Source of the DNA: Nannobrachium achirus
Taxonomy: Eukaryota > Chordata > Actinopteri > Myctophiformes > Myctophidae
Reading direction: 5' to 3'
Length of the DNA stretch: 64,000 bases
Assembly (NCBI GenBank): GCA_963921795.1
Contig: OY997641.1
Span: 73,177,272 to 73,241,271 of the forward strand
Position 1 is the first letter of the stretch. Each line of letters starts with the position of its first letter. The translations under genes were made by a program, and so were the position numbers. Below the pieces are notes generated by a model. The model saw only the letters and a program-made list of their open reading frames with translations, had not been told where the DNA came from and did not search any database. This document shows positions 1 through 64,000 of this stretch, in pieces.

Positions 1-115
1 AAGTAAGGAAGAGGCCCAAGGTTTTCTATTATGGCTTGCATGGAGCCTAATGGGCTGGCGAGTGGTGCTAGTACCGCTATATTCTAAATAGTCAATGCAT
101 ACTTGTCCTGTAACT

Positions 116-1173
116 AGGGCTGACCCAAAAAAATCGAATATTCGAAGCTTCGTTCGAAGGCACGGTATTCTAATTTAAAAAAGAAATTCGAATAATCGTC
201 CGTTTGTCCTTTGGGGGGGGGAGCGTGCCTTAGCTTGCGCCTCGCTCCACTCTAGCGTGATAACGTCACCCCCTTCTCATACACGTGTTAACATTAATAA
301 CAAGCCAACAACAACAAGAGCAAGCATGAAGCCATCAGAATGGTCGCCGATGAAGAAAAGAAAAGACAGCGCGCTGTCACATATAACCGCGTGCATGGGT
401 GTTGCACCGACATTGGTTTGGCGGAGAAATGTGTGACACCAATGTCTGAGTAACATCACCCAATGCAACTATGCGATGCAGTCGCGCGTTTCTGTGCCGG
501 GCCAGTGTCGGTGTAACATGCATGCGGTTGCTGTCTTCCAAGTTCCACACGCACGCTCACAGACACACAAGCTTGTTCTTCAACAGGGAACAAACAGCGA
601 AACTTGGATTTTACAAAACGGACCCCGTCGGCGTCGATCCCGTTTTAAAGAGGAAAAAGAGCTTAACACCAACTTGCTAGGGTTATGTTGTCGTGATGTT
701 GATGAAGACAAGTTTATATCTGATCTGCGAGCTCAAAACTAGTCGCGCCCGCATAGTTGTCTGAGTTGTATGAGTGGAACGCTAAATCAGACATACTGCA
801 GTGCAATTATTTACTATAAAATCTACTATTACATTTGCGTGTACATACAGTACACATTGGGACTTGGGAGTTAATCTGTTATATAGGGCTCGTGATCGCG
901 CTGCTGCTGTTGGCTGTTGCAGCCGCGATGTGTTACATTACAGACGTGATTTGATTATGTCAATCCTACTGTACTGCAAAAAACACTTTTCTTTAATATA
1001 GAAAACATTTGTATCATATTCTATTCTTCTTCTTTGTCGCTGTATTGTTGTTTTTGATGTAATGAAAATAGGGAGCTTTATTATGAGGAAAAAACTGGTG
1101 TGTTTTCCCTTTTAAAATTGGGTAATTTTTATACACATTTCCTTAACGGTCATCACTTGTGTAACCGATCAAA
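116..1173. other. Non-coding stretch, possible hAT end at 117
   Basis: Copy-B DNA is not homologous past about position 115, so this is an insertion or replacement. It begins with TAGGGCTGACCC, which resembles the terminal repeats of TAGGG-type hAT elements, followed by an AT-rich palindromic TTCGAA-rich segment. I found no matching opposite end. The short open frames at 277-1001 show no recognisable protein. Confidence 0.35.
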
Positions 1174-1442
1174 AACTGAAATTCAGTTTCCCTATGAAAA
1201 TCTTTGACAGCTAGGGTAATTCTGTGTCTCATTCACTCACTATACACTAATACTATAGGGGAAAAAATCACTCCCAAAAAATATGCTTTAAGTGGGATGT
1301 GACGGGTCTAACTAGGTGTTTTTAATTATTCTGAATCCATTGCAAGCATTTGTTTTGCACAAAAAAAACATTCATTGGGCTAAAAACAGCCCATAAAATG
1401 ACGGTTTAGTGATGAGTCATCACTTTTCACAGTGGTATGGGG

Positions 1443-3240
1443 TAGAGCAGTGGTTCTCAATCTTTTTTGGCTTGAGTACCCCCTTTTCGCAGATTTGAAT
1501 AATAGTAGGCCTATCATGATTCTATATTTCTTTTTGGGGGGCATCATCTTGAGTACCCCCTGCAGTACCTCCGCGTACCCCTAGGGGTACACGTACCCCC
1601 ATTTGAGAAACACTGCCCTAGGGGTACGCGGAGGTACTGCAGGGGGTTCTCAAGATGATGCCCCCCAAAAAGAAATATAGAATCATGATAGGCCTACTAT
1701 TATTCATAGTTAAATAATTAACTACAATTTAATTAGAAGGAGAAACAACATTTACTGTTATGTTTAATGATGGTACTTGGAGAGACTTGTTGTGAGCCTG
1801 ATACAGTAGTTGACAACCCAAATGACATGGTACCATGCAAATGGTATGTGTTTGAATGTTGTTTGAATGAATGTAATTTATATGAAAACTGGACTGAAAT
1901 GTTATGGCCAACTCTCACTCCCTTTTTATGTTTTGTGATGTTATATTCTTGAAAAGGGGGGCTATCATATCATATACCGCTAGTATTGTTGGTTTTAATT
2001 GCAGTTGGGAAAATATTGTTGTCGGGTGAAGGGGCCAGGGGTACTTGGATTAAAAAATCTGCGAAAGGGGGTACTCAAGCCAAAAAAGATTGAGAACCAC
2101 TGCCCTAGGGGTACACGTACCCCCATTTGAGAAACACTGGGGTAGAGCCCTGCAAGCCCGCCGGGACCCGACCAGGGCCCGGCCCGGCCCGCCAAAAACG
2201 GGCCGGACGGGCTCGTTTCTGAAACTCACCAACGGGCCTAGGGCCGGGCCGGGCTCAGAACCATGCTCGGAACATTTCGCGCTGTGAATTTCACACATGA
2301 CGTCTCTGTGTGCGGCTGTGCGCATAGCTAGAATGGAGAGTGTGTGCTGCCTCGCATAGCCTATAGTCTTCTAGGCTATGGGTTCTATCCGTATCTATAG
2401 CAACACAGTACATTAGCCAATGGGCGCGACGAGCAGAGGGCTTTACGGCTTTTATTTTTTCACACACTCACACAAACTCTGTGTCTGCGACTCACACAGC
2501 AAGACTAGAAAATTAGGAGCACTATACTGTAGATTCACCCATTCACATCATTTCTCAAATACATCGCCCTGCAATGATTCCCCGACCTCCCGTATCCGTT
2601 CATTACGGAATGCGTCTTTACACTTTAGTAGGCTAACTGGACGATACTCCGTATTTTACGAGATGGCTTGTAACCACGGCAAGCCGAGTCAGCCGACAAT
2701 AATATCAATCAATCAATGTCTAATTTTCTGCTGTGAGGATATACAGAACATAACAAACGGTGGGTGGAGGAAGATTTCTTACTTGTGTTGTGATATAGAC
2801 TTCTTTCTTTTAATCAGAGCGCAAGACGAGCACAGCTATTGAGGGCTGTACATACGTCTCACAGTCTCCGTCCTCTCCGACCATAGTTTTCGTCGGAAAG
2901 TTTCGACTTTCTGACGTGCGTGCAGCTTTCCGAACTCAAATTAGGAGTAATCCTTTTCAGAAGTTGCAAGAGATGTCATTTTGTAGTTGAACCGGACCTT
3001 TCCGACGCAAATTTCGGTGGTCTGTGACAGTATGGACTCCCCTAGAGAGTGTAGCTGCTGCGCGCAGCAGACAGCAGTGAAAGCCACGCACGAAAATAAT
3101 TAATTAAATAGGTGACGGGCTTACGGGCCGGGCCGGGCTCGTTTCTGAAACTCACCAACGGGCTTGGGGCCGGGCCGGGCCTTAATTCCACGGGCCCGGG
3201 CCGAGCCGGGCCCCACATTTCAGGCCCGTGCAGGGCTCTA
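1443..3240. mobile_element. Non-autonomous hAT element (TAGAGCCCTGCA ends)
   Basis: The ends are inverted: TAGAGCCCTGCA at 1443 (interrupted after 5 bases by the inner element and resumed at 2148) and its complement at the right end. The exact 8-bp target duplication GTATGGGG lies at 1435-1442 and 3241-3248. Both subterminal regions are very GC-rich GGGCC-type sequence. No transposase was seen. An 8-bp duplication is characteristic of hAT elements. Confidence 0.85.
1448..2139. mobile_element. Nested hAT element (CAGTGGTTCTCAA ends)
   Basis: This element begins CAGTGGTTCTCAA and ends with the imperfect complement TTGAGAAACACTG. It is flanked by the exact 8-bp duplication GGGTAGAG (1440-1447 and 2140-2147). 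CAGNGGTTCTCAA ends are typical of the hAT Charlie/Buster group. Inside are inverted copies of ~95 bp (about 1499-1593 and 1616-1709), so it is a foldback or self-inserted derivative. It has no transposase. It landed five bases inside the left end of the element at 1443-3240. Confidence 0.85.
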
Positions 3241-3716
3241 GTATGGGGGTCCATTTCTAGGCCAAGGAATGTTTTTGGTGCAAAACAAATGCTTGCAATG
3301 GATTCAGAATAATTAGAAACACCTAGTTATACCCCTCACATCACTTAAAGCATATTTTTTGGGAGTGATTTTTTCCCCCTATAGTAGAGTGTATAGTGAG
3401 TGATTGAGACCCAGAATTACCCTAGCTGTCAAAGATTTTCCTAGGGAAACTGAATTTCAGTCTTTGTGAGATGTGTTACTAGACACCTTTACAAACACAT
3501 TGGTGAAGAATTTTTTTGGTAAGGAATTTATTCCAGGATTTGACACTATTTCTAAAGATATCCCCTGACTATTATAAATAAATAAAAGACAATGTTGCTC
3601 TCTACTAACTGCGAGAGATGGCCAACCCACTTTTTCATATAAACATGCAAGTCCTTACTTATGTCATATCAAATTCCATATCTTAATAAAGTCCTTATTA
3701 TATTCCTTCATTGCAG

Positions 3717-5362
3717 ACCAGTGTGCAGAGTCCAGCCTGAAGGTGAAGATGAGTTGGAGTGTTTCTGTTAAACAGGAACCTGAAAACCACCTGGACATCA
3801 GTACGTTTCATGCCTTCTCTTCTCTTCTCTTCTCTTCTCTTCTCTTCTCTTCTCTTCTCTTCTCTTCTCTCGCTGTCTCTCTTAGAGAGAATGTTTGCAG
3901 GAAATGGCTTTTTTTAATGCATGAGAATAGATTTGGAACTACCAAAGCTATAACACAGAGGAAACGCTGCATAAAATAACAAAGTACAAACCTTTAATGT
4001 TTTTTTCTCATTTTATCTTTTTATTCTCCCCTAGACTTTGTTTCCCTCCCTGTGTGTAAAGAGGAGCTTTTCCCTGAACATCAGGAGAGGAGTCCCAGTC
4101 TGGAGGAACCACAACCTCCACAGATTAAAGAGGAACAGGAGGAGCAACTACAAGAGGAGGCTGATGGATCAACGTTGACATTACTAGCAGTGAAAAGTGA
4201 AGGTGATGATGAAAACAGAGAGACAGAGGCTGTAGCCAGCACCTCAACTGAACACATGAAAACACAAGCTGATGTAGAGGACTGTGGAACATCACAACCA
4301 ACTAGTGGTGACCAGCTCCTCTCTCCACACTGTTCTCAATCTGACATCACTGAAGACAGTGATGAGTGGGTGGAGACCAGGGAAGGTCAGTCGGTTGTAA
4401 ACACACTGGATTCACACAAGACACACAATGTGGAAGGACAAACATTGTCTTTAAGCCACAAGCTGTCCCAGGATCTGCCAGTGTCAAAACAAACTCACTC
4501 CAAGAACAGCCACACAGGGAAGAAAAGTTTTAGTTGTACGGTGTGTGGCAAAATATTTAATCGCAAGGTACATCTGAAGAGGCACACTGTTGTTCATACA
4601 GGGGAAAAGCCCTTTACTTGTACTGTTTGTGGTAAAGGCTACGGTCGAAGTGATCATTTAAAAACACACATGATGACTCATACAGGGGAAAAGCCCCTTA
4701 CTTGTACAGTTTGTGGTAAAGGCTGTAGTCATAGTGGTGAGTTAAAAGTACACATGAGGACTCATACAGGGGAAAAGCCCTTTACTTGTACAGTTTGTGG
4801 TAAAGGCTGTGGTCATAGTGGTGAGTTAAAAGTACACATGAGGACTCATACAGGGGAAAAGCCCTTTACTTGTACAGTTTGTGGTAAAGGCTACGGTCAC
4901 AGTGTTAATTTAAAAACACACATGAGGACTCATACAGGGGAAAAACCGTTTACTTGTACAGTTTGTGGTAAAGGCTGTGGTCAGAGTGGTGAGTTAAAAA
5001 CACACATGAGGACTCATACAGGGGAAAAGCCCTTTACTTGTACAGTTTGTGGTAAAGGCTGCGGTACCTGTAGTGATTTAAAAGTACACACGAGGACTCA
5101 CACAGGGGAAAAGCCTTTTACTTGCACAATATGTGGTAAAGGCTGTGGTCAAAGTGGTGAGTTAAAAGTACACATGAGAACTCATACAGGGGAAAAACCC
5201 TTTACTTGCACAATATGTGGTAAAGGCTGTGTTCATGGTGGTGAGTTAAAAGTACACATGAGGACTCATACAGGGGAAAAGCCCTTTACTTGCACAGTTT
5301 GTGGTAAAGCTTTTAGTCTAAATAATCGTCTAAAAATACACTTGAGGACTCATACAGGTTAA
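3717..5362 (+). CDS. Poly-C2H2 zinc-finger protein ZNF-A (exons 2-3)
   Basis: Probable nuclear, sequence-specific DNA-binding protein. The exons are 3717-3800 (acceptor TTGCAG, donor GTACGT) and 4035-5362 (acceptor CCCCTAG). The join is in phase and gives 459 residues from the ATG at 3749. Exon 2 is also open upstream of that ATG and has a phase-1 acceptor, so a first exon like the one at 23357 probably lies left of the window. Residues ~1-180 are acidic and Glu/Gln/Ser-rich (IKEEQEEQLQEEADG). Residues ~180-459 hold ten tandem C2H2 fingers with TGEKP linkers. In six fingers (3, 4, 6-9) the conserved core Phe is Cys (CGKGC), and in two it is Tyr. The protein stops at a linker; 5363-5395 is a decayed eleventh finger. 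I see no KRAB, SCAN, BTB or FiNZ domain. Target unknown. Confidence 0.85.
3813..3870. repeat. (TTCTC)n microsatellite in ZNF-A intron
   Basis: This is a run of about 11 TTCTC units just after the exon 2 donor. The same intron position holds a TTCTC run in ZNF-B (35557-35622) and a TCTGC run in the truncated copy (34192-34222), so it is an old, unstable intronic repeat. Confidence 0.9.
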
Positions 5363-5387
5363 AACACCTTTACTTGTGCAGTTTGTG

Positions 5388-5700
5388 GTACGCTGCATGG
5401 ATCTATTTTGTCACTTGGCTTCTCAGTCTGGACCGCTTCCTTTCTCCAAGGGGAGGTGAGACATAGAATGCAAGTGGAATCCAAACGTGGCTTCTTATTG
5501 GTCTGTGGTGGGGGTGGGACAAATACACCAGTGTGTATTGGCTGGCTGATAACGTAGCTACCCTAATCTACTCTGATTTGTTGGAACAACATCCAATCAG
5601 CAACAACGTCGCCTCCGTCAAAACTGATATACGAGTCAACTGAATCATGGCCAGACTGAGAAGCGAAACGATAAAACTGATCCACGAAACGTAGTGTAGC
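5388..5700. mobile_element. Small inverted-repeat element in the 3' region of ZNF-A
   Basis: About 34 bp containing TTGGCTTCTCAGTCTGG at the left recur inverted at the right (CCAGACTGAGAAGCGAAA, ~5653-5687), about 300 bp apart. The same element follows ZNF-B at ~36905-37215, so it inserted before the gene was duplicated. Its left end abuts the decayed finger remnant. Superfamily not determined. Confidence 0.6.
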
Positions 5701-5990
5701 AGGCTGGCACCCTGGCTTCATACAGGCAGGAAAACCCTTTAGCTGCGGTTTGTGGCAAATGCTTGGTCAAGATAAGGAGGATTCAAATAACTGTATTATG
5801 GATGTCTTAATTAACGCCAGGTCTTGTGGAGGTGTGACCAATGCCATTCTGCTATTGTGGGTGCGGAATTCTGCACACTGCATCAAAGCAGTTCACGGTA
5901 AAACGGCCCTGAATTAGTCATGGGTGTTACTTTAATCAAACCAATCGGAGAGAGCATCAGCTGCCATTCCCTTTAAGATCAGTGCAAGAC

Positions 5991-7395
5991 ATGCGTTAAG
6001 CGGCGAGACCAAAAGAATAAGAAACGTCATATTGAAAGGAGAAAAGTGAATGCATCGCCATAATCATATATGGTTGCAATCCCAATGCTTGCTTTATAAG
6101 CTGTAGCTTTGATTGCAGACAGTTGAATAAAACCATGTGTAAGTGGGTTATTATCATCCACATGTTACTGATTCTAGAGAATGTCATGACATTCACAAAC
6201 TGTTAATTAGTGCTGCCGAGCAGTGTTAACTATTCAGCTGCACTTAGGTTCTCAAATCATTGTATTTATACAGACTAACATCTAAGAGGTAAACACAATT
6301 GACACAAGACATTGAAACAACTCACGTCTTCTCATTATATTAAAATCTGAATCATAGAGATTTGTTGAGAATTAAGAGAGTGGGAGCCTCCCGACTCCAG
6401 ACATTTCAGGACATTAGAGGGAGGAAGGGAACGCACACTCACTCACTTCATTTGTTTTCTTTAAAGCTATGGAACAACACCTCAACCATTTCTCTGATGA
6501 TTGTCATTATTATTTCTGATTTGTTTGCTGTACATATGTTTGGTTTCTGATATCTGACTGTGTTTTGCATAGTATTGTCATCTAATGTTTCAATGAATTG
6601 AGTACAAAGGACCCCAATAGAAGCAAGCCATAGTGCTTTGTTGGGTTAAAATCCTTTACTTTCCTGTGCTTTTTTTTCCTGTGATTTTTTTTCTTCTTCT
6701 ATGGACTACTAATAGAATATATAAAAAAAGGTTTTCACTGCTACAAATGTTTTATTTTTGTTATATATCACACCAGAAATGTTCAATATGATAATATGAT
6801 TTTCTATACTTTCAATCTTTCTTTATATTTTGAGATGTTTTGGCTTTTTCTATCTTATTCCTAAACCTCGGAAACCTATTCCTCCTGTGGAAAGAATCCG
6901 GCCGAGTGTGTTTTGGGTCGAGCGTTCAGTTTACCCTTAATTCTCATGACAATTATTATTATCACAGATCGAAATTGTGAAAATGCAGATTTCTTTTATC
7001 AGCTTACCAGTTTTTATAGCGTAGTTTGTTGACTGCATTTGATGCAGTATTAACAGACTTTTTTTCTTTTCTTTCCTTCTTTAAAAAAACGTTACTGTCC
7101 TGGCCCACAGAATTCAGAGCAGAAGAGGAAGTAAGCTCTGTATTGGCACCTTGCCTCTAAATTAACACAAGATAATTAATTCCATCATTATTCTGCTTTA
7201 TGTGTTTACAGCAGAGAAGATTTAAAACGCCCATAATCCAGTCAATCATGGTGATGATTAATGGAAAGAAGTTAAATCTATTATTGTATCCTGGGGCGCC
7301 CGCTGACCTAGTGGTCCAGGTGCATATACCACATAGGCTCTGATGCATGAGAGCGTGTCACAGGTTTGAAAAAGAGCTCTAAAAGAGCACCTAAA
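5991..7395. other. Non-coding AT-rich stretch
   Basis: No convincing gene. The part at 6845-6965 is related to 33795-33910 (both contain TTATTCCTAAACCTC followed by ACCCTTAATTCT), which is another echo of the duplicated neighbourhood. The 62-codon frame at 6362 has no features I recognise. Confidence 0.5.
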
Positions 7396-7397
7396 TA

Positions 7398-8165
7398 AAC
7401 TCAGCACAAAAAGAAAGGAAACATATTCATAATTAATTATATCTCCCCTCTAATAATACCAAATTGTATTGTGTTTTATATCATTGTTATCGTTGATTCG
7501 TCACCTTTGCAACGAGGTACAGCTTGTAAGCATCGGGCATTCGAGGCATGAGCTACACAGCCAAACGTGTGGGTGGTGCCGACCAGAATTTGCCAAAACT
7601 TGGTCCATTATATTTCCCCTTTAATTATGCCAAATGGTATTGTGTTTGGTATCATTGTTATCTTTGATTCGTCACCTTTACAACGAGGTACAGCTTGTTA
7701 GCATCGGGCAGTCGTGGAATGAGCAACACAGCCAAACGTGTGCTGTGGGCAGCGCCCGTCCAAAAATGGTCAAAATGGCCTGGCAGGCCTGCAATACTGT
7801 TCTTTTGGTGCATTTGGAGAATTGAATGACTGCACTCTACCACAGTAATAAGGAAAGAAAAAAACAACACATATTGGCCATTTTTACACTTTGTTAATGT
7901 TAAGCTCAGTGTCAGGGAAGCCCAAAACTAGAGTAAATGCTAGCAGAACAGTGTATTGCAAACCATTTTTACAACATTCTGGTCGGCGCTACCCACACGC
8001 TTGGCTGTGTAGCTCATGCCTCGAATGACCGATGCTTACAAGCTGTACCTCGTTGTAAAGGTAACGAATCTACGATATAAATGATTTAAAACACAATACA
8101 ATCTGGTATTATTAAAGGGGATATAATTAATTATTAATATGTTTCCTTTCTTTTTGTGCTGAGTT
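7398..8165. mobile_element. TA-flanked long-inverted-repeat element, Tc1/mariner-like
   Basis: The terminal sequence AACTCAGCACAAAAAGAAAG at 7398 recurs inverted at 8165, and TA dinucleotides flank both ends, as expected for Tc1/mariner insertions. The inverted arms are ~190 bp (7398-7590 and 7975-8165). A third copy of the arm lies in direct orientation at ~7610-7785. There is no transposase, so it is a non-autonomous element. Copy B lacks it. Confidence 0.7.
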
Positions 8166-8854
8166 TATATCGTCAATGTGTACCTGGCCTCTGCAATAAG
8201 TCTGCTTACTGTACATTTTAGTTCATGTTTTGACTACTCGTGTATAGGCCTACGTTTTTTTGTCATTAAATGTCTTGTTGAATTCACCCTTTGTCAGCCT
8301 TCTGGTTGGTCCCTGACTGACCAACCAGCAGGCTCTATCTGCCTTGTCCCGCCCTGGTTCCGCCTTTTTGATGTTGAATTTGCTAAAACATAATTGTTGT
8401 AGAAATAAAAACATGCTGAGTCACTATATTGCCACTGAGCAGCTCCATTTGACTGAAACCAAGTTTTAAATTAGAATTGAACACACAGAATAACAATACG
8501 AAGCAACTGAATTAGAATGGTAGTGGATGGAGTGTCCCACCGAATGTCCCACCAAGACACTGCAACCAATGGGTGTGAAGAGGGATGGGACAATGGGCGG
8601 GACTTGACAAAGGGTGAATTGAATATGAAGGACCTCAATGGAAATGAGCCCTGGGGGTCATCCTTTAAGCATCCTTTTGTATAAATCTGTACCAGATTGT
8701 TAATAATAATGATACTGTTAATAAAGTATCATTTTAATCAATCAATGCCGTATGTGGCTCCCTCTACTTGATTAAACACAATTAGTTTTTGTGAAATAAA
8801 AATGTTGAATTTTTCGTATTATTATTATTATTACCCCTATTATTAATCATCGTC
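8166..8854. other. Non-coding stretch with retroposon-like tail
   Basis: The part at ~8690-8750 ends AATAAAGTATC... followed by ATCAATCAAT, a 3' tail of the kind carried by fish LINEs and SINEs. The 17-mer around 8280 (ATTCACCCTTTGTCA) recurs inverted near 8607-8623. No gene was recognised. Confidence 0.4.
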
Positions 8855-8923
8855 AGGGTGGGGGGGCCCCAGTTAAAATATGATTATTTTGGGGTCGCAG
8901 CCTGAAAAGGTTGAGAACCACTG
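8855..8923 (+). mobile_element. Solo 3' end of a ZBED-type hAT
   Basis: This ends GGTTGAGAACCACTG and matches the last ~70 bp of the autonomous hAT that ends at 56035 (AATATGATTATTTTGGGGTC-like). The same fragment lies at 38945-39015 in copy B, so it predates the segmental duplication. Confidence 0.6.
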
Positions 8924-9362
8924 CTGATATAGGCCGCTGTTTCCCAAACAGTGGGTCGGACCCATTTGTGGGTCATGGACCAATTTATACGGGTCACGAC
9001 CCGAGTAAAAATCCCATTTTATTTTCCTACATAAAGATGTATACAGTGAAAACTGAAAATAGCCAATTTAAGGGGCAAACGTCTACTTTATCTTTTGGGT
9101 CTTGAGTTACAAAGTTTCAGAGAAACGGATGCGTTTCGGCCCGGCGTCCTTCGAGTTTTGAAACGCTGAGGAAGGCGTTTTTTCATCCCAGTTAAACAGT
9201 GATTTCCGTGGCCAAATAATATAGGCCTACACATTAATTTGGGCGTCCTTGACGTGAATATGTTTGAGAACCACGGATCCTTAATATCACCAGGGGCCAT
9301 TCTAAGATGAAAGATTGGAGGCATGTTTTGAAATATAGACGATATAATCAAATACAATTATT

Positions 9363-9365
<3 letters not shown>

Positions 9366-9411
<46 letters not shown>

Positions 9412-9425
9412 GTGCGTGCGTGCGT
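9366..9425. repeat. (TG)n microsatellite
   Basis: This is a pure GT/TG run followed by GCGT variants. Copy B has only a short version at 39556-39570, so the array length differs between copies. Open frames through it are repeat artefacts. Confidence 0.95.
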
Positions 9426-9522
9426 GAACATGTGCGCGTGCATGTTCGTGTTTGCGTGTTACATGGTCCTTGTATGGTTACACACATAAATGATGGTGAT
9501 GATCCATTTGCATGTATGTTAC

Positions 9523-10330
9523 TGTCACACTCTGCTCTCGTGAGTGAGAGTAGTGCGCCGAAAGGCACTAGAACCAATGCCCAAAAATATGCTCAACGTA
9601 CTCAAAAAAAGTAGCAAAAACACCCAAAATACTCAAAACGTATTAAGATAGCAAAATATTCAAACATAGTCAGACTTCTTCGTTGCAACACAACCAAGTC
9701 TTTTTATTCACCTTACAAGTGTCCAAGGTATCGGTGTGCAGACAAAAATAAAGAACAAAAGTATGTACACCCCAAACACTGGCCAAGTTGGCGTTAGGTC
9801 TGTTCCCTCTCACAGTCCTCCATTGACTGCTGAGCAGTGGCAGGTCTCCCTCTTATAAGGTCTAAGCCCCTCCTACTGGACCACACCACACCCGAATTGA
9901 TTCCACAATAAACCAGTTAACTTCCATGTCCAAAGACATTACAATTAGCTTACAATGGCACATATTTATACGGTTATCCTCAAAGTTTAACCACATAATC
10001 ATTCAAGTACTATTTACAAAACCCACAGGTGGTGTGGTCCAGAAGGGTGGACCCAACATACTCCCCATTTTGAGACAGGCACTATAAAAGGCACCCAGAT
10101 CCTACATTCGGGTCCTTTCCCACTGCCCAGAATCAGGAAGCACACTGTGGTAAGAAGAGAAAAACAAGAGTCAAACATTTGCCACATATCATGATTAAAC
10201 AAATAAACAATAAAGAATAATAACAAATTAACCCTGTGTTGTATGATACATATTACAAGTTATGGGGGGAAAGAACACATGAACCTAAAAATACTCATCT
10301 GTTTCCTCAGTGGCAGTGTGAACTGCCACA
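9523..10330 (-). repeat. LTR (3' LTR in element orientation)
   Basis: 808 bp, beginning TGTCACACTCTGC and ending AACTGCCACA on the plus strand. It is nearly identical to the other LTR, which suggests a recent insertion. In element orientation it contains a TTATAAG TATA-like box (plus-strand 9852-9860) and AATAAA signals (for example near 9706 and 9751). Confidence 0.9.
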
Positions 10331-11455
10331 CCCCCCCCCCCCCCCCCCCTCTCCCGGCGCAGCCGTGGTGTTACACACCTCCTGGCAATAACCAGACATT
10401 TTAGGGGCTTTAAGAGAACAGTCTGAGGCCTTGTGACCAGGCTGCTGGCAGGAGTAACAAATAATTTCCCCATAACGGCTAGCATTCCCCTGACTGGTAC
10501 TAGGTGGCTGTTGGACGTACCTACTAAACCCCCAAGTCCCATAGTTCCCCTTTGGCCCATCTTGCCTGGTGTCGTCTCGGTTGGGCTGGCGTTGTGACCT
10601 GGCAGCTGGTGTCCTCCGAGCGTTGACATATCGAGTCGCTAGCTTGGCTGCTCCCAAGCCGGTGGTGGGCTCGTGCTCCTTCACCCAGGTCCGGACGTCA
10701 GGTGGAAACACTCGTAGCAGCTGCTCCAATATGATGGCCTCCCCGATGTCCTCCACACTGGTTTGGTCTGGTTGAATCCATCGCCGATACAGGCCCTTCA
10801 GTCATTGGTAGGTCTCGGTGGGCACTTCGTTTGGTGGAACTGCGGTGTCTCTGAAGCGCTGTCTGTACGTCTCGGTCGAAATGTTGAATTTGGCTAACAA
10901 GGCTTGCTTCAGGTCTGGATATGAGTCAGAACGCTCCTCATCCATGGCGGAATAGGCCTCCAATGTCTTCCCCGTCAGTAAAGGCACAAGCCGGTAGGCC
11001 CACTCCACTTCTGGCCACGCCCAGGTTTTGGCAATTCGTTCAAAACAGAGGAGGTAGTTTTCCATATCCTCCCCCACCTGGAACGGAAGCAGCTTGGGGT
11101 CTTTGCGTGGTACTGCTGGTGCTGGTTGGGGCTGCTGTGGGGCTGGTGGTTCTGGTTGGGGCTGCTGTGGGGCTGGTGGTGCTGGTTGGTTCAGGTTGGC
11201 AGCTTGGACTGCTGCCCGAATGCCCCGCATCTCCCTCACCAACAGCTCCTCACGGTCCCTCTGTGCCCCCATAAACCGCCTCAGCAAATCCACCATCTCC
11301 TGCTGGGGTGGAAGAGTATTGCGACGGGAAGTGGCCGCCCCCTCCTTCCCTTCATCATCCTCCCACTCCTGCTCATCTGGTTCAGGTGGGAGTTCAGTCT
11401 TACTTCTCGTGGAATGGGTTTTCAATACCCCCTTGGGGATCTTTCGAGGCCCCAT
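10307..11455 (-). pseudogene. gag: Gag polyprotein with SCAN-like capsid region and CCHC knuckle
   Basis: The frame runs from the ATG at 11455 to a stop at 10307, inside the LTR. In order it shows a charged N-terminus; Pro/Gln-rich repeats (~residues 90-125); a capsid region with LAKFNISTETYRQRFRD, then LLRVFPPDVRTWVKEHEP, which is the helical layout of the SCAN domain; a basic stretch; and one zinc knuckle CYSCQQPGHKASDC. A single in-frame TGA (10802-10804, codon 218) splits the SCAN-like region, where the context suggests CGA mutated to TGA. SCAN domains of vertebrate zinc-finger proteins are known to derive from Gmr1-like gypsy capsids; placing this element in that group is my inference. 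Confidence 0.75.
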
Positions 11456-11473
11456 CCCACCACTGCCACCACT

Positions 11474-12287
11474 TGTCACACTCTGCTCTCGTGAGTGAGA
11501 GTAGTGCGCCGAAAGGCACTAGAACCAATGCCCAAAAATATGCTCAACGTACTCAAAAAAAGTAGCAAAAACACCCAAAATACTCAAAACGTATTAAGAT
11601 AGCAAAATATTCAAAAATAGTCAGACTTCTTCATTGCAACACAACCAAGTCTTTTTATTCACCTTACAAGTGTCCAAGGTATCTGTGTGCAGACAAAAAT
11701 AAAGAACAAAAGTATTTACACCCCAAACACTGGCCAAGTTGGCGTTAGGTCTGTTCCCTCTCACAGTCCTCCATTGACTGCTGGGCAGTGGCAGGTCTCC
11801 CTCTTATAAGGTCTAAGCCCCTCCCACTGGACCACACCACACCCGAATTGATTCCACAATAAACCAGTTAACTCCCATGTCCAAAGACATTACAATTAGC
11901 TTACAATGGCACACATATTTATACGGTTATCCTATTACTCAAAGTTTAACCACATAATCATTCAAGTACTATTTACAAAACCCACAGGTGGTGTGGTCCA
12001 GAAGGGTGGACCCAACATACTCCCCATTTTGAGACAGGCACTATAAAAGGCACCCAGATCCTACATTCGGGTCCTTTCCCACTGCCCAGAATCAGGAAGC
12101 ACACTGTGGTAAGAAGAGAAAACAAGAGTCAAACATTTGCCACATATCATGATTAAACAAATAAACAATAAAGAATAATAACAAATTAACCCTGTGTTGT
12201 ATGATACATATTACACGTTATGGGGGAAAGAACACATGAACCTAAAAATACTCATCTGTTTCCTCAGTGGCAGTGTGAACTGCCACA
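11474..12287 (-). repeat. LTR (5' LTR in element orientation)
   Basis: 814 bp, differing from the partner LTR by a few small indels and substitutions (for example an added TATTAC-type hexamer near 11932). It directly precedes gag. Confidence 0.9.
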
Positions 12288-14200
12288 GTTACTCTATGTC
12301 GGTATAGATCCATTTGTCTTTATCCACATGTGCGGTGTCCGTATTCCTACACAGCTGTATCAAAGGAAATGAAACAGTTAATATTTTAAACAGGATACTG
12401 TGTCATTAAACATGCAGTATAAACATAGTATAATTCCTTGAGTGTTGACTGTGAATATGTAAATCCCTAAACGTATTTACCATTTTGATTTTTTATAGTA
12501 TAGTTATAGTTCAAATAGCTGATCTACAACTTGCTGATCTACCGTATAAACCAGTGGTTCTCAAACTGTGGTACGCGTACCACTAGTGTGGTACGATGTG
12601 TACTTCCGTAGGATTTTTGTGCTAAAATAGATTTTTTGCAGATCCTGGTTCTATAGAGTCCAAACTATGAGAAAATGATGGGTGTCAACTTTTCCGGACC
12701 CCCACCCCCTTTCTGGGGGTCATCTAGTTTGGGACCTCCCAGAACCGTACGCCAGCCAGTTAATGTCCAATTTTCTTACTATTAGGGTTGTTTTGTAGGT
12801 TTTAAAACATTCTGAGTTCATTTATTACACTTTTGAAGCAGCCAGAATAAGCTTTCTGACTTTTGGTTGGGGTCTTTCCTCACCTGGGACCCCCCAGATG
12901 GACCCCTGAGCCTATCTCAGTACTCGCTCTGCTCCTTCTCCAGAACAATGTCATATTAGATCATAATTGAATAAATGTTTTTGTAGCTGGGCTCTGAAAA
13001 CAATAATGAGTAGTAGCAAACACCAGGGGTCTTCCACAGGGGCTTCGGGACCCTTAGGGGGTCCTCAGAGTTACTACATGGTGTAGTTCTTGTGATTTTT
13101 TTAGCTGAACTTAATTTTTTTACTGCTTTGGCTTTTATAGGGACCAAACTGTCAGCAAATGATGGGTGTCAGATTTACCTGACCCCTGCCCCTTTTCTGG
13201 GGGGTCATCCATTTTAGGACCTTGCAGAACAGTATGTGTCATGGAAATTATGAAGTATTTGGTAAAACATTGTAATGAACAAAAATTTTATTTGATCTAG
13301 AATTGTCTTTTCAGTCAAACTGTGTGAATACTCGGTGTGACTGTTTCCCATAAGTGGATCTCCTGCAGCTGTTAACCTATTCTTATCGAGCTGTTAATAT
13401 ACAGTCCCTAACCTGTGCCTTGTTTGGGTAAGCTATTAGGACTAGCAGCTGCAACAGGCGCTGTCTGTCAAAGGGTGTTAAAACTAGGCCTGGCCTATCT
13501 ATCTATATAGCTGATTGTATGACTTGTATTGACAGTATTATACCCAGGCCGCTGCTGGGAGAAGGGTCTGTGCCCCGGCACAAGGCTGAGGGCAGAGAAG
13601 GCTTTAGACTTGAGTTGCATTGTGCTGTATTAATGGACTTGTTGCTATTGTCTCTAAATAAACGGAACATCTTCTACTCGTCACTTTGGATTGGACTCCA
13701 TATTTCTCCTTAACATATGCCAGCCAGATAATGTCCAATTTTCTTAATATTAGAGTTGTTTTGAAGGTTTTAAAAGCCCATAATATATAATATATTATAT
13801 TGCACTTTTGAAGCAGCCAAAATAACCTTTCTGACTTTTGGTGGGTGTCTTTTCTCACCTGGGACCCCCGGAATGACCCCTGAGCCTATCTCAGTACTCA
13901 TTACAGTCCTTGCTCTACTCTAGAACAGTGTCAAATTAGATCATAATTGAAGCATAAAAGCTTTTTTTGTAGCTGGGCTCTGACAACAAAAATGAGTAGC
14001 TAATACCAGGGGTCTTCCACAGGGGGTCTGGGATCCCCAGGTGTCCTCAGAGTTACTAAAGGGGGCCAGCCAAATCTCTGGTCACCCCAACCTCCCAGTC
14101 AGCCAAGACATCTGACTGGAAATACCCTCCACTCTCTGAATTCCATCCATTTTCTTCAATTGTTGGAAGCTCGGGCAATTTGTCAGGTATCATTTATTAA

Positions 14201-14350
14201 AGCAATAAGCCACAAGAGGCGAGTGGTTACCGGGGGAGTATACACCGGCTGAGAGGCGTTGGGAAACACGAGGCGTCAGCCGAGTGTTTCCGACCCTCTC
14301 AGCCGGTGTATACTCCCCCGGTAACCACAAGCCTCGCGTGGCTTATTGCT
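14201..14350. repeat. Long hairpin (snap-back) sequence
   Basis: AGCAATAAGCCAC at the left pairs with GTGGCTTATTGCT at the right, with arms of ~55-60 bp (key block TACCGGGGGAGTATACACCG) around a ~38-base loop. It may be the end of an element reaching to ~14975, because TTTCTAAAACGGT near 14351 recurs inverted near 14945. Confidence 0.8.
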
Positions 14351-15349
14351 TTTCTAAAACGGTCACAATATTGCAACATGAATATCATAGCATTGCATTA
14401 TTTAAAGAAAAAAGTACACTTCTCCGCCACCAGGAAGAGACATTTCCTTGCGTTTACCAGCAGGAACGGGACTTACGGAAGCCAGTGTGTGTTTACAAAG
14501 TCACGTCATTCTTTTTGCCCAAAAAAATAGGGAAACAACACTTGTGTTAGATCAGTCTCATGTTAAGAAGTTAAGAACCATATTCGATCCATACACATGT
14601 TTATTTTCATCCAGATTTAGCTGCTATGTATCACATCAAAAATGCTAGCATAGCAACCTAAGCTAAACAGCCGAGTGGTGCCTGGAGAATAGAGGGCGCT
14701 TGTTGCCTTTACAAGCCCAGCCTGGAGCCATTCAGTCACTGTCCTATGCATGCGGGCGGTGCTTAGAAGCACCCGCACGGCAGGATTTGAGAGGAAATCA
14801 AACGCTCGCTTCTCTAGTTCAGCCTCACGGCACAGTGGAAAGAAATAACGCACCTGGCTTTGATATAAACTGATTCAAGGTATGGGTTACAGTCTCAGGT
14901 ATACCATGGCACCCAGCCAATCAGAATCAAGGAATGGAACTAGCCGTTTTAGAAACTGTATTGTGACGTAGTTGGCATGGAGGATATGTGGTAGCAGTGC
15001 AGCTCCAAGTTATTTGACTGAAATCCCATCCCATTACCCTGCATTATCACAGATGCAGGGTTGTTGGACCAAAGTGTTCCAATGACTCCAATGTTGATGG
15101 AAATAAGTAAGCCTTGCCCAGCCCTGAGGCTCATAGGGCAGGAGTCTATGTCCTGTTTCTGTGAGGCTGCTTGATGTACATTAAGTACCCCTGGACAGTG
15201 GACATGATAATAGTTTGTCACAGGAACATACCCCAATCCAGCCTTTGATGCTGAGGTCATACATTCAAGATATATGACAAGGTCCATATATGGAGTTCCC
15301 TGATGTCTTCAATATTAAGCCCATATCCAACAGGACTTTATATGGGAAT

Positions 15350-16293
15350 TAGGCCTGGGGCGGTATGGACATTTTGGTAACGCGATTACCGTCTTCCCAT
15401 TTACCGCCGGTACTGCGGTAATTACCGCACCCCCGTATCTATTAATTAAGGTTCGGCGATAAGCCAAAATATTGCAATCATCTTCCCAAAAGTCGCCTCT
15501 CCACAGCCTGACTGACCGAGTTATACTTCTCCATACAGCACAGCGGGTCTCTGGCTTTGAAAGGAGCAGATCTACAAGCTCACATCGCATCCGCGACGCG
15601 TTCTGAGCTTTTAGATCTGCACTGTCGGGTTACCATAGTAACGTTAACGTAGGCTAGCTACTTAGCTTTTCAGATACAAACAGCTGTGTGAACAAACCAG
15701 AAGAGGACGGGTAGTCAGATCGTGTACAGTGATTCTGTAAACTCACGTCACGTCTCAACTCTCAAATCGCAGTGATTGAGTGCTGCTATATACAGGTTTT
15801 AGTTACAAGACTTGACAGAAAAGGTTATAAAATCGCCGACGCGCCGCCGGGGCACAACGTGCGACGCGGTGGAAAAAGTAAAATAGTTTCATTTTCGGTT
15901 TTAGTCCACGCGGCCCGCGCTCCGCCAGTAATCCGTATGAATAAAAAAAGATATGCCACAACACAAGATATGTATTAACATCCTTGTGTCGAGTGGATTA
16001 CAGAGAAAGTTATGCTGCTCCGTCACAGAGTTGTGCTCCGTACTCTCCTGCCCTGTGCACTGTGTGCAGGTCTGTGACTGAGTGACGTGTGGCTTCCAAC
16101 GTGTGGTACACGGCCCAGAGCAGAGCGGCATGGAGCGCATGCGGTCCTCGCTTCTCCCGTTTTAAAACTCGCTTGTTTTCCAATAAAAAATATACTTTTT
16201 TTTTGTCTTTTTACCGCGGTAAGCACACTGACACCGCGGTAGACCTCGGTTTACCGCGGTACGGCGGTACGGCGGTTACCGTGTCCAACCCTA
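15350..16293. mobile_element. Non-autonomous hAT (TAGGGTTGG ends)
   Basis: The exact 8-bp duplication ATGGGAAT lies at 15342-15349 and 16294-16301. The right end read inward is TAGGGTTGGACACGGTAACC, and the left end is a degenerate version. Both subterminal regions are rich in ACCGCGGTA palindromes. The end sequence matches the autonomous-looking hAT that starts at 62708, so this is probably a 944-bp deletion derivative of that family. It contains one copy of the recurrent GATCTACAAGCTCACA motif (15569). Confidence 0.85.
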
Positions 16294-16416
16294 ATGGGAA
16301 TGCCCATATATGGAGGCCACATCTGCTGCATACCACACTAACAGAATCCATATATGGCCAAGACAGCCCATATCTGTGTGACTTGTTCTACAGACAGGGA
16401 TCTCCATGTATGGGCA

Positions 16417-16530
16417 TAGATAGATAGATACCTTTATTATCCCATGGGGGAAATTCAGTTGCCCAGAGGCAGCACAGCAGTTTAAGGTTACAAGTTACAA
16501 AGAAGTAAGACAAATAAAAGGGTATGTTGT
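16417..16530 (-). mobile_element. Truncated LINE 3' end, Rex3/RTE-like
   Basis: GATAGATAGATA followed by CTTTATTATCCC and a GGGGAAATTCAG block is the reverse complement of the familiar fish Rex3-type LINE 3' end, whose tail is (TATC)n. The 5' extent is unclear. Family assignment is from memory of this end sequence. Confidence 0.5.
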
Positions 16531-18195
16531 CAGTTGTCATGGACTTTCACATAACAAATAACTGAGTAAGCATGTTTGGGCTCTCACAGCATATCTCCAC
16601 AGTACATGGATCTCCATATATGGGTACCAGGGGTCTCCATATATAGGTAACAGGTCCGATATACATCACTGGCCATCTAGATGGCAAAGAATTGGCGCCC
16701 TGAGGCATCTTACTAGTAAATAATACTGAGAATACTAATAAACCATCAAGTACACTACATAAACCCAGGATACATAAAACTAACAGTTTCTAATATTATT
16801 CTTGCAAGAATAGGGCCAAAACTGAAACAGCCGTTTGGCGGTCCCCCTGTAGTAACTCTGAGGACACCTGGGGGTCCCGGACCCTGTGGAAGACCCCTGG
16901 TATTAGCTACTCATTTTTGTTGTCAGGTACAGAGCCCAGGTACAGATACAAAAGCTTTTATGCTTCAATTATGATCTAATTTGACACTGTTCTGGAGCAG
17001 GATCAGAGCAAGGACTGTACTGAGATAGGCTCAGGGGTCATTCCGGGGGAGGCCCCCATCAAAAGTCATAAAGGTTATTCTGGCTGCATCAAAAGTGCAA
17101 TATATGTACTTATAATGTTTTAAAACCTTCAAAACAACTATAATATTAAGAGAATTGGACATTATCTGGCTGACATACTGTTCTGCGAGGTCCTAAAATA
17201 GATGACCCCCCAGAAAGGGGGCAGGGGTCAGGAAAATCTGACACCCATAATTTTCTGACAATTTGGTCCCTATAAAAGCCAAAGCAGTAACAAAATACAT
17301 TTTAGCAAAGAAATCCTTAAAAGTACACTTATTATCACACTAGGTAGTAACTCCGAGGACCCCCAGGGGTCCCGAAGCCCCTGTGGAAGACCCCTAGTAT
17401 TTGTTACTACTTTTTTTTGTTTTCAGAAAAAATCTTTTATGCTTCAATTATGATCTAATATGACATTCTTCTGGAGCAGGAGCAGAGCGAGTACTGAGAT
17501 AGGATCAGGGGTCCATCTGGGGGGTCCCAGGTGAGGAAAGACCCCAACCAAAAGTCAGAAAGCTTATTCTGGCTGCTTCAAAAGTGTAATAAATGAACTC
17601 AGAATGTTTTAAAACCAACAAAACAACCCTAATATTAAGAAAATTGGACATTAACTGGCTGGCGTACTGTTCTGGGAGGTCCCAAACTAGATGACCCCCA
17701 GAAAGGGGGTGGGGGTCCGGAAAAGTTGACACCCATCATTTTCTCATAGTTTGGACTCTATAGAACCAATCTGCAAAAAAATCAATTTTAGCACAAAAAT
17801 CCTACGGGAGCTGTTTTTTGGACGCATCGCATCGTACCACACTACACCGGTGGTACGCGAGGCCCCCTCTGGTAGTACGCAAGGACTCTCCCCAAAAAAC
17901 ATAAAGGTGACTGAGATAATATAATTTTTAAAACATAATATTAGGCTAATATGGAAATACTGCGGTTATTGGCTATTAATAATTATCAGTGCCGGTATCT
18001 GTTCGATATGGACGGACTAGTAGGCTACGGAACGGCGGGAGTGACTGTCCCACCAGCACCAGCTGCCGTTCAAACCCAGACGCAGAAACTGGGATTCAAC
18101 AGGACTAGTTTGAGCGGAGGGACAGTGTGGTACTGTGGTATACTTACTGGCAGTTATGAAAACCATTTCAAACGGCATCTTAGAACCAAACACGT

Positions 18196-18255
<60 letters not shown>
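18196..18255. repeat. (TG)n microsatellite
   Basis: About 29 TG units near the right end of the composite element. Confidence 0.95.
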
Positions 18256-18256
<1 letters not shown>

Positions 18257-18679
18257 AACCGAGAACTGTAAGAAATGACATAATTATTGTTACCATGTTG
18301 TACAGCATGACTTGTGGCTGACAACTGTGAAAAATGTAACTATATTATTATATATTAATTGGAATTAATACAATTAATATAAATGCCTCCTGTGTTGAGG
18401 TTAGGGTAGCTGTAGAATCGCTGGGATAGGGTACGTGTCGTAGTTTAACATCAGTTATTATGGTGGTACTTGGAGAGCCACATATTTTCTGAGGTGGTAC
18501 TTGGTGCAAAAAGTTTGAGAACAATCAGGATTTGGCGGTGCCTGAGCAGCAAGAGGCATGCACAGGAGAAGCGGACCAGAGCATGATCTACAAGCTCACA
18601 ACATGTCGATGTAGATCGGCTATTTTGAGTATTAAAAACGATATAATCAAAATAGTAACAATGCAAAGAAGTTTAGGGG

Positions 18680-20440
18680 TTTAGGATTTAGCATGGAAGC
18701 GGCCCTTGGTCTCAAAATATAATTGATTGTGGACTCCTGATGCAACTAATCAGTGTTACCATTTTATTCTCCAATTTTACATTACATCATTTTGTTCATG
18801 TGAAGATTATATAAAAATGACAAATGACAAATGGTTTATATAGCTGTAGACCAGCTAGCTCAGCTTTTTGAACTATTTAAAAAATCTCCCTCCTATAGGT
18901 GTAAACAGGATCATGTGGGGGTTTCAGGGGATAGCCATTGCCATTGCCATTCTCAGCTGGAAGGAATGAGTGAGTGAACGCAGTATGACGTCAGGCCCCG
19001 CCAGGCTAGGGGGGAGGGGGGATACGGGATAGGGGATGTTTTTTTTTTTTTTTTTTTTACTCATAATAATGTACATTGTAATCTACATGTGAGCCTCTGG
19101 GCTACTTCTATTTGAAAATGTAATAAAATATTTGAAAAGAAAGATCCCACTAAACAATTTTAGAAGTCTAAGTTTATACGTATAAAAAATGGTCTACCAG
19201 AGGTATAGATATGCAAGTTTTTTAGAGGTCTAAACTTAGACTAGATGTCTAATATACGTCTAATAGACGTCTAAGTTTATACCTGGGTCTAAATTTAGAC
19301 GTCTAATAGACGTCTATATTTAGACCTTAACGGCCGGACGTCTATTAGAAGTCTAAATTTAGACCCAGCTATAAACTTAGACATCTATTAGACGTATATT
19401 AGACGTCTAGTCTAAGCATTGGACCGAACGAGAGTTCGTAAATTTCATTGTTTCCGTTAATCAATTCAAAATTTATGTAAAAATATCAACAAAACATGTT
19501 GATATATACATTTTGAATGGATGCTGTAATTCTATTGATCTGTTACAGAGGATTAAATTACTAAGCAGTTTTTTCTTTGAAATTATATTTTAAGTCTGTT
19601 TAAAAAGGATGTACTTTACCATTCACTTAGTCAGGGGACTTGATTACTTCATAGACATCTGTGTTGCCTAAAGGTAAATAAGCATTCATTTGGTGCTTAT
19701 AAATGTTATTTCAATTTAATTAATTCCATTAATTTATATTAAAAATAACCAGATGTCAGAAATGTTCTTGACCGATGTGATTGGTTTAAAGACTGACCAT
19801 GCTGTAGTGGGCAGTACACATGATCAGTAACTCCACTTTGATTGGTCCTCTGGTCTGCAGCTGAGCCCTGATTGGGGTCCTCATACTCAATGGGCCTGTT
19901 ATTAAAATAAAAAAAAACATTTATCAGAAATGGCGTAAACAAGATGTAATCTACTGCTGTCATGCATGTTGATGAATAGACAGAGTATTGTACTTACGTG
20001 ATATAATAATGATCTGTAAATTAAAAACAATACGTTATACATATTATTTTAATCAAATACAAACATTTAATATAAGTTATTTGTCAGTATGTTTTCTTCA
20101 TGTTAAAGCAATCGGACACTTTGGCAGAGGAATGTTTTGGTTGTTTAACTACCTTGTCATGGAGAAACTAGTCCAATTAGGGAGATTGCTGCATCACACA
20201 GGTGATTAGAAATGAACTAGCCTGGGAACGATGCAAATTGGGAGCGATGCAAATAAGGAATGCATGTCCTGCTGTTATATGCAATACTCGTTATACCCAT
20301 TGGGTGGTTCTGGGAAGTCTTTGTGCAATCACAAACATCTGGGGGGTAGCTCTTCAAGTCTTCATACCGAATCCAATGACACCTATAGTACTTTCAAAAA
20401 CTAATAAGAAATACATTTGAGCTGATCAGATTATTTTTCA
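18680..20440. other. Non-coding, copy-A-specific stretch
   Basis: AT-rich, with a T(18) run at 19039-19057 and a palindrome at 19229-19416 (listed separately). Copy B has no matching block between 40205 and 41035. No gene was recognised. Confidence 0.5.
19229..19416. repeat. Near-perfect palindrome built of TAGACGTCTA motifs
   Basis: About 85 bp at 19229-19315 recur inverted at 19333-19416 (for example ATATACGTCTAATAGACGTC on the left), with a ~17-bp spacer. The unit TAGACGTCTA is itself palindromic and iterated. This could be a foldback transposon; no target duplication is obvious. Confidence 0.8.
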
Positions 20441-20802
20441 TTGACGTCAGCAAATATCTTGGGCTGCCAGCATTAACAGCCAATAGCCACTTTTCCTTGG
20501 TAAATTCTAGTCTGCAAGAGCTTATGATTTGTTGTCATATCTCAAGAACTGTGTGACCATTGGTCATATAACTTGGTGTTCTGTGTTCAGATAACCGAGG
20601 CCGTTCCAATGGCACCATGAACTGTACCATAAAAAAAAATATATATATAAAATTGTATCTGCTGCTTTTGTGGACAAACAGCCGGCCATATCTCAAGTTG
20701 AGAACGTAACTGTGCCTTGTATCTTGCATTGCTGGATTCAGCATTCAAATGCCTTTCCAATTTGCATTTTAGCCTTTCATAGGAACAGGGGGGTTTGTTT
20801 TT

Positions 20803-20804
20803 CA

Positions 20805-20877
<73 letters not shown>

Positions 20878-20912
20878 GCGTGCGTGGGTGCGTGCGTGCG
20901 TGCGTGCGTGCG
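20803..20912. repeat. (TG)n/(GTGC)n microsatellite
   Basis: A TG run of ~30 units passes into GCGT repeats. Copy B keeps only the GCGT part (41398-41432). Confidence 0.95.
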
Positions 20913-21544
20913 CACGAAATACAAATATTAATATCAAAAATTTCAACGTTAAGACAACCCAGTTCGAGAGCGGTGTCTTCGGACGCAATGGCACCTTCCT
21001 GGTTTACGTATAGGACTAAGGGAACCAGAGAAAGGCAATGGGGAAGTTCTCATAGAAATATACGGCAAATGTGCTGGGGAATTTGTTGGTTGAAAAACTG
21101 AAACTAAAATAAGTCCTAAAAATGAAGGACAGTTTCCTTGTACTCAGGGGAGTAAGGTGCACCCAGCTGTGCAGTGAATCTTAATGACAATATTGATGAA
21201 TATATTTAATATATTAAAAATAAGATTTTTATGAAAAAGTGAAAAAATGTGAATAAGGGCGCTGCAACGTTGAGGAAGTGACGGCTAAGACGTCCTCAGA
21301 ATTCCGAACGCAATGGTGCGCCATTCAACAACGCCGGACGCACCATTCGGCCGGTATCGCACATTCCCCACTGAAAAAAATGAAAGAATAGCATATATGC
21401 TGAATTTTGAATAACTTCCCAGAAAAATTCTTCCATACAAAAATGTTATTTGCATTACGATCGCGTCGTCGAAATACATATGTGGCGGAGAGAGTCGCAG
21501 CCCCAGCCTGAAGCCTCAAAAGTCTAGTATCTGCTCTCATTCCA

Positions 21545-21800
21545 TAGGGATATCCCTTTGGAGTCATGGTTAAGATATTGGACTTTCACGCGGGAGACCC
21601 GGGTTCGAAGCTGGGTGAGGAGGTTTGGATCACCTTCGTTACACATATAACGATTCACTTCGGGAAGTTTGGGGCGTGACAACTGTTATCTTTGTTCTTA
21701 CTACTCATACATATGTTGTTTTGCATATTATTGTAGGCCTATTGTCTTTTGTCATTGAATGTCTCGATGAACTGAATACAAAGGAATGCAATGGAAATGA
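21545..21800 (+). mobile_element. tRNA-derived SINE-like sequence
   Basis: GGTTAAGATATTGGAC (box A-like) and GACCCGGGTTCGAAGC (box B-like, containing GGTTCGA) lie ~30 bases apart, as in a tRNA-derived SINE head; a body and a T-run follow. The same sequence lies in copy B at ~42392-42660 and in each tandem unit. It is not a functional tRNA, since no acceptor stem is formed. Confidence 0.55.
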
Positions 21801-22093
21801 GTCCTGCCTTTTTTTTTTTTTTTTTTTACAATGTCGTCAATTAAATGAAGTCCCCTCACATCTGTGGGCAAATTACATCCTGCACATAATTCCACATCAA
21901 ACTCTGCTCTGAGTCTAATGATCATTACATCCTGATGTGAAAGAAAATGTGTCAAAAGAATAAAACATGACGGTTGTTATGCAGTTCTTTCTTTTTCTTT
22001 TTACCCCTTGTTCTCCCCAATATAGTAGTTATGCCAAATGATTCTTCCCCACACTCATTTCTCTCTTTTCACTGCTGTTGTATCCTACTGACT

Positions 22094-22108
22094 CACTAGT
22101 GACTAGTG
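22094..22108. other. Putative hAT excision footprint
   Basis: The sequence is CACTAGTG directly followed by ACTAGTG. In copy B the same place holds a 187-bp element between two exact CACTAGTG copies. Two target copies minus one junction base is what hAT excision commonly leaves. Confidence 0.7.
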
Positions 22109-22198
22109 AATCAGTCTGTCAGTCATTCAGTGACAGTTACACATCTCCTCCACCAGGGGGCAAAAGGCATTAAAGCAACAGTGCCTGGATCCATTATT

Positions 22199-22245
22199 GC
22201 GCATGCGCTAAACACGTTGATCCGGAAGCCGGATCTTCCGGAAGT
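22199..22245 (+). promoter_or_regulatory. NRF1/ETS promoter core of the zinc-finger gene
   Basis: GCGCATGCGC (22199-22208) is a perfect NRF1-type site. Paired ETS sites follow as CCGGAAGCCGG (22222) and CTTCCGGAAGT (22235-22245). There is no TATA box nearby and the region is CpG-rich, as expected of a broadly expressed promoter. It lies upstream of the first coding exon at 23357, now separated from it by a 730-bp insertion. The same sites are conserved in the three copies at 43397, 45451 and 48069. Confidence 0.7.
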
Positions 22246-22465
22246 AGAATGTTTCTGGCGTGGCGTTTCCACAACAAAGGAACCGTTGGTGTTTCATGGT
22301 GGTTTTGGGACTTGACCAACAAACCTAACCATAAAGGTGGTTGCCGGGGGACAAGGAGCTCCGCTGTGTTCACTTGGACCGCGCGGAGGTGCCGAAAGTT
22401 GGGGGGGGACGAAGATGTAGCCTACTATTCTGTCCCTATCAGGACATAACTCGGACGGACTTTGC

Positions 22466-23195
22466 TAGCCATAAATTATAACTTCCAGTAGAGGGTGCTA
22501 ATATGCGGAGGTTACGTCTCTCCTGGAGTTATAACGCAGAGTAAAATAGCTCTCGCTGGTTGAGCCTCCATGTCCCTAATCGCCTCAAAACATGTTTAAA
22601 TCATGAAGTTGCTCACCTCATCGTCGAAACAGCTTTATATCTACCGATGAGCCCACTCGTTGGCATGTGTTAGTCCATATGTTTCTAATAAATTAATGTT
22701 TACTAAAACTTCTTTGAGTCTCATCGCTTTCCTTGTTTTTGAACTGCTTGGGTAAAATGGCCGAACATATCACGCGAGATGAGTAAAAGCCTGGCTACGC
22801 GAGGCTACATATCACGTGACGTTGATCGCCGTTGCGATTTGCTCATACTAGGACATGACGTTTTTGTATGCGGAAGTATTCCAACGTTCTGTAGTTCTGA
22901 AGCGCTCTGTATGCGGAAACATTCCGACGAGGAAACGCGAGTCTCAGAGAAGTTTTAGTAAACATTAATTTATTAGAAACATATGGACTAACACATGCCA
23001 ACGAGTGGGCTCATCGGTAGATATAAAGCTGTTTCGACGATGAGGTGAGCAACTTCATGATTTAAACATGTTTTGAGGCGATTAGGGACATGGAGGCTCA
23101 ACCAGCGAGAGCTATTTTACTCTGCGTTATAACTCCAGGAGAGACGTAACCTCCGCATATTAGCACCCTCTACTGGAAGTTATAATTTATGGCTA
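22466..23195. mobile_element. Near-perfect foldback element, hAT-like
   Basis: The ends TAGCCATAAATTATAACTTC and complement are followed by inverted arms of ~255 bp (22466-22720 and 22942-23195) that look almost identical, with a ~220-bp spacer. The flanking duplication is GGACTTTGC (22457-22465 and 23196-23204), 8-9 bp. All three copy-B units have the single uninterrupted GGACTTTGC (for example 43625-43633), so this insertion is later than the segmental duplication. It has no coding capacity. It sits between the promoter and the first coding exon. Confidence 0.9.
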
Positions 23196-23356
23196 GGACT
23201 TTGCAACGCTCCACACGGAGACTCGCTCGCTTTAGCTCGGCGGCGGTGTCTCACGTGGATCAAGTCCGCTTGAGTGTTGGTGTTTAGTTTCATGGTGGTT
23301 GGGGCACAGCGCGTGGTGAAAAGCTTCTCATATTAAAAGGAGTTAAAACACTTCAA

Positions 23357-23573
23357 ATGGAGTCTGTACGGCTGAAGATAAATGAACACATGACGTCGGT
23401 GGGAGAGGAGATATTGTGTGTTTTGGAAAAGCAACAAAGTGTTGATGTTTGTCACGTGAAGCTCGATGTCAGAGTGTTTGTGTTGGAGCGCCTCCGTGCG
23501 GCCGCAGAGGTCATGTGCAACCTCTTCCAGAGAGAGATGGAGACACTACACAACACCCAACTACACACTGCAG
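23357..23573 (+). CDS. First coding exon of the C2H2 zinc-finger gene
   Basis: The ATG at 23357 opens 72 codons plus one base and ends at the donor CAG|GTATGT (23573/23574). The protein begins MESVRLKINEHM and continues with VFVLERLRAAAEVMCNLFQ, an amphipathic helical stretch. It resembles the N-terminal exon common in teleost C2H2 proteins (pattern LRxxVxxRLTAAAEEIFxLFE, ending LHRA|D). It ends in phase 1, which fits the phase-1 acceptors at 34094 and 35459 and restores an Asp codon. Spliced to ZNF-B exons 2-3 it would give 461 residues. The intron would be ~11.9 kb with the antisense hAT inside. The reading frame is intact here but broken in the three copy-B paralogues. Confidence 0.7.
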
Positions 23574-23660
23574 GTATGTCTGTTACACACACAACACCAC
23601 ACTACACACTGCAGGTATGTCTGTTACACACACAACACCCAACTACACACTGCAGTGTCT
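23551..23660. repeat. ~41-bp minisatellite carrying the splice donor
   Basis: The unit contains CACACTGCAGGTATGTCTG. It occurs twice with an intact donor here (23573 and 23614), plus a degenerate copy lacking GT context (CTGCAGTGTCTG). Copy-B units have three donor-bearing copies. Using the second donor adds 41 nt and changes the frame. Confidence 0.85.
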
Positions 23661-23844
23661 GTTACACTTAAACATACCTGTCTCGGAAGCTTAATTTCAA
23701 ATATAAAGTGCTTATTCCATGGCCATAGATGTTGCAATTCTCTTCGGGTGGGTAAAGTAACCGTTTCTTCAGTAGTGTTCAATAAAAATGCATTTTAATC
23801 TGAATGGTGGCCATTTTCGGCATATTTCCTCCATATGTTTCAAC

Positions 23845-24013
23845 TGATTGATTGATTGAAGACTTTATTAGAAGTTTGCATAGGAAAAGGTACAGTTTCA
23901 TGACGGTACAGTTCACTGGTACAATGTCTACTAAAAGGAGATCCTAGAAAAGACTAAGCTTATTTTCACAGGAAACCATTTAAGTATCTCATATAACACT
24001 GAATGATAGACAA
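23845..24013 (-). mobile_element. 5'-truncated LINE 3' UTR
   Basis: This is the reverse complement of the 3' end of the LINE at 58256-58425, including AATAAAGTCTTCAATCAATC. Copies also lie at 44308-44475, 46361-46528 and 48979-49146, all part of the duplicated units. Confidence 0.85.
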
Positions 24014-24035
24014 CTCGCAACCCTATCGGTTGGGG

Positions 24036-24157
24036 TTGTTTCGAGGTCCCAGTAGACAGAGACTAACCTGCTGACGCGAGTGAATGCTAACCTGCTCATG
24101 CAGGTGAATGCTAACCCAAAGCCTAAACCATAACATTAAGCTTAAACCTAACCCCTA
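24036..24157. other. Left half of a small inverted-repeat element interrupted by the hAT
   Basis: TTGTTTCGAGGTCCCAGTAG here recurs inverted beyond the hAT (CTGGGACCTCGAAACAA near 62039-62055; shorter in copy A, 31487-31501). The interior is rich in CTAACCC-like units. The large hAT inserted into the CCCTTACC of this element. Confidence 0.55.
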
Positions 24158-25043
24158 CCCTTACCCAGTGTTGGGTATCGTTACATTTTGAAGTAACTCG
24201 TTAAGTTACATTAGTTTCTGACTTGAAAAAGTAATCCGTTAAGTTACTCCGCTACCCAATGAGACAAGTAACTTAACGATATATTTTTTCCGTTACCGAC
24301 AATTAAAACACATTTTCAAATGCATGCGCAATTGCATTACTGCGTAACGTCATTGTGCGGCCTTATGGCCCATATTAATGAACTCTGCAGTTAAAAACAA
24401 GAATGATATACACAATAGACAATATCCACAGCTCTTTTATTAATCATTTCTAAATCGGCCAAAACAATATTCTGTTTTCAATCAATCAAGGAATCAGAAA
24501 ATGTCGTATTCGGTATTCCACACCTTGACGACCGTACGCAGACACACAGCAGCCAGTCGTTTTTTCTTTTGCATTAGATTAGGGCCTATAAATTGTGAGA
24601 CGCCAGACAGACAGAAGTTACAGAACGAATATAATAATTAGGCCTAATTAAAACTAAACTAAACTAAAAACAAAAGGGTGGCAATTGGACAAAAAATAAA
24701 TAAATACATAAATCAAAATAAATAAAGGTTCGTTTCTCTCAGACAGACAAAACGAATACAATAATTAAAACAAAACAAAACTAAAAACAAAGGGTGGCAA
24801 TTGGCAAAAATAAATACATACATAAATAAAGCAAACTAAATAAAGGTTTTTGTTTTGTACGGTGATTGTCATCATCATTGCTGACACCTGACACAGAGAT
24901 GGCTAACAGCTGACATTCTAATTATATGAATTACAGAATAGGCCTGTCGGCTGTCGCATATGACTGAGCTTGAACTTTTTACAGAAATAAGGACTACTTT
25001 TGTTTTTTAACCAGAAAATAATAATAGTTCCATTACCCTACCT

Positions 25044-25518
25044 TTACTGTACAATTACCGGATCGGTGCCCTGGAGAGAGTCGGTGGCTTTATCGTCTTC
25101 TTCGTTTAATCCAAAGTGGTGGTTGTACCTTAAGAGAACAAGTTTTTCAAAGCGTTGGTCGGATAGTCTGTTCCTCTTGGGCGTGAGGACCAAACTACCG
25201 AGGCTGAAAAGCCTCTCCACGGGGGCACTGGATGGTGTCGGGGTGTTGAGTCGAAGAAAGATCTGTTTGATCCTGGAGAATTTATTCAATACATCGATCC
25301 TATCACTTGACTTGAGATAATCCGCTATTTCAGAGTCCGGAGACACCGCGGCTTCGGCCTCTCCTTCTTCTTCATCGTCGAAATCAAAGAAATCATCCTC
25401 GTTCGCTCCGCCGGCGACAGGTGCAGGCCGCGGTGGTTCCAGACGTGCCGCCGCAGGCAGAGCACGACACTCGGCAGCGAGAAGCATCTTGGTGCGGTCT
25501 TTTCGCTCGTTGTCCCTC
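25044..25518 (-). pseudogene. hAT transposase C-terminal exon, copy A
   Basis: This encodes an acidic linker (DDFFDFDDEEEGEAEAA) and then the hAT dimerisation region with PSSAPVERLFSLGSLVLTPK and NRLSDQRFEKLVLLR, ending at the stop at 25044. It matches 50354-50817 of copy B almost exactly, but the 5' part of the exon is lost at ~25518, where unrelated repeats begin. It is therefore not translatable as part of a transposase. Confidence 0.85.
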
Positions 25519-25910
25519 CAACGCCCGGCGTTGTGTGCTTGTAGATCGGCTGTTTTCACTACCTTTGTGTGACGGCCTTGTATGATGAAGCAGGGCTTTA
25601 GTGCGAGGCGTTGTGTGCTTGTAGATCGGCTGTGCTTGTAGATCGGCTGTTTTCACTACCTTTGGGCGACAGCCTTGTATGATGAAGCAGGGCTTTCGTG
25701 CGAGGCGTTGTGTGCTTGTAGATCGGCTGTTTTCACTACCTTTGTGTGACAGCCTTGTATGATGAAGCAGGCCTTTACTTATCTCCAAGTTTAAAATTTG
25801 TATGTTTTTTTCACAAAGTAAAGCCCTGCTTCATCATACAAGGCCGTCACACAAAAGTAGTGAAAACAGCCGATCTACAAGCACACAACGCCTCGCGGTG
25901 CGAGACGATA
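25519..25910. repeat. Three direct and one inverted copy of a ~75-bp module
   Basis: The module GGCGTTGTGTGCTTGTAGAT continues through GGCTGTTTTCACTACCTTTG to a GATGAAGCAGGGCTTT end. It occurs at ~25525, 25600 and 25705 and inverted at 25817-25905. It carries the motif that recurs through several hAT elements in the window. Confidence 0.85.
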
Positions 25911-26041
25911 TGTTTACATTGCCAAAGCAAGTGTCAAAATATAATAATAATGATTGTTGGAGAGGGTACAGCATTGTTACACACAACATATTTGTTTGTG
26001 CATTTGTGGTGTAAGTGTGATAAGAAACGTTTTGTCCTTAC

Positions 26042-26534
26042 CTCGCTTGGTACTGCCTGGTCCAGAAGAAGGGTCTGGATGCGACTTGGGCTCACTCCGC
26101 TCAGAAGCTGAAATCACAAAATAGCAAATAGGCTAGTTACAGTTATGGTAAGGAAATGTGTGCACAAAATCAATACATTACTTACATCCCCATCATGTCT
26201 CTAGGCCATGCAGTTTGACACTTAGAATGAATGAAAGAAGACTTTTACAGTTGCTATAGTTACAGTTATGGTAAGGTAAATAAGTGCACAAAATCAATCA
26301 ATTATGTATAATATATCCCTATCATGTCTCTAGGCCATGCAGTTTGACACTTAGAATGAATGAAAAAAGACTTTTACAGTTGCTATGTGGATGTTTAGAT
26401 TGAATAAAAGCATTGAAAAAACAGAGGATAAATGTAGGCCATCTGTAAGAAAAATAAGCTTACCTTGCCCACTGCCAACCAATGGTTCCAAGTCAGCTGC
26501 AGCAGACACTGGCTCCTCATCAAACTCAGAGTCT
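26042..26534 (-). pseudogene. Two possible internal exons of unknown protein
   Basis: On the minus strand, 26534-26462 (acceptor-like TATAG, donor-like AAGGTAAGC) reads SEFDEEPVSAAADLEPLVGS, and 26109-26042 (acceptor-like TTTCAG, donor-like GAGGTAAGG) reads SERSEPKSHPDPSSGPGSTK. Acidic, Ser/Pro-rich sequence of this kind occurs in N-terminal regions of piggyBac-like transposases, but no catalytic domain follows. Weak evidence. Confidence 0.25.
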
Positions 26535-26611
26535 ATATGACAAAGAGATGAACACAAAGTATTTAGTACAAAAACATGCAACATGCACAAACACCCACAC
26601 GATGGCGCTCA

Positions 26612-26642
26612 CGCTCCACCCCCCCCCCCCCCCCCCACCCCC
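26612..26642. repeat. Poly-C tract
   Basis: A C run interrupted once by A, inside the large hAT copy A. Confidence 0.95.
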
Positions 26643-27131
26643 TCTCTCACTATAGACTAGAGTCCACATGTCTGATGAAACATGAGCAACATGCACGTGC
26701 ACACGGCGTGCTCTCTTACTCAGTCTTTGAGATGAGAGAGAGAAAGAGAATGCCCTACTCTGATCAGAGTTTGAAATGTTTTTTTGCCAGTGGTCTTGGT
26801 ACAGTAGCCTACACACGCGCGCGCACAGTATCTATCCACAAATCAAAACGCACAATCTAGAATGAGGAGACGGCACGTCTGATCATTACATTAGTTAGAT
26901 AACACACAAAGCGTTGCCATTGTAAAGCCTACACATGCGTGCACGTACAGTTACAGTATATAAATATATATGTTACAGTATGTTCAAGAAACCAGTAAAA
27001 GTTGTCAAGGAGCACTCGTTTTGACGTTCACCACACACTAATCACCACCAGATGGCGACGTCAGCCACTGGATAAGAGAGTTACGTCACGCTTTGAACTC
27101 GCCGCAGACCGGAAGTGTTTACTCTTTATTT

Positions 27132-27193
27132 ACTAGCCTAGCCTAGCCTAGCCTAGCCTAGCCTAGCCTAGCCTAGCCTAGCCTAGCCTAGCC
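27132..27193. repeat. (CCTAG)n microsatellite
   Basis: About 12 units of the pentanucleotide AGCCT/CCTAG. A GC-rich block (27200-27580) follows it. Confidence 0.95.
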
Positions 27194-27199
27194 ATTAGC

Positions 27200-27590
27200 T
27201 CCATTGTAGTCACTTGGACAGGGCGTTTAACGTGCGCCCTTACGGCCTGGGCATAAATATAACGATTGCATTCACCACGGCTTCGTAACTCGCGCGGCGC
27301 TCCGCCGGCCGCGCGGCCCTGGCCCGCTCTTCGCGGCCACTCGCGCCTGCGGCGCTCGGGGGCGAAGAGCAGGACCAAGGTCCGCTGGCCTTCGCGCCGC
27401 TTGGGGCTTCGTGGACCCAGGGGGGCCTCGTAACTCGTTTGGGCTTCGTGGATACAGGGGGGCTTCGGTAGCCGCTCGCAGTGTCGTGGACAATAGAGCG
27501 GCGCACCGCCTGGAGTACGTTGTATTGGCGACCGCTTGCTCCGCCCCGTGCCGCACCACGAGTGCTCCGCGTCTCGAATGTGCTGTTTCT
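27200..27590. other. GC-rich island of unknown origin
   Basis: This block is visibly far richer in GC than its AT-rich surroundings, with repeated GGGCTTCGTGGA and GGGGGGCCTCGTAACTCG-type phrases. Open frames occur on both strands (as expected for GC-rich DNA) and none looks like a known protein. Confidence 0.5.
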
Positions 27591-27612
27591 CTAATATACT
27601 ATGACATATATA

Positions 27613-28165
27613 TATATAGGTTGATTGGCCAAAAACGCACAATCTAGAATGAGGAGACGTGAGTCTGATCATTACATTAGTTACATCACACACAAAGCGT
27701 TGCCATAGTAAAGCCTACACATGCGTGCACGTACAGTTACAGTATATAAATATATATATATATAGGTTGATTGGCCAAAAACGCACAATCTAGAATGAGG
27801 AGACGTGAGTCTGATCATTACATTAGTTACATCACACACAAAGCGTTGCCATAGTAAAGCCTACACATGCGTGCACGTACAGTTACAGTATATAAATATA
27901 TATATATATAGGTTGATTGGCCAAAAACGCACAATCTAGAATGAGGAGACGTGAGTCTGATCATTACATTAGTTACATCACACACAAAGCGTTGCCATAG
28001 TAAAGCCTACACATGCGTGCACGTACAGTTACAGTATATAAATATATATATATATAGGTTGATTGGCCAAAAACGCACAATCTAGAATGAGGAGACGTGA
28101 GTCTGATCATTACATTAGTTACATCACACACAAAGCGTTGCCATAGTAAAGCCTACACATGCGTG
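27613..28165. repeat. 146-bp minisatellite, four near-identical units
   Basis: GGTTGATTGGCCAAAAACGC recurs at 27619, 27765, 27911 and 28057, a constant period of 146. Divergent copies flank it at ~26840-26965, 28190-28345 and 28350-28490, so the array grew inside an older repeat. Confidence 0.9.
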
Positions 28166-28539
28166 ATCACTCAGAGTTTGAACAAAAAATGTTTTGCCAG
28201 TGGTCTTGGTACAGTAGCCTACACACGCGCGCGCACAGTATCTATCCACAAATCAAAACGCACAATCTAGAATGAGGAGACAGACACGTCTGATCATTAC
28301 ATTAGTTAGATCACAAACAAAACGTTGCCATTGTAAAGCCTACACTTACAGTATTATATAGGTTGATTGGGCACAAATAAAAACGCACAGAATGAGGAGA
28401 CGGGAGTCTGATCATTACCACACACAACGTTGCCAATGTAAAGCCTACACATGCGTGCACGCTAATACATTTACAGTATATATAGATCGATTGACCAAAG
28501 TGATAAATACACGTAAATCATCATAAATCTAGAACGTAG

Positions 28540-29199
28540 CTGGATGTTTATCAAGCAACAGCCACGCTCGCAGCCACACGTTGGGAAAAGCCTGGCGATT
28601 GCCACCGTGTTTGCTCCTCCTCACGTAAAAAAGATAGATAAAAAATAAAATAAAATGCTTCTTACCACTCTCGTTGTGTCCCCTCGCCGGAATCCATTCC
28701 TGCTCGACCTCCACATCAGTGCCTGGTTCGGACTGAGAGGTGAAAGGGCTCTCTGCGTACTCCCGATGCTGGGTCTCTCTCTTGGAGCGTCTCAGGGGGG
28801 GGGGAACAAAGCAATGGCGTTTCACCTTCTTCCTCCTCGCCATGATCCGACACCAACACGTCCTCATCGTCGGACTGATCGAGCTCAAGCACGGGCTCGT
28901 CTGCGTAAGGCTCGGTGAGGACCTCAGCACGGCGGAGAGGAAGGGCGACGGGCTCGGAGTCTTCAGCCACGCCACTGCCAAAAGACATCTCGGAGTCCGA
29001 CGCCGCCGCAGCCGCGGGGCTCTCCGGGGCTGGATCCTGGACAGCGGGGGGGGGCCGGGACACGACGCTGCATAGCCTCCCTGATCGTGAGCTGTCTAGG
29101 ACCGGCACCACGATCCACGCTGCTGGTGCTAGACCCAGGGGTAGGGAGGGGGGTAGGGCGTTTGCTGCCACGAGGAGTCTTGGCTTTGAATTTGGGCAT
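28540..29199 (-). pseudogene. Acidic N-terminal region of a possible piggyBac-like transposase
   Basis: Minus-strand frames starting at 29199 read MPKFKAKTPRGSKRPTPLPT, then (after a shift at a G/C homopolymer near 29047) SDSEMSFGSGVAEDSEPV and LELDQSDDEDVLVSDHGEEE, then (after another homopolymer near 28800) basic and acidic sequence up to a donor-like GTAAGAAG. The block ends to the right at a TTAA (29927-29930) preceded by GGCTGGGAATGAG, as piggyBac ends do. No DDE domain was found, so the identification rests on composition and context. Confidence 0.35.
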
Positions 29200-29506
29200 T
29201 TTGGGGTTTTCCGATGTGCAAAGACCTCAACACTAGGCCTACTACACTACTCTCTGCCTCTGGATGGATTATACCGCGTGTTTCTTCTACTGCTAAAAGG
29301 TAAAGGCTGCTGCTACTACTACTGAAACTACTAATACTACTACTGCTGCTGCTATACTGTACAAAATACCACACTACTCACTGTCCTGTAAAAAGAAACA
29401 AGAAAAAAATATACTTACTACACTAGGCCTACTCACTGTCAAAAAATACTTACAAAAAAAAATACTTACAAAAAAAAATACTTACAAAAAAAAAAAAATA
29501 CTTACT

Positions 29507-29509
29507 ACA

Positions 29510-29540
<31 letters not shown>

Positions 29541-29570
29541 TCTCCCTCTCTCCCTCTCTCTCTCTCTATC
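29507..29570. repeat. (TC)n microsatellite
   Basis: CT/TC-rich run, preceded by AAAAAATACTTAC tandem units (29440-29505) and a CTA/CTG trinucleotide run (29305-29355). Confidence 0.9.
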
Positions 29571-29930
29571 AATCAATCAATCAATCCCTCAAACTTATCA
29601 AATTCTCTGTCTCTCTCTGTCGCTCTAGCTCTGTCTTTGCACAATCTCCTACTCCCACAAGTGAGCAGGCGCCCACAGCCTTTTTATACCCAGGTGATTG
29701 TTATGACCATGTGACTTGGCTTTTCTTTGATCTGCCACGGCTTTTTTTTGTTTGCACACGTGTTTCAGGTCTTTCCTTTGATGAGCGTGACCCCAAACAT
29801 TGTCAGAGGCTGGGTCAGGCTTTGATGTTCTATAAATAGACATAATTTCAAAAGGCGACGTTTGGCGATCTGGCTGCCTCAGCCTTCTGTAAAATGGCGA
29901 TTTTTGGCGTTTTGGCTGGGAATGAGTTAA

Positions 29931-31102
29931 GGTCTACGAGGGGATTGTCAATGACTCTGTTCAGGGCATCATAGAAGGAGTTCCACCGTGTTTTAGAAGG
30001 AACCAGGAGCTTCCTCCTGCAGATTATCTTCCACGCTCTCTGATGCCACAGATGACCTGCTAGCTTTGTTCCACAGGCCACAACATTTGGTAGTGGAGCT
30101 CCTGTACACCCCCTTCACTTCATTGTTAGACAACAGCCATTTCTCTATGTCATTGGTGGCTATGAGATTGAGCGTGTGCGACGCACACCTGTGATGTGGA
30201 GGGAGGACAAAGTTGTTGTCCTCGTCTTCGTCAGCCGTGGAAAGGACTGCGTGTAGATCTTCAAAGGTAATATTTGCGCTTACTTCCTCCTCCTCTGATT
30301 CAGACCCAGGCTCGGATCCAGCCTCCTCCTGGTAAACCTGGAAGGCTTTAACAAAGTTAGAGCCGTTGTCGGTGACGGTGGCTGTCACTTTACCACTCAG
30401 GCCATATGATGTGTGAATCTGCTCGATTTCAGAGGCAATGACGTTATAAGTGTGCTTTCCCTTAACTCGCCTACAAGCAATGGCAGCTTTCTTGCGCTCC
30501 AAAGTAGAGGGATGGATCCAGTGGGCTGTCATTCCCATAAAACTCTTATTGTTTGCCGTCCACAGGTCTGCTGTGGTGGAAACGTATTCTATGCTCTCAA
30601 ACGTTGATTTCAGTTTTTTCTCCATATCACGGTAAGCCTTGTCGAGGTAGCTGGAAAACGTTTTCCTGTCAGTTGTTCCATCCTTGTTCCCAGCCATAGG
30701 GATTTTCTTAATGATCTTGCGGAAAGACTTAGATTCTACAGTTGAGATGGGAAGCATCTCCTCCACCACATAACCAGCTACGAGCTTGTTGAGTTCTTTT
30801 TTAGTGACAGTAGCGAGAGCTAAATCTATTTTTGGTTGTTTGGGAGCTGAAGGCCCGGCTTTGTTGTTGTTTACCTCCGTATCCTCGTCAACACTCCTCA
30901 CCACCAGTTTAGTGCTGCCGTGTTTAGCTTCCAAGTGCTTCTTTAAATTAGCCGTAGATATTTTGGAAGCAGACAGGCACTTGTTACCCGGACACAGCTT
31001 GCATTTGAGAGTCATGTTTTTGTCTTTTTATCCGACATAATCAAAATAATGCCTGTATTTCCATCTCCAAAAGGCCGACACTGGTCTATCGTTCTCAGCC
31101 AT
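29931..31102 (-). pseudogene. hAT transposase N-terminal region, copy A
   Basis: From the ATG at 31102 the frame matches the copy-B transposase (61652 downward): BED finger with CKLC and HLEAKH, the first acidic site region TADLWTANNKSFMGMTAHWI, the second VTDNGSNFVKAF, and the hAT CxxH block HHRCASHTLNLIA. Compared with copy B it has a stop inside the BED finger (31028-31030, GAA changed to TAA) and one extra base near 30023 that shifts the frame just before RKLLVPSKTRWNSFYDALNR. It ends at the TTAA at 29927-29930. Non-functional. Confidence 0.9.
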
Positions 31103-31579
31103 TTTGCTTGTCTGTACAGACCGCGCTGCTGCAGAGGGCTCTTGTGCACATGCGCAGAGGGAGGCAGACAGACAGACAGGCAGACAGACAGCTACACACC
31201 CCGTTCACACGTGTATTTGTTGACAGAATAAGACAGGAGGAGGAAAACTGACTCGGGGCTTCTCGGGCTGATTTTTTACTCGTTGGCAACAAAATTAACA
31301 GTGAAAATTGAACACTTTTAAAAAAAAATAACGGGATTACTTTTTTGAAAATATAACTAAGTAACTAACCGTTATATTGTAAAATGTAACTCGTTAGTTT
31401 ACTCCGTTACCGCCAAACTAACGTCGTTACGTAACGCCGTTAGTTATAGCGCCGTTACACCCAACACTGCCCTTACCCTAACCAGGGACCTCGAAACAAT
31501 AGAAATATCGAGTCTGCCTTTGGTTGGGCAGGTGTACAGCACTCTGAAATGGCCACTCTTTATTGAAAGATACGGAAGG

Positions 31580-31806
31580 TAAGGGCGGCAGTGGCTCAGG
31601 GGTAGATAAACCGTCATTAGAACACAGAGGGTTCCCGAAGGATTCCCAGTTTGATCCCGGACTCCCTCAGAGTTGGTGTTGAAGAGTCCTTAAGCAAGAA
31701 CCCCTGGTTGCTCCCGATGAGCAGGTTGGTGCCTTGAATGGGTGAATGTAAATCTATGTAAAGCGCTTTGGATAAAGTCGCTATATAAATGCACCATTTA
31801 CCATTT
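31580..31806 (+). mobile_element. tRNA-derived SINE
   Basis: It has a box A-like GTGGCTCAGGGGT, a box B-like AGTTTGATCCC and a conserved 3' end AAAGCGCTTTGGATAAAG followed by CTATATAAATG, as seen in widespread fish SINE families. The copy-B equivalent is at 62141-62367. Confidence 0.75.
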
Positions 31807-32203
31807 AAGGGTACTTCTGCGGGCCTGAAGAGAATTGTAGAATCAGTGGTCATCGAGTAAGCACTTTATATTTCATATATTTATATTTATAGATCAGGCT
31901 TTTGCTGTGGTAGCCTATATCCCTACTCTCTCTCTCATAATGTTCATAGGGCTCAATAGTGGGCAGGTTTGTCCCTCTACAACCAGACAGGTTAAAAGTA
32001 TCAATTTCAGACATATATTTCCAACAACCTCTTGAATAAAAATAAAAAAAAGCTGAAACTACCGAACGAAACCACTTTGCACAGTGAAATCGATGGTTAG
32101 TTAATCGAAGGATAGTCGCTCAGTCGTAAGTTGTAACTCATGACATGAGTTTTGTTTGTAGTTGTCCCATACATGCATCATCGTGTTCATGCTTAGCCCT
32201 TAA

Positions 32204-32802
32204 GTGCTGTTCGGGTCATTTTGACCCGTTTTACATTTTCATTTGGAAAAAAAAGGTAGAAGTTAAAAATGTTTCCACCTGAAACTCACTGGCCTTAAAG
32301 ATTCTTCTGAGATGAACATGTAAAAAAAATATTTTTGCACTACACCCATGCTACACCCCCCTCATATTTTTTGAACCTTAAGTGCTGTTCGGGTCATTTT
32401 GACCCGGAAGCACAGAAATACACAGTATTATGCCAAAACACAGACACACAGTCACCCCCACTTCTAACACCCCCCTTCCGAAGCCCCATTCCGAACCCTC
32501 CCCCCCTTCCTATAAGCATGAGCAATATTGCCCAGTATTAAATGAAGTAGTTTTTTTTACATGGATTTCAGCTAAATCAGTAAAAACGCCTAGCTCTTTC
32601 AGTGTTTAATGTGATATAGCAAAGCAGAAATGCAAACATTTACCAAATATATCATATGAATTGTTTGGTATTGAGTCAAAGTCAATGTATCATGATGATT
32701 TGTTAAGTTAAAATGTATATTAGTGTTGTTTTTTTTAAACCAAATATCCACCGGGTCAAAATGACCCGAACAGAACGAAGGTGTAGTGAATCTGAACAGA
32801 AC
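32204..32802. mobile_element. TTAA-flanked non-autonomous element (piggyBac-like target)
   Basis: TTAA lies at 32200-32203 and 32803-32806. The ends begin GTGCTGTTCGGGTC and, inverted, GTTCTGTTCAGAT. Subterminal palindromes GGGTCATTTTGACCC lie near both ends (32215, 32755) and once more at 32390. There is no transposase. Located in the spacer between the segmental copies. Confidence 0.65.
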
Positions 32803-32854
32803 TTAAGGGTTAACTGCACACTTCTCAAAATGAAAATCAAAACATATCGGGCGA

Positions 32855-33284
32855 GACTGATTCATTAACAAAAGAAGTCATGCCCATATGGGCTGTCCAG
32901 ATATGGGCATGAAAGGGACAAGGACTGACAGATATGTATGGTCATATCAGTTGGATTGGCGGTGCGACAGAGGTGTGAGTGCTCCATTGTGGCCCAAACT
33001 CTTGACCTATAGCAGCGAAAATAGCTTACATCAGGATGGGGACAATTAATTTATCTCTTAGAACAAGTAGACTGATTCATTAACAAAAGAAGTCATGCCC
33101 ATATGGGCTGTCCAGATATGGGCATGAAAGGGACAAGGACTGACAGATATGTATGGTCATATCAGTTGGATTGGCGGTGCGACAGAGGTGTGAGTGCTCC
33201 ATTGTGGCCCAAACTCTTGACCTATAGCAGCGAAAATAGCTTACATCAGGATGGGGACAATTAATTTATCTCTTAGAACAAGTA
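32855..33284. repeat. Exact 215-bp tandem duplication
   Basis: 32855-33069 and 33070-33284 appear identical base for base. Each unit holds the hairpin ATGCCCATATGGGC...ATATGGGCAT. This is either very recent or an assembly artefact. Confidence 0.9.
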
Positions 33285-33408
33285 GTGACTGATCCTTTCA
33301 ACTGAACAAAACATACTTAACGTCTATAGTTTGATTTGATTACGTCATGGTATAATATACGGTTGCTGCATGGTAACCAAAAGTTCTTTCTTCTGGTGAT
33401 TTCCACAG

Positions 33409-33531
33409 AGCACCACAGGGAGAGGTCTACAGAGTCTAGAGAGATGGCCTCCCAAACATATTCAACGTTGTCAGAGGAACAGCGAGAGATGGATGCAACG
33501 ATGCAACCTGTAGTGAAGTTGTACAGGATAG
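33409..33531 (+). CDS. Possible alternative first exon of the zinc-finger gene
   Basis: The acceptor is TTCCACAG (33408) and the donor ATAG|GTATGT (33531/33532). From the ATG at 33444 it reads MASQTYSTLSEEQREMDATM and ends in phase 1, compatible with the exon 2 acceptors at 34094 and 35459. Splicing to ZNF-B would give 418 residues. It lies 0.56 kb upstream of the truncated copy. No similar exon was found left of ZNF-A. I do not recognise the sequence as a known domain. Confidence 0.5.
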
Positions 33532-34093
33532 GTATGTAGTGTTTTATTTAATGTGGTTTAATCCTGTAGTAATGTTGTACAGGATAGGTTTGTAGTGTGT
33601 TAATGAGTACAAGAATTCAAGCCCAAAACACGCTTGCCCCGTGTCAAATGCTGGCGATATTGCAACGTGCGGCACCAGGTATTCCTAAAAGCAACCTCTA
33701 TGTCTACGTCTAAACTTATTCCTAAACTTAACCTTAGTAAAACTAGGTCTAAACCAAACCTTATTCTTAAACGTAACTTCAGTAAAACTATGCTTAAAAC
33801 CTTATTCCTAAACCTCTGAAAACTATTCCTTCTTTGGAAAAAATGGGAGTGTGTTTTGGGTTAGGGTTTGAGTTTTCCGGTTACCCTTAATTCTTATGAC
33901 AATTATTATTATTATTATGAGAGTGTACAAATGTAACCAAATGGACCCTTACGGGTTGATCTGGTTCCATTTGTACACTCCCAGAGTTAAACACCCGTAA
34001 GGGACCATTTTTCATATAAATATGCAAGTCCTTACTCATGTCATATCAAATACCATATCTTAATAAAGTCCTTATTATATTCCTTAATTGCAG

Positions 34094-34744
34094 ACCAGTG
34101 TGCAGAGTCCAGCCTGAAGGTGAAGATGAGTTGGAGTGTTTCTGTTAAACAGGAATCTGAAAACCACCTGGACATCAGTAAGTTTCATGCCTGCTCTGCT
34201 CTGCTCTGCTCTGCTCTGCTCTCGCTGTCTCTCTTAAAGAGAATGTTTGCAGGAAATGGCTTTTTTAATGCATGAGAATAGACTCATGGTTTGGAACTAC
34301 CAAAGCTCTAAAACAGAGGAAACGCTGCATAAAATAACTAAGTACAAACCTTTAATGTTTTTTTCTCTCATTTTATCTTTTTATTCTTTCCTAGACTTTC
34401 TTTCCCTCCCTGTGTGTAAAGAGGAGCTTTTCCCTGAACATCAGGAGAGGAGTCCCAGTCTGGAGGAACCACAACCTCCACAGATTAAAGAGGAACAGGA
34501 GGAGCTTCTACAAGAGGAGGCTGATGGATCAACGTTGACATTACTAGCAGTGAAAAGTGAAGGTGATGATGAAAAGACAGAGGCTGTAGCCAGCACCTCA
34601 ACTGAACACATGAAAACACAAGCTGATGTAGAGGACTGTGGAACATCACAACCAACTAGTGGTGACCAGCTCCTCTCTCTGTTTTGGACAAGTTTGCATC
34701 CTCATCGAATCATGACCTTAGAATATAAAGTTGAATTTAATTAA
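34094..34744 (+). pseudogene. Fingerless truncated zinc-finger gene copy (ZNF-T)
   Basis: Exon 34094-34177 and exon 34395-34744 match ZNF-A and ZNF-B exons 2-3, with the same splice sites and ATG at 34126. At ~34678, after SGDQLLS, the sequence leaves the family and ends 21 codons later at 34742. The product would be 133 residues of the acidic N-terminal region with no finger. It could be a relic or, if transcribed, a DNA-binding-deficient decoy. The intron microsatellite is TCTGC here instead of TTCTC. Confidence 0.8.
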
Positions 34745-34829
34745 TATATACAATGTCAATGTTGTTTAAGAGGAATCATTAAATATATAAATGCTCCTAC
34801 AGTGACACAATAGAATAATTTATGGATTT

Positions 34830-34921
34830 CACGCTGTGATCGATCGGTAATATCGGTATCGGCAGATATTGATTCCAGCTGATCGGTATCGGCCCCAAAA
34901 AACCTGATCGGAACATCTCTA
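34830..34921. mobile_element. hAT end fragment (TAGAGATGTTCCGATCAG)
   Basis: The right edge read inward is TAGAGATGTTCCGATCAGG, followed by GATACCGATC repeats, resembling the TAGAGGTGCACCGATCC element at 58899. Only one end is present. It lies where the truncated gene copy lost its fingers, so it may be linked to that break. Confidence 0.45.
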
Positions 34922-35137
34922 TCCACTGGTGTAGCAGAGTGTTTCCAGCGAGACAAGATGCACAATGTTTGATCAGAATGGAACTGAGCCTTCATTAGTA
35001 TCATTAGCTACACCTGTGAAGGAAGTAAGGAAGAGGCCCAATGTTTTCTATTATGGCTTGCATGGAGCCTAATGGGCTGGTGAGTGGTGCTAGTACCGCT
35101 ATATTGTAAATAGTCAATGCATACTTGTCCTGTAACG

Positions 35138-35300
35138 CACAACTGCCTCTCGATGCTGAACCCCTATCTGCTCCCGATGAGCAAGTTGGTGGCATGGTTT
35201 CCTCCCCCATCTGTGTGTGAATGGGTGAAAGCAATGCACAATCTATGTAAAGCGCCTTGGATAAAGGCGCTATATACATTTACCATACAACAGAAGCTTA
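35138..35300 (+). mobile_element. SINE 3' portion
   Basis: GCTCCCGATGAGCAAGTTGG and AAAGCGCCTTGGATAAAGGC match the SINE at 31580-31806, but the tRNA-like head is missing. It occupies the place where copy A has its 116-3574 insertion. Confidence 0.65.
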
Positions 35301-35458
35301 ACACACAAGGCCTTTATAAATAAATATAAGACAATGTTGCTCTCTACTAACTGTGAGAGATGGCCAACCCACTTTTTCATATAAATATGCAAGTCCTTAC
35401 TCATGTCATATCAAATTCCATATCTTAATAAAGTCCTTATTATATTCCTTCATTGCAG

Positions 35459-36879
35459 ACCAGTGTGCAGAGTCCAGCCTTAAGGTGAAGATGAGTTGGA
35501 GTGTTTCTGTTAAACAGGAACCTGAAAACCACCTGGACATCAGTACGTTTAATGCCTTCTCTTCTCTTCTCTTCTCTTCTCTTCTCTTCTCTTCTCTTCT
35601 CTTCTCTTCTCTTCTCTTCTCTCGCTGTCTCTCTTAGAGAGAACGTTTGCAGGAAATGGCTTTTTTTAATGCATGAGAATAGACTCATGATTTGGAACTA
35701 CCAAAGCTATAACACAGAGGAAACACTGCATAAAATAACAAAGTACAAACCTTTAATGTTTTTTCTCTCATTTTATCTTTTTATTCTCCCCTAGACTTCG
35801 TTTCCCTCCCTGTGTGTAAAGAGGAGCTTTTCCCTGAACATCAGGAGAGGAGTCCCAGTCTGGAGGAACCACAACCTCCACAGATTAAAGAGGAACAGGA
35901 GGAGCTTCTACAAGAGGAGGCTGATGGATCAACGTTGACATTACTAGCAGTGAAAAGTGAAGGTGATGATGAAAAGACAGAGGCTGTAGCCAGCACCTCA
36001 ACTGAACACATGAAAACACAAGCTGATGTAGAGGACTGTGAAACATCACAACCAACTAGTGGTGACCAGCTCCTCTCTCCACACTGTTCTCAATCTGACA
36101 TCACTGAAGACAGTGATGAGTGGGAGGAGACCAGGGAAGGTCAGTCGGTTGTAAACACACTGGATTCACACAAGACACACAATGTGGAAGGACAAACATT
36201 GTCTTTAAGTCACAAGCTGTCCCAGGATCTGCCATTGTCAAAACAAACTCACTCCAAGAACAGCCACACAGGGAAGAAAAGCTTTAGTTGTACAGTGTGT
36301 GGCAAAATGTTTAATTGCAAGGTACATCTGAAGAGGCACACAGTTGTTCATACAGGGGAAAAGCCCTTTACTTGTACAGTTTGTGGTAAAGGCTATGGTC
36401 AAAGTGGTGAGTTAAAAGCACACATGAGGACTCATACAGGGGAAAAACCATTTGCTTGTACAGTTTGTGGTAAAGCCTTTAGTGAAAGTGGTAGTGTAAA
36501 AGTACACATGAGGACTCACACAGGGGAAAAGCCTTTTACTTGCACAATATGTGGTAAAGGCTGTGGTCAAAGTGGTGAGTTAAAAGTACACATGAGAACT
36601 CATACAGGGGAAAAACCCTTTACTTGTACAGTTTGTGGTAAAGGCTGTGGTCATAGTGGTAAGTTAAAAGTACACATGAGAACTCATACAGGGGAAAAAC
36701 CCTTTACTTGTACAGTTTGTGGTAAAGGCTGTGGTCATAGTGGTAAGTTAAAAGTACACATGAGAACTCATACAGGGGAAAAACCCTTTACTTGTACTGT
36801 TTGTGGTAAAGGCTGTGGTACCAGTGGTAATTTAAAAGCACACATGAGGACTCACATAGGGGAAAAGCATACAGGTTAA
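35459..36879 (+). CDS. Poly-C2H2 zinc-finger protein ZNF-B (exons 2-3)
   Basis: Probable nuclear DNA-binding protein, paralogue of ZNF-A. The exons are 35459-35542 and 35795-36879, with splice sites and phases identical to ZNF-A; 378 residues from the ATG at 35491. The acidic N-terminal region is nearly identical to ZNF-A. There are seven C2H2 fingers from ~residue 180 onward, joined by TGEKP linkers. Fingers 4-7 have Cys in place of the core Phe, finger 2 has Tyr, and fingers 5 and 6 are identical. Finger 3 has Val instead of Leu. The last linker reads IGEKHTG then stop, with a decayed finger after it as in ZNF-A. The most likely first exon is 23357-23573 (461 residues) or 33444-33531. Confidence 0.85.
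35557..35622. repeat. (TTCTC)n microsatellite in ZNF-B intron
   Basis: About 13 units; slightly longer than the ZNF-A array at the same intron position. Confidence 0.9.
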
Positions 36880-36904
36880 AACTCCTTTACTTGTGCAGTT
36901 TGTG

Positions 36905-37215
36905 GTACACTCCATGGATTTATTTTGTCACTTGGCTTCTCAGTCTGGACAGCTTCCTTTCTCCAAGGGGAGGTGAGACATAGAATGTGAGTGGAATCGA
37001 AAAGTGGCTTCTTATTGGTCTGTGGTAGGGGTGGGACAGATACACCAGTGTGTATTGGCTGGCTGATGACGTAGCTACCCTAATCTACTCTGATTTGTTG
37101 GAACAACATCCAATCAGCAACAACGTCGCCTCCGTCAAAACCGATATACGAGTCAACTGAATCATGGCCAGACTGAGAAGCGAAATGATAAAACTGATCC
37201 ACGAAACGTAGTGTA
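36905..37215. mobile_element. Small inverted-repeat element in the 3' region of ZNF-B
   Basis: Copy-B equivalent of 5388-5700, with the same TTCTCAGTCTGG inverted ends. Confidence 0.6.
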
Positions 37216-37698
37216 GCACGTAGCAGGCTGGCACCCTGGCTTCATACAGGCAGGAAAACCCTTTAGCTGCGGTTTGTGGCAAATGCTTGGTCAAGATAAG
37301 GAGGATTCAAATAACTGTATTATGGATGTCTTAATTAACGCCAGGTCTTGTGGAGGTGTGACCAATGCCATTCTGCTATTGTGGGTGCGGAATTCTGCAC
37401 ACTGCATCAAAGCAGTTCACGGTAAAACGGCCCTGAATTAGTCATGGGTGTTGGGTGTTACTTTAATCAAACCAATCAGAGAGAGTATCAGCTGCCATTC
37501 CCTTTAAGATCAGTGCAAGACATGCGTTAAGCGGCGAGACCAAAAGAGTATAGTTTATATTTTATATTTATATATTTCCAAATAGCTTACCCATCACGGT
37601 TGGGAAAAATGAATAAATAAATAAACCAGTCAATTGCAATAGTGAGGGGACATTCAAGACCCCCCTCCTCAGATGACAGCGAAGTGACAATTTAAGGA

Positions 37699-38238
37699 CT
37701 TAAAGGGGTATTTCACTTTCAAAAGAACTTTTGTTAATTTTATCATCTAATCAGGCTTTTGTGAACACCCTGAACAGTTTTTAATTAGCTTGATTGAATA
37801 TTTAGATATTTGATGTAAATGTTACCAGGCCCTCAAGGCCCAGGGCCTCTCCCCACACACACCCATTGTAACTTCAAACTCCATTTTAACCATGATAGAT
37901 TCATTAAAAACACACATTATTTTTTCTGGTGACCCATACTACCCTCCTAATATGTGAGCAGGCCGTGTTTTTCGATAACATTTTTCATTTATTTTTAATA
38001 ATTATTTCTTTGTATTTCATTTTTTCCATTTTTCCAAATAATTATTAAAAATAAATGAAAAGAGTTATCGAAAGAACACGGCCTGCTCACATATTAGGAA
38101 GGTAAAATGAGTCTCCAGAAAACATAATGGGTGTTTTCTATCTATCATGGTTAAAATGGAGTTTGAAGTTACAATGGGTGTGTATGTGGAGAGAAGCCCT
38201 ACCACTGTTCCCTGTTGAAAGTGGAATATCCCTTTAAG
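37699..38238. mobile_element. 540-bp inverted-repeat element (MITE)
   Basis: CTTAAAGGGGTATTTCACTT at the left pairs with AAGTGGAATATCCCTTTAAG at the right. Inner blocks are also inverted (CTCCATTTTAACCATGATAG near 37888 with its complement near 38145; ACGGCCTGCTCACATATTAG near 38078 with its complement near 37949). No coding sequence. Confidence 0.8.
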
Positions 38239-38279
38239 ACATTTTCATACAGAAAATAATTAAAAAAGTAGTGTCGATT

Positions 38280-38421
38280 TGGCTGGCTACTTTAGCCATG
38301 TAGCTTGTAGCTTAGGTAACTACATTTCTTTGGGGATAACTTTGCTGTAGCTTTAGCTATGTTTAATCGAGTGTAACTTGTAGCTTAGGTAACTACATTT
38401 TCCAAGTAGCTTGCCCATCAC
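38280..38421. mobile_element. hAT end fragment (CAGTGATGGGCAAGC)
   Basis: The right edge is GCTTGCCCATCACTG, preceded by repeated TTGTAGCTTAGGTAACTACA. A related ATAGCTTACCCATCAC lies at 37583. Probably a hAT remnant split by the MITE at 37699. Confidence 0.45.
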
Positions 38422-38658
38422 TGATCATTGCAGCTGAAAAGGCCTTAGGACACAAACAGAAAAAAACCTGCCATGACTCAATGGAGAGAATTTTTCAGTT
38501 AAAGCCTTTTTAATACACGTTTGAAGGACCTCGATAAAGACTTTTATGTTTGTAAGACCAGCATTTCATGAGACCTTTAAACACAAAAGCAATCAGCAGG
38601 AGTACAGTCATACACTTAGTCTCAAAGGATCACACAAAAAAGCCCAGTGAACTTGATT

Positions 38659-38689
<31 letters not shown>

Positions 38690-38696
38690 GGGGGGC
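38659..38696. repeat. T(11)G(27) homopolymer tract
   Basis: A run of T followed by about 27 G with one late C, then ordinary sequence. The G run can form a quadruplex and is a common site of assembly error. Confidence 0.9.
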
Positions 38697-38837
38697 GGAT
38701 GATTAACTTAATGTGCAACATTGTTTTCTCACTCAAAAGTAAACAAACCAACATAAAGTTTAAAGGTATATGCAAATGATAAACATTGGTCAAATTGTCA
38801 AACATTAAAGGCAGAAATTGTGAACATAGCCGATTTA

Positions 38838-38890
38838 CATGCTCACAACGCCTCATGTTGCGAGGCGTTGTGAGCATGTAGATCTGCTAT
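38838..38890. repeat. Hairpin of the recurrent GATCTACAAGCTCACAACGC motif
   Basis: TACATGCTCACAACGCCTC pairs with GAGGCGTTGTGAGCATGTA across a 6-base loop. It is an inverted dimer of the motif seen in several hAT elements here. Confidence 0.85.
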
Positions 38891-38944
38891 TTTCACAATA
38901 GAACCTTATTATATAAAATGTAATGCCTCATCTATTAGTGCTCG

Positions 38945-39015
38945 TCAGGGTGGGGGGTCCCCAGTTAAAATATGATTATTTTGGGGTCGCGGCCTGAAAA
39001 GGTTGAGAACCACTG
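38945..39015 (+). mobile_element. Solo 3' end of a ZBED-type hAT (copy B)
   Basis: Equivalent of 8855-8923; ends GGTTGAGAACCACTG. Confidence 0.6.
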
Positions 39016-40232
39016 ATATAGGCCGCTGTTTCCCAAACAGTGGGTCTGGACCCATTTGTGGGTCATGGACCAATTTATACGGGTCACGACTTCACGACGT
39101 AAAAATCCCATTTTATTTTCCTACTTAAAAAATTAATAAAAGAATTGCCGATTTAAGGGGCAAACGTCTACTTTGTCTTTTGGGTCTTGAGCTACAAAGT
39201 TTGGAACAGCTGTTATAGGCGATTATATTTATCAAAATAGCATAAAAATTACACCAAAATTGTCATGAAGATTCATTTCATATTATGCACAGCAGTATAG
39301 TCTCACCAGATAAACGGATGCGTTTCGGCCCGGCGGCCTTCGAGTTTTGAAACGCTGAGGAAGGCGTTTTTTCATCCCAGTTACCCAGTGATTTCCGTGG
39401 CCAAATAATATAGGCCTACACATTAATTTGGGGGTCCTTGACGTTAATTATGTTTGAGAACCACGGATCCTTAATATCACCAGGGGCCATTCTAAGATGA
39501 AAGACTGGAGATATGTTTTGAAATATAGATGATATAATCAAATACAATTATTATTGTGTGTGTGTGTGCGTGTTTGCATGTTACATGGTCCTTGTATGGT
39601 TATACACATAAATGTTACCCCACATTCATTGGTGATGATCCATTTGCATGTATGTTACTCTATGTCGGTATAGATCCACATGTGCGGTGTGGGGTATTCC
39701 TACACAGCTGTAGAAAAGGAAATGAAACAGAATACAGTTAATATTTTAAACAGGATACTGTGTCATTAAACATGCAGTATAAAACGTAGTATGATTCCTT
39801 GAGTGTTGACTGTGAATAAATGTATTCACATGTAGCTCATTCAGTTTGTATATTCATTAAGTTCAGCTTTCATCTCAAAGCATCCCAAGTATCTCTGGTC
39901 AGTTATAATTCTCTCAACAAACACTTGGGGCCCTATTTTTGACCATCCTAAACCCTAAATCCCTAAACTTCTTTACCATTTTGATTTTTTTTTAAATAGT
40001 TCAAATAGCTGATCTACAACTAGCTGATCTACAGCTACCGTATAGAAACAAACAATCAGGATTTGACGGTGCATGAGCAGCAAGAGGCATGCGCAGGAGA
40101 AGCGGACCAGAACATGATCTACAAGCTCACAACATGTCGATGTAGATCGGCTATTTTGAGTATTAAAAACGATATAATCAAAATAGTAACAATGCAAAGA
40201 AGTTTAGGGTAGCTTCAGCACGTCAAGCCCTA

Positions 40233-40508
40233 TTATAAATCCGGCCCTGGGCCAGAGTGAGGGACAGAGTCAGGGCCAGAGTGAGGGCTAGACTTAGGGC
40301 CAGAGTGAGGGACAGATTGAAGTGGTGCGCTCTCCTCTGCTTCCTGGACTCTTTGAATCAAGTGTGTGACTGGTCCATCAAGGCTTACATAATGGTCCCC
40401 ATGACCTTCGGCAAAGTGGCCCAGAACTAGCAATGGCAGACTGTCGTCATACTGACCACATGGGGATATTATCGATGTTGCATCAACACCCAGTGTCGAT
40501 ACAATCAC
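40233..40508 (-). pseudogene. Possible protein fragment with HYVSLD motif
   Basis: The minus-strand frame reads LPLLVLGHFAEGHGDHYVSL, then low-complexity PHSGP repeats produced by the GGGCCAGAGTGAG tandem DNA at 40235-40320. The HYVSL phrase is reminiscent of the His region of OTU-type proteases carried by some fish repeats, but that is a weak similarity from memory. There is no start context and no neighbours. Confidence 0.2.
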
Positions 40509-40628
40509 AAACTGTATGTTAACAACATTGTGGATGATCTTTGTACAGCTAAATGATCCCCATATGTATTATACTGCATGTTTAGCAGATAGTTGCTCCA
40601 TTCTTCATCAACAAAGTTGGCAGGGTGT

Positions 40629-41034
40629 GTAGCAACTCATAATGTAATAAGGGCTCATAATGTAACAAAAACATGTAATAAAAACTCATAATGTAATAAT
40701 CATCTCATAATGTAATAAAAACAAGTGCATAATGTAATAATTAAAATGTAATAATAGCTCATAATGTAATAATCAGCTCATAATGTAATAAAAAATACAT
40801 TATTACATTATGAAGTTTTATTACATTATGAGCCTCCTATGTGGAGGTTCTTAATTTAACACATTACATTATTACATTATTGAAAAATCCATTATTACGT
40901 TATGCGCTCGTTTTTTTATTACATTATGAGCTGATTATTACATTATGAGTTTTTATTACATTTTTCTTATTACATTATGAGCCCTTATTACATTATGAGC
41001 AGTTATTACATTATGAGTTGCTACAACATCAGCA
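40629..41034. repeat. ~400-bp palindrome of iterated CTCATAATGTAATAA
   Basis: The left arm (40629-40800) holds about nine copies or near-copies of CTCATAATGTAATAA. The right arm (40801-41034) holds about ten copies of the complement TTATTACATTATGAG. The outermost bases are GTAGCAACTCATAATG and its complement, so the whole is a foldback with defined ends. No coding sequence. Confidence 0.9.
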
Positions 41035-41397
41035 AAAATCTTGGGCTGCCAGCATTAACAGCCAATAGCCACTTTTCCTTGGTAAATTCTAGTCTGCAAA
41101 TATGATTTTTTTGTCATATCTCGAGAACTGTGTGACCATTGGTCATATAACTTGGTGTTCTGTGTTCAGATAACCGAGGCTGTTCCAATGGCACCATGAA
41201 CTGTACCATAAGAAAAAAGAAAAAATAAAATAAATACAATTGTAGATCTGCTGCTTTTGTGGACAAACAACCGGCCATATCTCAAGTTCAGAACGTAACT
41301 GTGCCTTGTATCTTGCATTGCTGGATTCAGCATTCAAATGCCTTTCCAATTTGTATTTTAGCCTTTCATAGGAACATGGGGGTTTGATAATGTGTTG

Positions 41398-41398
41398 G

Positions 41399-41431
<33 letters not shown>

Positions 41432-41432
41432 G
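41398..41432. repeat. (GCGT)n microsatellite
   Basis: Equivalent of the right part of 20803-20912 without the TG run. Confidence 0.9.
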
Positions 41433-41561
41433 CGCGCAAAATACAAATATTAATATCAATAATTCAACGTTAAGACAACCCGGTTCGAGAGTGGTGTCTT
41501 CGGATCGGTCTCGGTGAGACGGACACAATGGCACCTTCCTGGTTTACGTAGGACTAAGTGT

Positions 41562-41946
41562 AGTGATGCGCAGGAGCGGGAATCGAACACCACTCTCCCA
41601 CTCGCCAGTCCGACACCCAAACCACTGTGCCAATAGAGCTGAGCTCGATTGGCAGGGCGTTTGCGGGTCGGTTTATTGGCTGGGGCTACAATCACCCCCT
41701 CGGTCTTTGGAAGCGCGTCCTCGCGCTTCACACTTCACGCCGCGGACCACCGCACACGACATCCCTCATGTCCCTCACGCAAGGATATCACGCTCCTCAT
41801 CCTGCCGACAACGCCAGATTGTAGTGATGCGCAGGAGCGGGGATTGAACCCGGGACTCCCACTCGCCAGTCCAACGCACGTGCTAATAGGGCTGAGCCCG
41901 ATTAGCAGGGCTGTTGTCGCTGGTTCATGGCTGATACTAACTGTGG
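41562..41946 (-). mobile_element. Two tRNA-like (SINE-head) units, copy-B-specific insertion
   Basis: GTAGTGATGCGCAGGAGCGG begins both units (41562 and 41821). On the minus strand each carries a GGGTTCAATCCCCG-type box B and a TTAGCACGTGCG/TTGGC-type box A. Copy A reads straight through this point (21012), so it is an insertion of ~385 bp. It is not an intact tRNA gene, because the acceptor stems do not pair. Confidence 0.55.
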
Positions 41947-43111
41947 GGTGCTACATAAGGGAACCAGAGAAAGGCAATGGGGAAGTTCTCAAAGAAATAT
42001 ACAGCAAATGTGCTGGGGAATTTGTTGGTTGAAAAACTGAAACTAAAATAATCATAAGAAATCCAAATATGGGCCTAAAAATGAACGGACAGTTTCCTTG
42101 TACTCAGGGGAGTAAGGTGTACTCAGCTGTGCAGTGAATTTGAATGACAATATTGATGAATATATTTAATATATTAATATATTAAAAATAAGATTTTTAT
42201 GAAAAAGTGAAAAAATGTGAATAAGGGCGCTGCGACGTTGAGGAAGTGACGGCTAAGACGTCCTCAGAATTCCGAACGCAATGGTGCGCCATTCAACGAC
42301 GCCGGACGCACCATTCGGCCTGTATCGCACATTCCCCACCGAAAAAATGAAAGAATAGCATATATGCTGAATTTTGCCACTTTTGCCAGTAATGGTTAAG
42401 ATACCCGGGTTCGAAGCCGGGTGGGGAGGTCCGGATCACCTCCGTTACATTGGTGTCGTGACCTGGATCCGGGCTTCCCCATAGGAGGAGGTCAAAGGGG
42501 GGTGAGTGTGGTGGAGAGAGTCACAGCCCCAGCCTGAAGCCTCAAAAGTCTAGTATCTGCTCTCATTCCATAGGGATATCCCTTTGAAGTAATGGTTAAG
42601 ATATTGGGCTTTGACTTCGAAGCCGGGTGGGGAGGTTCGGATCACCTCCGTTACACATATAACTTGTTTGATTCACTTTGGGAAGTTTGGGGCGTGACAG
42701 CTGTTATGTTTGTTATTACTACTCATACATATGTTGTTTTGCATATTATTGTAGGCCTATTGTCTTTTGTCATTGAATGTCTCGATGAACTGAATACAAA
42801 GGAATGCAATGGAAATGAGCCCTGGCTTTTGTTCTTTTTTTTTTACAATGTCTTCAATTAAATGAAGTCCCCTCACATCTGTGGGCAAATTACATCCTGC
42901 ACATAATTCCACATCAAACTCTGCTCTGAGTCTAATGATCATTACATCCTGATGTGAAAGAAAATGTGTCAAAAGAATAAAACATGACGGTTGTTATGCA
43001 GTTCTTTCTTTTTCTTTTTACCCCTTGTTCTCCCCAATGTAGTAGTTATGCCAAATGATTCTTCCCCACACTCATTTCTGTCTGCTGTTGTATCCTACTG
43101 ACTCACTAGTG

Positions 43112-43298
43112 CAGGGGTTTTCAAAGTGGGTGACGGGGCACCCTGGGGTGCCGCGACAGCAGTCCAGGGGTGCCGCGAGATCATCTGATGATATTTGGAA
43201 TTTACTCCAATTATTACTTAATTACAATATATATTTAGTATATATGAAAAGAATATTTATAGGGGTGCCCTGAGCCAAAAAAAGTTTGGGAATCCCTG
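43112..43298. mobile_element. 187-bp hAT element, unit 1
   Basis: The ends CAGGGGTTTTCAAAGTGG and AAAGTTTGGGAATCCCTG are inverted. The exact 8-bp duplication CACTAGTG lies at 43104-43111 and 43299-43306. No coding sequence. Confidence 0.9.
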
Positions 43299-43396
43299 CA
43301 CTAGTGAATCAGTCTGTCAGTCATTCAGTGACAGTTACACATCTCCTCCACCAGGGGGCGAAAGGCATTAAAGCAACAGTGCCTGGATCCATTATT

Positions 43397-43443
43397 GCGC
43401 ATGCGCTAAACACGTTGATCCGGAAGCCGGATCTTCCGGAAGT
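43397..43443 (+). promoter_or_regulatory. NRF1/ETS promoter core, unit 1
   Basis: GCGCATGCGC and paired CCGGAAG/CTTCCGGAAGT, unchanged from 22199-22245. Here the promoter and first exon are not separated by the 730-bp foldback. Confidence 0.65.
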
Positions 43444-43787
43444 AGAATGTTTCTCGCGTGGCGTTTCCACAACAAAGGAACCGTTGGTGTTTCATGGTGG
43501 TTTTGGGACGCGACCAACGAACCTAAGCATAAAGGTGGTTGCCGGGGGGCAAGGAGCTCCGCTGTGTTCACTTGGACCGCGTGGAGGTGCCGAAAGTCGG
43601 GGGGACGAAGATGTAGCCTGTAGGACGGACTTTGCAACGCTCCACACGGAGACTCGCTCGCTTTACCTCGGCGGTGGTGTCTCACGTGGATCAAGTCCGC
43701 TTGAGTGTTGGTGTTTAGTTTCATGGTGGTTGGGACACAGCACGTGGTGAAAAGCTTCTCATATTAAAAGGAGTTAAAACGCTTCAA

Positions 43788-43997
43788 ATGGAGTCTGTAC
43801 GGCTGAAGATAAATGAACACATGACGTCGGTGGGAGAGGAGATATTGTGTGTTTTGGAAAATTAACAAAGTGTTGATGTTTGTCGCGTGAAGCTTGAGTG
43901 TTTGTGTTGGAGCGCCTCCGTGCGGCCACAGAGGTCATGTGCAGCCTCTTCCAGAGAGAGATGGAGACACTACACAACACCCAACTACACACTGCAG
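43788..43997 (+). pseudogene. Zinc-finger first exon, unit 1 (nonsense)
   Basis: Same exon as 23357-23573 up to GEEILCVLE, then AAT TAA replaces AAG CAA, giving a stop at codon 26. A 7-base deletion further on (CTTGAGTG in place of CTCGATGTCAGAGTG) also shifts the frame. The donor CAG|GTATGT at 43997 is intact. Translation of a spliced message could only restart at an ATG in a later exon. Confidence 0.75.
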
Positions 43998-44307
43998 GTA
44001 TGTCTGTTACACACACAACACCACACTACACACTGCAGGTATGTCTGTTACACACCCATCACCCAACTACACACTGCAGGTATGTCTGTTACACACACAA
44101 CACCCAACTACACACTGCAGTGTCTGTTACACTTAAACATACCTGTCTCAGAAGCTTAATTTCAAATATAAAGTGCTTATTCCATGGCCATGTTGCAATT
44201 CTCTTCGGGTGGGTAAAGTAACCGTTTCTTCAGTAGTGTTCAATAAAAATGCATTTTAATCTGAATGGTGGCCATTTTCGGCATATTTCCTCCATATGTT
44301 TCAACTG

Positions 44308-44475
44308 ATTGATTGATTGAAGACTTTATTAGAAGTTTGCATAGGAAAAGGTACAGTTTCATGACGGTACAGTTCACTGGTACAATGTCTACTAAAAGGA
44401 GATCCTAGAAAAGACTAAGCTTATTTTCACAGGAAACCATTTAAGTATCTCATATAACACTGAATGATAGACAAC
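44308..44475 (-). mobile_element. Truncated LINE 3' UTR, unit 1
   Basis: Copy of 23845-24013 inside tandem unit 1. Confidence 0.8.
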
Positions 44476-45165
44476 TACGCAACCCTATCGGTTGGGGTTG
44501 TTTCGAGGTCCCAGTAGACAGAGACTAACCTGGCTTCCCCATAGGAGGAGGTCAAAGGGGGGTGAGTGTGGTGGAGAGAGTCACAGCCCCAGCCTGAAGC
44601 CTCAAAAGTCTAGTATCTGCTCTCATTCCATAGGGATATCCCTTTGAAGTAATGGTTAAGATATTGGGCTTTGACTTCGAAGCCGGGTGGGGAGGTTCGG
44701 ATCACCTCCGTTACACATATAACTTGTTTGATTCACTTTGGGAAGTTTGGGGCGTGACAGCTGTTATGTTTGTTATTACTACTCATACATATGTTGTTTT
44801 GCATATTATTGTAGGCCTATTGTCTTTTGTCATTGAATGTCTCGATGAACTGAATACAAAGGAATGCAATGGAAATGAGCCCTGGCTTTTGTTCTTTTTT
44901 TTTTACAATGTCTTCAATTAAATGAAGTCCCCTCACATCTGTGGGCAAATTACATCCTGCACATAATTCCACATCAAACTCTGCTCTGAGTCTAATGATC
45001 ATTACATCCTGATGTGAAAGAAAATGTGTCAAAAGAATAAAACATGACGGTTGTTATGCAGTTCTTTCTTTTTACCCCTTGTTCTCCCCAATGTAGTAGT
45101 TATGCCAAATGATTCTTCCCCACACTCATTTCTGTCTGCTGTTGTATCCTACTGACTCACTAGTG

Positions 45166-45352
45166 CAGGGGTTTTCAAAGTGGGTGACGGGGCACCCTGG
45201 GGTGCCGCGACAGCAGTCCAGGGGTGCCGCGAGATCATCTGATGATATTTGGAATTTACTCCAATTATTACTTAATTACAATATATATTTAGTATATATG
45301 AAAAGAATATTTATAGGGGTGCCCTGAGCCAAAAAAAGTTTGGGAATCCCTG
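45166..45352. mobile_element. 187-bp hAT element, unit 2
   Basis: Same element and CACTAGTG duplication as 43112-43298, copied with the tandem unit. Confidence 0.9.
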
Positions 45353-45450
45353 CACTAGTGAATCAGTCTGTCAGTCATTCAGTGACAGTTACACATCTCC
45401 TCCACCAGGGGGCGAAAGGCATTAAAGCAACAGTGCCTGGATCCATTATT

Positions 45451-45497
45451 GCGCATGCGCTAAACACGTTGATCCGGAAGCCGGATCTTCCGGAAGT
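45451..45497 (+). promoter_or_regulatory. NRF1/ETS promoter core, unit 2
   Basis: Identical sites to unit 1. Confidence 0.65.
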
Positions 45498-45841
45498 AGA
45501 ATGTTTCTCGCGTGGCGTTTCCACAACAAAGGAACCGTTGGTGTTTCATGGTGGTTTTGGGACGCGACCAACGAACCTAAGCATAAAGGTGGTTGCCGGG
45601 GGGCAAGGAGCTCCGCTGTGTTCACTTGGACCGCGTGGAGGTGCCGAAAGTCGGGGGGACGAAGATGTAGCCTGTAGGACGGACTTTGCAACGCTCCACA
45701 CGGAGACTCGCTCGCTTTACCTCGGCGGTGGTGTCTCACGTGGATCAAGTCCGCTTGAGTGTTGGTGTTTAGTTTCATGGTGGTTGGGACACAGCGCGTG
45801 GTGAAAAGCTTCTCATATTAAAAGGAGTTAAAACGCTTCAA

Positions 45842-46051
45842 ATGGAGTCTGTACGGCTGAAGATAAATGAACACATGACGTCGGTGGGAGAGGAGATATT
45901 GTGTGTTTTGGAAAATTAACAAAGTGTTGATGTTTGTCGCGTGAAGCTTGAGTGTTTGTGTTGGAGCGCCTCCGTGCGGCCACAGAGGTCATGTGCAGCC
46001 TCTTCCAGAGAGAGATGGAGACACTACACAACACCCAACTACACACTGCAG
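45842..46051 (+). pseudogene. Zinc-finger first exon, unit 2 (nonsense)
   Basis: Carries the same stop codon and deletion as unit 1, so both changes precede the tandem expansion. The donor at 46051 is intact. Confidence 0.75.
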
Positions 46052-46360
46052 GTATGTCTGTTACACACACAACACCACACTACACACTGCAGGTATGTCT
46101 GTTACACACCCATCACCCAACTACACACTGCAGGTATGTCTGTTACACACACAACACCCAACTACACACTGCAGTGTCTGTTACACTTAAACATACCTGT
46201 CTCAGAAGCTTAATTTCAAATATAAAGTGCTTATTCCATGGCCATGTTGCAATTCTCTTCGGGTGGGTAAAGTAACCGTTTCTTCAGTAGTGTTCAATAA
46301 AAATGCATTTTAATCTGAATGGTGGCCATTTTCGGCATATTTCCTCCATATGTTTCAACT

Positions 46361-46528
46361 GATTGATTGATTGAAGACTTTATTAGAAGTTTGCATAGGA
46401 AAAGGTACAGTTTCATGACGGTACAGTTCACTGGTACAATGTCTACTAAAAGGAGATCCTAGAAAAGACTAAGCTTATTTTCACAGGAAACCATTTAAGT
46501 ATCTCATATAACACTGAATGATAGACAA
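46361..46528 (-). mobile_element. Truncated LINE 3' UTR, unit 2
   Basis: Copy of 23845-24013 inside tandem unit 2. Confidence 0.8.
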
Positions 46529-46682
46529 CTACGCAACCCTATCGGTTGGGGTTGTTTCGAGGTCCCAGTAGACAGAGACTAACCTGCTGACGCGAGTGAT
46601 TGCTAACCTGCTCATGCAGGTGAATGCTAACCCAAAGCCTAAACCATAACATTAAGCTTAAACCTAACCCCTACCCTTACCC

Positions 46683-46859
46683 GGTTACACCCCGCCATTC
46701 CGAAACACCGCTATTCCGAACGTTGACTTCTAACCCTAACCCTACCCCTAACCCTTACCCTAACCCTAACCCTAACTAACCCTAACCCTACCCCTAACCC
46801 TAAACCTAACCCTAACCCTGCTTCGGAATAGCGGTGTTTCGGAATGGCGGACTGTTGCC
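46683..46859. mobile_element. Foldback element with telomere-like core, unit 2
   Basis: CCGCCATTCCGAAACACCGC at 46692 recurs inverted as GCGGTGTTTCGGAATGGCGG at the right, enclosing ~90 bp of degenerate CCCTAA repeats. It is flanked by CCCTTACCC (46674-46682 and 46860-46868). Copy A has the uninterrupted site (24158-24166), so it is a true insertion. Confidence 0.8.
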
Positions 46860-46867
46860 CCCTTACC

Positions 46868-47133
46868 CAGTGTTGGGTATCGTTACATTTTGAAGTAACT
46901 CGTTAAGTTACATTAGTTTCTGACTTGAAAAAGTAATCCGTTAAGTTACTCCGCTACCCAATGAGAAAAGTAACTTAACGATATATTTTTTCTGTTACCG
47001 ACAATTAAAACACATTTTCAAATGCATGCGCAATTGCATTAATGCGTAACGTCATTGTGCGGCCTTATGGCCCATATTAATGAACTCTGCAGTTAAAAAC
47101 AAGAATGATATACACAATAGACAATATCCACAG
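46868..47133. mobile_element. Truncated left end of the large hAT, in unit 2
   Basis: Matches 49476-49741 and then stops at the unit 2/3 junction. It shows that the large hAT was already in place when the tandem expansion happened. Confidence 0.9.
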
Positions 47134-47783
47134 CGACTAACCTGGCTTCCCCATAGGAGGAGGTCAAAGGGGGGTGAGTGTGGTGGAGAGAGTCACAGCC
47201 CCAGCCTGAAGCCTCAAAAGTCTAGTATCTGCTCTCATTCCATAGGGATATCCCTTTGAAGTAATGGTTAAGATATTGGGCTTTGACTTCGAAGCCGGGT
47301 GGGGAGGTTCGGATCACCTCCGTTACACATATAACTTGTTTGATTCACTTTGGGAAGTTTGGGGCGTGACAGCTGTTATGTTTGTTATTACTACTCATAC
47401 ATATGTTGTTTTGCATATTATTGTAGGCCTATTGTCTTTTGTCATTGAATGTCTCGATGAACTGAATACAAAGGAATGCAATGGAAATGAGCCCTGGCTT
47501 TTGTTCTTTTTTTTTTACAATGTCTTCAATTAAATGAAGTCCCCTCACATCTGTGGGCAAATTACATCCTGCACATAATTCCACATCAAACTCTGCTCTG
47601 AGTCTAATGATCATTACATCCTGATGTGAAAGAAAATGTGTCAAAAGAATAAAACATGACGGTTGTTATGCAGTTCTTTCTTTTTCTTTTTACCCCTTGT
47701 TCTCCCCAATGTAGTAGTTATGCCAAATGATTCTTCCCCACACTCATTTCTGTCTGCTGTTGTATCCTACTGACTCACTAGTG

Positions 47784-47970
47784 CAGGGGTTTTCAAAGTG
47801 GGTGACGGGGCACCCTGGGGTGCCGCGACAGCAGTCCAGGGGTGCCGCGAGATCATCTGATGATATTTGGAATTTACTCCAATTATTACTTAATTACAAT
47901 ATATATTTAGTATATATGAAAAGAATATTTATAGGGGTGCCCTGAGCCAAAAAAAGTTTGGGAATCCCTG
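47784..47970. mobile_element. 187-bp hAT element, unit 3
   Basis: Same element and CACTAGTG duplication as 43112-43298, copied with the tandem unit. Confidence 0.9.
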
Positions 47971-48068
47971 CACTAGTGAATCAGTCTGTCAGTCATTCAG
48001 TGACAGTTACACATCTCCTCCACCAGGGGGCGAAAGGCATTAAAGCAACAGTGCCTGGATCCATTATT

Positions 48069-48115
48069 GCGCATGCGCTAAACACGTTGATCCGGAAGCC
48101 GGATCTTCCGGAAGT
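48069..48115 (+). promoter_or_regulatory. NRF1/ETS promoter core, unit 3
   Basis: Identical sites to unit 1; nearest to the copy-B hAT and to any downstream gene. Confidence 0.65.
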
Positions 48116-48459
48116 AGAATGTTTCTCGCGTGGCGTTTCCACAACAAAGGAACCGTTGGTGTTTCATGGTGGTTTTGGGACGCGACCAACGAACCTAAGC
48201 ATAAAGGTGGTTGCCGGGGGGCAAGGAGCTCCGCTGTGTTCACTTGGACCGCGTGGAGGTGCCGAAAGTCGGGGGGACGAAGATGTAGCCTGTAGGACGG
48301 ACTTTGCAACGCTCCACACGGAGACTCGCTCGCTTTACCTCGGCGGTGGTGTCTCACGTGGATCAAGTCCGCTTGAGTGTTGGTGTTTAGTTTCATGGTG
48401 GTTGGGACACAGCGCGTGGTGAAAAGCTTCTCATATTAAAAGGAGTTAAAACGCTTCAA

Positions 48460-48669
48460 ATGGAGTCTGTACGGCTGAAGATAAATGAACACATGACGTC
48501 GGTGGGAGAGGAGATATTGTGTGTTTTGGAAAATTAACAAAGTGTTGATGTTTGTCGCGTGAAGCTTGAGTGTTTGTGTTGGAGCGCCTCCGTGCGGCCA
48601 CAGAGGTCATGTGCAGCCTCTTCCAGAGAGAGATGGAGACACTACACAACACCCAACTACACACTGCAG
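48460..48669 (+). pseudogene. Zinc-finger first exon, unit 3 (nonsense)
   Basis: Carries the same stop codon and deletion as units 1 and 2. The donor at 48669 is intact; three donor-bearing minisatellite units follow. Confidence 0.75.
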
Positions 48670-48978
48670 GTATGTCTGTTACACACACAACACCACACTA
48701 CACACTGCAGGTATGTCTGTTACACACCCATCACCCAACTACACACTGCAGGTATGTCTGTTACACACACAACACCCAACTACACACTGCAGTGTCTGTT
48801 ACACTTAAACATACCTGTCTCAGAAGCTTAATTTCAAATATAAAGTGCTTATTCCATGGCCATGTTGCAATTCTCTTCGGGTGGGTAAAGTAACCGTTTC
48901 TTCAGTAGTGTTCAATAAAAATGCATTTTAATCTGAATGGTGGCCATTTTCGGCATATTTCCTCCATATGTTTCAACT

Positions 48979-49146
48979 GATTGATTGATTGAAGACTTTA
49001 TTAGAAGTTTGCATAGGAAAAGGTACAGTTTCATGACGGTACAGTTCACTGGTACAATGTCTACTAAAAGGAGATCCTAGAAAAGACTAAGCTTATTTTC
49101 ACAGGAAACCATTTAAGTATCTCATATAACACTGAATGATAGACAA
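48979..49146 (-). mobile_element. Truncated LINE 3' UTR, unit 3
   Basis: Copy of 23845-24013 inside tandem unit 3. Confidence 0.8.
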
Positions 49147-49300
49147 CTACGCAACCCTATCGGTTGGGGTTGTTTCGAGGTCCCAGTAGACAGAGACTAA
49201 CCTGCTGACGCGAGTGATTGCTAACCTGCTCATGCAGGTGAATGCTAACCCAAAGCCTAAACCATAACATTAAGCTTAAACCTAACCCCTACCCTTACCC

Positions 49301-49467
49301 GGTTACACCCCGCCATTCCGAAACACCGCTATTCCGAACGTTGACTTCTAACCCTAACCCTACCCCTAACCCTTACCCTAACACTAACCCTAACCCTACC
49401 CCTAACCCTAAACCTAACCCTAACCCTGCTTCGGAATAGCGGTGTTTCGGAATGGCGGACTGTTGCC
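49301..49467. mobile_element. Foldback element with telomere-like core, unit 3
   Basis: Same element as 46683-46859, with a CCCTAA core shorter by ~10 bp. Confidence 0.8.
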
Positions 49468-50353
49468 CCCTTACCCAGTGTTGGGTATCGTTACATTTTG
49501 AAGTAACTCGTTAAGTTACATTAGTTTCTGACTTGAAAAAGTAATCCGTTAAGTTACTCCGCTACCCAATGAGAAAAGTAACTTAACGATATATTTTTTC
49601 TGTTACCGACAATTAAAACACATTTTCAAATGCATGCGCAATTGCATTAATGCGTAACGTCATTGTGCGGCCTTATGGCCCATATTAATGAACTCTGCAG
49701 TTAAAAACAAGAATGATATACACAATAGACAATATCCACAGCTCTTTTATTAATCATTTCTAAATCGGCCAAAACAATATTCTGTTTTCAATCAATCAAG
49801 GAATCAGAAAATGTCGTATTCGGTATTCCACACCGTGACGACCGTACGCAGACACACAGCAGCCAGTCGTTTTTTCTTTTGCATTAGATTAGGGCCTATA
49901 AATTGTGAGACGCCAGACAGACAGAAGTTACAGAACGAATATAATAATTAGGCCTAATTAAAACTAAACTAAACTAAAAACAAAAGGGTGGCAATTGGAC
50001 AAAAAATAAATAAATACATAAATCAAAATAAATAAAGGTTCGTTTCTCTCAGACAGACAAAACGAATACAATAATTAAAACAAAACAAAACTAAAAACAA
50101 AGGGTGGCAATTGGCAAAAATAAATACATACATAAATAAAGCAAACTAAATAAAGGTTTTTGTTTTGTACGGTGATTGTCATCATCATTGCTGACACATG
50201 ACAGAGAGATGGCTAACAGCTGACATTCTAATTATATGAATTACAGAATAGGCCTGTCGGCTGTCGCATATGACTGAGCTTGAACTTTTTACAGAAATAA
50301 GGACTACTTTTGTTTTTTAACCAGAAAATAATAATAGTTCCATTACCCTACCT

Positions 50354-50920
50354 TTACTGTACAATTACCGGATCGGTGCCCTGGAGAGAGTCGGTGGCTT
50401 TATCGTCTTCTTCGTTTAATCCAAAGTGGTGGTTGTACCTTAAGAGAACAAGTTTTTCAAAGCGTTGGTCGGATAGTCTGTTCCTCTTGGGCGTGAGGAC
50501 CAAACTACCGAGGCTGAAAAGCCTCTCCACGGGGGCACTGGATGGTGTCGGGGTGTTGAGTCGAAGAAAGATCTGTTTGATCCTGGAGAATTTATTCAAT
50601 ACATCGATCCTATCACTTGACTTGAGATAATCCGCTATTTCAGAGTCCGGAGACACCGCGGCTTCGGCCTCTCCTTCTTCTTCATCGTCGAAATCAAAGA
50701 AATCATCCTCGTTCGCTCCGCCGGCGACAGGTGCAGGCCGCGGTGGTTCCAGACGTGCCGCCGCAGGCAGAGCACGACACTCGGCAGCGAGAAGCATCTT
50801 GGTGCGGTCTTTTCGCTCGTTGTCCCTCCTCATCCATCGCAGCTTGAATTTAGGAAGGGTCGCTGCTGCCAGCAAGGCCTCCTTACTTTCCAGCGTGGCT
50901 GCGAAACGCCTCTTGACGGC
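50354..50920 (-). pseudogene. hAT transposase last exon, copy B
   Basis: Acceptor at 50920/50921 (minus strand TCTTACAG|GCC). It encodes AVKRRFAATLESKEALLAAA, the acidic linker and the hAT C-terminal dimerisation region PSSAPVERLFSLGSLVLTPK, with the stop at 50354. The frame is complete, but the gene is split by insertions upstream. Confidence 0.85.
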
Positions 50921-51147
50921 CTGTAAGACATTATGCAAGACACAGATATCAATATTACAAAGTTATTTCACCTAATATTTTTCCCAATGTTATTTGTGTA
51001 ACATTTATAGCGACACACATTACATTACATTTTAGCAACACCCTCAGTATTAATTTAATAAGGGTAATAATAATAATAATAACTAGGCTACAACAACATG
51101 GACAGTGTACATTATGATAAAGTGCTATATGAGCACACATTTTTTAC

Positions 51148-51386
51148 CTCAATTATGACATCGGGCAACCCAGATGTCGTACGGGAGACATGATCCTTTA
51201 ACACCAGGGTTTTCTCCATCAGCCTATGGAGTGTTGGTAGGATAGTTCCATAAAAGCAGTGGTCTTCGCCTTGAAGAATATCCAAGGCCTCTGTGAGGGG
51301 CTTCACGACCATACAGTACTCTTTAAGGAACTGGTACTCTTTCTCTGTAATGCACCTGATGCCTAGTGCTGTGCAAAGCTTATTAA
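51148..51386 (-). pseudogene. hAT transposase central part, copy B
   Basis: On the minus strand this reads NKLCTALGIRCITEKEYQFL and KPLTEALDILQGEDHCFYGT, to the donor GAG|GTAAAA at 51148. It directly continues the N-terminal part at 58799 if the TTAA-flanked element is removed. Copy A lacks this portion. Confidence 0.85.
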
Positions 51387-51973
51387 AGTGATCCCTGAAT
51401 AGTAGGCCATGTAGGCCTTAATATGTTATAATAACCCTCTTTAACCAAAATATACCTTTTAATACACTCAGAATGTCTTCCTTTGAGAGAAATAAGTCCT
51501 ATGTTCAACCCCTGGGGGGAGTCTGTCGCTGAGTAATGACGTATGCAAATGCATTTTGGGTGGACGGCCCATAGGGTTAATTTAAAACCAAATTGACCGA
51601 TGCTCTAGACCAGTGGTTCTCAACCTGTGGGTCGCGACCCCCAGGGGGGTCGCCAAAAAATTTGGGGGGGTCGCCAGATTTTTTGGTAAAAAAAAAGAAA
51701 AAAAGAAAAAAAAAGAAAAAGAAAAATGCCTGGAAAACATTTTTATAAAAACATTTCATAGCGAAAAATCGACAAAGTGGAATGGATGTGTGTGTGACAG
51801 TGTGTCCTGAGCCTGGCTATGTATACATGCATTGTGTGTAGCAGCACGTGATCCTCCTCCTCCCTTAACCCGGAAACTCACTAATCTCAATTTAACTGGA
51901 CAGCCACGCACATGAGCGAAATGCACCCAGGTAGAAAATAAATAAAACATTGTATGACCACGATATAAAAGTC

Positions 51974-52083
51974 ATGGACAAGTGGGTTATCAGAAAACGT
52001 CCGCACCCTGAAACAGGCCAAGAACAAGCGTCTCAGGAGGAGCCACCATTGACAACAGGTGAAGATAAAGATGAAGATGAGCC
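51974..52083 (+). pseudogene. N-terminal piece of the ZBED-like transposase
   Basis: The ATG at 51974 opens MDKWVIRKRPHPETGQEQAS and continues to DEDEP, where the foldback at ~52084 begins. It is probably the true start of the transposase resumed at ~53555. MDKW-type starts are typical of this hAT group. Confidence 0.6.
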
Positions 52084-53554
52084 GGTGTGACAGATCGTGT
52101 GGTTTCTGGATTGTCTGGAGACCAATTGTAGTCCTTTTGGCTCGGCAGATGTTGTTTCAGGAAGTGGGGGCGGAGCTCCCTTTGTCATTCATGCTGCATA
52201 ATGTTCTTTCAATAAACTATCTTTACATATCCATCCAATTGTTTCTGGAATCTTACTTGTATGAAACAGTAAAAACATGCACTCCAAAAACACAGTTGAC
52301 AATGATTAAAATAAAAATAACAATAATTATAATAATAATGTGGGAATTGAACCGCCTCAGTAGTGAACTAAATGGATCCTTGTTACAATGCTTTACCTGT
52401 CACGCTACCAACCATTGATTCCCTCATCTGGAAAGATGTATTTGAATGTGGTGTGAACGTTGGAAACAAGTTAACATGACACACCATGATTTTCTAGATC
52501 AACTGGTGTCAGTGGTGTCCTGTTGTTTTCTAACAGATCTAAGCGCTCTGTTCAACTGATCATTTAATAGCTGTAGAAACAAGTCAATGATGTTGGTATA
52601 ATCACACCAGGCAACGCAAACTCTTGTGTGAAGTCTGACAAATACATAATAGCCTATCAATCTTTTCATTACAAAGGCTATACATACATTATGTGTCATA
52701 AGTAGGCCTAATTGGCTGGTTAAAAAATAGCATTAATGCGCAGAGGTGTCTAGAGTCCAGGTTAATGGGCTCGATATTTATTTGATACATATATGCATAA
52801 ATAATAACATTATGTAAGATATTTGTACTGCAGTAATACACAGTGGATCCATCACCACCATTTGAATTGGTGTAAATTGCTAAACATAAAACCAACAGCA
52901 GATGGTGCTGTTTTATGCTCTGAGAAATGAACAAGTCCAATTTGCTCAATATGTGTAATGAAAAGATTGATAGGCTATTAGGCCTATGTATTTGTCAGAC
53001 TGCACACAAGAGTTTGCGTTGCCTGGTGTGATTATACCAACATCATTGACTTGTTTCTACAGCTATTAAATGATCAGTTGAACAGAGCGCTTAGATCTGT
53101 TAGAAAACAACAGGACACCACTGACACCAGTTGATCTAGAAAATCATGGTGTGTCATGTTAACTTGTTTCCAACGTTCACACCACATTGAAATACATCTT
53201 TCCAGATGAGGGAATCAAGGGTTGGTAGCGTGACAGGTAAAGCATTGTAACAAGGATCTATTTAGTTCACTACTGAGGCGGTTCAATTCCCACATTATTA
53301 TTATAATTATTGTTATTTTTATTTTAATCATTCTAACTGTGTTTTTGGAGTGCATGTTTTTACTGTTTCATACAAGTAAGATTCCAGAAACAATTGGATG
53401 GATATGTAAAGATAGTTTATTGAAAGAACATTATGCAGCATGAATGACAAAGGGAGCTCCGCCCCCCACTTCCTGAAACAACATCTGCCGAGCCAAAAGG
53501 ACTACAATTGGTCTCCAGACAATCCAGAAACCACACGATCTGTCACACCGGCAT
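52084..53554. mobile_element. ~1.5-kb foldback element inside the hAT transposase
   Basis: Inverted arms of ~590 bp (52084-52672 and 52957-53554) that look almost identical, with a ~285-bp spacer. The outermost motif is CCGGTGTGACAGATCGTG and complement. Each arm contains a tRNA-like stretch (TTGGTAGCGTGAC ... CGGTTCAATTCCC at 53220-53294 and inverted at ~52350-52425). No coding sequence. The target duplication cannot be separated from the palindromic CCGG. Confidence 0.8.
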
Positions 53555-55384
53555 GTTGTTCTGCAAACATTGCTGCAAAACGAAAACATGTGTCAAAGTC
53601 GGCAAATCCCACGTCCACGTCCAAGCGCCGGAAATATCAAGCAGAGTTTTTGCAGTATGGGTTTACGTGCCATGTGAAGGATAACATTGATTACCCACTG
53701 TGTGTTCTTTGTAATGAGTTACTTGCTAACGAGAGCTTGAAACCCTTCCAACTTAAAAGACATTTGCAAACGAGACATGAGGATGATATCAACCAACCAT
53801 TGGAATATTTTCGTGAAAAGGAGAGTGGCCTGGGCGGACTACAGACAAGAATAACTGAATATGTGTCAATCCCTTCCAAAGCACTGGCAGCTTCTTTTGA
53901 AGTGGCACATCTTGTGGCCAAAAAAAAAAATCGCAGAAGAGCTCATCCGCCCAGCAGCCCAGGCAATGGCAAGGCATATGCATGGAGACGCAATAGCAAA
54001 ATCATTTGAGACCATCCCATTGTCAGATGACACTATGTGCAGGCGTATTGGTGAAATGGCAAATTACATTAAATGTCAGGTCACTGAGCGAATGAAGAAA
54101 AGTGGGTCGTTTTCACTGCAGATGGACGAATCAACGGACGTTGCCAACTGCGCCAATTTGCTTGTCTTTGCAAGGTACAGCCACGAAGGAAAAATAAATG
54201 AAGAGCTGCTGTTTTGCCTGTCCCTGGAGGGGACGTGCACGGGACAGGACATCTTTAATGCAGTGGACAGTAAACTGCGCGAAGAGGGACTAAGTTGGAA
54301 ACACTGCAAATCTGTGTGCACAGATGGAGCTGGTGCTATGCAGGGATCAAGAAAGGGATTAAAAGCCAAAGTTAGGGAGGTGGCGCCCCATATTAAATTC
54401 ACCCATTGTATGATTCACCGCGAATCACTGGCGAGTAAGCCCCTAACCCCAGAGCTGCAGGAGGTGCTACAAACGGCAGTTAAAATAGTAAATTTTATCA
54501 AATCCCGCCCTTTACAGTCCAGATTATTTGCAACACTTTGCCAAGAAATGGGATCTGAGCATGAAACCCTACTTTTCCACACAGAGGTGAGGTGGCTCTC
54601 ACGGGGCAGAGTACTGACCAGACTGTTTGAACTGCGTGAGGAGGTGCGGGTGTTTTTAACAGAGCATCAGTCTCCCCTTGCTGCCCACTTGAGTGACCCT
54701 CGCTGGGTTTGTGCCCTGGCATACTTGGCTGGAATATTTGATAAACTCAACACACTAAACCTGTCGCTCCAAGGCTCAAACAATAACATTCTCAATATTT
54801 CTGATAAGATCGCTGGGTTTCAGAGGAAGCTGGAACGCTGGGCAACGCGAGTCAATGAGGGTAATATTGACATGTTTCCAGAGCTCGAGGATTTCATGGA
54901 TAATTATGACATAAATAGAGACATCATAAACGGAGATATCATCTCTCATCTGAGAGGTTTGACTGACTGTTTCCGCAAATACTTCCCAACAGATGACGCT
55001 CCAGAAAGATATGATTGGATACGCTATCCCTTTACCGAGTCCACGGGCGCACACTTGTCATCAGAACTGCAGGACGCGCTGTTGGACCTTTCAGCCGATA
55101 GGACATTGCAGATCAAGTTCAAATCATCCACACTGGAGGAATTCTGGCTATCTAAAACTGTGGCTGCGCAATATACTGAACTGTCAAAAGCAGCAATGGA
55201 TGTTCTGATTCATTTTCCGTCCACTTACCTATGTGAAAAGACGTTCTCTGCGCTCACATATATAAAATCAAAATACAGATCACGACTCACCAGAGTTGAA
55301 GATGATCTCCGTGTTGCTGTGAGCAATATTGAGCCTAGATTAGCACTTCTCTGTTCAAAGAAACAAGCGCAGCCATCCCACTAA
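53555..55384 (+). pseudogene. ZBED5/Buster-like hAT transposase (one frameshift)
   Basis: The first frame holds a BED finger (CVLCNELLANE ... LKRHLQTRHED); the second runs to the stop at 55384. The A(10) run at 53921-53930 separates them by a one-base shift. The catalytic landmarks are present: FSLQMDESTDVANCANLLVF (first Asp), CTDGAGAMQGSRKG (second Asp), CMIHRESLASK (CxxH), RWLSRGRVLTRLFELREEV, and a C-terminal FPSTYLCEKTFSALTYIKSK with the expected Glu. Relatives are the domesticated ZBED5/SCAND3-type genes. The only defects I see are the homopolymer shift and the foldback insertion, so it is young. Confidence 0.85.
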
Positions 55385-56035
55385 CCTCAAAAGGTAGGCA
55401 TATGCCAAAACAATTCATAAATTGTTCATAAAAAAAAGTGCTGTCAAGATGTTATGCCGGTTACATTTAATAGTGTGGATGGAAACGAAGGTGTAGTTCA
55501 CATATAAATGTAGGCCTATTTGTTTCCCTTTTTGTTTTTCTTTTTTGCTGGACAGTTTAATGTAAAATGTTAAGAGCATATGAATGCAGCTGTCAGTGCT
55601 GTCAGATACGGTTACATTATATTGTTTGGAAACCAGTGCATAGTTTCCCATATTTGTTTCCCCTTTGTTTGCTGGACAGTTTCATGTAACGTTACGAGCA
55701 TAATTAATGCAGCCGTCAGATCCAGTTAAATGATATATTGTTTCTCCCTTTTTTTTCTTTTATTGCTGGACAGTTTCATGTGGCTAAAAACGTTAAGAGC
55801 ATAATTAATGCAGCAATAAGAAAATAAATGCGTCATTATTCATATCACGTGTCAGTGTTGTTTTCTCTGCATAACTTTAAGACGTAGCCTAGTAGTGAAA
55901 GCAGCCGATCTACAAGCTCACAATGCGGCGCGGTGAGGCGGGGCGGGGGGGGGGGGGGGTCCGTAAGGGCCGGGGGTCGCGAGTCAAAATGTGATTATTT
56001 TGGGGGTCGCGGCCAGAAAAGGTTGAGGACCCCTG
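55385..56035. other. 3' untranslated part of the ZBED-like hAT
   Basis: It contains three diverged repeats of a GCTGGACAGTTTCATGTAAC-type phrase (55547, 55672, 55766), the recurrent motif CCGATCTACAAGCTCACAAT at 55905, and a G run (55946-55959). Confidence 0.6.
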
Positions 56036-56043
56036 CTCTAGAC

Positions 56044-58132
56044 AACGTGGCCCCCTTGCAAACCACCAGGGTTAAAGCCCGCCAAGAGCCATGGTATAAC
56101 TCAGATATTACCGAATCAGCTAAACTCAGAGACAAAAAGTACGATGAAAAACGTAAGTGCTGCAAAAAGCTTAGAAAAAAATTCAACCATGACCTCAAAA
56201 TCCAAATCAAACATCTTACTGCTCAGTGTAAGAAGCTCAGAAACCAGACAATCGCCCTAATTAGATCCGCCAAAAAAGACTACATCGACGTCAAAATTGA
56301 CGAATACAAAAACAAACCACGAGACCTATGGAAGTTGCTTAACAACCAATTAGGCTTAAAACCTAAAACCATATGCCACAGCATAAACATCAAAACGGAC
56401 GCCGCTCTCATTTCTGACAAATGTGAAGTGGCTACCCATCTTAACAAAACCTTTACCACCATGGCCCATTCACTGGTTGAAAAACTGGTCGCCCCATCTG
56501 GGCGGTATGGTGTAAAATTTGTTAAGAAATTCTACAATAAACTGGGCGTCAGAAAAGACAGTTTTAAACTTGCCACAGTGACAACTGATGAAGTGTTTAA
56601 AAAACTGAGCGCCCTACCTCAACACAAGGCCACTGGCCTTGATAAAATTCCAGCTAGATTTCTCAGAGATTCAGCCGCCACCATTGCACCGATCATTACC
56701 CACATAATTAACCTTTCCATCGAACAGGGTCATGTCCCACAGGACTTCAAACTAGCAAAAGTAACCCCCCTGCATAAAAAAGGTAGCAAACTAGACCCTG
56801 GAAACTACCGTCCCGTTTCCATTCTTAGCTCCATATCCAAAGTCATGGAGAAAATAGTCTACGAACAGATAGCAAGATATCTCGATGAGAATAATCTGAT
56901 TTACGAGTTCCAATCTGGATTCAGAAAATCTCATTCCACTGACACATGCCTTCTGTATTTGACTGACCAAATCAAGCGCGAGGCGGATGACGGCAAATAT
57001 AGTGGCATGGTAATGATGGACCTCCAGAAGGCATTTGACACCGTAAATCATTCTATTCTGATTGAGAAACTAAAAGCCATCGGTCTTGACAGCGCAGCAG
57101 TGAGTTGGATGCAATCTTACCTGGTGGGGAGGGAACAGGTGGTGGAGATTAACGGTACCCTGTCCCCCCCCCTCCCAGTAAGCTGTGGTGTTCCTCAAGG
57201 TAGCATACTGGGACCTCTGTTGTTCCTAATATACGTGAACGACATGGCATCTGCTTGTGACTGCAACCTGTTCCTGTTCGCGGATGACTCGGCTCTCCTA
57301 GTCTCGGGCAAGGACCACTTGCAGGTTGAAAAGACACTTAACTCTGAACTAAGTAAGATCTGCACATGGCTTAATGACAACAAATTATCAATTCACCTGG
57401 GAAAAACTGAGTCCATCCTCTTTGGATCAAATCATAACCTCAAAAAAGTCGATAACTTCACAATCAAAGTGGGTGACAAGGTCATAACACGAAAAAACGA
57501 AATCTCTTACTTAGGATGTATCCTTGAAGCTAATCTTTCCAGTGAAAAGATGACTTCTAAAGTAATAAATAAAATCAACCAACGAACTCGTTTCCTACAG
57601 AGGATCGCCCCAATGGTCAATTTCAACACACTGAAGACCATAGCTGGTGCAATAATCCAGCCCCTCTTTGACTACGGAGTCCACGTATGGTATCGTGACG
57701 CCCCACAAGCCCTGAAAACTAAACTCCAAACAGCCCAAAATAAACGAATTAGGGTCCTACTTCACCTTCCCTATCAGACTCACCTCACCGCTACTCACCA
57801 GTTAAGAGTGGGGTGGCTCAGAGTAGATGACAGAGTACAGCAACTTGCAATGGGCCTGGTGTACAAGATACACTACACCACTATGATACCCAAGTACCTG
57901 TCAAAATACTTTATAAACATTAAGGATGTCCATAATTACAACACCAGAGGCAGCGCCACAGATCACTTTCAACCCAGAGTCAAAACCAACAAAGGGTCAA
58001 ACTCTTTTTTTCTGCTATACCACCAAAATGTGGAAAGCCTTACCGAAGGTCATAAAGGAGTGTGGATCACTAGCATCCTTTAAAATTGCCCTGAAGAATC
58101 ACTTACAGGCAGCAGCCATTCGCAACTGGTAA
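56044..58132 (+). pseudogene. LINE reverse transcriptase ORF, 5'-truncated
   Basis: The frame continues from 51610 across the hAT. Landmarks of a jockey/CR1/L2-type reverse transcriptase are present: KATGLDKIPARFL, KLDPGNYRPVSILSS, MMDLQKAFDTVNHS, GVPQGSILGPLLFLIYVND and the catalytic FADD. A T(7) run near 58003 shifts the frame. The usual C-terminus (KMWKALPKVIKECGSLASFK ... NHL) is read in another frame and ends at 58132. No endonuclease is present. It has almost no other damage. Confidence 0.85.
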
Positions 58133-58798
58133 AAAACTAACCTAGCCCAACCCTACCCTCCCCTGCCCCTTCTTGTATACTGTTTATTTAGACTTACTGT
58201 TTTTTTCTTTTTTTTTCTTTACATATCTACTGCATAGTACTGTGTTCTATTTGTCTGTCATTCAATGTTATATGAGATACTTCAATGGTTTCCAGTGGAA
58301 ATAAGCTTAGTCTTTTCATGGATCTCCTTTTAGTAGACCTTGTACCAGTGAACTGTACCGTCATGTAACTGTACCTTTTCCTATGCAAACTTCTAATAAA
58401 GTCTTCAATCAATCAATCAATATGGAACGTCAAAACAACGTTCTCTTTACAATATTTAAAACATTGTCTTGAAGCTCAGATTAACTGTAGTTAGTAGTTT
58501 GGTGCTTTTCTGTTCTGTTCATATCAAGTAGGGTGTTTTGACGTGCTTGTAAAGTGCTTAATTCAACATCTAAAAGTGTTTACACCGCCATTTTAAATGG
58601 GCCCGTCCACCCAAAATGCATTTGCATACGTCATTACTCAGCGGCAGACAGTGCAATGGCTCCCCCCAGGGGTTGAACATAGGACTTATTTCTCTCAAAG
58701 GAAGACATTCTGAGTGTATTAAAAGGTATATTTAGGTTAAATAGGCTTATTATAACATATTAAGGCCTACATGGCCTACTATTCAGGGATCACTTTAA

Positions 58799-58890
58799 GG
58801 TCTACGAGGGGATTGTCAATGACTCTGTTCAGGGCATCATAGAAGGAGTTCCACCGTGTTTTAGAAGGAACCAGGAGCTTCCTCCTGCAG
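58799..58890 (-). pseudogene. hAT transposase middle piece, copy B
   Basis: Minus strand: RRKLLVPSKTRWNSFYDALN ... NPLVDL, between the two insertions. It is in frame with both neighbours once the insertions are removed. Confidence 0.85.
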
Positions 58891-58898
58891 ATATCTTC

Positions 58899-60573
58899 TA
58901 GAGGTGCACCGATCCGTTTTTTTCTGTTCCGATCCGATCCGATACATTAATTTGGCTATTTCCCGATAACCGATACGATACCAGATATTTACAGTAGGCT
59001 ACATAGCAAAAAAGCTTCACCTTTAAGCCATTTATTAATTGTAGGATAGCTTCAGTTCAAATAACAGAGTGCATTCAGTGCAACTGAGTGCAAAATGCAA
59101 TGGCAACTCTTTTTATATAAATTCTTCAAATAACCCGGTCTAATTATTGATATAATATTGATGCCAGCTGGTCATTCACTTAAAGTAATATACTACTGTA
59201 TATATGTTTCAATAATGTTGTGCCATTGCTGCTATGTCTGTGTCACTGTTAGAGCTGCATGATATAGCAAAACCTTTATTTTTAAATTATGTGTAGGCTA
59301 CATTTCAGATGATTTATTTCAAATATTATTGTTAATAATATTATTATTGAATAAATATTGTTTTAACAAGCAAAATCGTATCTTAATGCAAAAGGATTGT
59401 CTTTAAAGCTCAAATAAATAAGGTTGCATTTCCAAGGTGAGACATTTACCTCACAATAGTCTGACTAGCCTGGTCCTTTCAAATATTTAAGGGCAAAATT
59501 ATTACCTCATGCCCCTGCTCCGGTTGTTATGGCTTGTAAAACACATGGGTAAAACCTCTGTATAGGGACTTAATACATTTCTGTTGCTTAATGTACTTTG
59601 TGAAACTATCGTAGGAGACTATAACGACTTTTAACGAGCTTCACCTGGACATGCATGAATTAATCCAGCGTGTGGAGACACACGACGACATCAAGCAAAG
59701 TGATCTGACTTTCAACAACAGAGAAACGGGAGGTGATTCTCCTTTGAAACTGGCTAAAATAAAGAGACATTCATAGGATGGCTTTTTCTCTATAGCTTGC
59801 AACAGCTTTAGCAATGCTGTTGCATTCTGTCTATGAAAGTGAAAGTGAAACTCCTTCTGACCGTCTGGACGCAGGAAAGCCTGGTGACACAATGCTTTTT
59901 TTCTTTCTCCTTCATCTTTTTTTGAGACGACAATGATACAGGATTATGGAATATATCCTTACATTGCAAAGGTAATCAGCACCATCTGTATTCGGTAGGC
60001 TGCTAATGTTTACTGAGTGTCAGGCATAGAGTTATAATAAGTAGGACCAGAGCATCTTGCTGTGCAGCAGGGAGTGCAGAGAATGTAAAAAGAGGCAGGG
60101 GCTGACATTTCTAAAAAGGCATTTTGGTGGACAATTCTCTTGAATGTAGTTATGGTATGGCATTTCTTTTACCATAGTAAAAAAAAATGCATTCATGGTC
60201 TGAAGAGGGCAATTTTTACAGACATAAAAGGGCAGGGGCTCAAGCCCCCTTTGATGTCTGTGTGCACGTGCCTGCTGTGCAGGCTGCAGCGAAGCCGTGT
60301 CTCGTTAAGACAAGGGTGGAGGAGCGACAAAAAAGTTTGATCCATAAGAAGATTTTGGGATGTTTATTTAATAATTATATGCTAAAAACATTTGGTCATG
60401 GCCCCATGGGCTTACAATTGCGTGATTATATTGTATATTTATTATTCTTATTATTATTTATATCGGGGCTTGGATCGGCGACGTTGTGTCGATATCCGAT
60501 ATAATTAATTAACATTAATTACCTTCATATCGGCGTCCGATACCGATCCAATATCGGTATCGGTGCACCTCTA
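58899..60573. mobile_element. hAT element (TAGAGGTGCACCGATCC ends)
   Basis: 1675 bp with inverted ends TAGAGGTGCACCGATCC / GGTATCGGTGCACCTCTA and the exact 8-bp duplication ATATCTTC (58891-58898 and 60574-60581) inside the larger hAT's transposase. Subterminal GATCCGATCCGATAC repeats are present. No transposase was recognised, so it is a non-autonomous element. Confidence 0.95.
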
Positions 60574-60581
60574 ATATCTTC

Positions 60582-61652
60582 CACGCTCTCTGATGCCACA
60601 GATGACCTGCTAGCTTTGTTCCACAGGCCACAACATTTGGTAGTGGAGCTCCTGTACACCCCCTTCACTTCATTGTTAGACAACAGCCATTTCTCTATGT
60701 CATTGGTGGCTATGAGATTGAGCGTGTGCGACGCACACCTGTGATGTGGAGGGAGGACAAAGTTGTTGTCCTCGTCTTCGTCAGCCGTGGAAAGGACTGC
60801 GTGTAGATCTTCAAAGGTAATATTTGCGCTTACTTCCTCCTCCTCTGATTCAGACCCAGGCTCGGATCCAGCCTCCTCCTGGTAAACCTGGATGGCTTTA
60901 ACAAAGTTAGAGCCGTTGTCGGTGACGGTGGCTGTCACTTTACCACTCAGGCCATATGATGTGTGAATCTGCTCGATTTCAAAGGCAATGACGTTATAAG
61001 TGTGCTTTCCCTTAACTCGCCTACAAGCAATGGCAGCTTTCTTGCGCTCCAAAGTAGAGGGATGGATCCAGTGGGCTGTCATTCCCATAAAACTCTTATT
61101 GTTTGCCGTCCACAGGTCTGCTGTGGTGGAAACGTATTCTATGCTCTCAAACGTTGATTTCAGTTCTTTCTCCATATCATGGTAAGCCTTGTCGAGGTAG
61201 CTGGAAAACGTTTTCCTGTCAGTTGTTCCATCCTTGTTCCCAGCCATAGGGATTTTCTTAATGATCTTGCGGAAAGACTTAGATTCTACAGTTGAGATGG
61301 GAAGCATCTCCTCCACCACATAACCAGCTACGAGCTTGTTGAGTTCTTTTTTAGTGACGGTAGCGAGAGATAAATCTATTTTTGGTTGTTTGGGAGCTGA
61401 AGGCCCGGCTTCGTTGTTGTTTACCTCCGTATCCTCGTCAACACTCCTCGCCACCAGTTTAGTGCTGCCGTGTTTAGCTTCCAAGTGCTTCTTTAAATTA
61501 GCCGTAGATATTTTGGAAGCAGACAGGCACTTGTTACCCGGACACAGCTTGCATTTGAGAGTCATGTTTTTGTCTTTTTCTCCGACATAATCAAAATAAT
61601 GCCTGTATTTCCATCTCCAAAAGGCCGACACTGGTCTATCGTTCTCAGCCAT
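60582..61652 (-). pseudogene. hAT transposase N-terminal part, copy B
   Basis: The ATG at 61652 (MAENDRPVSAFWRWKYRHYF) is followed by a BED finger (CKLC ... HLEAKH, residues ~36-66), a linker, TADLWTANNKSFMGMTAHWI (first acidic residue), VTDNGSNFVKAI (second) and HHRCASHTLNLIA (CxxH). Unlike copy A, there is no stop in the BED finger and the frame at SVED|ICRRK is correct when the element at 58899-60573 is removed. The transposase was therefore probably intact when the insertions arrived. Confidence 0.9.
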
Positions 61653-62140
61653 TTTGCTTGTCTGTACAGACCGCGCTGCTGCAGAGGGCTCTTGTGCACA
61701 TGCGCAGAGGGAGGCAGACAGACAGACAGGCAGACAGACAGCTACACACCCCGTTCACACGTGTATTTGTTGACAGAATAAGACAGGAGGAGGAAAACTG
61801 ACTCGGGGCTTCTCGGGCTTCTTTTTTACTCGTTGGCAACAAAATTAACAGTGAAAATTGAACACTTTTTAAAAAAAATAACGGGATTACTTTTTTGAAA
61901 ATATAACTAAGTAACTAACCGTTATATTGTAAAATGTAACTCGTTAGTTTACTCCGTTACCGCCAAACTAACGTTGTTACGTAACGCCGTTAGTTATAGC
62001 GCCGTTACACCCAACACTGCCCTTACCCTAACCAGACTACTGGGACCTCGAAACAATAGAAATATCGAGAGTCTGCCTTTGGTTGGGCAGGTGTACAGCA
62101 CTCTGAAATGGCCACTCTTTATTGAAAGATACGGAAGGTA

Positions 62141-62367
62141 AGGGCGGCAGTGGCTCAGGGGTAGATAAACCGTCATTAGAACACAGAGGGTTCCCGAAGG
62201 ATTCCCAGTTTGATCCCGGACTCCCTCAGAGTTGGTGTTGAAGAGTCCTTAAGCAAGAACCCCTGGTTGCTCCCGATGAGCAGGTTGGTACCTTGAATGG
62301 GTGAATGTAAATCTATGTAAAGCGCTTTGGATAAAGTCGCTATATAAATGCACCATTTACCATTTAA
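62141..62367 (+). mobile_element. tRNA-derived SINE (copy B)
   Basis: Same element as 31580-31806. Confidence 0.75.
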
Positions 62368-62707
62368 GGGTACTTCTGCGGGCCTGAAGAGAATTGTAGA
62401 ATCAGTGGTCATCGAGTAAGCACTTTATATTTCATATATTTATATTTATAGATCAGGCTTTTGCTGTGGTAGCCTATATCCCTACTCTCTCTCTCATAAT
62501 GTTCATAGGGCTCAATAGTGGGCAGGTTTGTCCCTCTACAACCAGACAGGTTAAAAGTATCAATTTCAGACATATATTTCCAACAACCTATTGAAAAAGA
62601 AATAATATTAATAATAAAAAAGCTGAAACTACCGAACGAAACCACTTTGCACAGTGAAATCGATGGTTAGTTAATCGAAGGATAGTCGCTCAGTCGTAAG
62701 TTGTAAC

Positions 62708-62787
62708 TAGGGTTGGGCACGGTAACCGCCGTACCGCCTTACCGCGGTATACCGCGGCCTACCGCGGTGTCACGTTCCTTACCGCGG

Positions 62788-62819
<32 letters not shown>

Positions 62820-64000
62820 CAATCTGGGGGTGTAAGTTATACAAATCCAATTGTGTGATATGAAATGAAAAGTTTACCATAATAAACAATTATCATTGTT
62901 TAGTGTCTGACTGTCTGTGATTAATATCTGTATCATGCATGTAGTAGCCTATACACTGCGGCTCTGGCTCCTCTCAGTCTGGCTAGCTTGTTGTGTATTC
63001 GGGTCGTGTCGGAGACGGGGGCGGGGTTGGAGGTATGGGTCAGCATCCAGAGCAGATCTACAAGCTCAACTTGCATCTGAGGCGACGGCGTTGTTAGCTT
63101 GTAAATCAGTAAACTCAAGTGTTGTGCTTCTGTAGAAGCCACGACCCTGCACAGCGGGGGTGACTGAGGCACGGACAACTAGGTCATACACAGGTCATGG
63201 GCCAGTCCATTATAAAGTTAAGGGGTTTCCATTTGTTTGTGTGCATGATAATTAATTATTCCTTGGCTTTAGTATTACAGAAATTGTTAGATTTAATTTA
63301 TATAGTCTACAAATGCACAACAGTTTGAGTTTCATTATTACTTACTTAGTTACTTATAGGCAAACGACACCCATTTCGATATGGATCATTGTTTAAGTGG
63401 ACCCGTCCAACTTCAACATCCAAGCAACAAGTGATGCGCTCGCTGATCAATCATTCCATCGCACCCCAAAATGGCAAGTGGAGGTGACCGTGTAGATGTG
63501 GCTAATTTAATCACAAAGCCAAATACCACAGCGGCGATTTGGAAATATTTTGGTCTTGAGTCTGATGGCCATGGCAACCCAAAGAATACGAGAGAGGTTA
63601 TTTGCCGCATCTGTGGGTGCAGGGTTCCCGTTGTTCCTGGGAATACTACAAACCCAAAGTCGCATCTGCTACATAACCATCCCGAAAAGTTTGCAGAGAT
63701 GAACCGCGGCAGCGGCGGCACCACCAGCTCGGGAGAAGGACAGTCGGAGTCAAGACCAACAACTGGCCAGCGACAGCTGGGGGTCTCCGAGGCCTACGCC
63801 AGAGTGGCCAAATACAATCGAGATGGCAGCAAGTGGCGCGCGCTCACAGAAAAGGTGACTTATTTCTTGGTCGAAGACATGTTGCCATTTCGCACAGTGG
63901 AAAAGCCAGCATTCAAAGACATGTTGAAGGCGTTGGACAAACAATACGTTCTCCCTGACAGAAAATACATTTCACACACAGCAGTGCCAGAATTGTATAA
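62708..64000 (+). mobile_element. hAT transposon running off the window (TAGGGTTGG ends)
   Basis: Starts TAGGGTTGGGCACGGTAACC with subterminal ACCGCGGTA palindromes, then a poly-A run (62790-62815). The likely left target copy is GTTGTAAC (62700-62707); copy A shows the uninterrupted site at 32130-32145. The right end is outside the window. It belongs to the same family as the 944-bp derivative at 15350-16293 and includes the recurrent GATCTACAAGCTCA motif at 63055. Confidence 0.85.
63471..64000 (+). CDS. ZBED1-like hAT transposase, partial at window edge
   Basis: The ATG at 63471 opens a frame with no stop to the end of the window (176 codons). It begins MASGGDRVDVANLITKPNTT and has a BED finger at ~residues 24-70 (IWKYFGL; CRICG; KSHLLHNHPEKF). 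A Gly/Ser linker follows, then SKWRALTEKVTYFLVEDMLP and FRTVEKPAFKDMLKALDKQY, the standard hAT segment before the catalytic domain. It should bind the element's ends and catalyse cut-and-paste transposition. Intact as far as visible. A domesticated ZBED gene is unlikely, given the adjacent hAT terminal repeat. Confidence 0.85.
   Translation, partial: MASGGDRVDVANLITKPNTTAAIWKYFGLESDGHGNPKNTREVICRICGCRVPVVPGNTTNPKSHLLHNHPEKFAEMNRGSGGTTSSGEGQSESRPTTGQRQLGVSEAYARVAKYNRDGSKWRALTEKVTYFLVEDMLPFRTVEKPAFKDMLKALDKQYVLPDRKYISHTAVPELY

Follow-up and report, generated by a model that had tools for sequence, protein, structure and literature searches.

A nest of mobile elements of four kinds beside duplicated zinc-finger genes, with a sister copy of its outermost hAT

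Nesting has already been used as a measure of relative time in interruption analysis (PMC2517846) and in TinT (PMC3014933). In the cited part of the work of Bao, Kapitonov and Jurka 2010 (PMC2836005), Ginger1 transposons duplicate a 4-bp target, most often CCGG (75%), and end in TGTNR, which is also the start of Gypsy LTRs. Kolobok transposons and T2-MITEs have AG-type ends, one Xenopus end reading AGTGATACTGA (excerpt of PMC6004289). The target of TcBuster is given as nnnTAnnn in the portion of its description consulted.

Here we describe six mobile elements of four kinds that are stacked in or beside one another, next to duplicated C2H2 zinc-finger genes, in a window of 64 kb of animal-like DNA (the whole stretch analysed; Table 1). 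From outside to inside, the chain consists of an outer hAT, a TTAA element, a LINE, a ZBED-type hAT and a foldback, while a side hAT forms a separate branch in the outer transposase and is not part of the five-level chain. The nest is real, its coordinates are exact to the base and its order is readable; the order of the chain is sound because the nesting itself gives it. It is highly probable that the chain of five and the side branch arose from six insertions, and that the outer hAT predates sharing between the two units. A preliminary description had proposed this five-level nest with its side hAT, and the target-site duplications (TSDs) and coordinates of the outer, TTAA, ZBED-type and side elements and the foldback are established to the base. 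Exact TSDs flank five of the six insertions, and inverted ends are found in all five DNA elements. Since the LINE lacks a clear TSD, the phrase "nearly every level time-stamped" was too strong, and the "complete relative chronology" reduces to the nesting order of the chain, against which the side hAT is unordered in time. The use of TSDs or arm divergence as dates of the layers was dropped, since a TSD proves insertion and gives no date. Names of the layer families rest on ends, TSDs and partly weak protein matches, because only the outer hAT is seen in another full copy. Nests this deep are probably not rare, and the stack is a clean example made of ordinary element kinds; new are only the innermost foldback and the sister copy of the outer hAT. 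Scans for tRNAs (48000-64000) and for Rfam families (whole window, gathering scores) returned nothing.

Table 1. Elements of the nest and related features (positions in the window)
Feature	Position	Strand	Details
Outer hAT (layer 1)	49476..62019	-	TIR CAGTGTTGGGT; transposase on minus strand
TSD of outer hAT	49468..49475 (left), 62020..62027 (right)		CCCTTACC
Outer transposase exon 1, first part	60582..61652	-	start codon 61652-61650; continues 58898-58799, 51386-51148; from frame test, edges by eye
Outer transposase exon 2	50354..50920	-	hAT dimerisation region
Kolobok-like TTAA element (layer 2)	51383..58798, including both TTAA		element 51387-58794; arms about 185 bp
TTAA target copies of layer 2	51383-51386 and 58795-58798		
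5'-truncated LINE (layer 3)	51572..58420	+	edges approximate, left 51570-51575; reverse transcriptase; ATCA-repeat tail
ZBED-type hAT (layer 4)	51611..56035	+	TSD CTCTAGAC at 51603-51610 and 56036-56043
Layer 4 transposase frame	51974..55384	+	split by foldback; shifted at A run near 53921
Ginger1-like foldback (layer 5)	52086..53547		1,462 bp, inside ZBED-type hAT; ends TGTGACAG...CTGTCACA
TSD of foldback	52082..52085 (left), 53548-53551 (right)		CCGG
Foldback left arm	52086..52673	+	588 bp
Foldback right arm	52954..53547	-	594 bp
Side hAT, taken as non-autonomous	58899..60573		TIR TAGAGGTGCACCGAT; TSD ATATCTTC at 58891-58898 and 60574-60581
Sister copy of outer hAT (copy 1)	24166..31469	-	same TSD CCCTTACC at 24158-24165 and 31470-31477
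Side-hAT target in copy 1	30023..30031		reads ATTATCTTC
Different insert in copy 1	25520..29926	-	right end GGCTGGGAATGAG abuts same TTAA, 29927-29930
Third copy of outer hAT left end	46868..47134	-	in 2.6-kb tandem duplication

The outer hAT, which a hAT transposase would have placed at an 8-bp staggered target, has both the 8-bp TSD and the TIR of the hAT superfamily. Its TSD CCCTTACC is less telling because the element sits in CCCTAA-like repeats (nine places on the plus strand of the 64 kb, two on the minus strand), and the ends are fixed independently of it by the inverted repeats. A GT-AG intron (50921-51147) was placed by eye in the putative transposase gene. The preliminary description held that removal of the layers restores reading frames at each step; this was confirmed for the outer and ZBED-type transposases, which reopen, and not for the two layers between them. 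In the outer hAT the longest open frame has 515 codons after exact layer removal vs 409 uncut, and is shorter after imprecise removal (426 codons when both TTAA are kept, 416 when both ATATCTTC are kept); in 59 of 500 trials with TTAA cuts misplaced at random (each side up to 60 bases off), the outer element still had at least 500 codons. The C-terminus of the transposase matches the Hermes transposase (E 4.7e-8). Its score against Pfam PF05699 (18.7 bits) is under the cut-off of 21.4; no Pfam family was found at E 0.001, and only sub-cut-off matches at E 5. Among genome_contigs, 87 pattern matches to this transposase were found, and tblastn confirmed 0/87.

Layer 2 has two Kolobok traits, the TTAA target duplication and AG (RR) terminal bases at both ends (AGTGATCCC); piggyBac identity was dropped in view of the AG-type ends. 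A TTAA-specific transposase would have inserted layer 2 at a TTAA of the outer transposase gene. The ∼560 bp of its own sequence that are left are taken as non-coding, and contain no frame that removal of the insert could restore. A search of its left part against phages found none. The LINE in turn, presumably inserted through target-primed reverse transcription, has both a reverse transcriptase (RVT_1, E 2e-37) and a 3' tail, as in non-LTR retrotransposons. No clear TSD was found for it, the single direct match of at least 5 bases being AAAAC (5 bp); clear TSDs are not known from several LINE groups. Its frame (663 codons after exact removal vs 664 with both TSD copies kept) is uninformative, because the insert leaves only about 13 codons of the LINE on its left, and still shifts once, at a homopolymer run near 58004.

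The ZBED-type hAT, which may resemble the Buster/ZBED5 group, has an 8-bp TSD, a TIR and a hAT dimerisation region (Dimer_Tnp_hAT, E 5.7e-5, 23.3 bits, over the cut-off of 21.4). In the 64 kb, CTCTAGAC occurs on the plus strand exactly twice, at the element ends, and twice more on the minus strand. Its finger has no zf-BED match, and a sub-threshold match to zf-C2H2_12 (15.3 bits vs a cut-off of 27.3). A search with part of its transposase against viral_contigs gave zero pattern matches. Up to the A run, the frame is longest when exactly one CCGG of the foldback site is kept (175 codons, vs 137 with two, 125 with none and 170 uncut); frame length alone is indecisive here because the uncut stretch happens to be open. 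A hAT transposase would have inserted this layer at an 8-bp staggered target. The insertions probably broke the outer and ZBED-type transposase genes, and the nest would have no function as a unit.

The foldback within it is flanked on both sides by CCGG, one of the 4-bp targets of Ginger1 (CCGG or CCGT/ACGG), and has TGTGA, a form of TGTNR, at both ends. A 3-bp CCG duplication was considered and dropped; CCGG agrees with flanks and frame. A Ginger1 transposase, which is of the Gypsy-integrase-like kind, may have put this non-autonomous foldback into CCGG. Between the two arms there are 3 gaps, and 6 of the 587 aligned bases are mismatched. Because the arms are longer than Ginger1 TIRs (about 40-270 bp, a reported range and not a stated requirement), we call the element Ginger1-like and not a Ginger1. 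This excess length, the lack of a transposase and the form of each arm, TGTGA...TTACA, with a TGTNR start common to Gypsy LTRs (cited part of PMC2836005), would also fit a pair of inverted LTR-like arms or an unclassified foldback that met CCGG by chance. We consider this unlikely, as the outward TGTNR ends on both sides and the favourite target of Ginger1 (75%, same source) speak for Ginger1, and inspection of the 280-bp centre by eye revealed nothing like a primer-binding site and no gag/pol sequence.

The outer hAT has a sister copy (copy 1) 25 kb from the nest (copy 2); this sister lies in a duplicated zinc-finger unit, is 0.7% divergent and lacks the side hAT. The shared hAT block differs at 27/4,051 bases vs 172/4,223 in the neighbouring duplicated DNA (Fisher P 2e-26; 12 aligned pieces with 1.9-9.7% divergence per piece, finger repeats 4594-5390 left out), and compared with the closest neighbouring piece alone (12/464) P is 0.0004. 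This 12-piece comparison supersedes a first sum over six hand-picked pieces (27/4,055 vs 65/about 2,199). The third left end differs from copy 2 at 0/267 bases. In the tandem units 2/2,060 and 0/2,058 bases differ; the duplicates, above all the tandem units, may be false duplication in the assembly. The outer hAT would have inserted before the region was last shared between units (through duplication, conversion or unequal exchange); being older than this sharing, it is therefore carried by both units at the same target. In copy 2 the stack would then have been retained or acquired, whereas part of the element would have been lost from copy 1, which holds a different insert ending at the same TTAA. 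The shared TTAA was not regarded as remarkable, since the layer-free outer hAT has 24 TTAA and coincidence is expected about 1 time in 24.

The side hAT has the 8-bp TSD and TIR of the hAT superfamily, and a transposase was not recognised in it; ATATCTTC occurs in the 64 kb exactly twice on the plus strand, at its ends, and never on the minus strand. It was presumably inserted by a hAT transposase at an 8-bp staggered target. Copy 1 serves as an internal control in which the target of this one layer stands without the insert, though with one extra base. For the TTAA site it offers no such control: because the counterpart of 50830-51386, and with it the left flank, is missing from copy 1, its use as an empty TTAA site was dropped.

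The extra base is the sole indel in 2,896 aligned hAT bases of the two copies. There is about an even chance that it is an unrelated mutation and that the side hAT entered copy 2 after the split, as did all of the stack. This has the simplest event count, and in the two-copy comparison, apart from the tail of the LINE in the left flank, the stack finds only short counterparts in copy 1, at most 45-48 bp long and matching the subterminal region of the ZBED-type hAT. However, it needs the coincidence that the only hAT indel falls inside the target, and where copy 1 has its deletion the absence of the stack says nothing. The position of the indel in the 8-bp target (8/2896 = 0.003) suggests that excision of the side hAT left a scar, and small insertions or deletions are typical of hAT excision (excerpt of PMC3499496). 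A somewhat less probable history has the side hAT in the outer hAT before the last sharing, later excised from copy 1. The stack may also predate the split, and a single deletion could have taken it from copy 1. The 0.003 was, however, formed after the indel was seen, a one-base slip or assembly error yields the identical sequence, and excision would have to remove most of one TSD copy. A naive clock gives no sign that the foldback is younger than the sister split, since divergence between its arms is not below that between the two hAT copies (6/587 vs 27/4,055, Fisher P 0.30), as the older-stack history would have it; this comparison tests little because the divergence of the arms may predate insertion. 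A bolder combination seems very improbable to us: a Ginger1 with LTR-like arms of ∼590 bp (TGTGA...TTACA), between a Gypsy LTR pair and Ginger1, as a palindrome moved by a Gypsy-type integrase, together with the excision scar in copy 1. If true, one locus would record insertion, sharing between paralogues and excision.

The locus is a worked example in which the insertion order of the chain can be read, and leaves the understanding of these elements unchanged; the foldback is a candidate long-armed Ginger1-like element in a probable vertebrate. As in TinT (PMC3014933) and interruption analysis (PMC2517846), nesting is used here as relative time, at one locus where theirs is genome-wide. As in the relevant passages on the hAT superfamily, including Hermes and the Buster/ZBED5 group (PMC3606216, PMC3499496, PMC3942097), the hATs have 8-bp TSDs and short TIRs, and layers 1 and 4 a dimerisation region. 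CTCTAGAC fits the nnnTAnnn quoted for TcBuster, whereas the targets of the other two hATs do not, and, unlike the Buster/ZBED5 group as outlined there, layers 1 and 4 have no BED finger above cut-off. Layer 2 shares with Kolobok and T2-MITEs (excerpt of PMC6004289) the TTAA target and purine-purine (AG) ends, its AGTGATCCCTG being close to the Xenopus AGTGATACTGA; it has no transposase gene, which in Kolobok is of the THAP/DDE type, and a closer relation to them is putative. The foldback resembles Ginger1, as characterised in the cited part of PMC2836005, in its 4-bp CCGG duplication, TGTNR ends and inverted terminal repeats, and differs in its arms (588/594 bp vs about 40-270 bp) and in the absence of a transposase gene from this copy.

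The nest is real, clean and built of known kinds of element, in the order outer hAT, TTAA element, LINE, ZBED-type hAT (layer 4) and foldback, with a separate side hAT in the transposase gene of the outer element. The order of this chain is sound; its layers are undated and the side hAT is not ordered relative to it, which makes the complete, nearly fully time-stamped chronology of the preliminary description too strong. Regions 48800-64000 and 23700-33300 were read directly and a window-wide self-comparison was made, which places four of the previously described pairs of ends exactly to the base (outer hAT, TTAA element, ZBED-type hAT and side hAT). A search for a target-site duplication at the LINE flanks found no direct match longer than 5 bp. 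The arms of the TTAA element show 6 differences over 185 aligned bases, with one gap; those of the foldback show 6 over 587, with 3 gaps.

Elements of the nest, with target-site duplications (TSD) and basis
Element	Position	TSD	Arms and centre	Basis
Outer hAT	49476-62019	CCCTTACC		self-comparison
TTAA element	51387-58794	TTAA		self-comparison
ZBED-type hAT	51611-56035	CTCTAGAC		self-comparison
Side hAT	58899-60573	ATATCTTC		self-comparison
Foldback	52086-53547		arms 588 + 594 bp, centre 280 bp	

When the TTAA element and side hAT are removed exactly, the outer element has an open frame of 515 codons (426 with the second TTAA left in, 416 with the second ATATCTTC, 409 uncut), while misplaced cuts retained at least 500 codons in 59 of 500 controls. 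We read this frame as exon 1, running to a GT-AG intron beyond which a second exon ends in the hAT C-terminus; this C-terminus matches Hermes transposase (E 4.7e-8, residues 580-632), and a Pfam match to the same region scores under the cut-off. If the foldback is excised so that a single CCGG remains, the layer-4 frame is joined and runs 175 codons up to an A run (137 with two CCGG, 125 with none); the uncut stretch is already open for 170. Frame restoration, claimed for every step, is thus borne out at three of the five insertions within the outer hAT (the TTAA element, the side hAT and the foldback) but not beyond these. Frame does not discriminate at the LINE step, and one frameshift, at a homopolymer run, persists in layer 4 and another in the LINE.

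What the analysis usefully adds is a Ginger1-like signature in the foldback and a sister copy of the outer hAT (copy 1, 24166-31469), which serves as an internal control for the nest-bearing copy 2. The window halves align piecewise, with order kept, over about 30 kb; each contains C2H2 zinc-finger genes, with 10 finger matches in one stretch read, confirmed by Pfam, and 7 in the other, and the hAT is present in each at the same CCCTTACC target. Finger numbers are unequal between the paralogous genes (3572-6016 and 35314-37547). In zebrafish embryos, blocking a zinc-finger family, not necessarily that of the window genes, is reported to derepress transposons (PMC10547256). With finger repeats excluded, the hAT block and near flanks differ at 27 of 4,051 bases between copies, against 172 of 4,223 in neighbouring duplicated DNA (twelve aligned pieces, 1.9-9.7% each; Fisher P 2e-26); the least divergent piece is the zinc-finger 5' part (19/1,003), and against the closest single piece (12/464) P is 0.0004. 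From these divergences we infer that the hAT block passed between the units later than the remainder, via conversion or unequal exchange. The sister transposase has one stop codon and a one-base shift, and the nine codon differences before the shift (seven amino-acid changing, one silent, one the stop) look as expected for unselected sequence.

The sister copy is without the side hAT and has ATTATCTTC in place of ATATCTTC, the sole indel among 2,896 aligned hAT bases. The extra base could be an excision scar, as hAT excision can leave such a small indel (PMC3499496); plain mutation is a possible explanation, and the figure of 0.003 for an indel falling in this target is post hoc. A different insert, a candidate piggyBac-like element, lies at 25520-29926, its right end adjoining the same TTAA at which the TTAA element sits in copy 2. 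The counterpart of 50830-51386 is missing from the sister copy, so no empty TTAA site is visible and the stack could predate the split or follow it. The hAT left end recurs a third time in a tandem duplication of 2.6 kb, where it is identical to copy 2 over 267 bases and shares its state at all three sites that differ from copy 1; the duplication therefore postdates the split.

A 168-bp insert (49300-49467) with 34-bp inverted arms flanking CCCTAA-like repeats adjoins the left side of the outer hAT in copy 2, and a 178-bp counterpart (46682-46859) occurs in the tandem repeat; each lies between two CCCTTACC copies. The insert is absent from copy 1 and might be an additional small layer. The region 42469-49204 contains three tandem units of 2.06 kb that are almost identical (first versus third 2/2,060 bases different, second versus third 0/2,058) and have GACTAACCTG at their joints; they reflect a recent duplication or an assembly artefact. 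The first part of an additional element, resembling a hAT and bearing a BED finger (Pfam zf-BED, 2.3e-5), occupies 62709-64000, where the window end cuts it short; unit 1 lacks it at 32138, and sequence related to its end is present at 16196-16293. Self-comparison also gives palindromes and a large inverted repeat (1496-1706, 19235-19416, 37847-38200 and 12606-13237/17173-17807). Sequences related to the ZBED-type hAT's right end occupy corresponding places in both units (8851-8925 and 38943-39015), so activity of this type of element probably predates the unit duplication.

The TTAA element resembles Kolobok in its AG-type ends, described as a mark of that group (AGTGATCCCTG here, AGTGATACTGA at a Xenopus Kolobok end; PMC6004289). 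The foldback shares its CCGG duplication and TGTGA ends with the signature published for Ginger1 (CCGG in 75%, TGTNR ends), but its arms of 588 and 594 bp exceed the reported TIR of about 40-270 bp (PMC2836005). Ginger in a fish would be no surprise, since a published table already lists teleost copies (6,053 in a column taken as zebrafish, and 236 in one further teleost whose column is uncertain; PMC4746887); what is unusual in this Ginger1-like foldback is its long arms.
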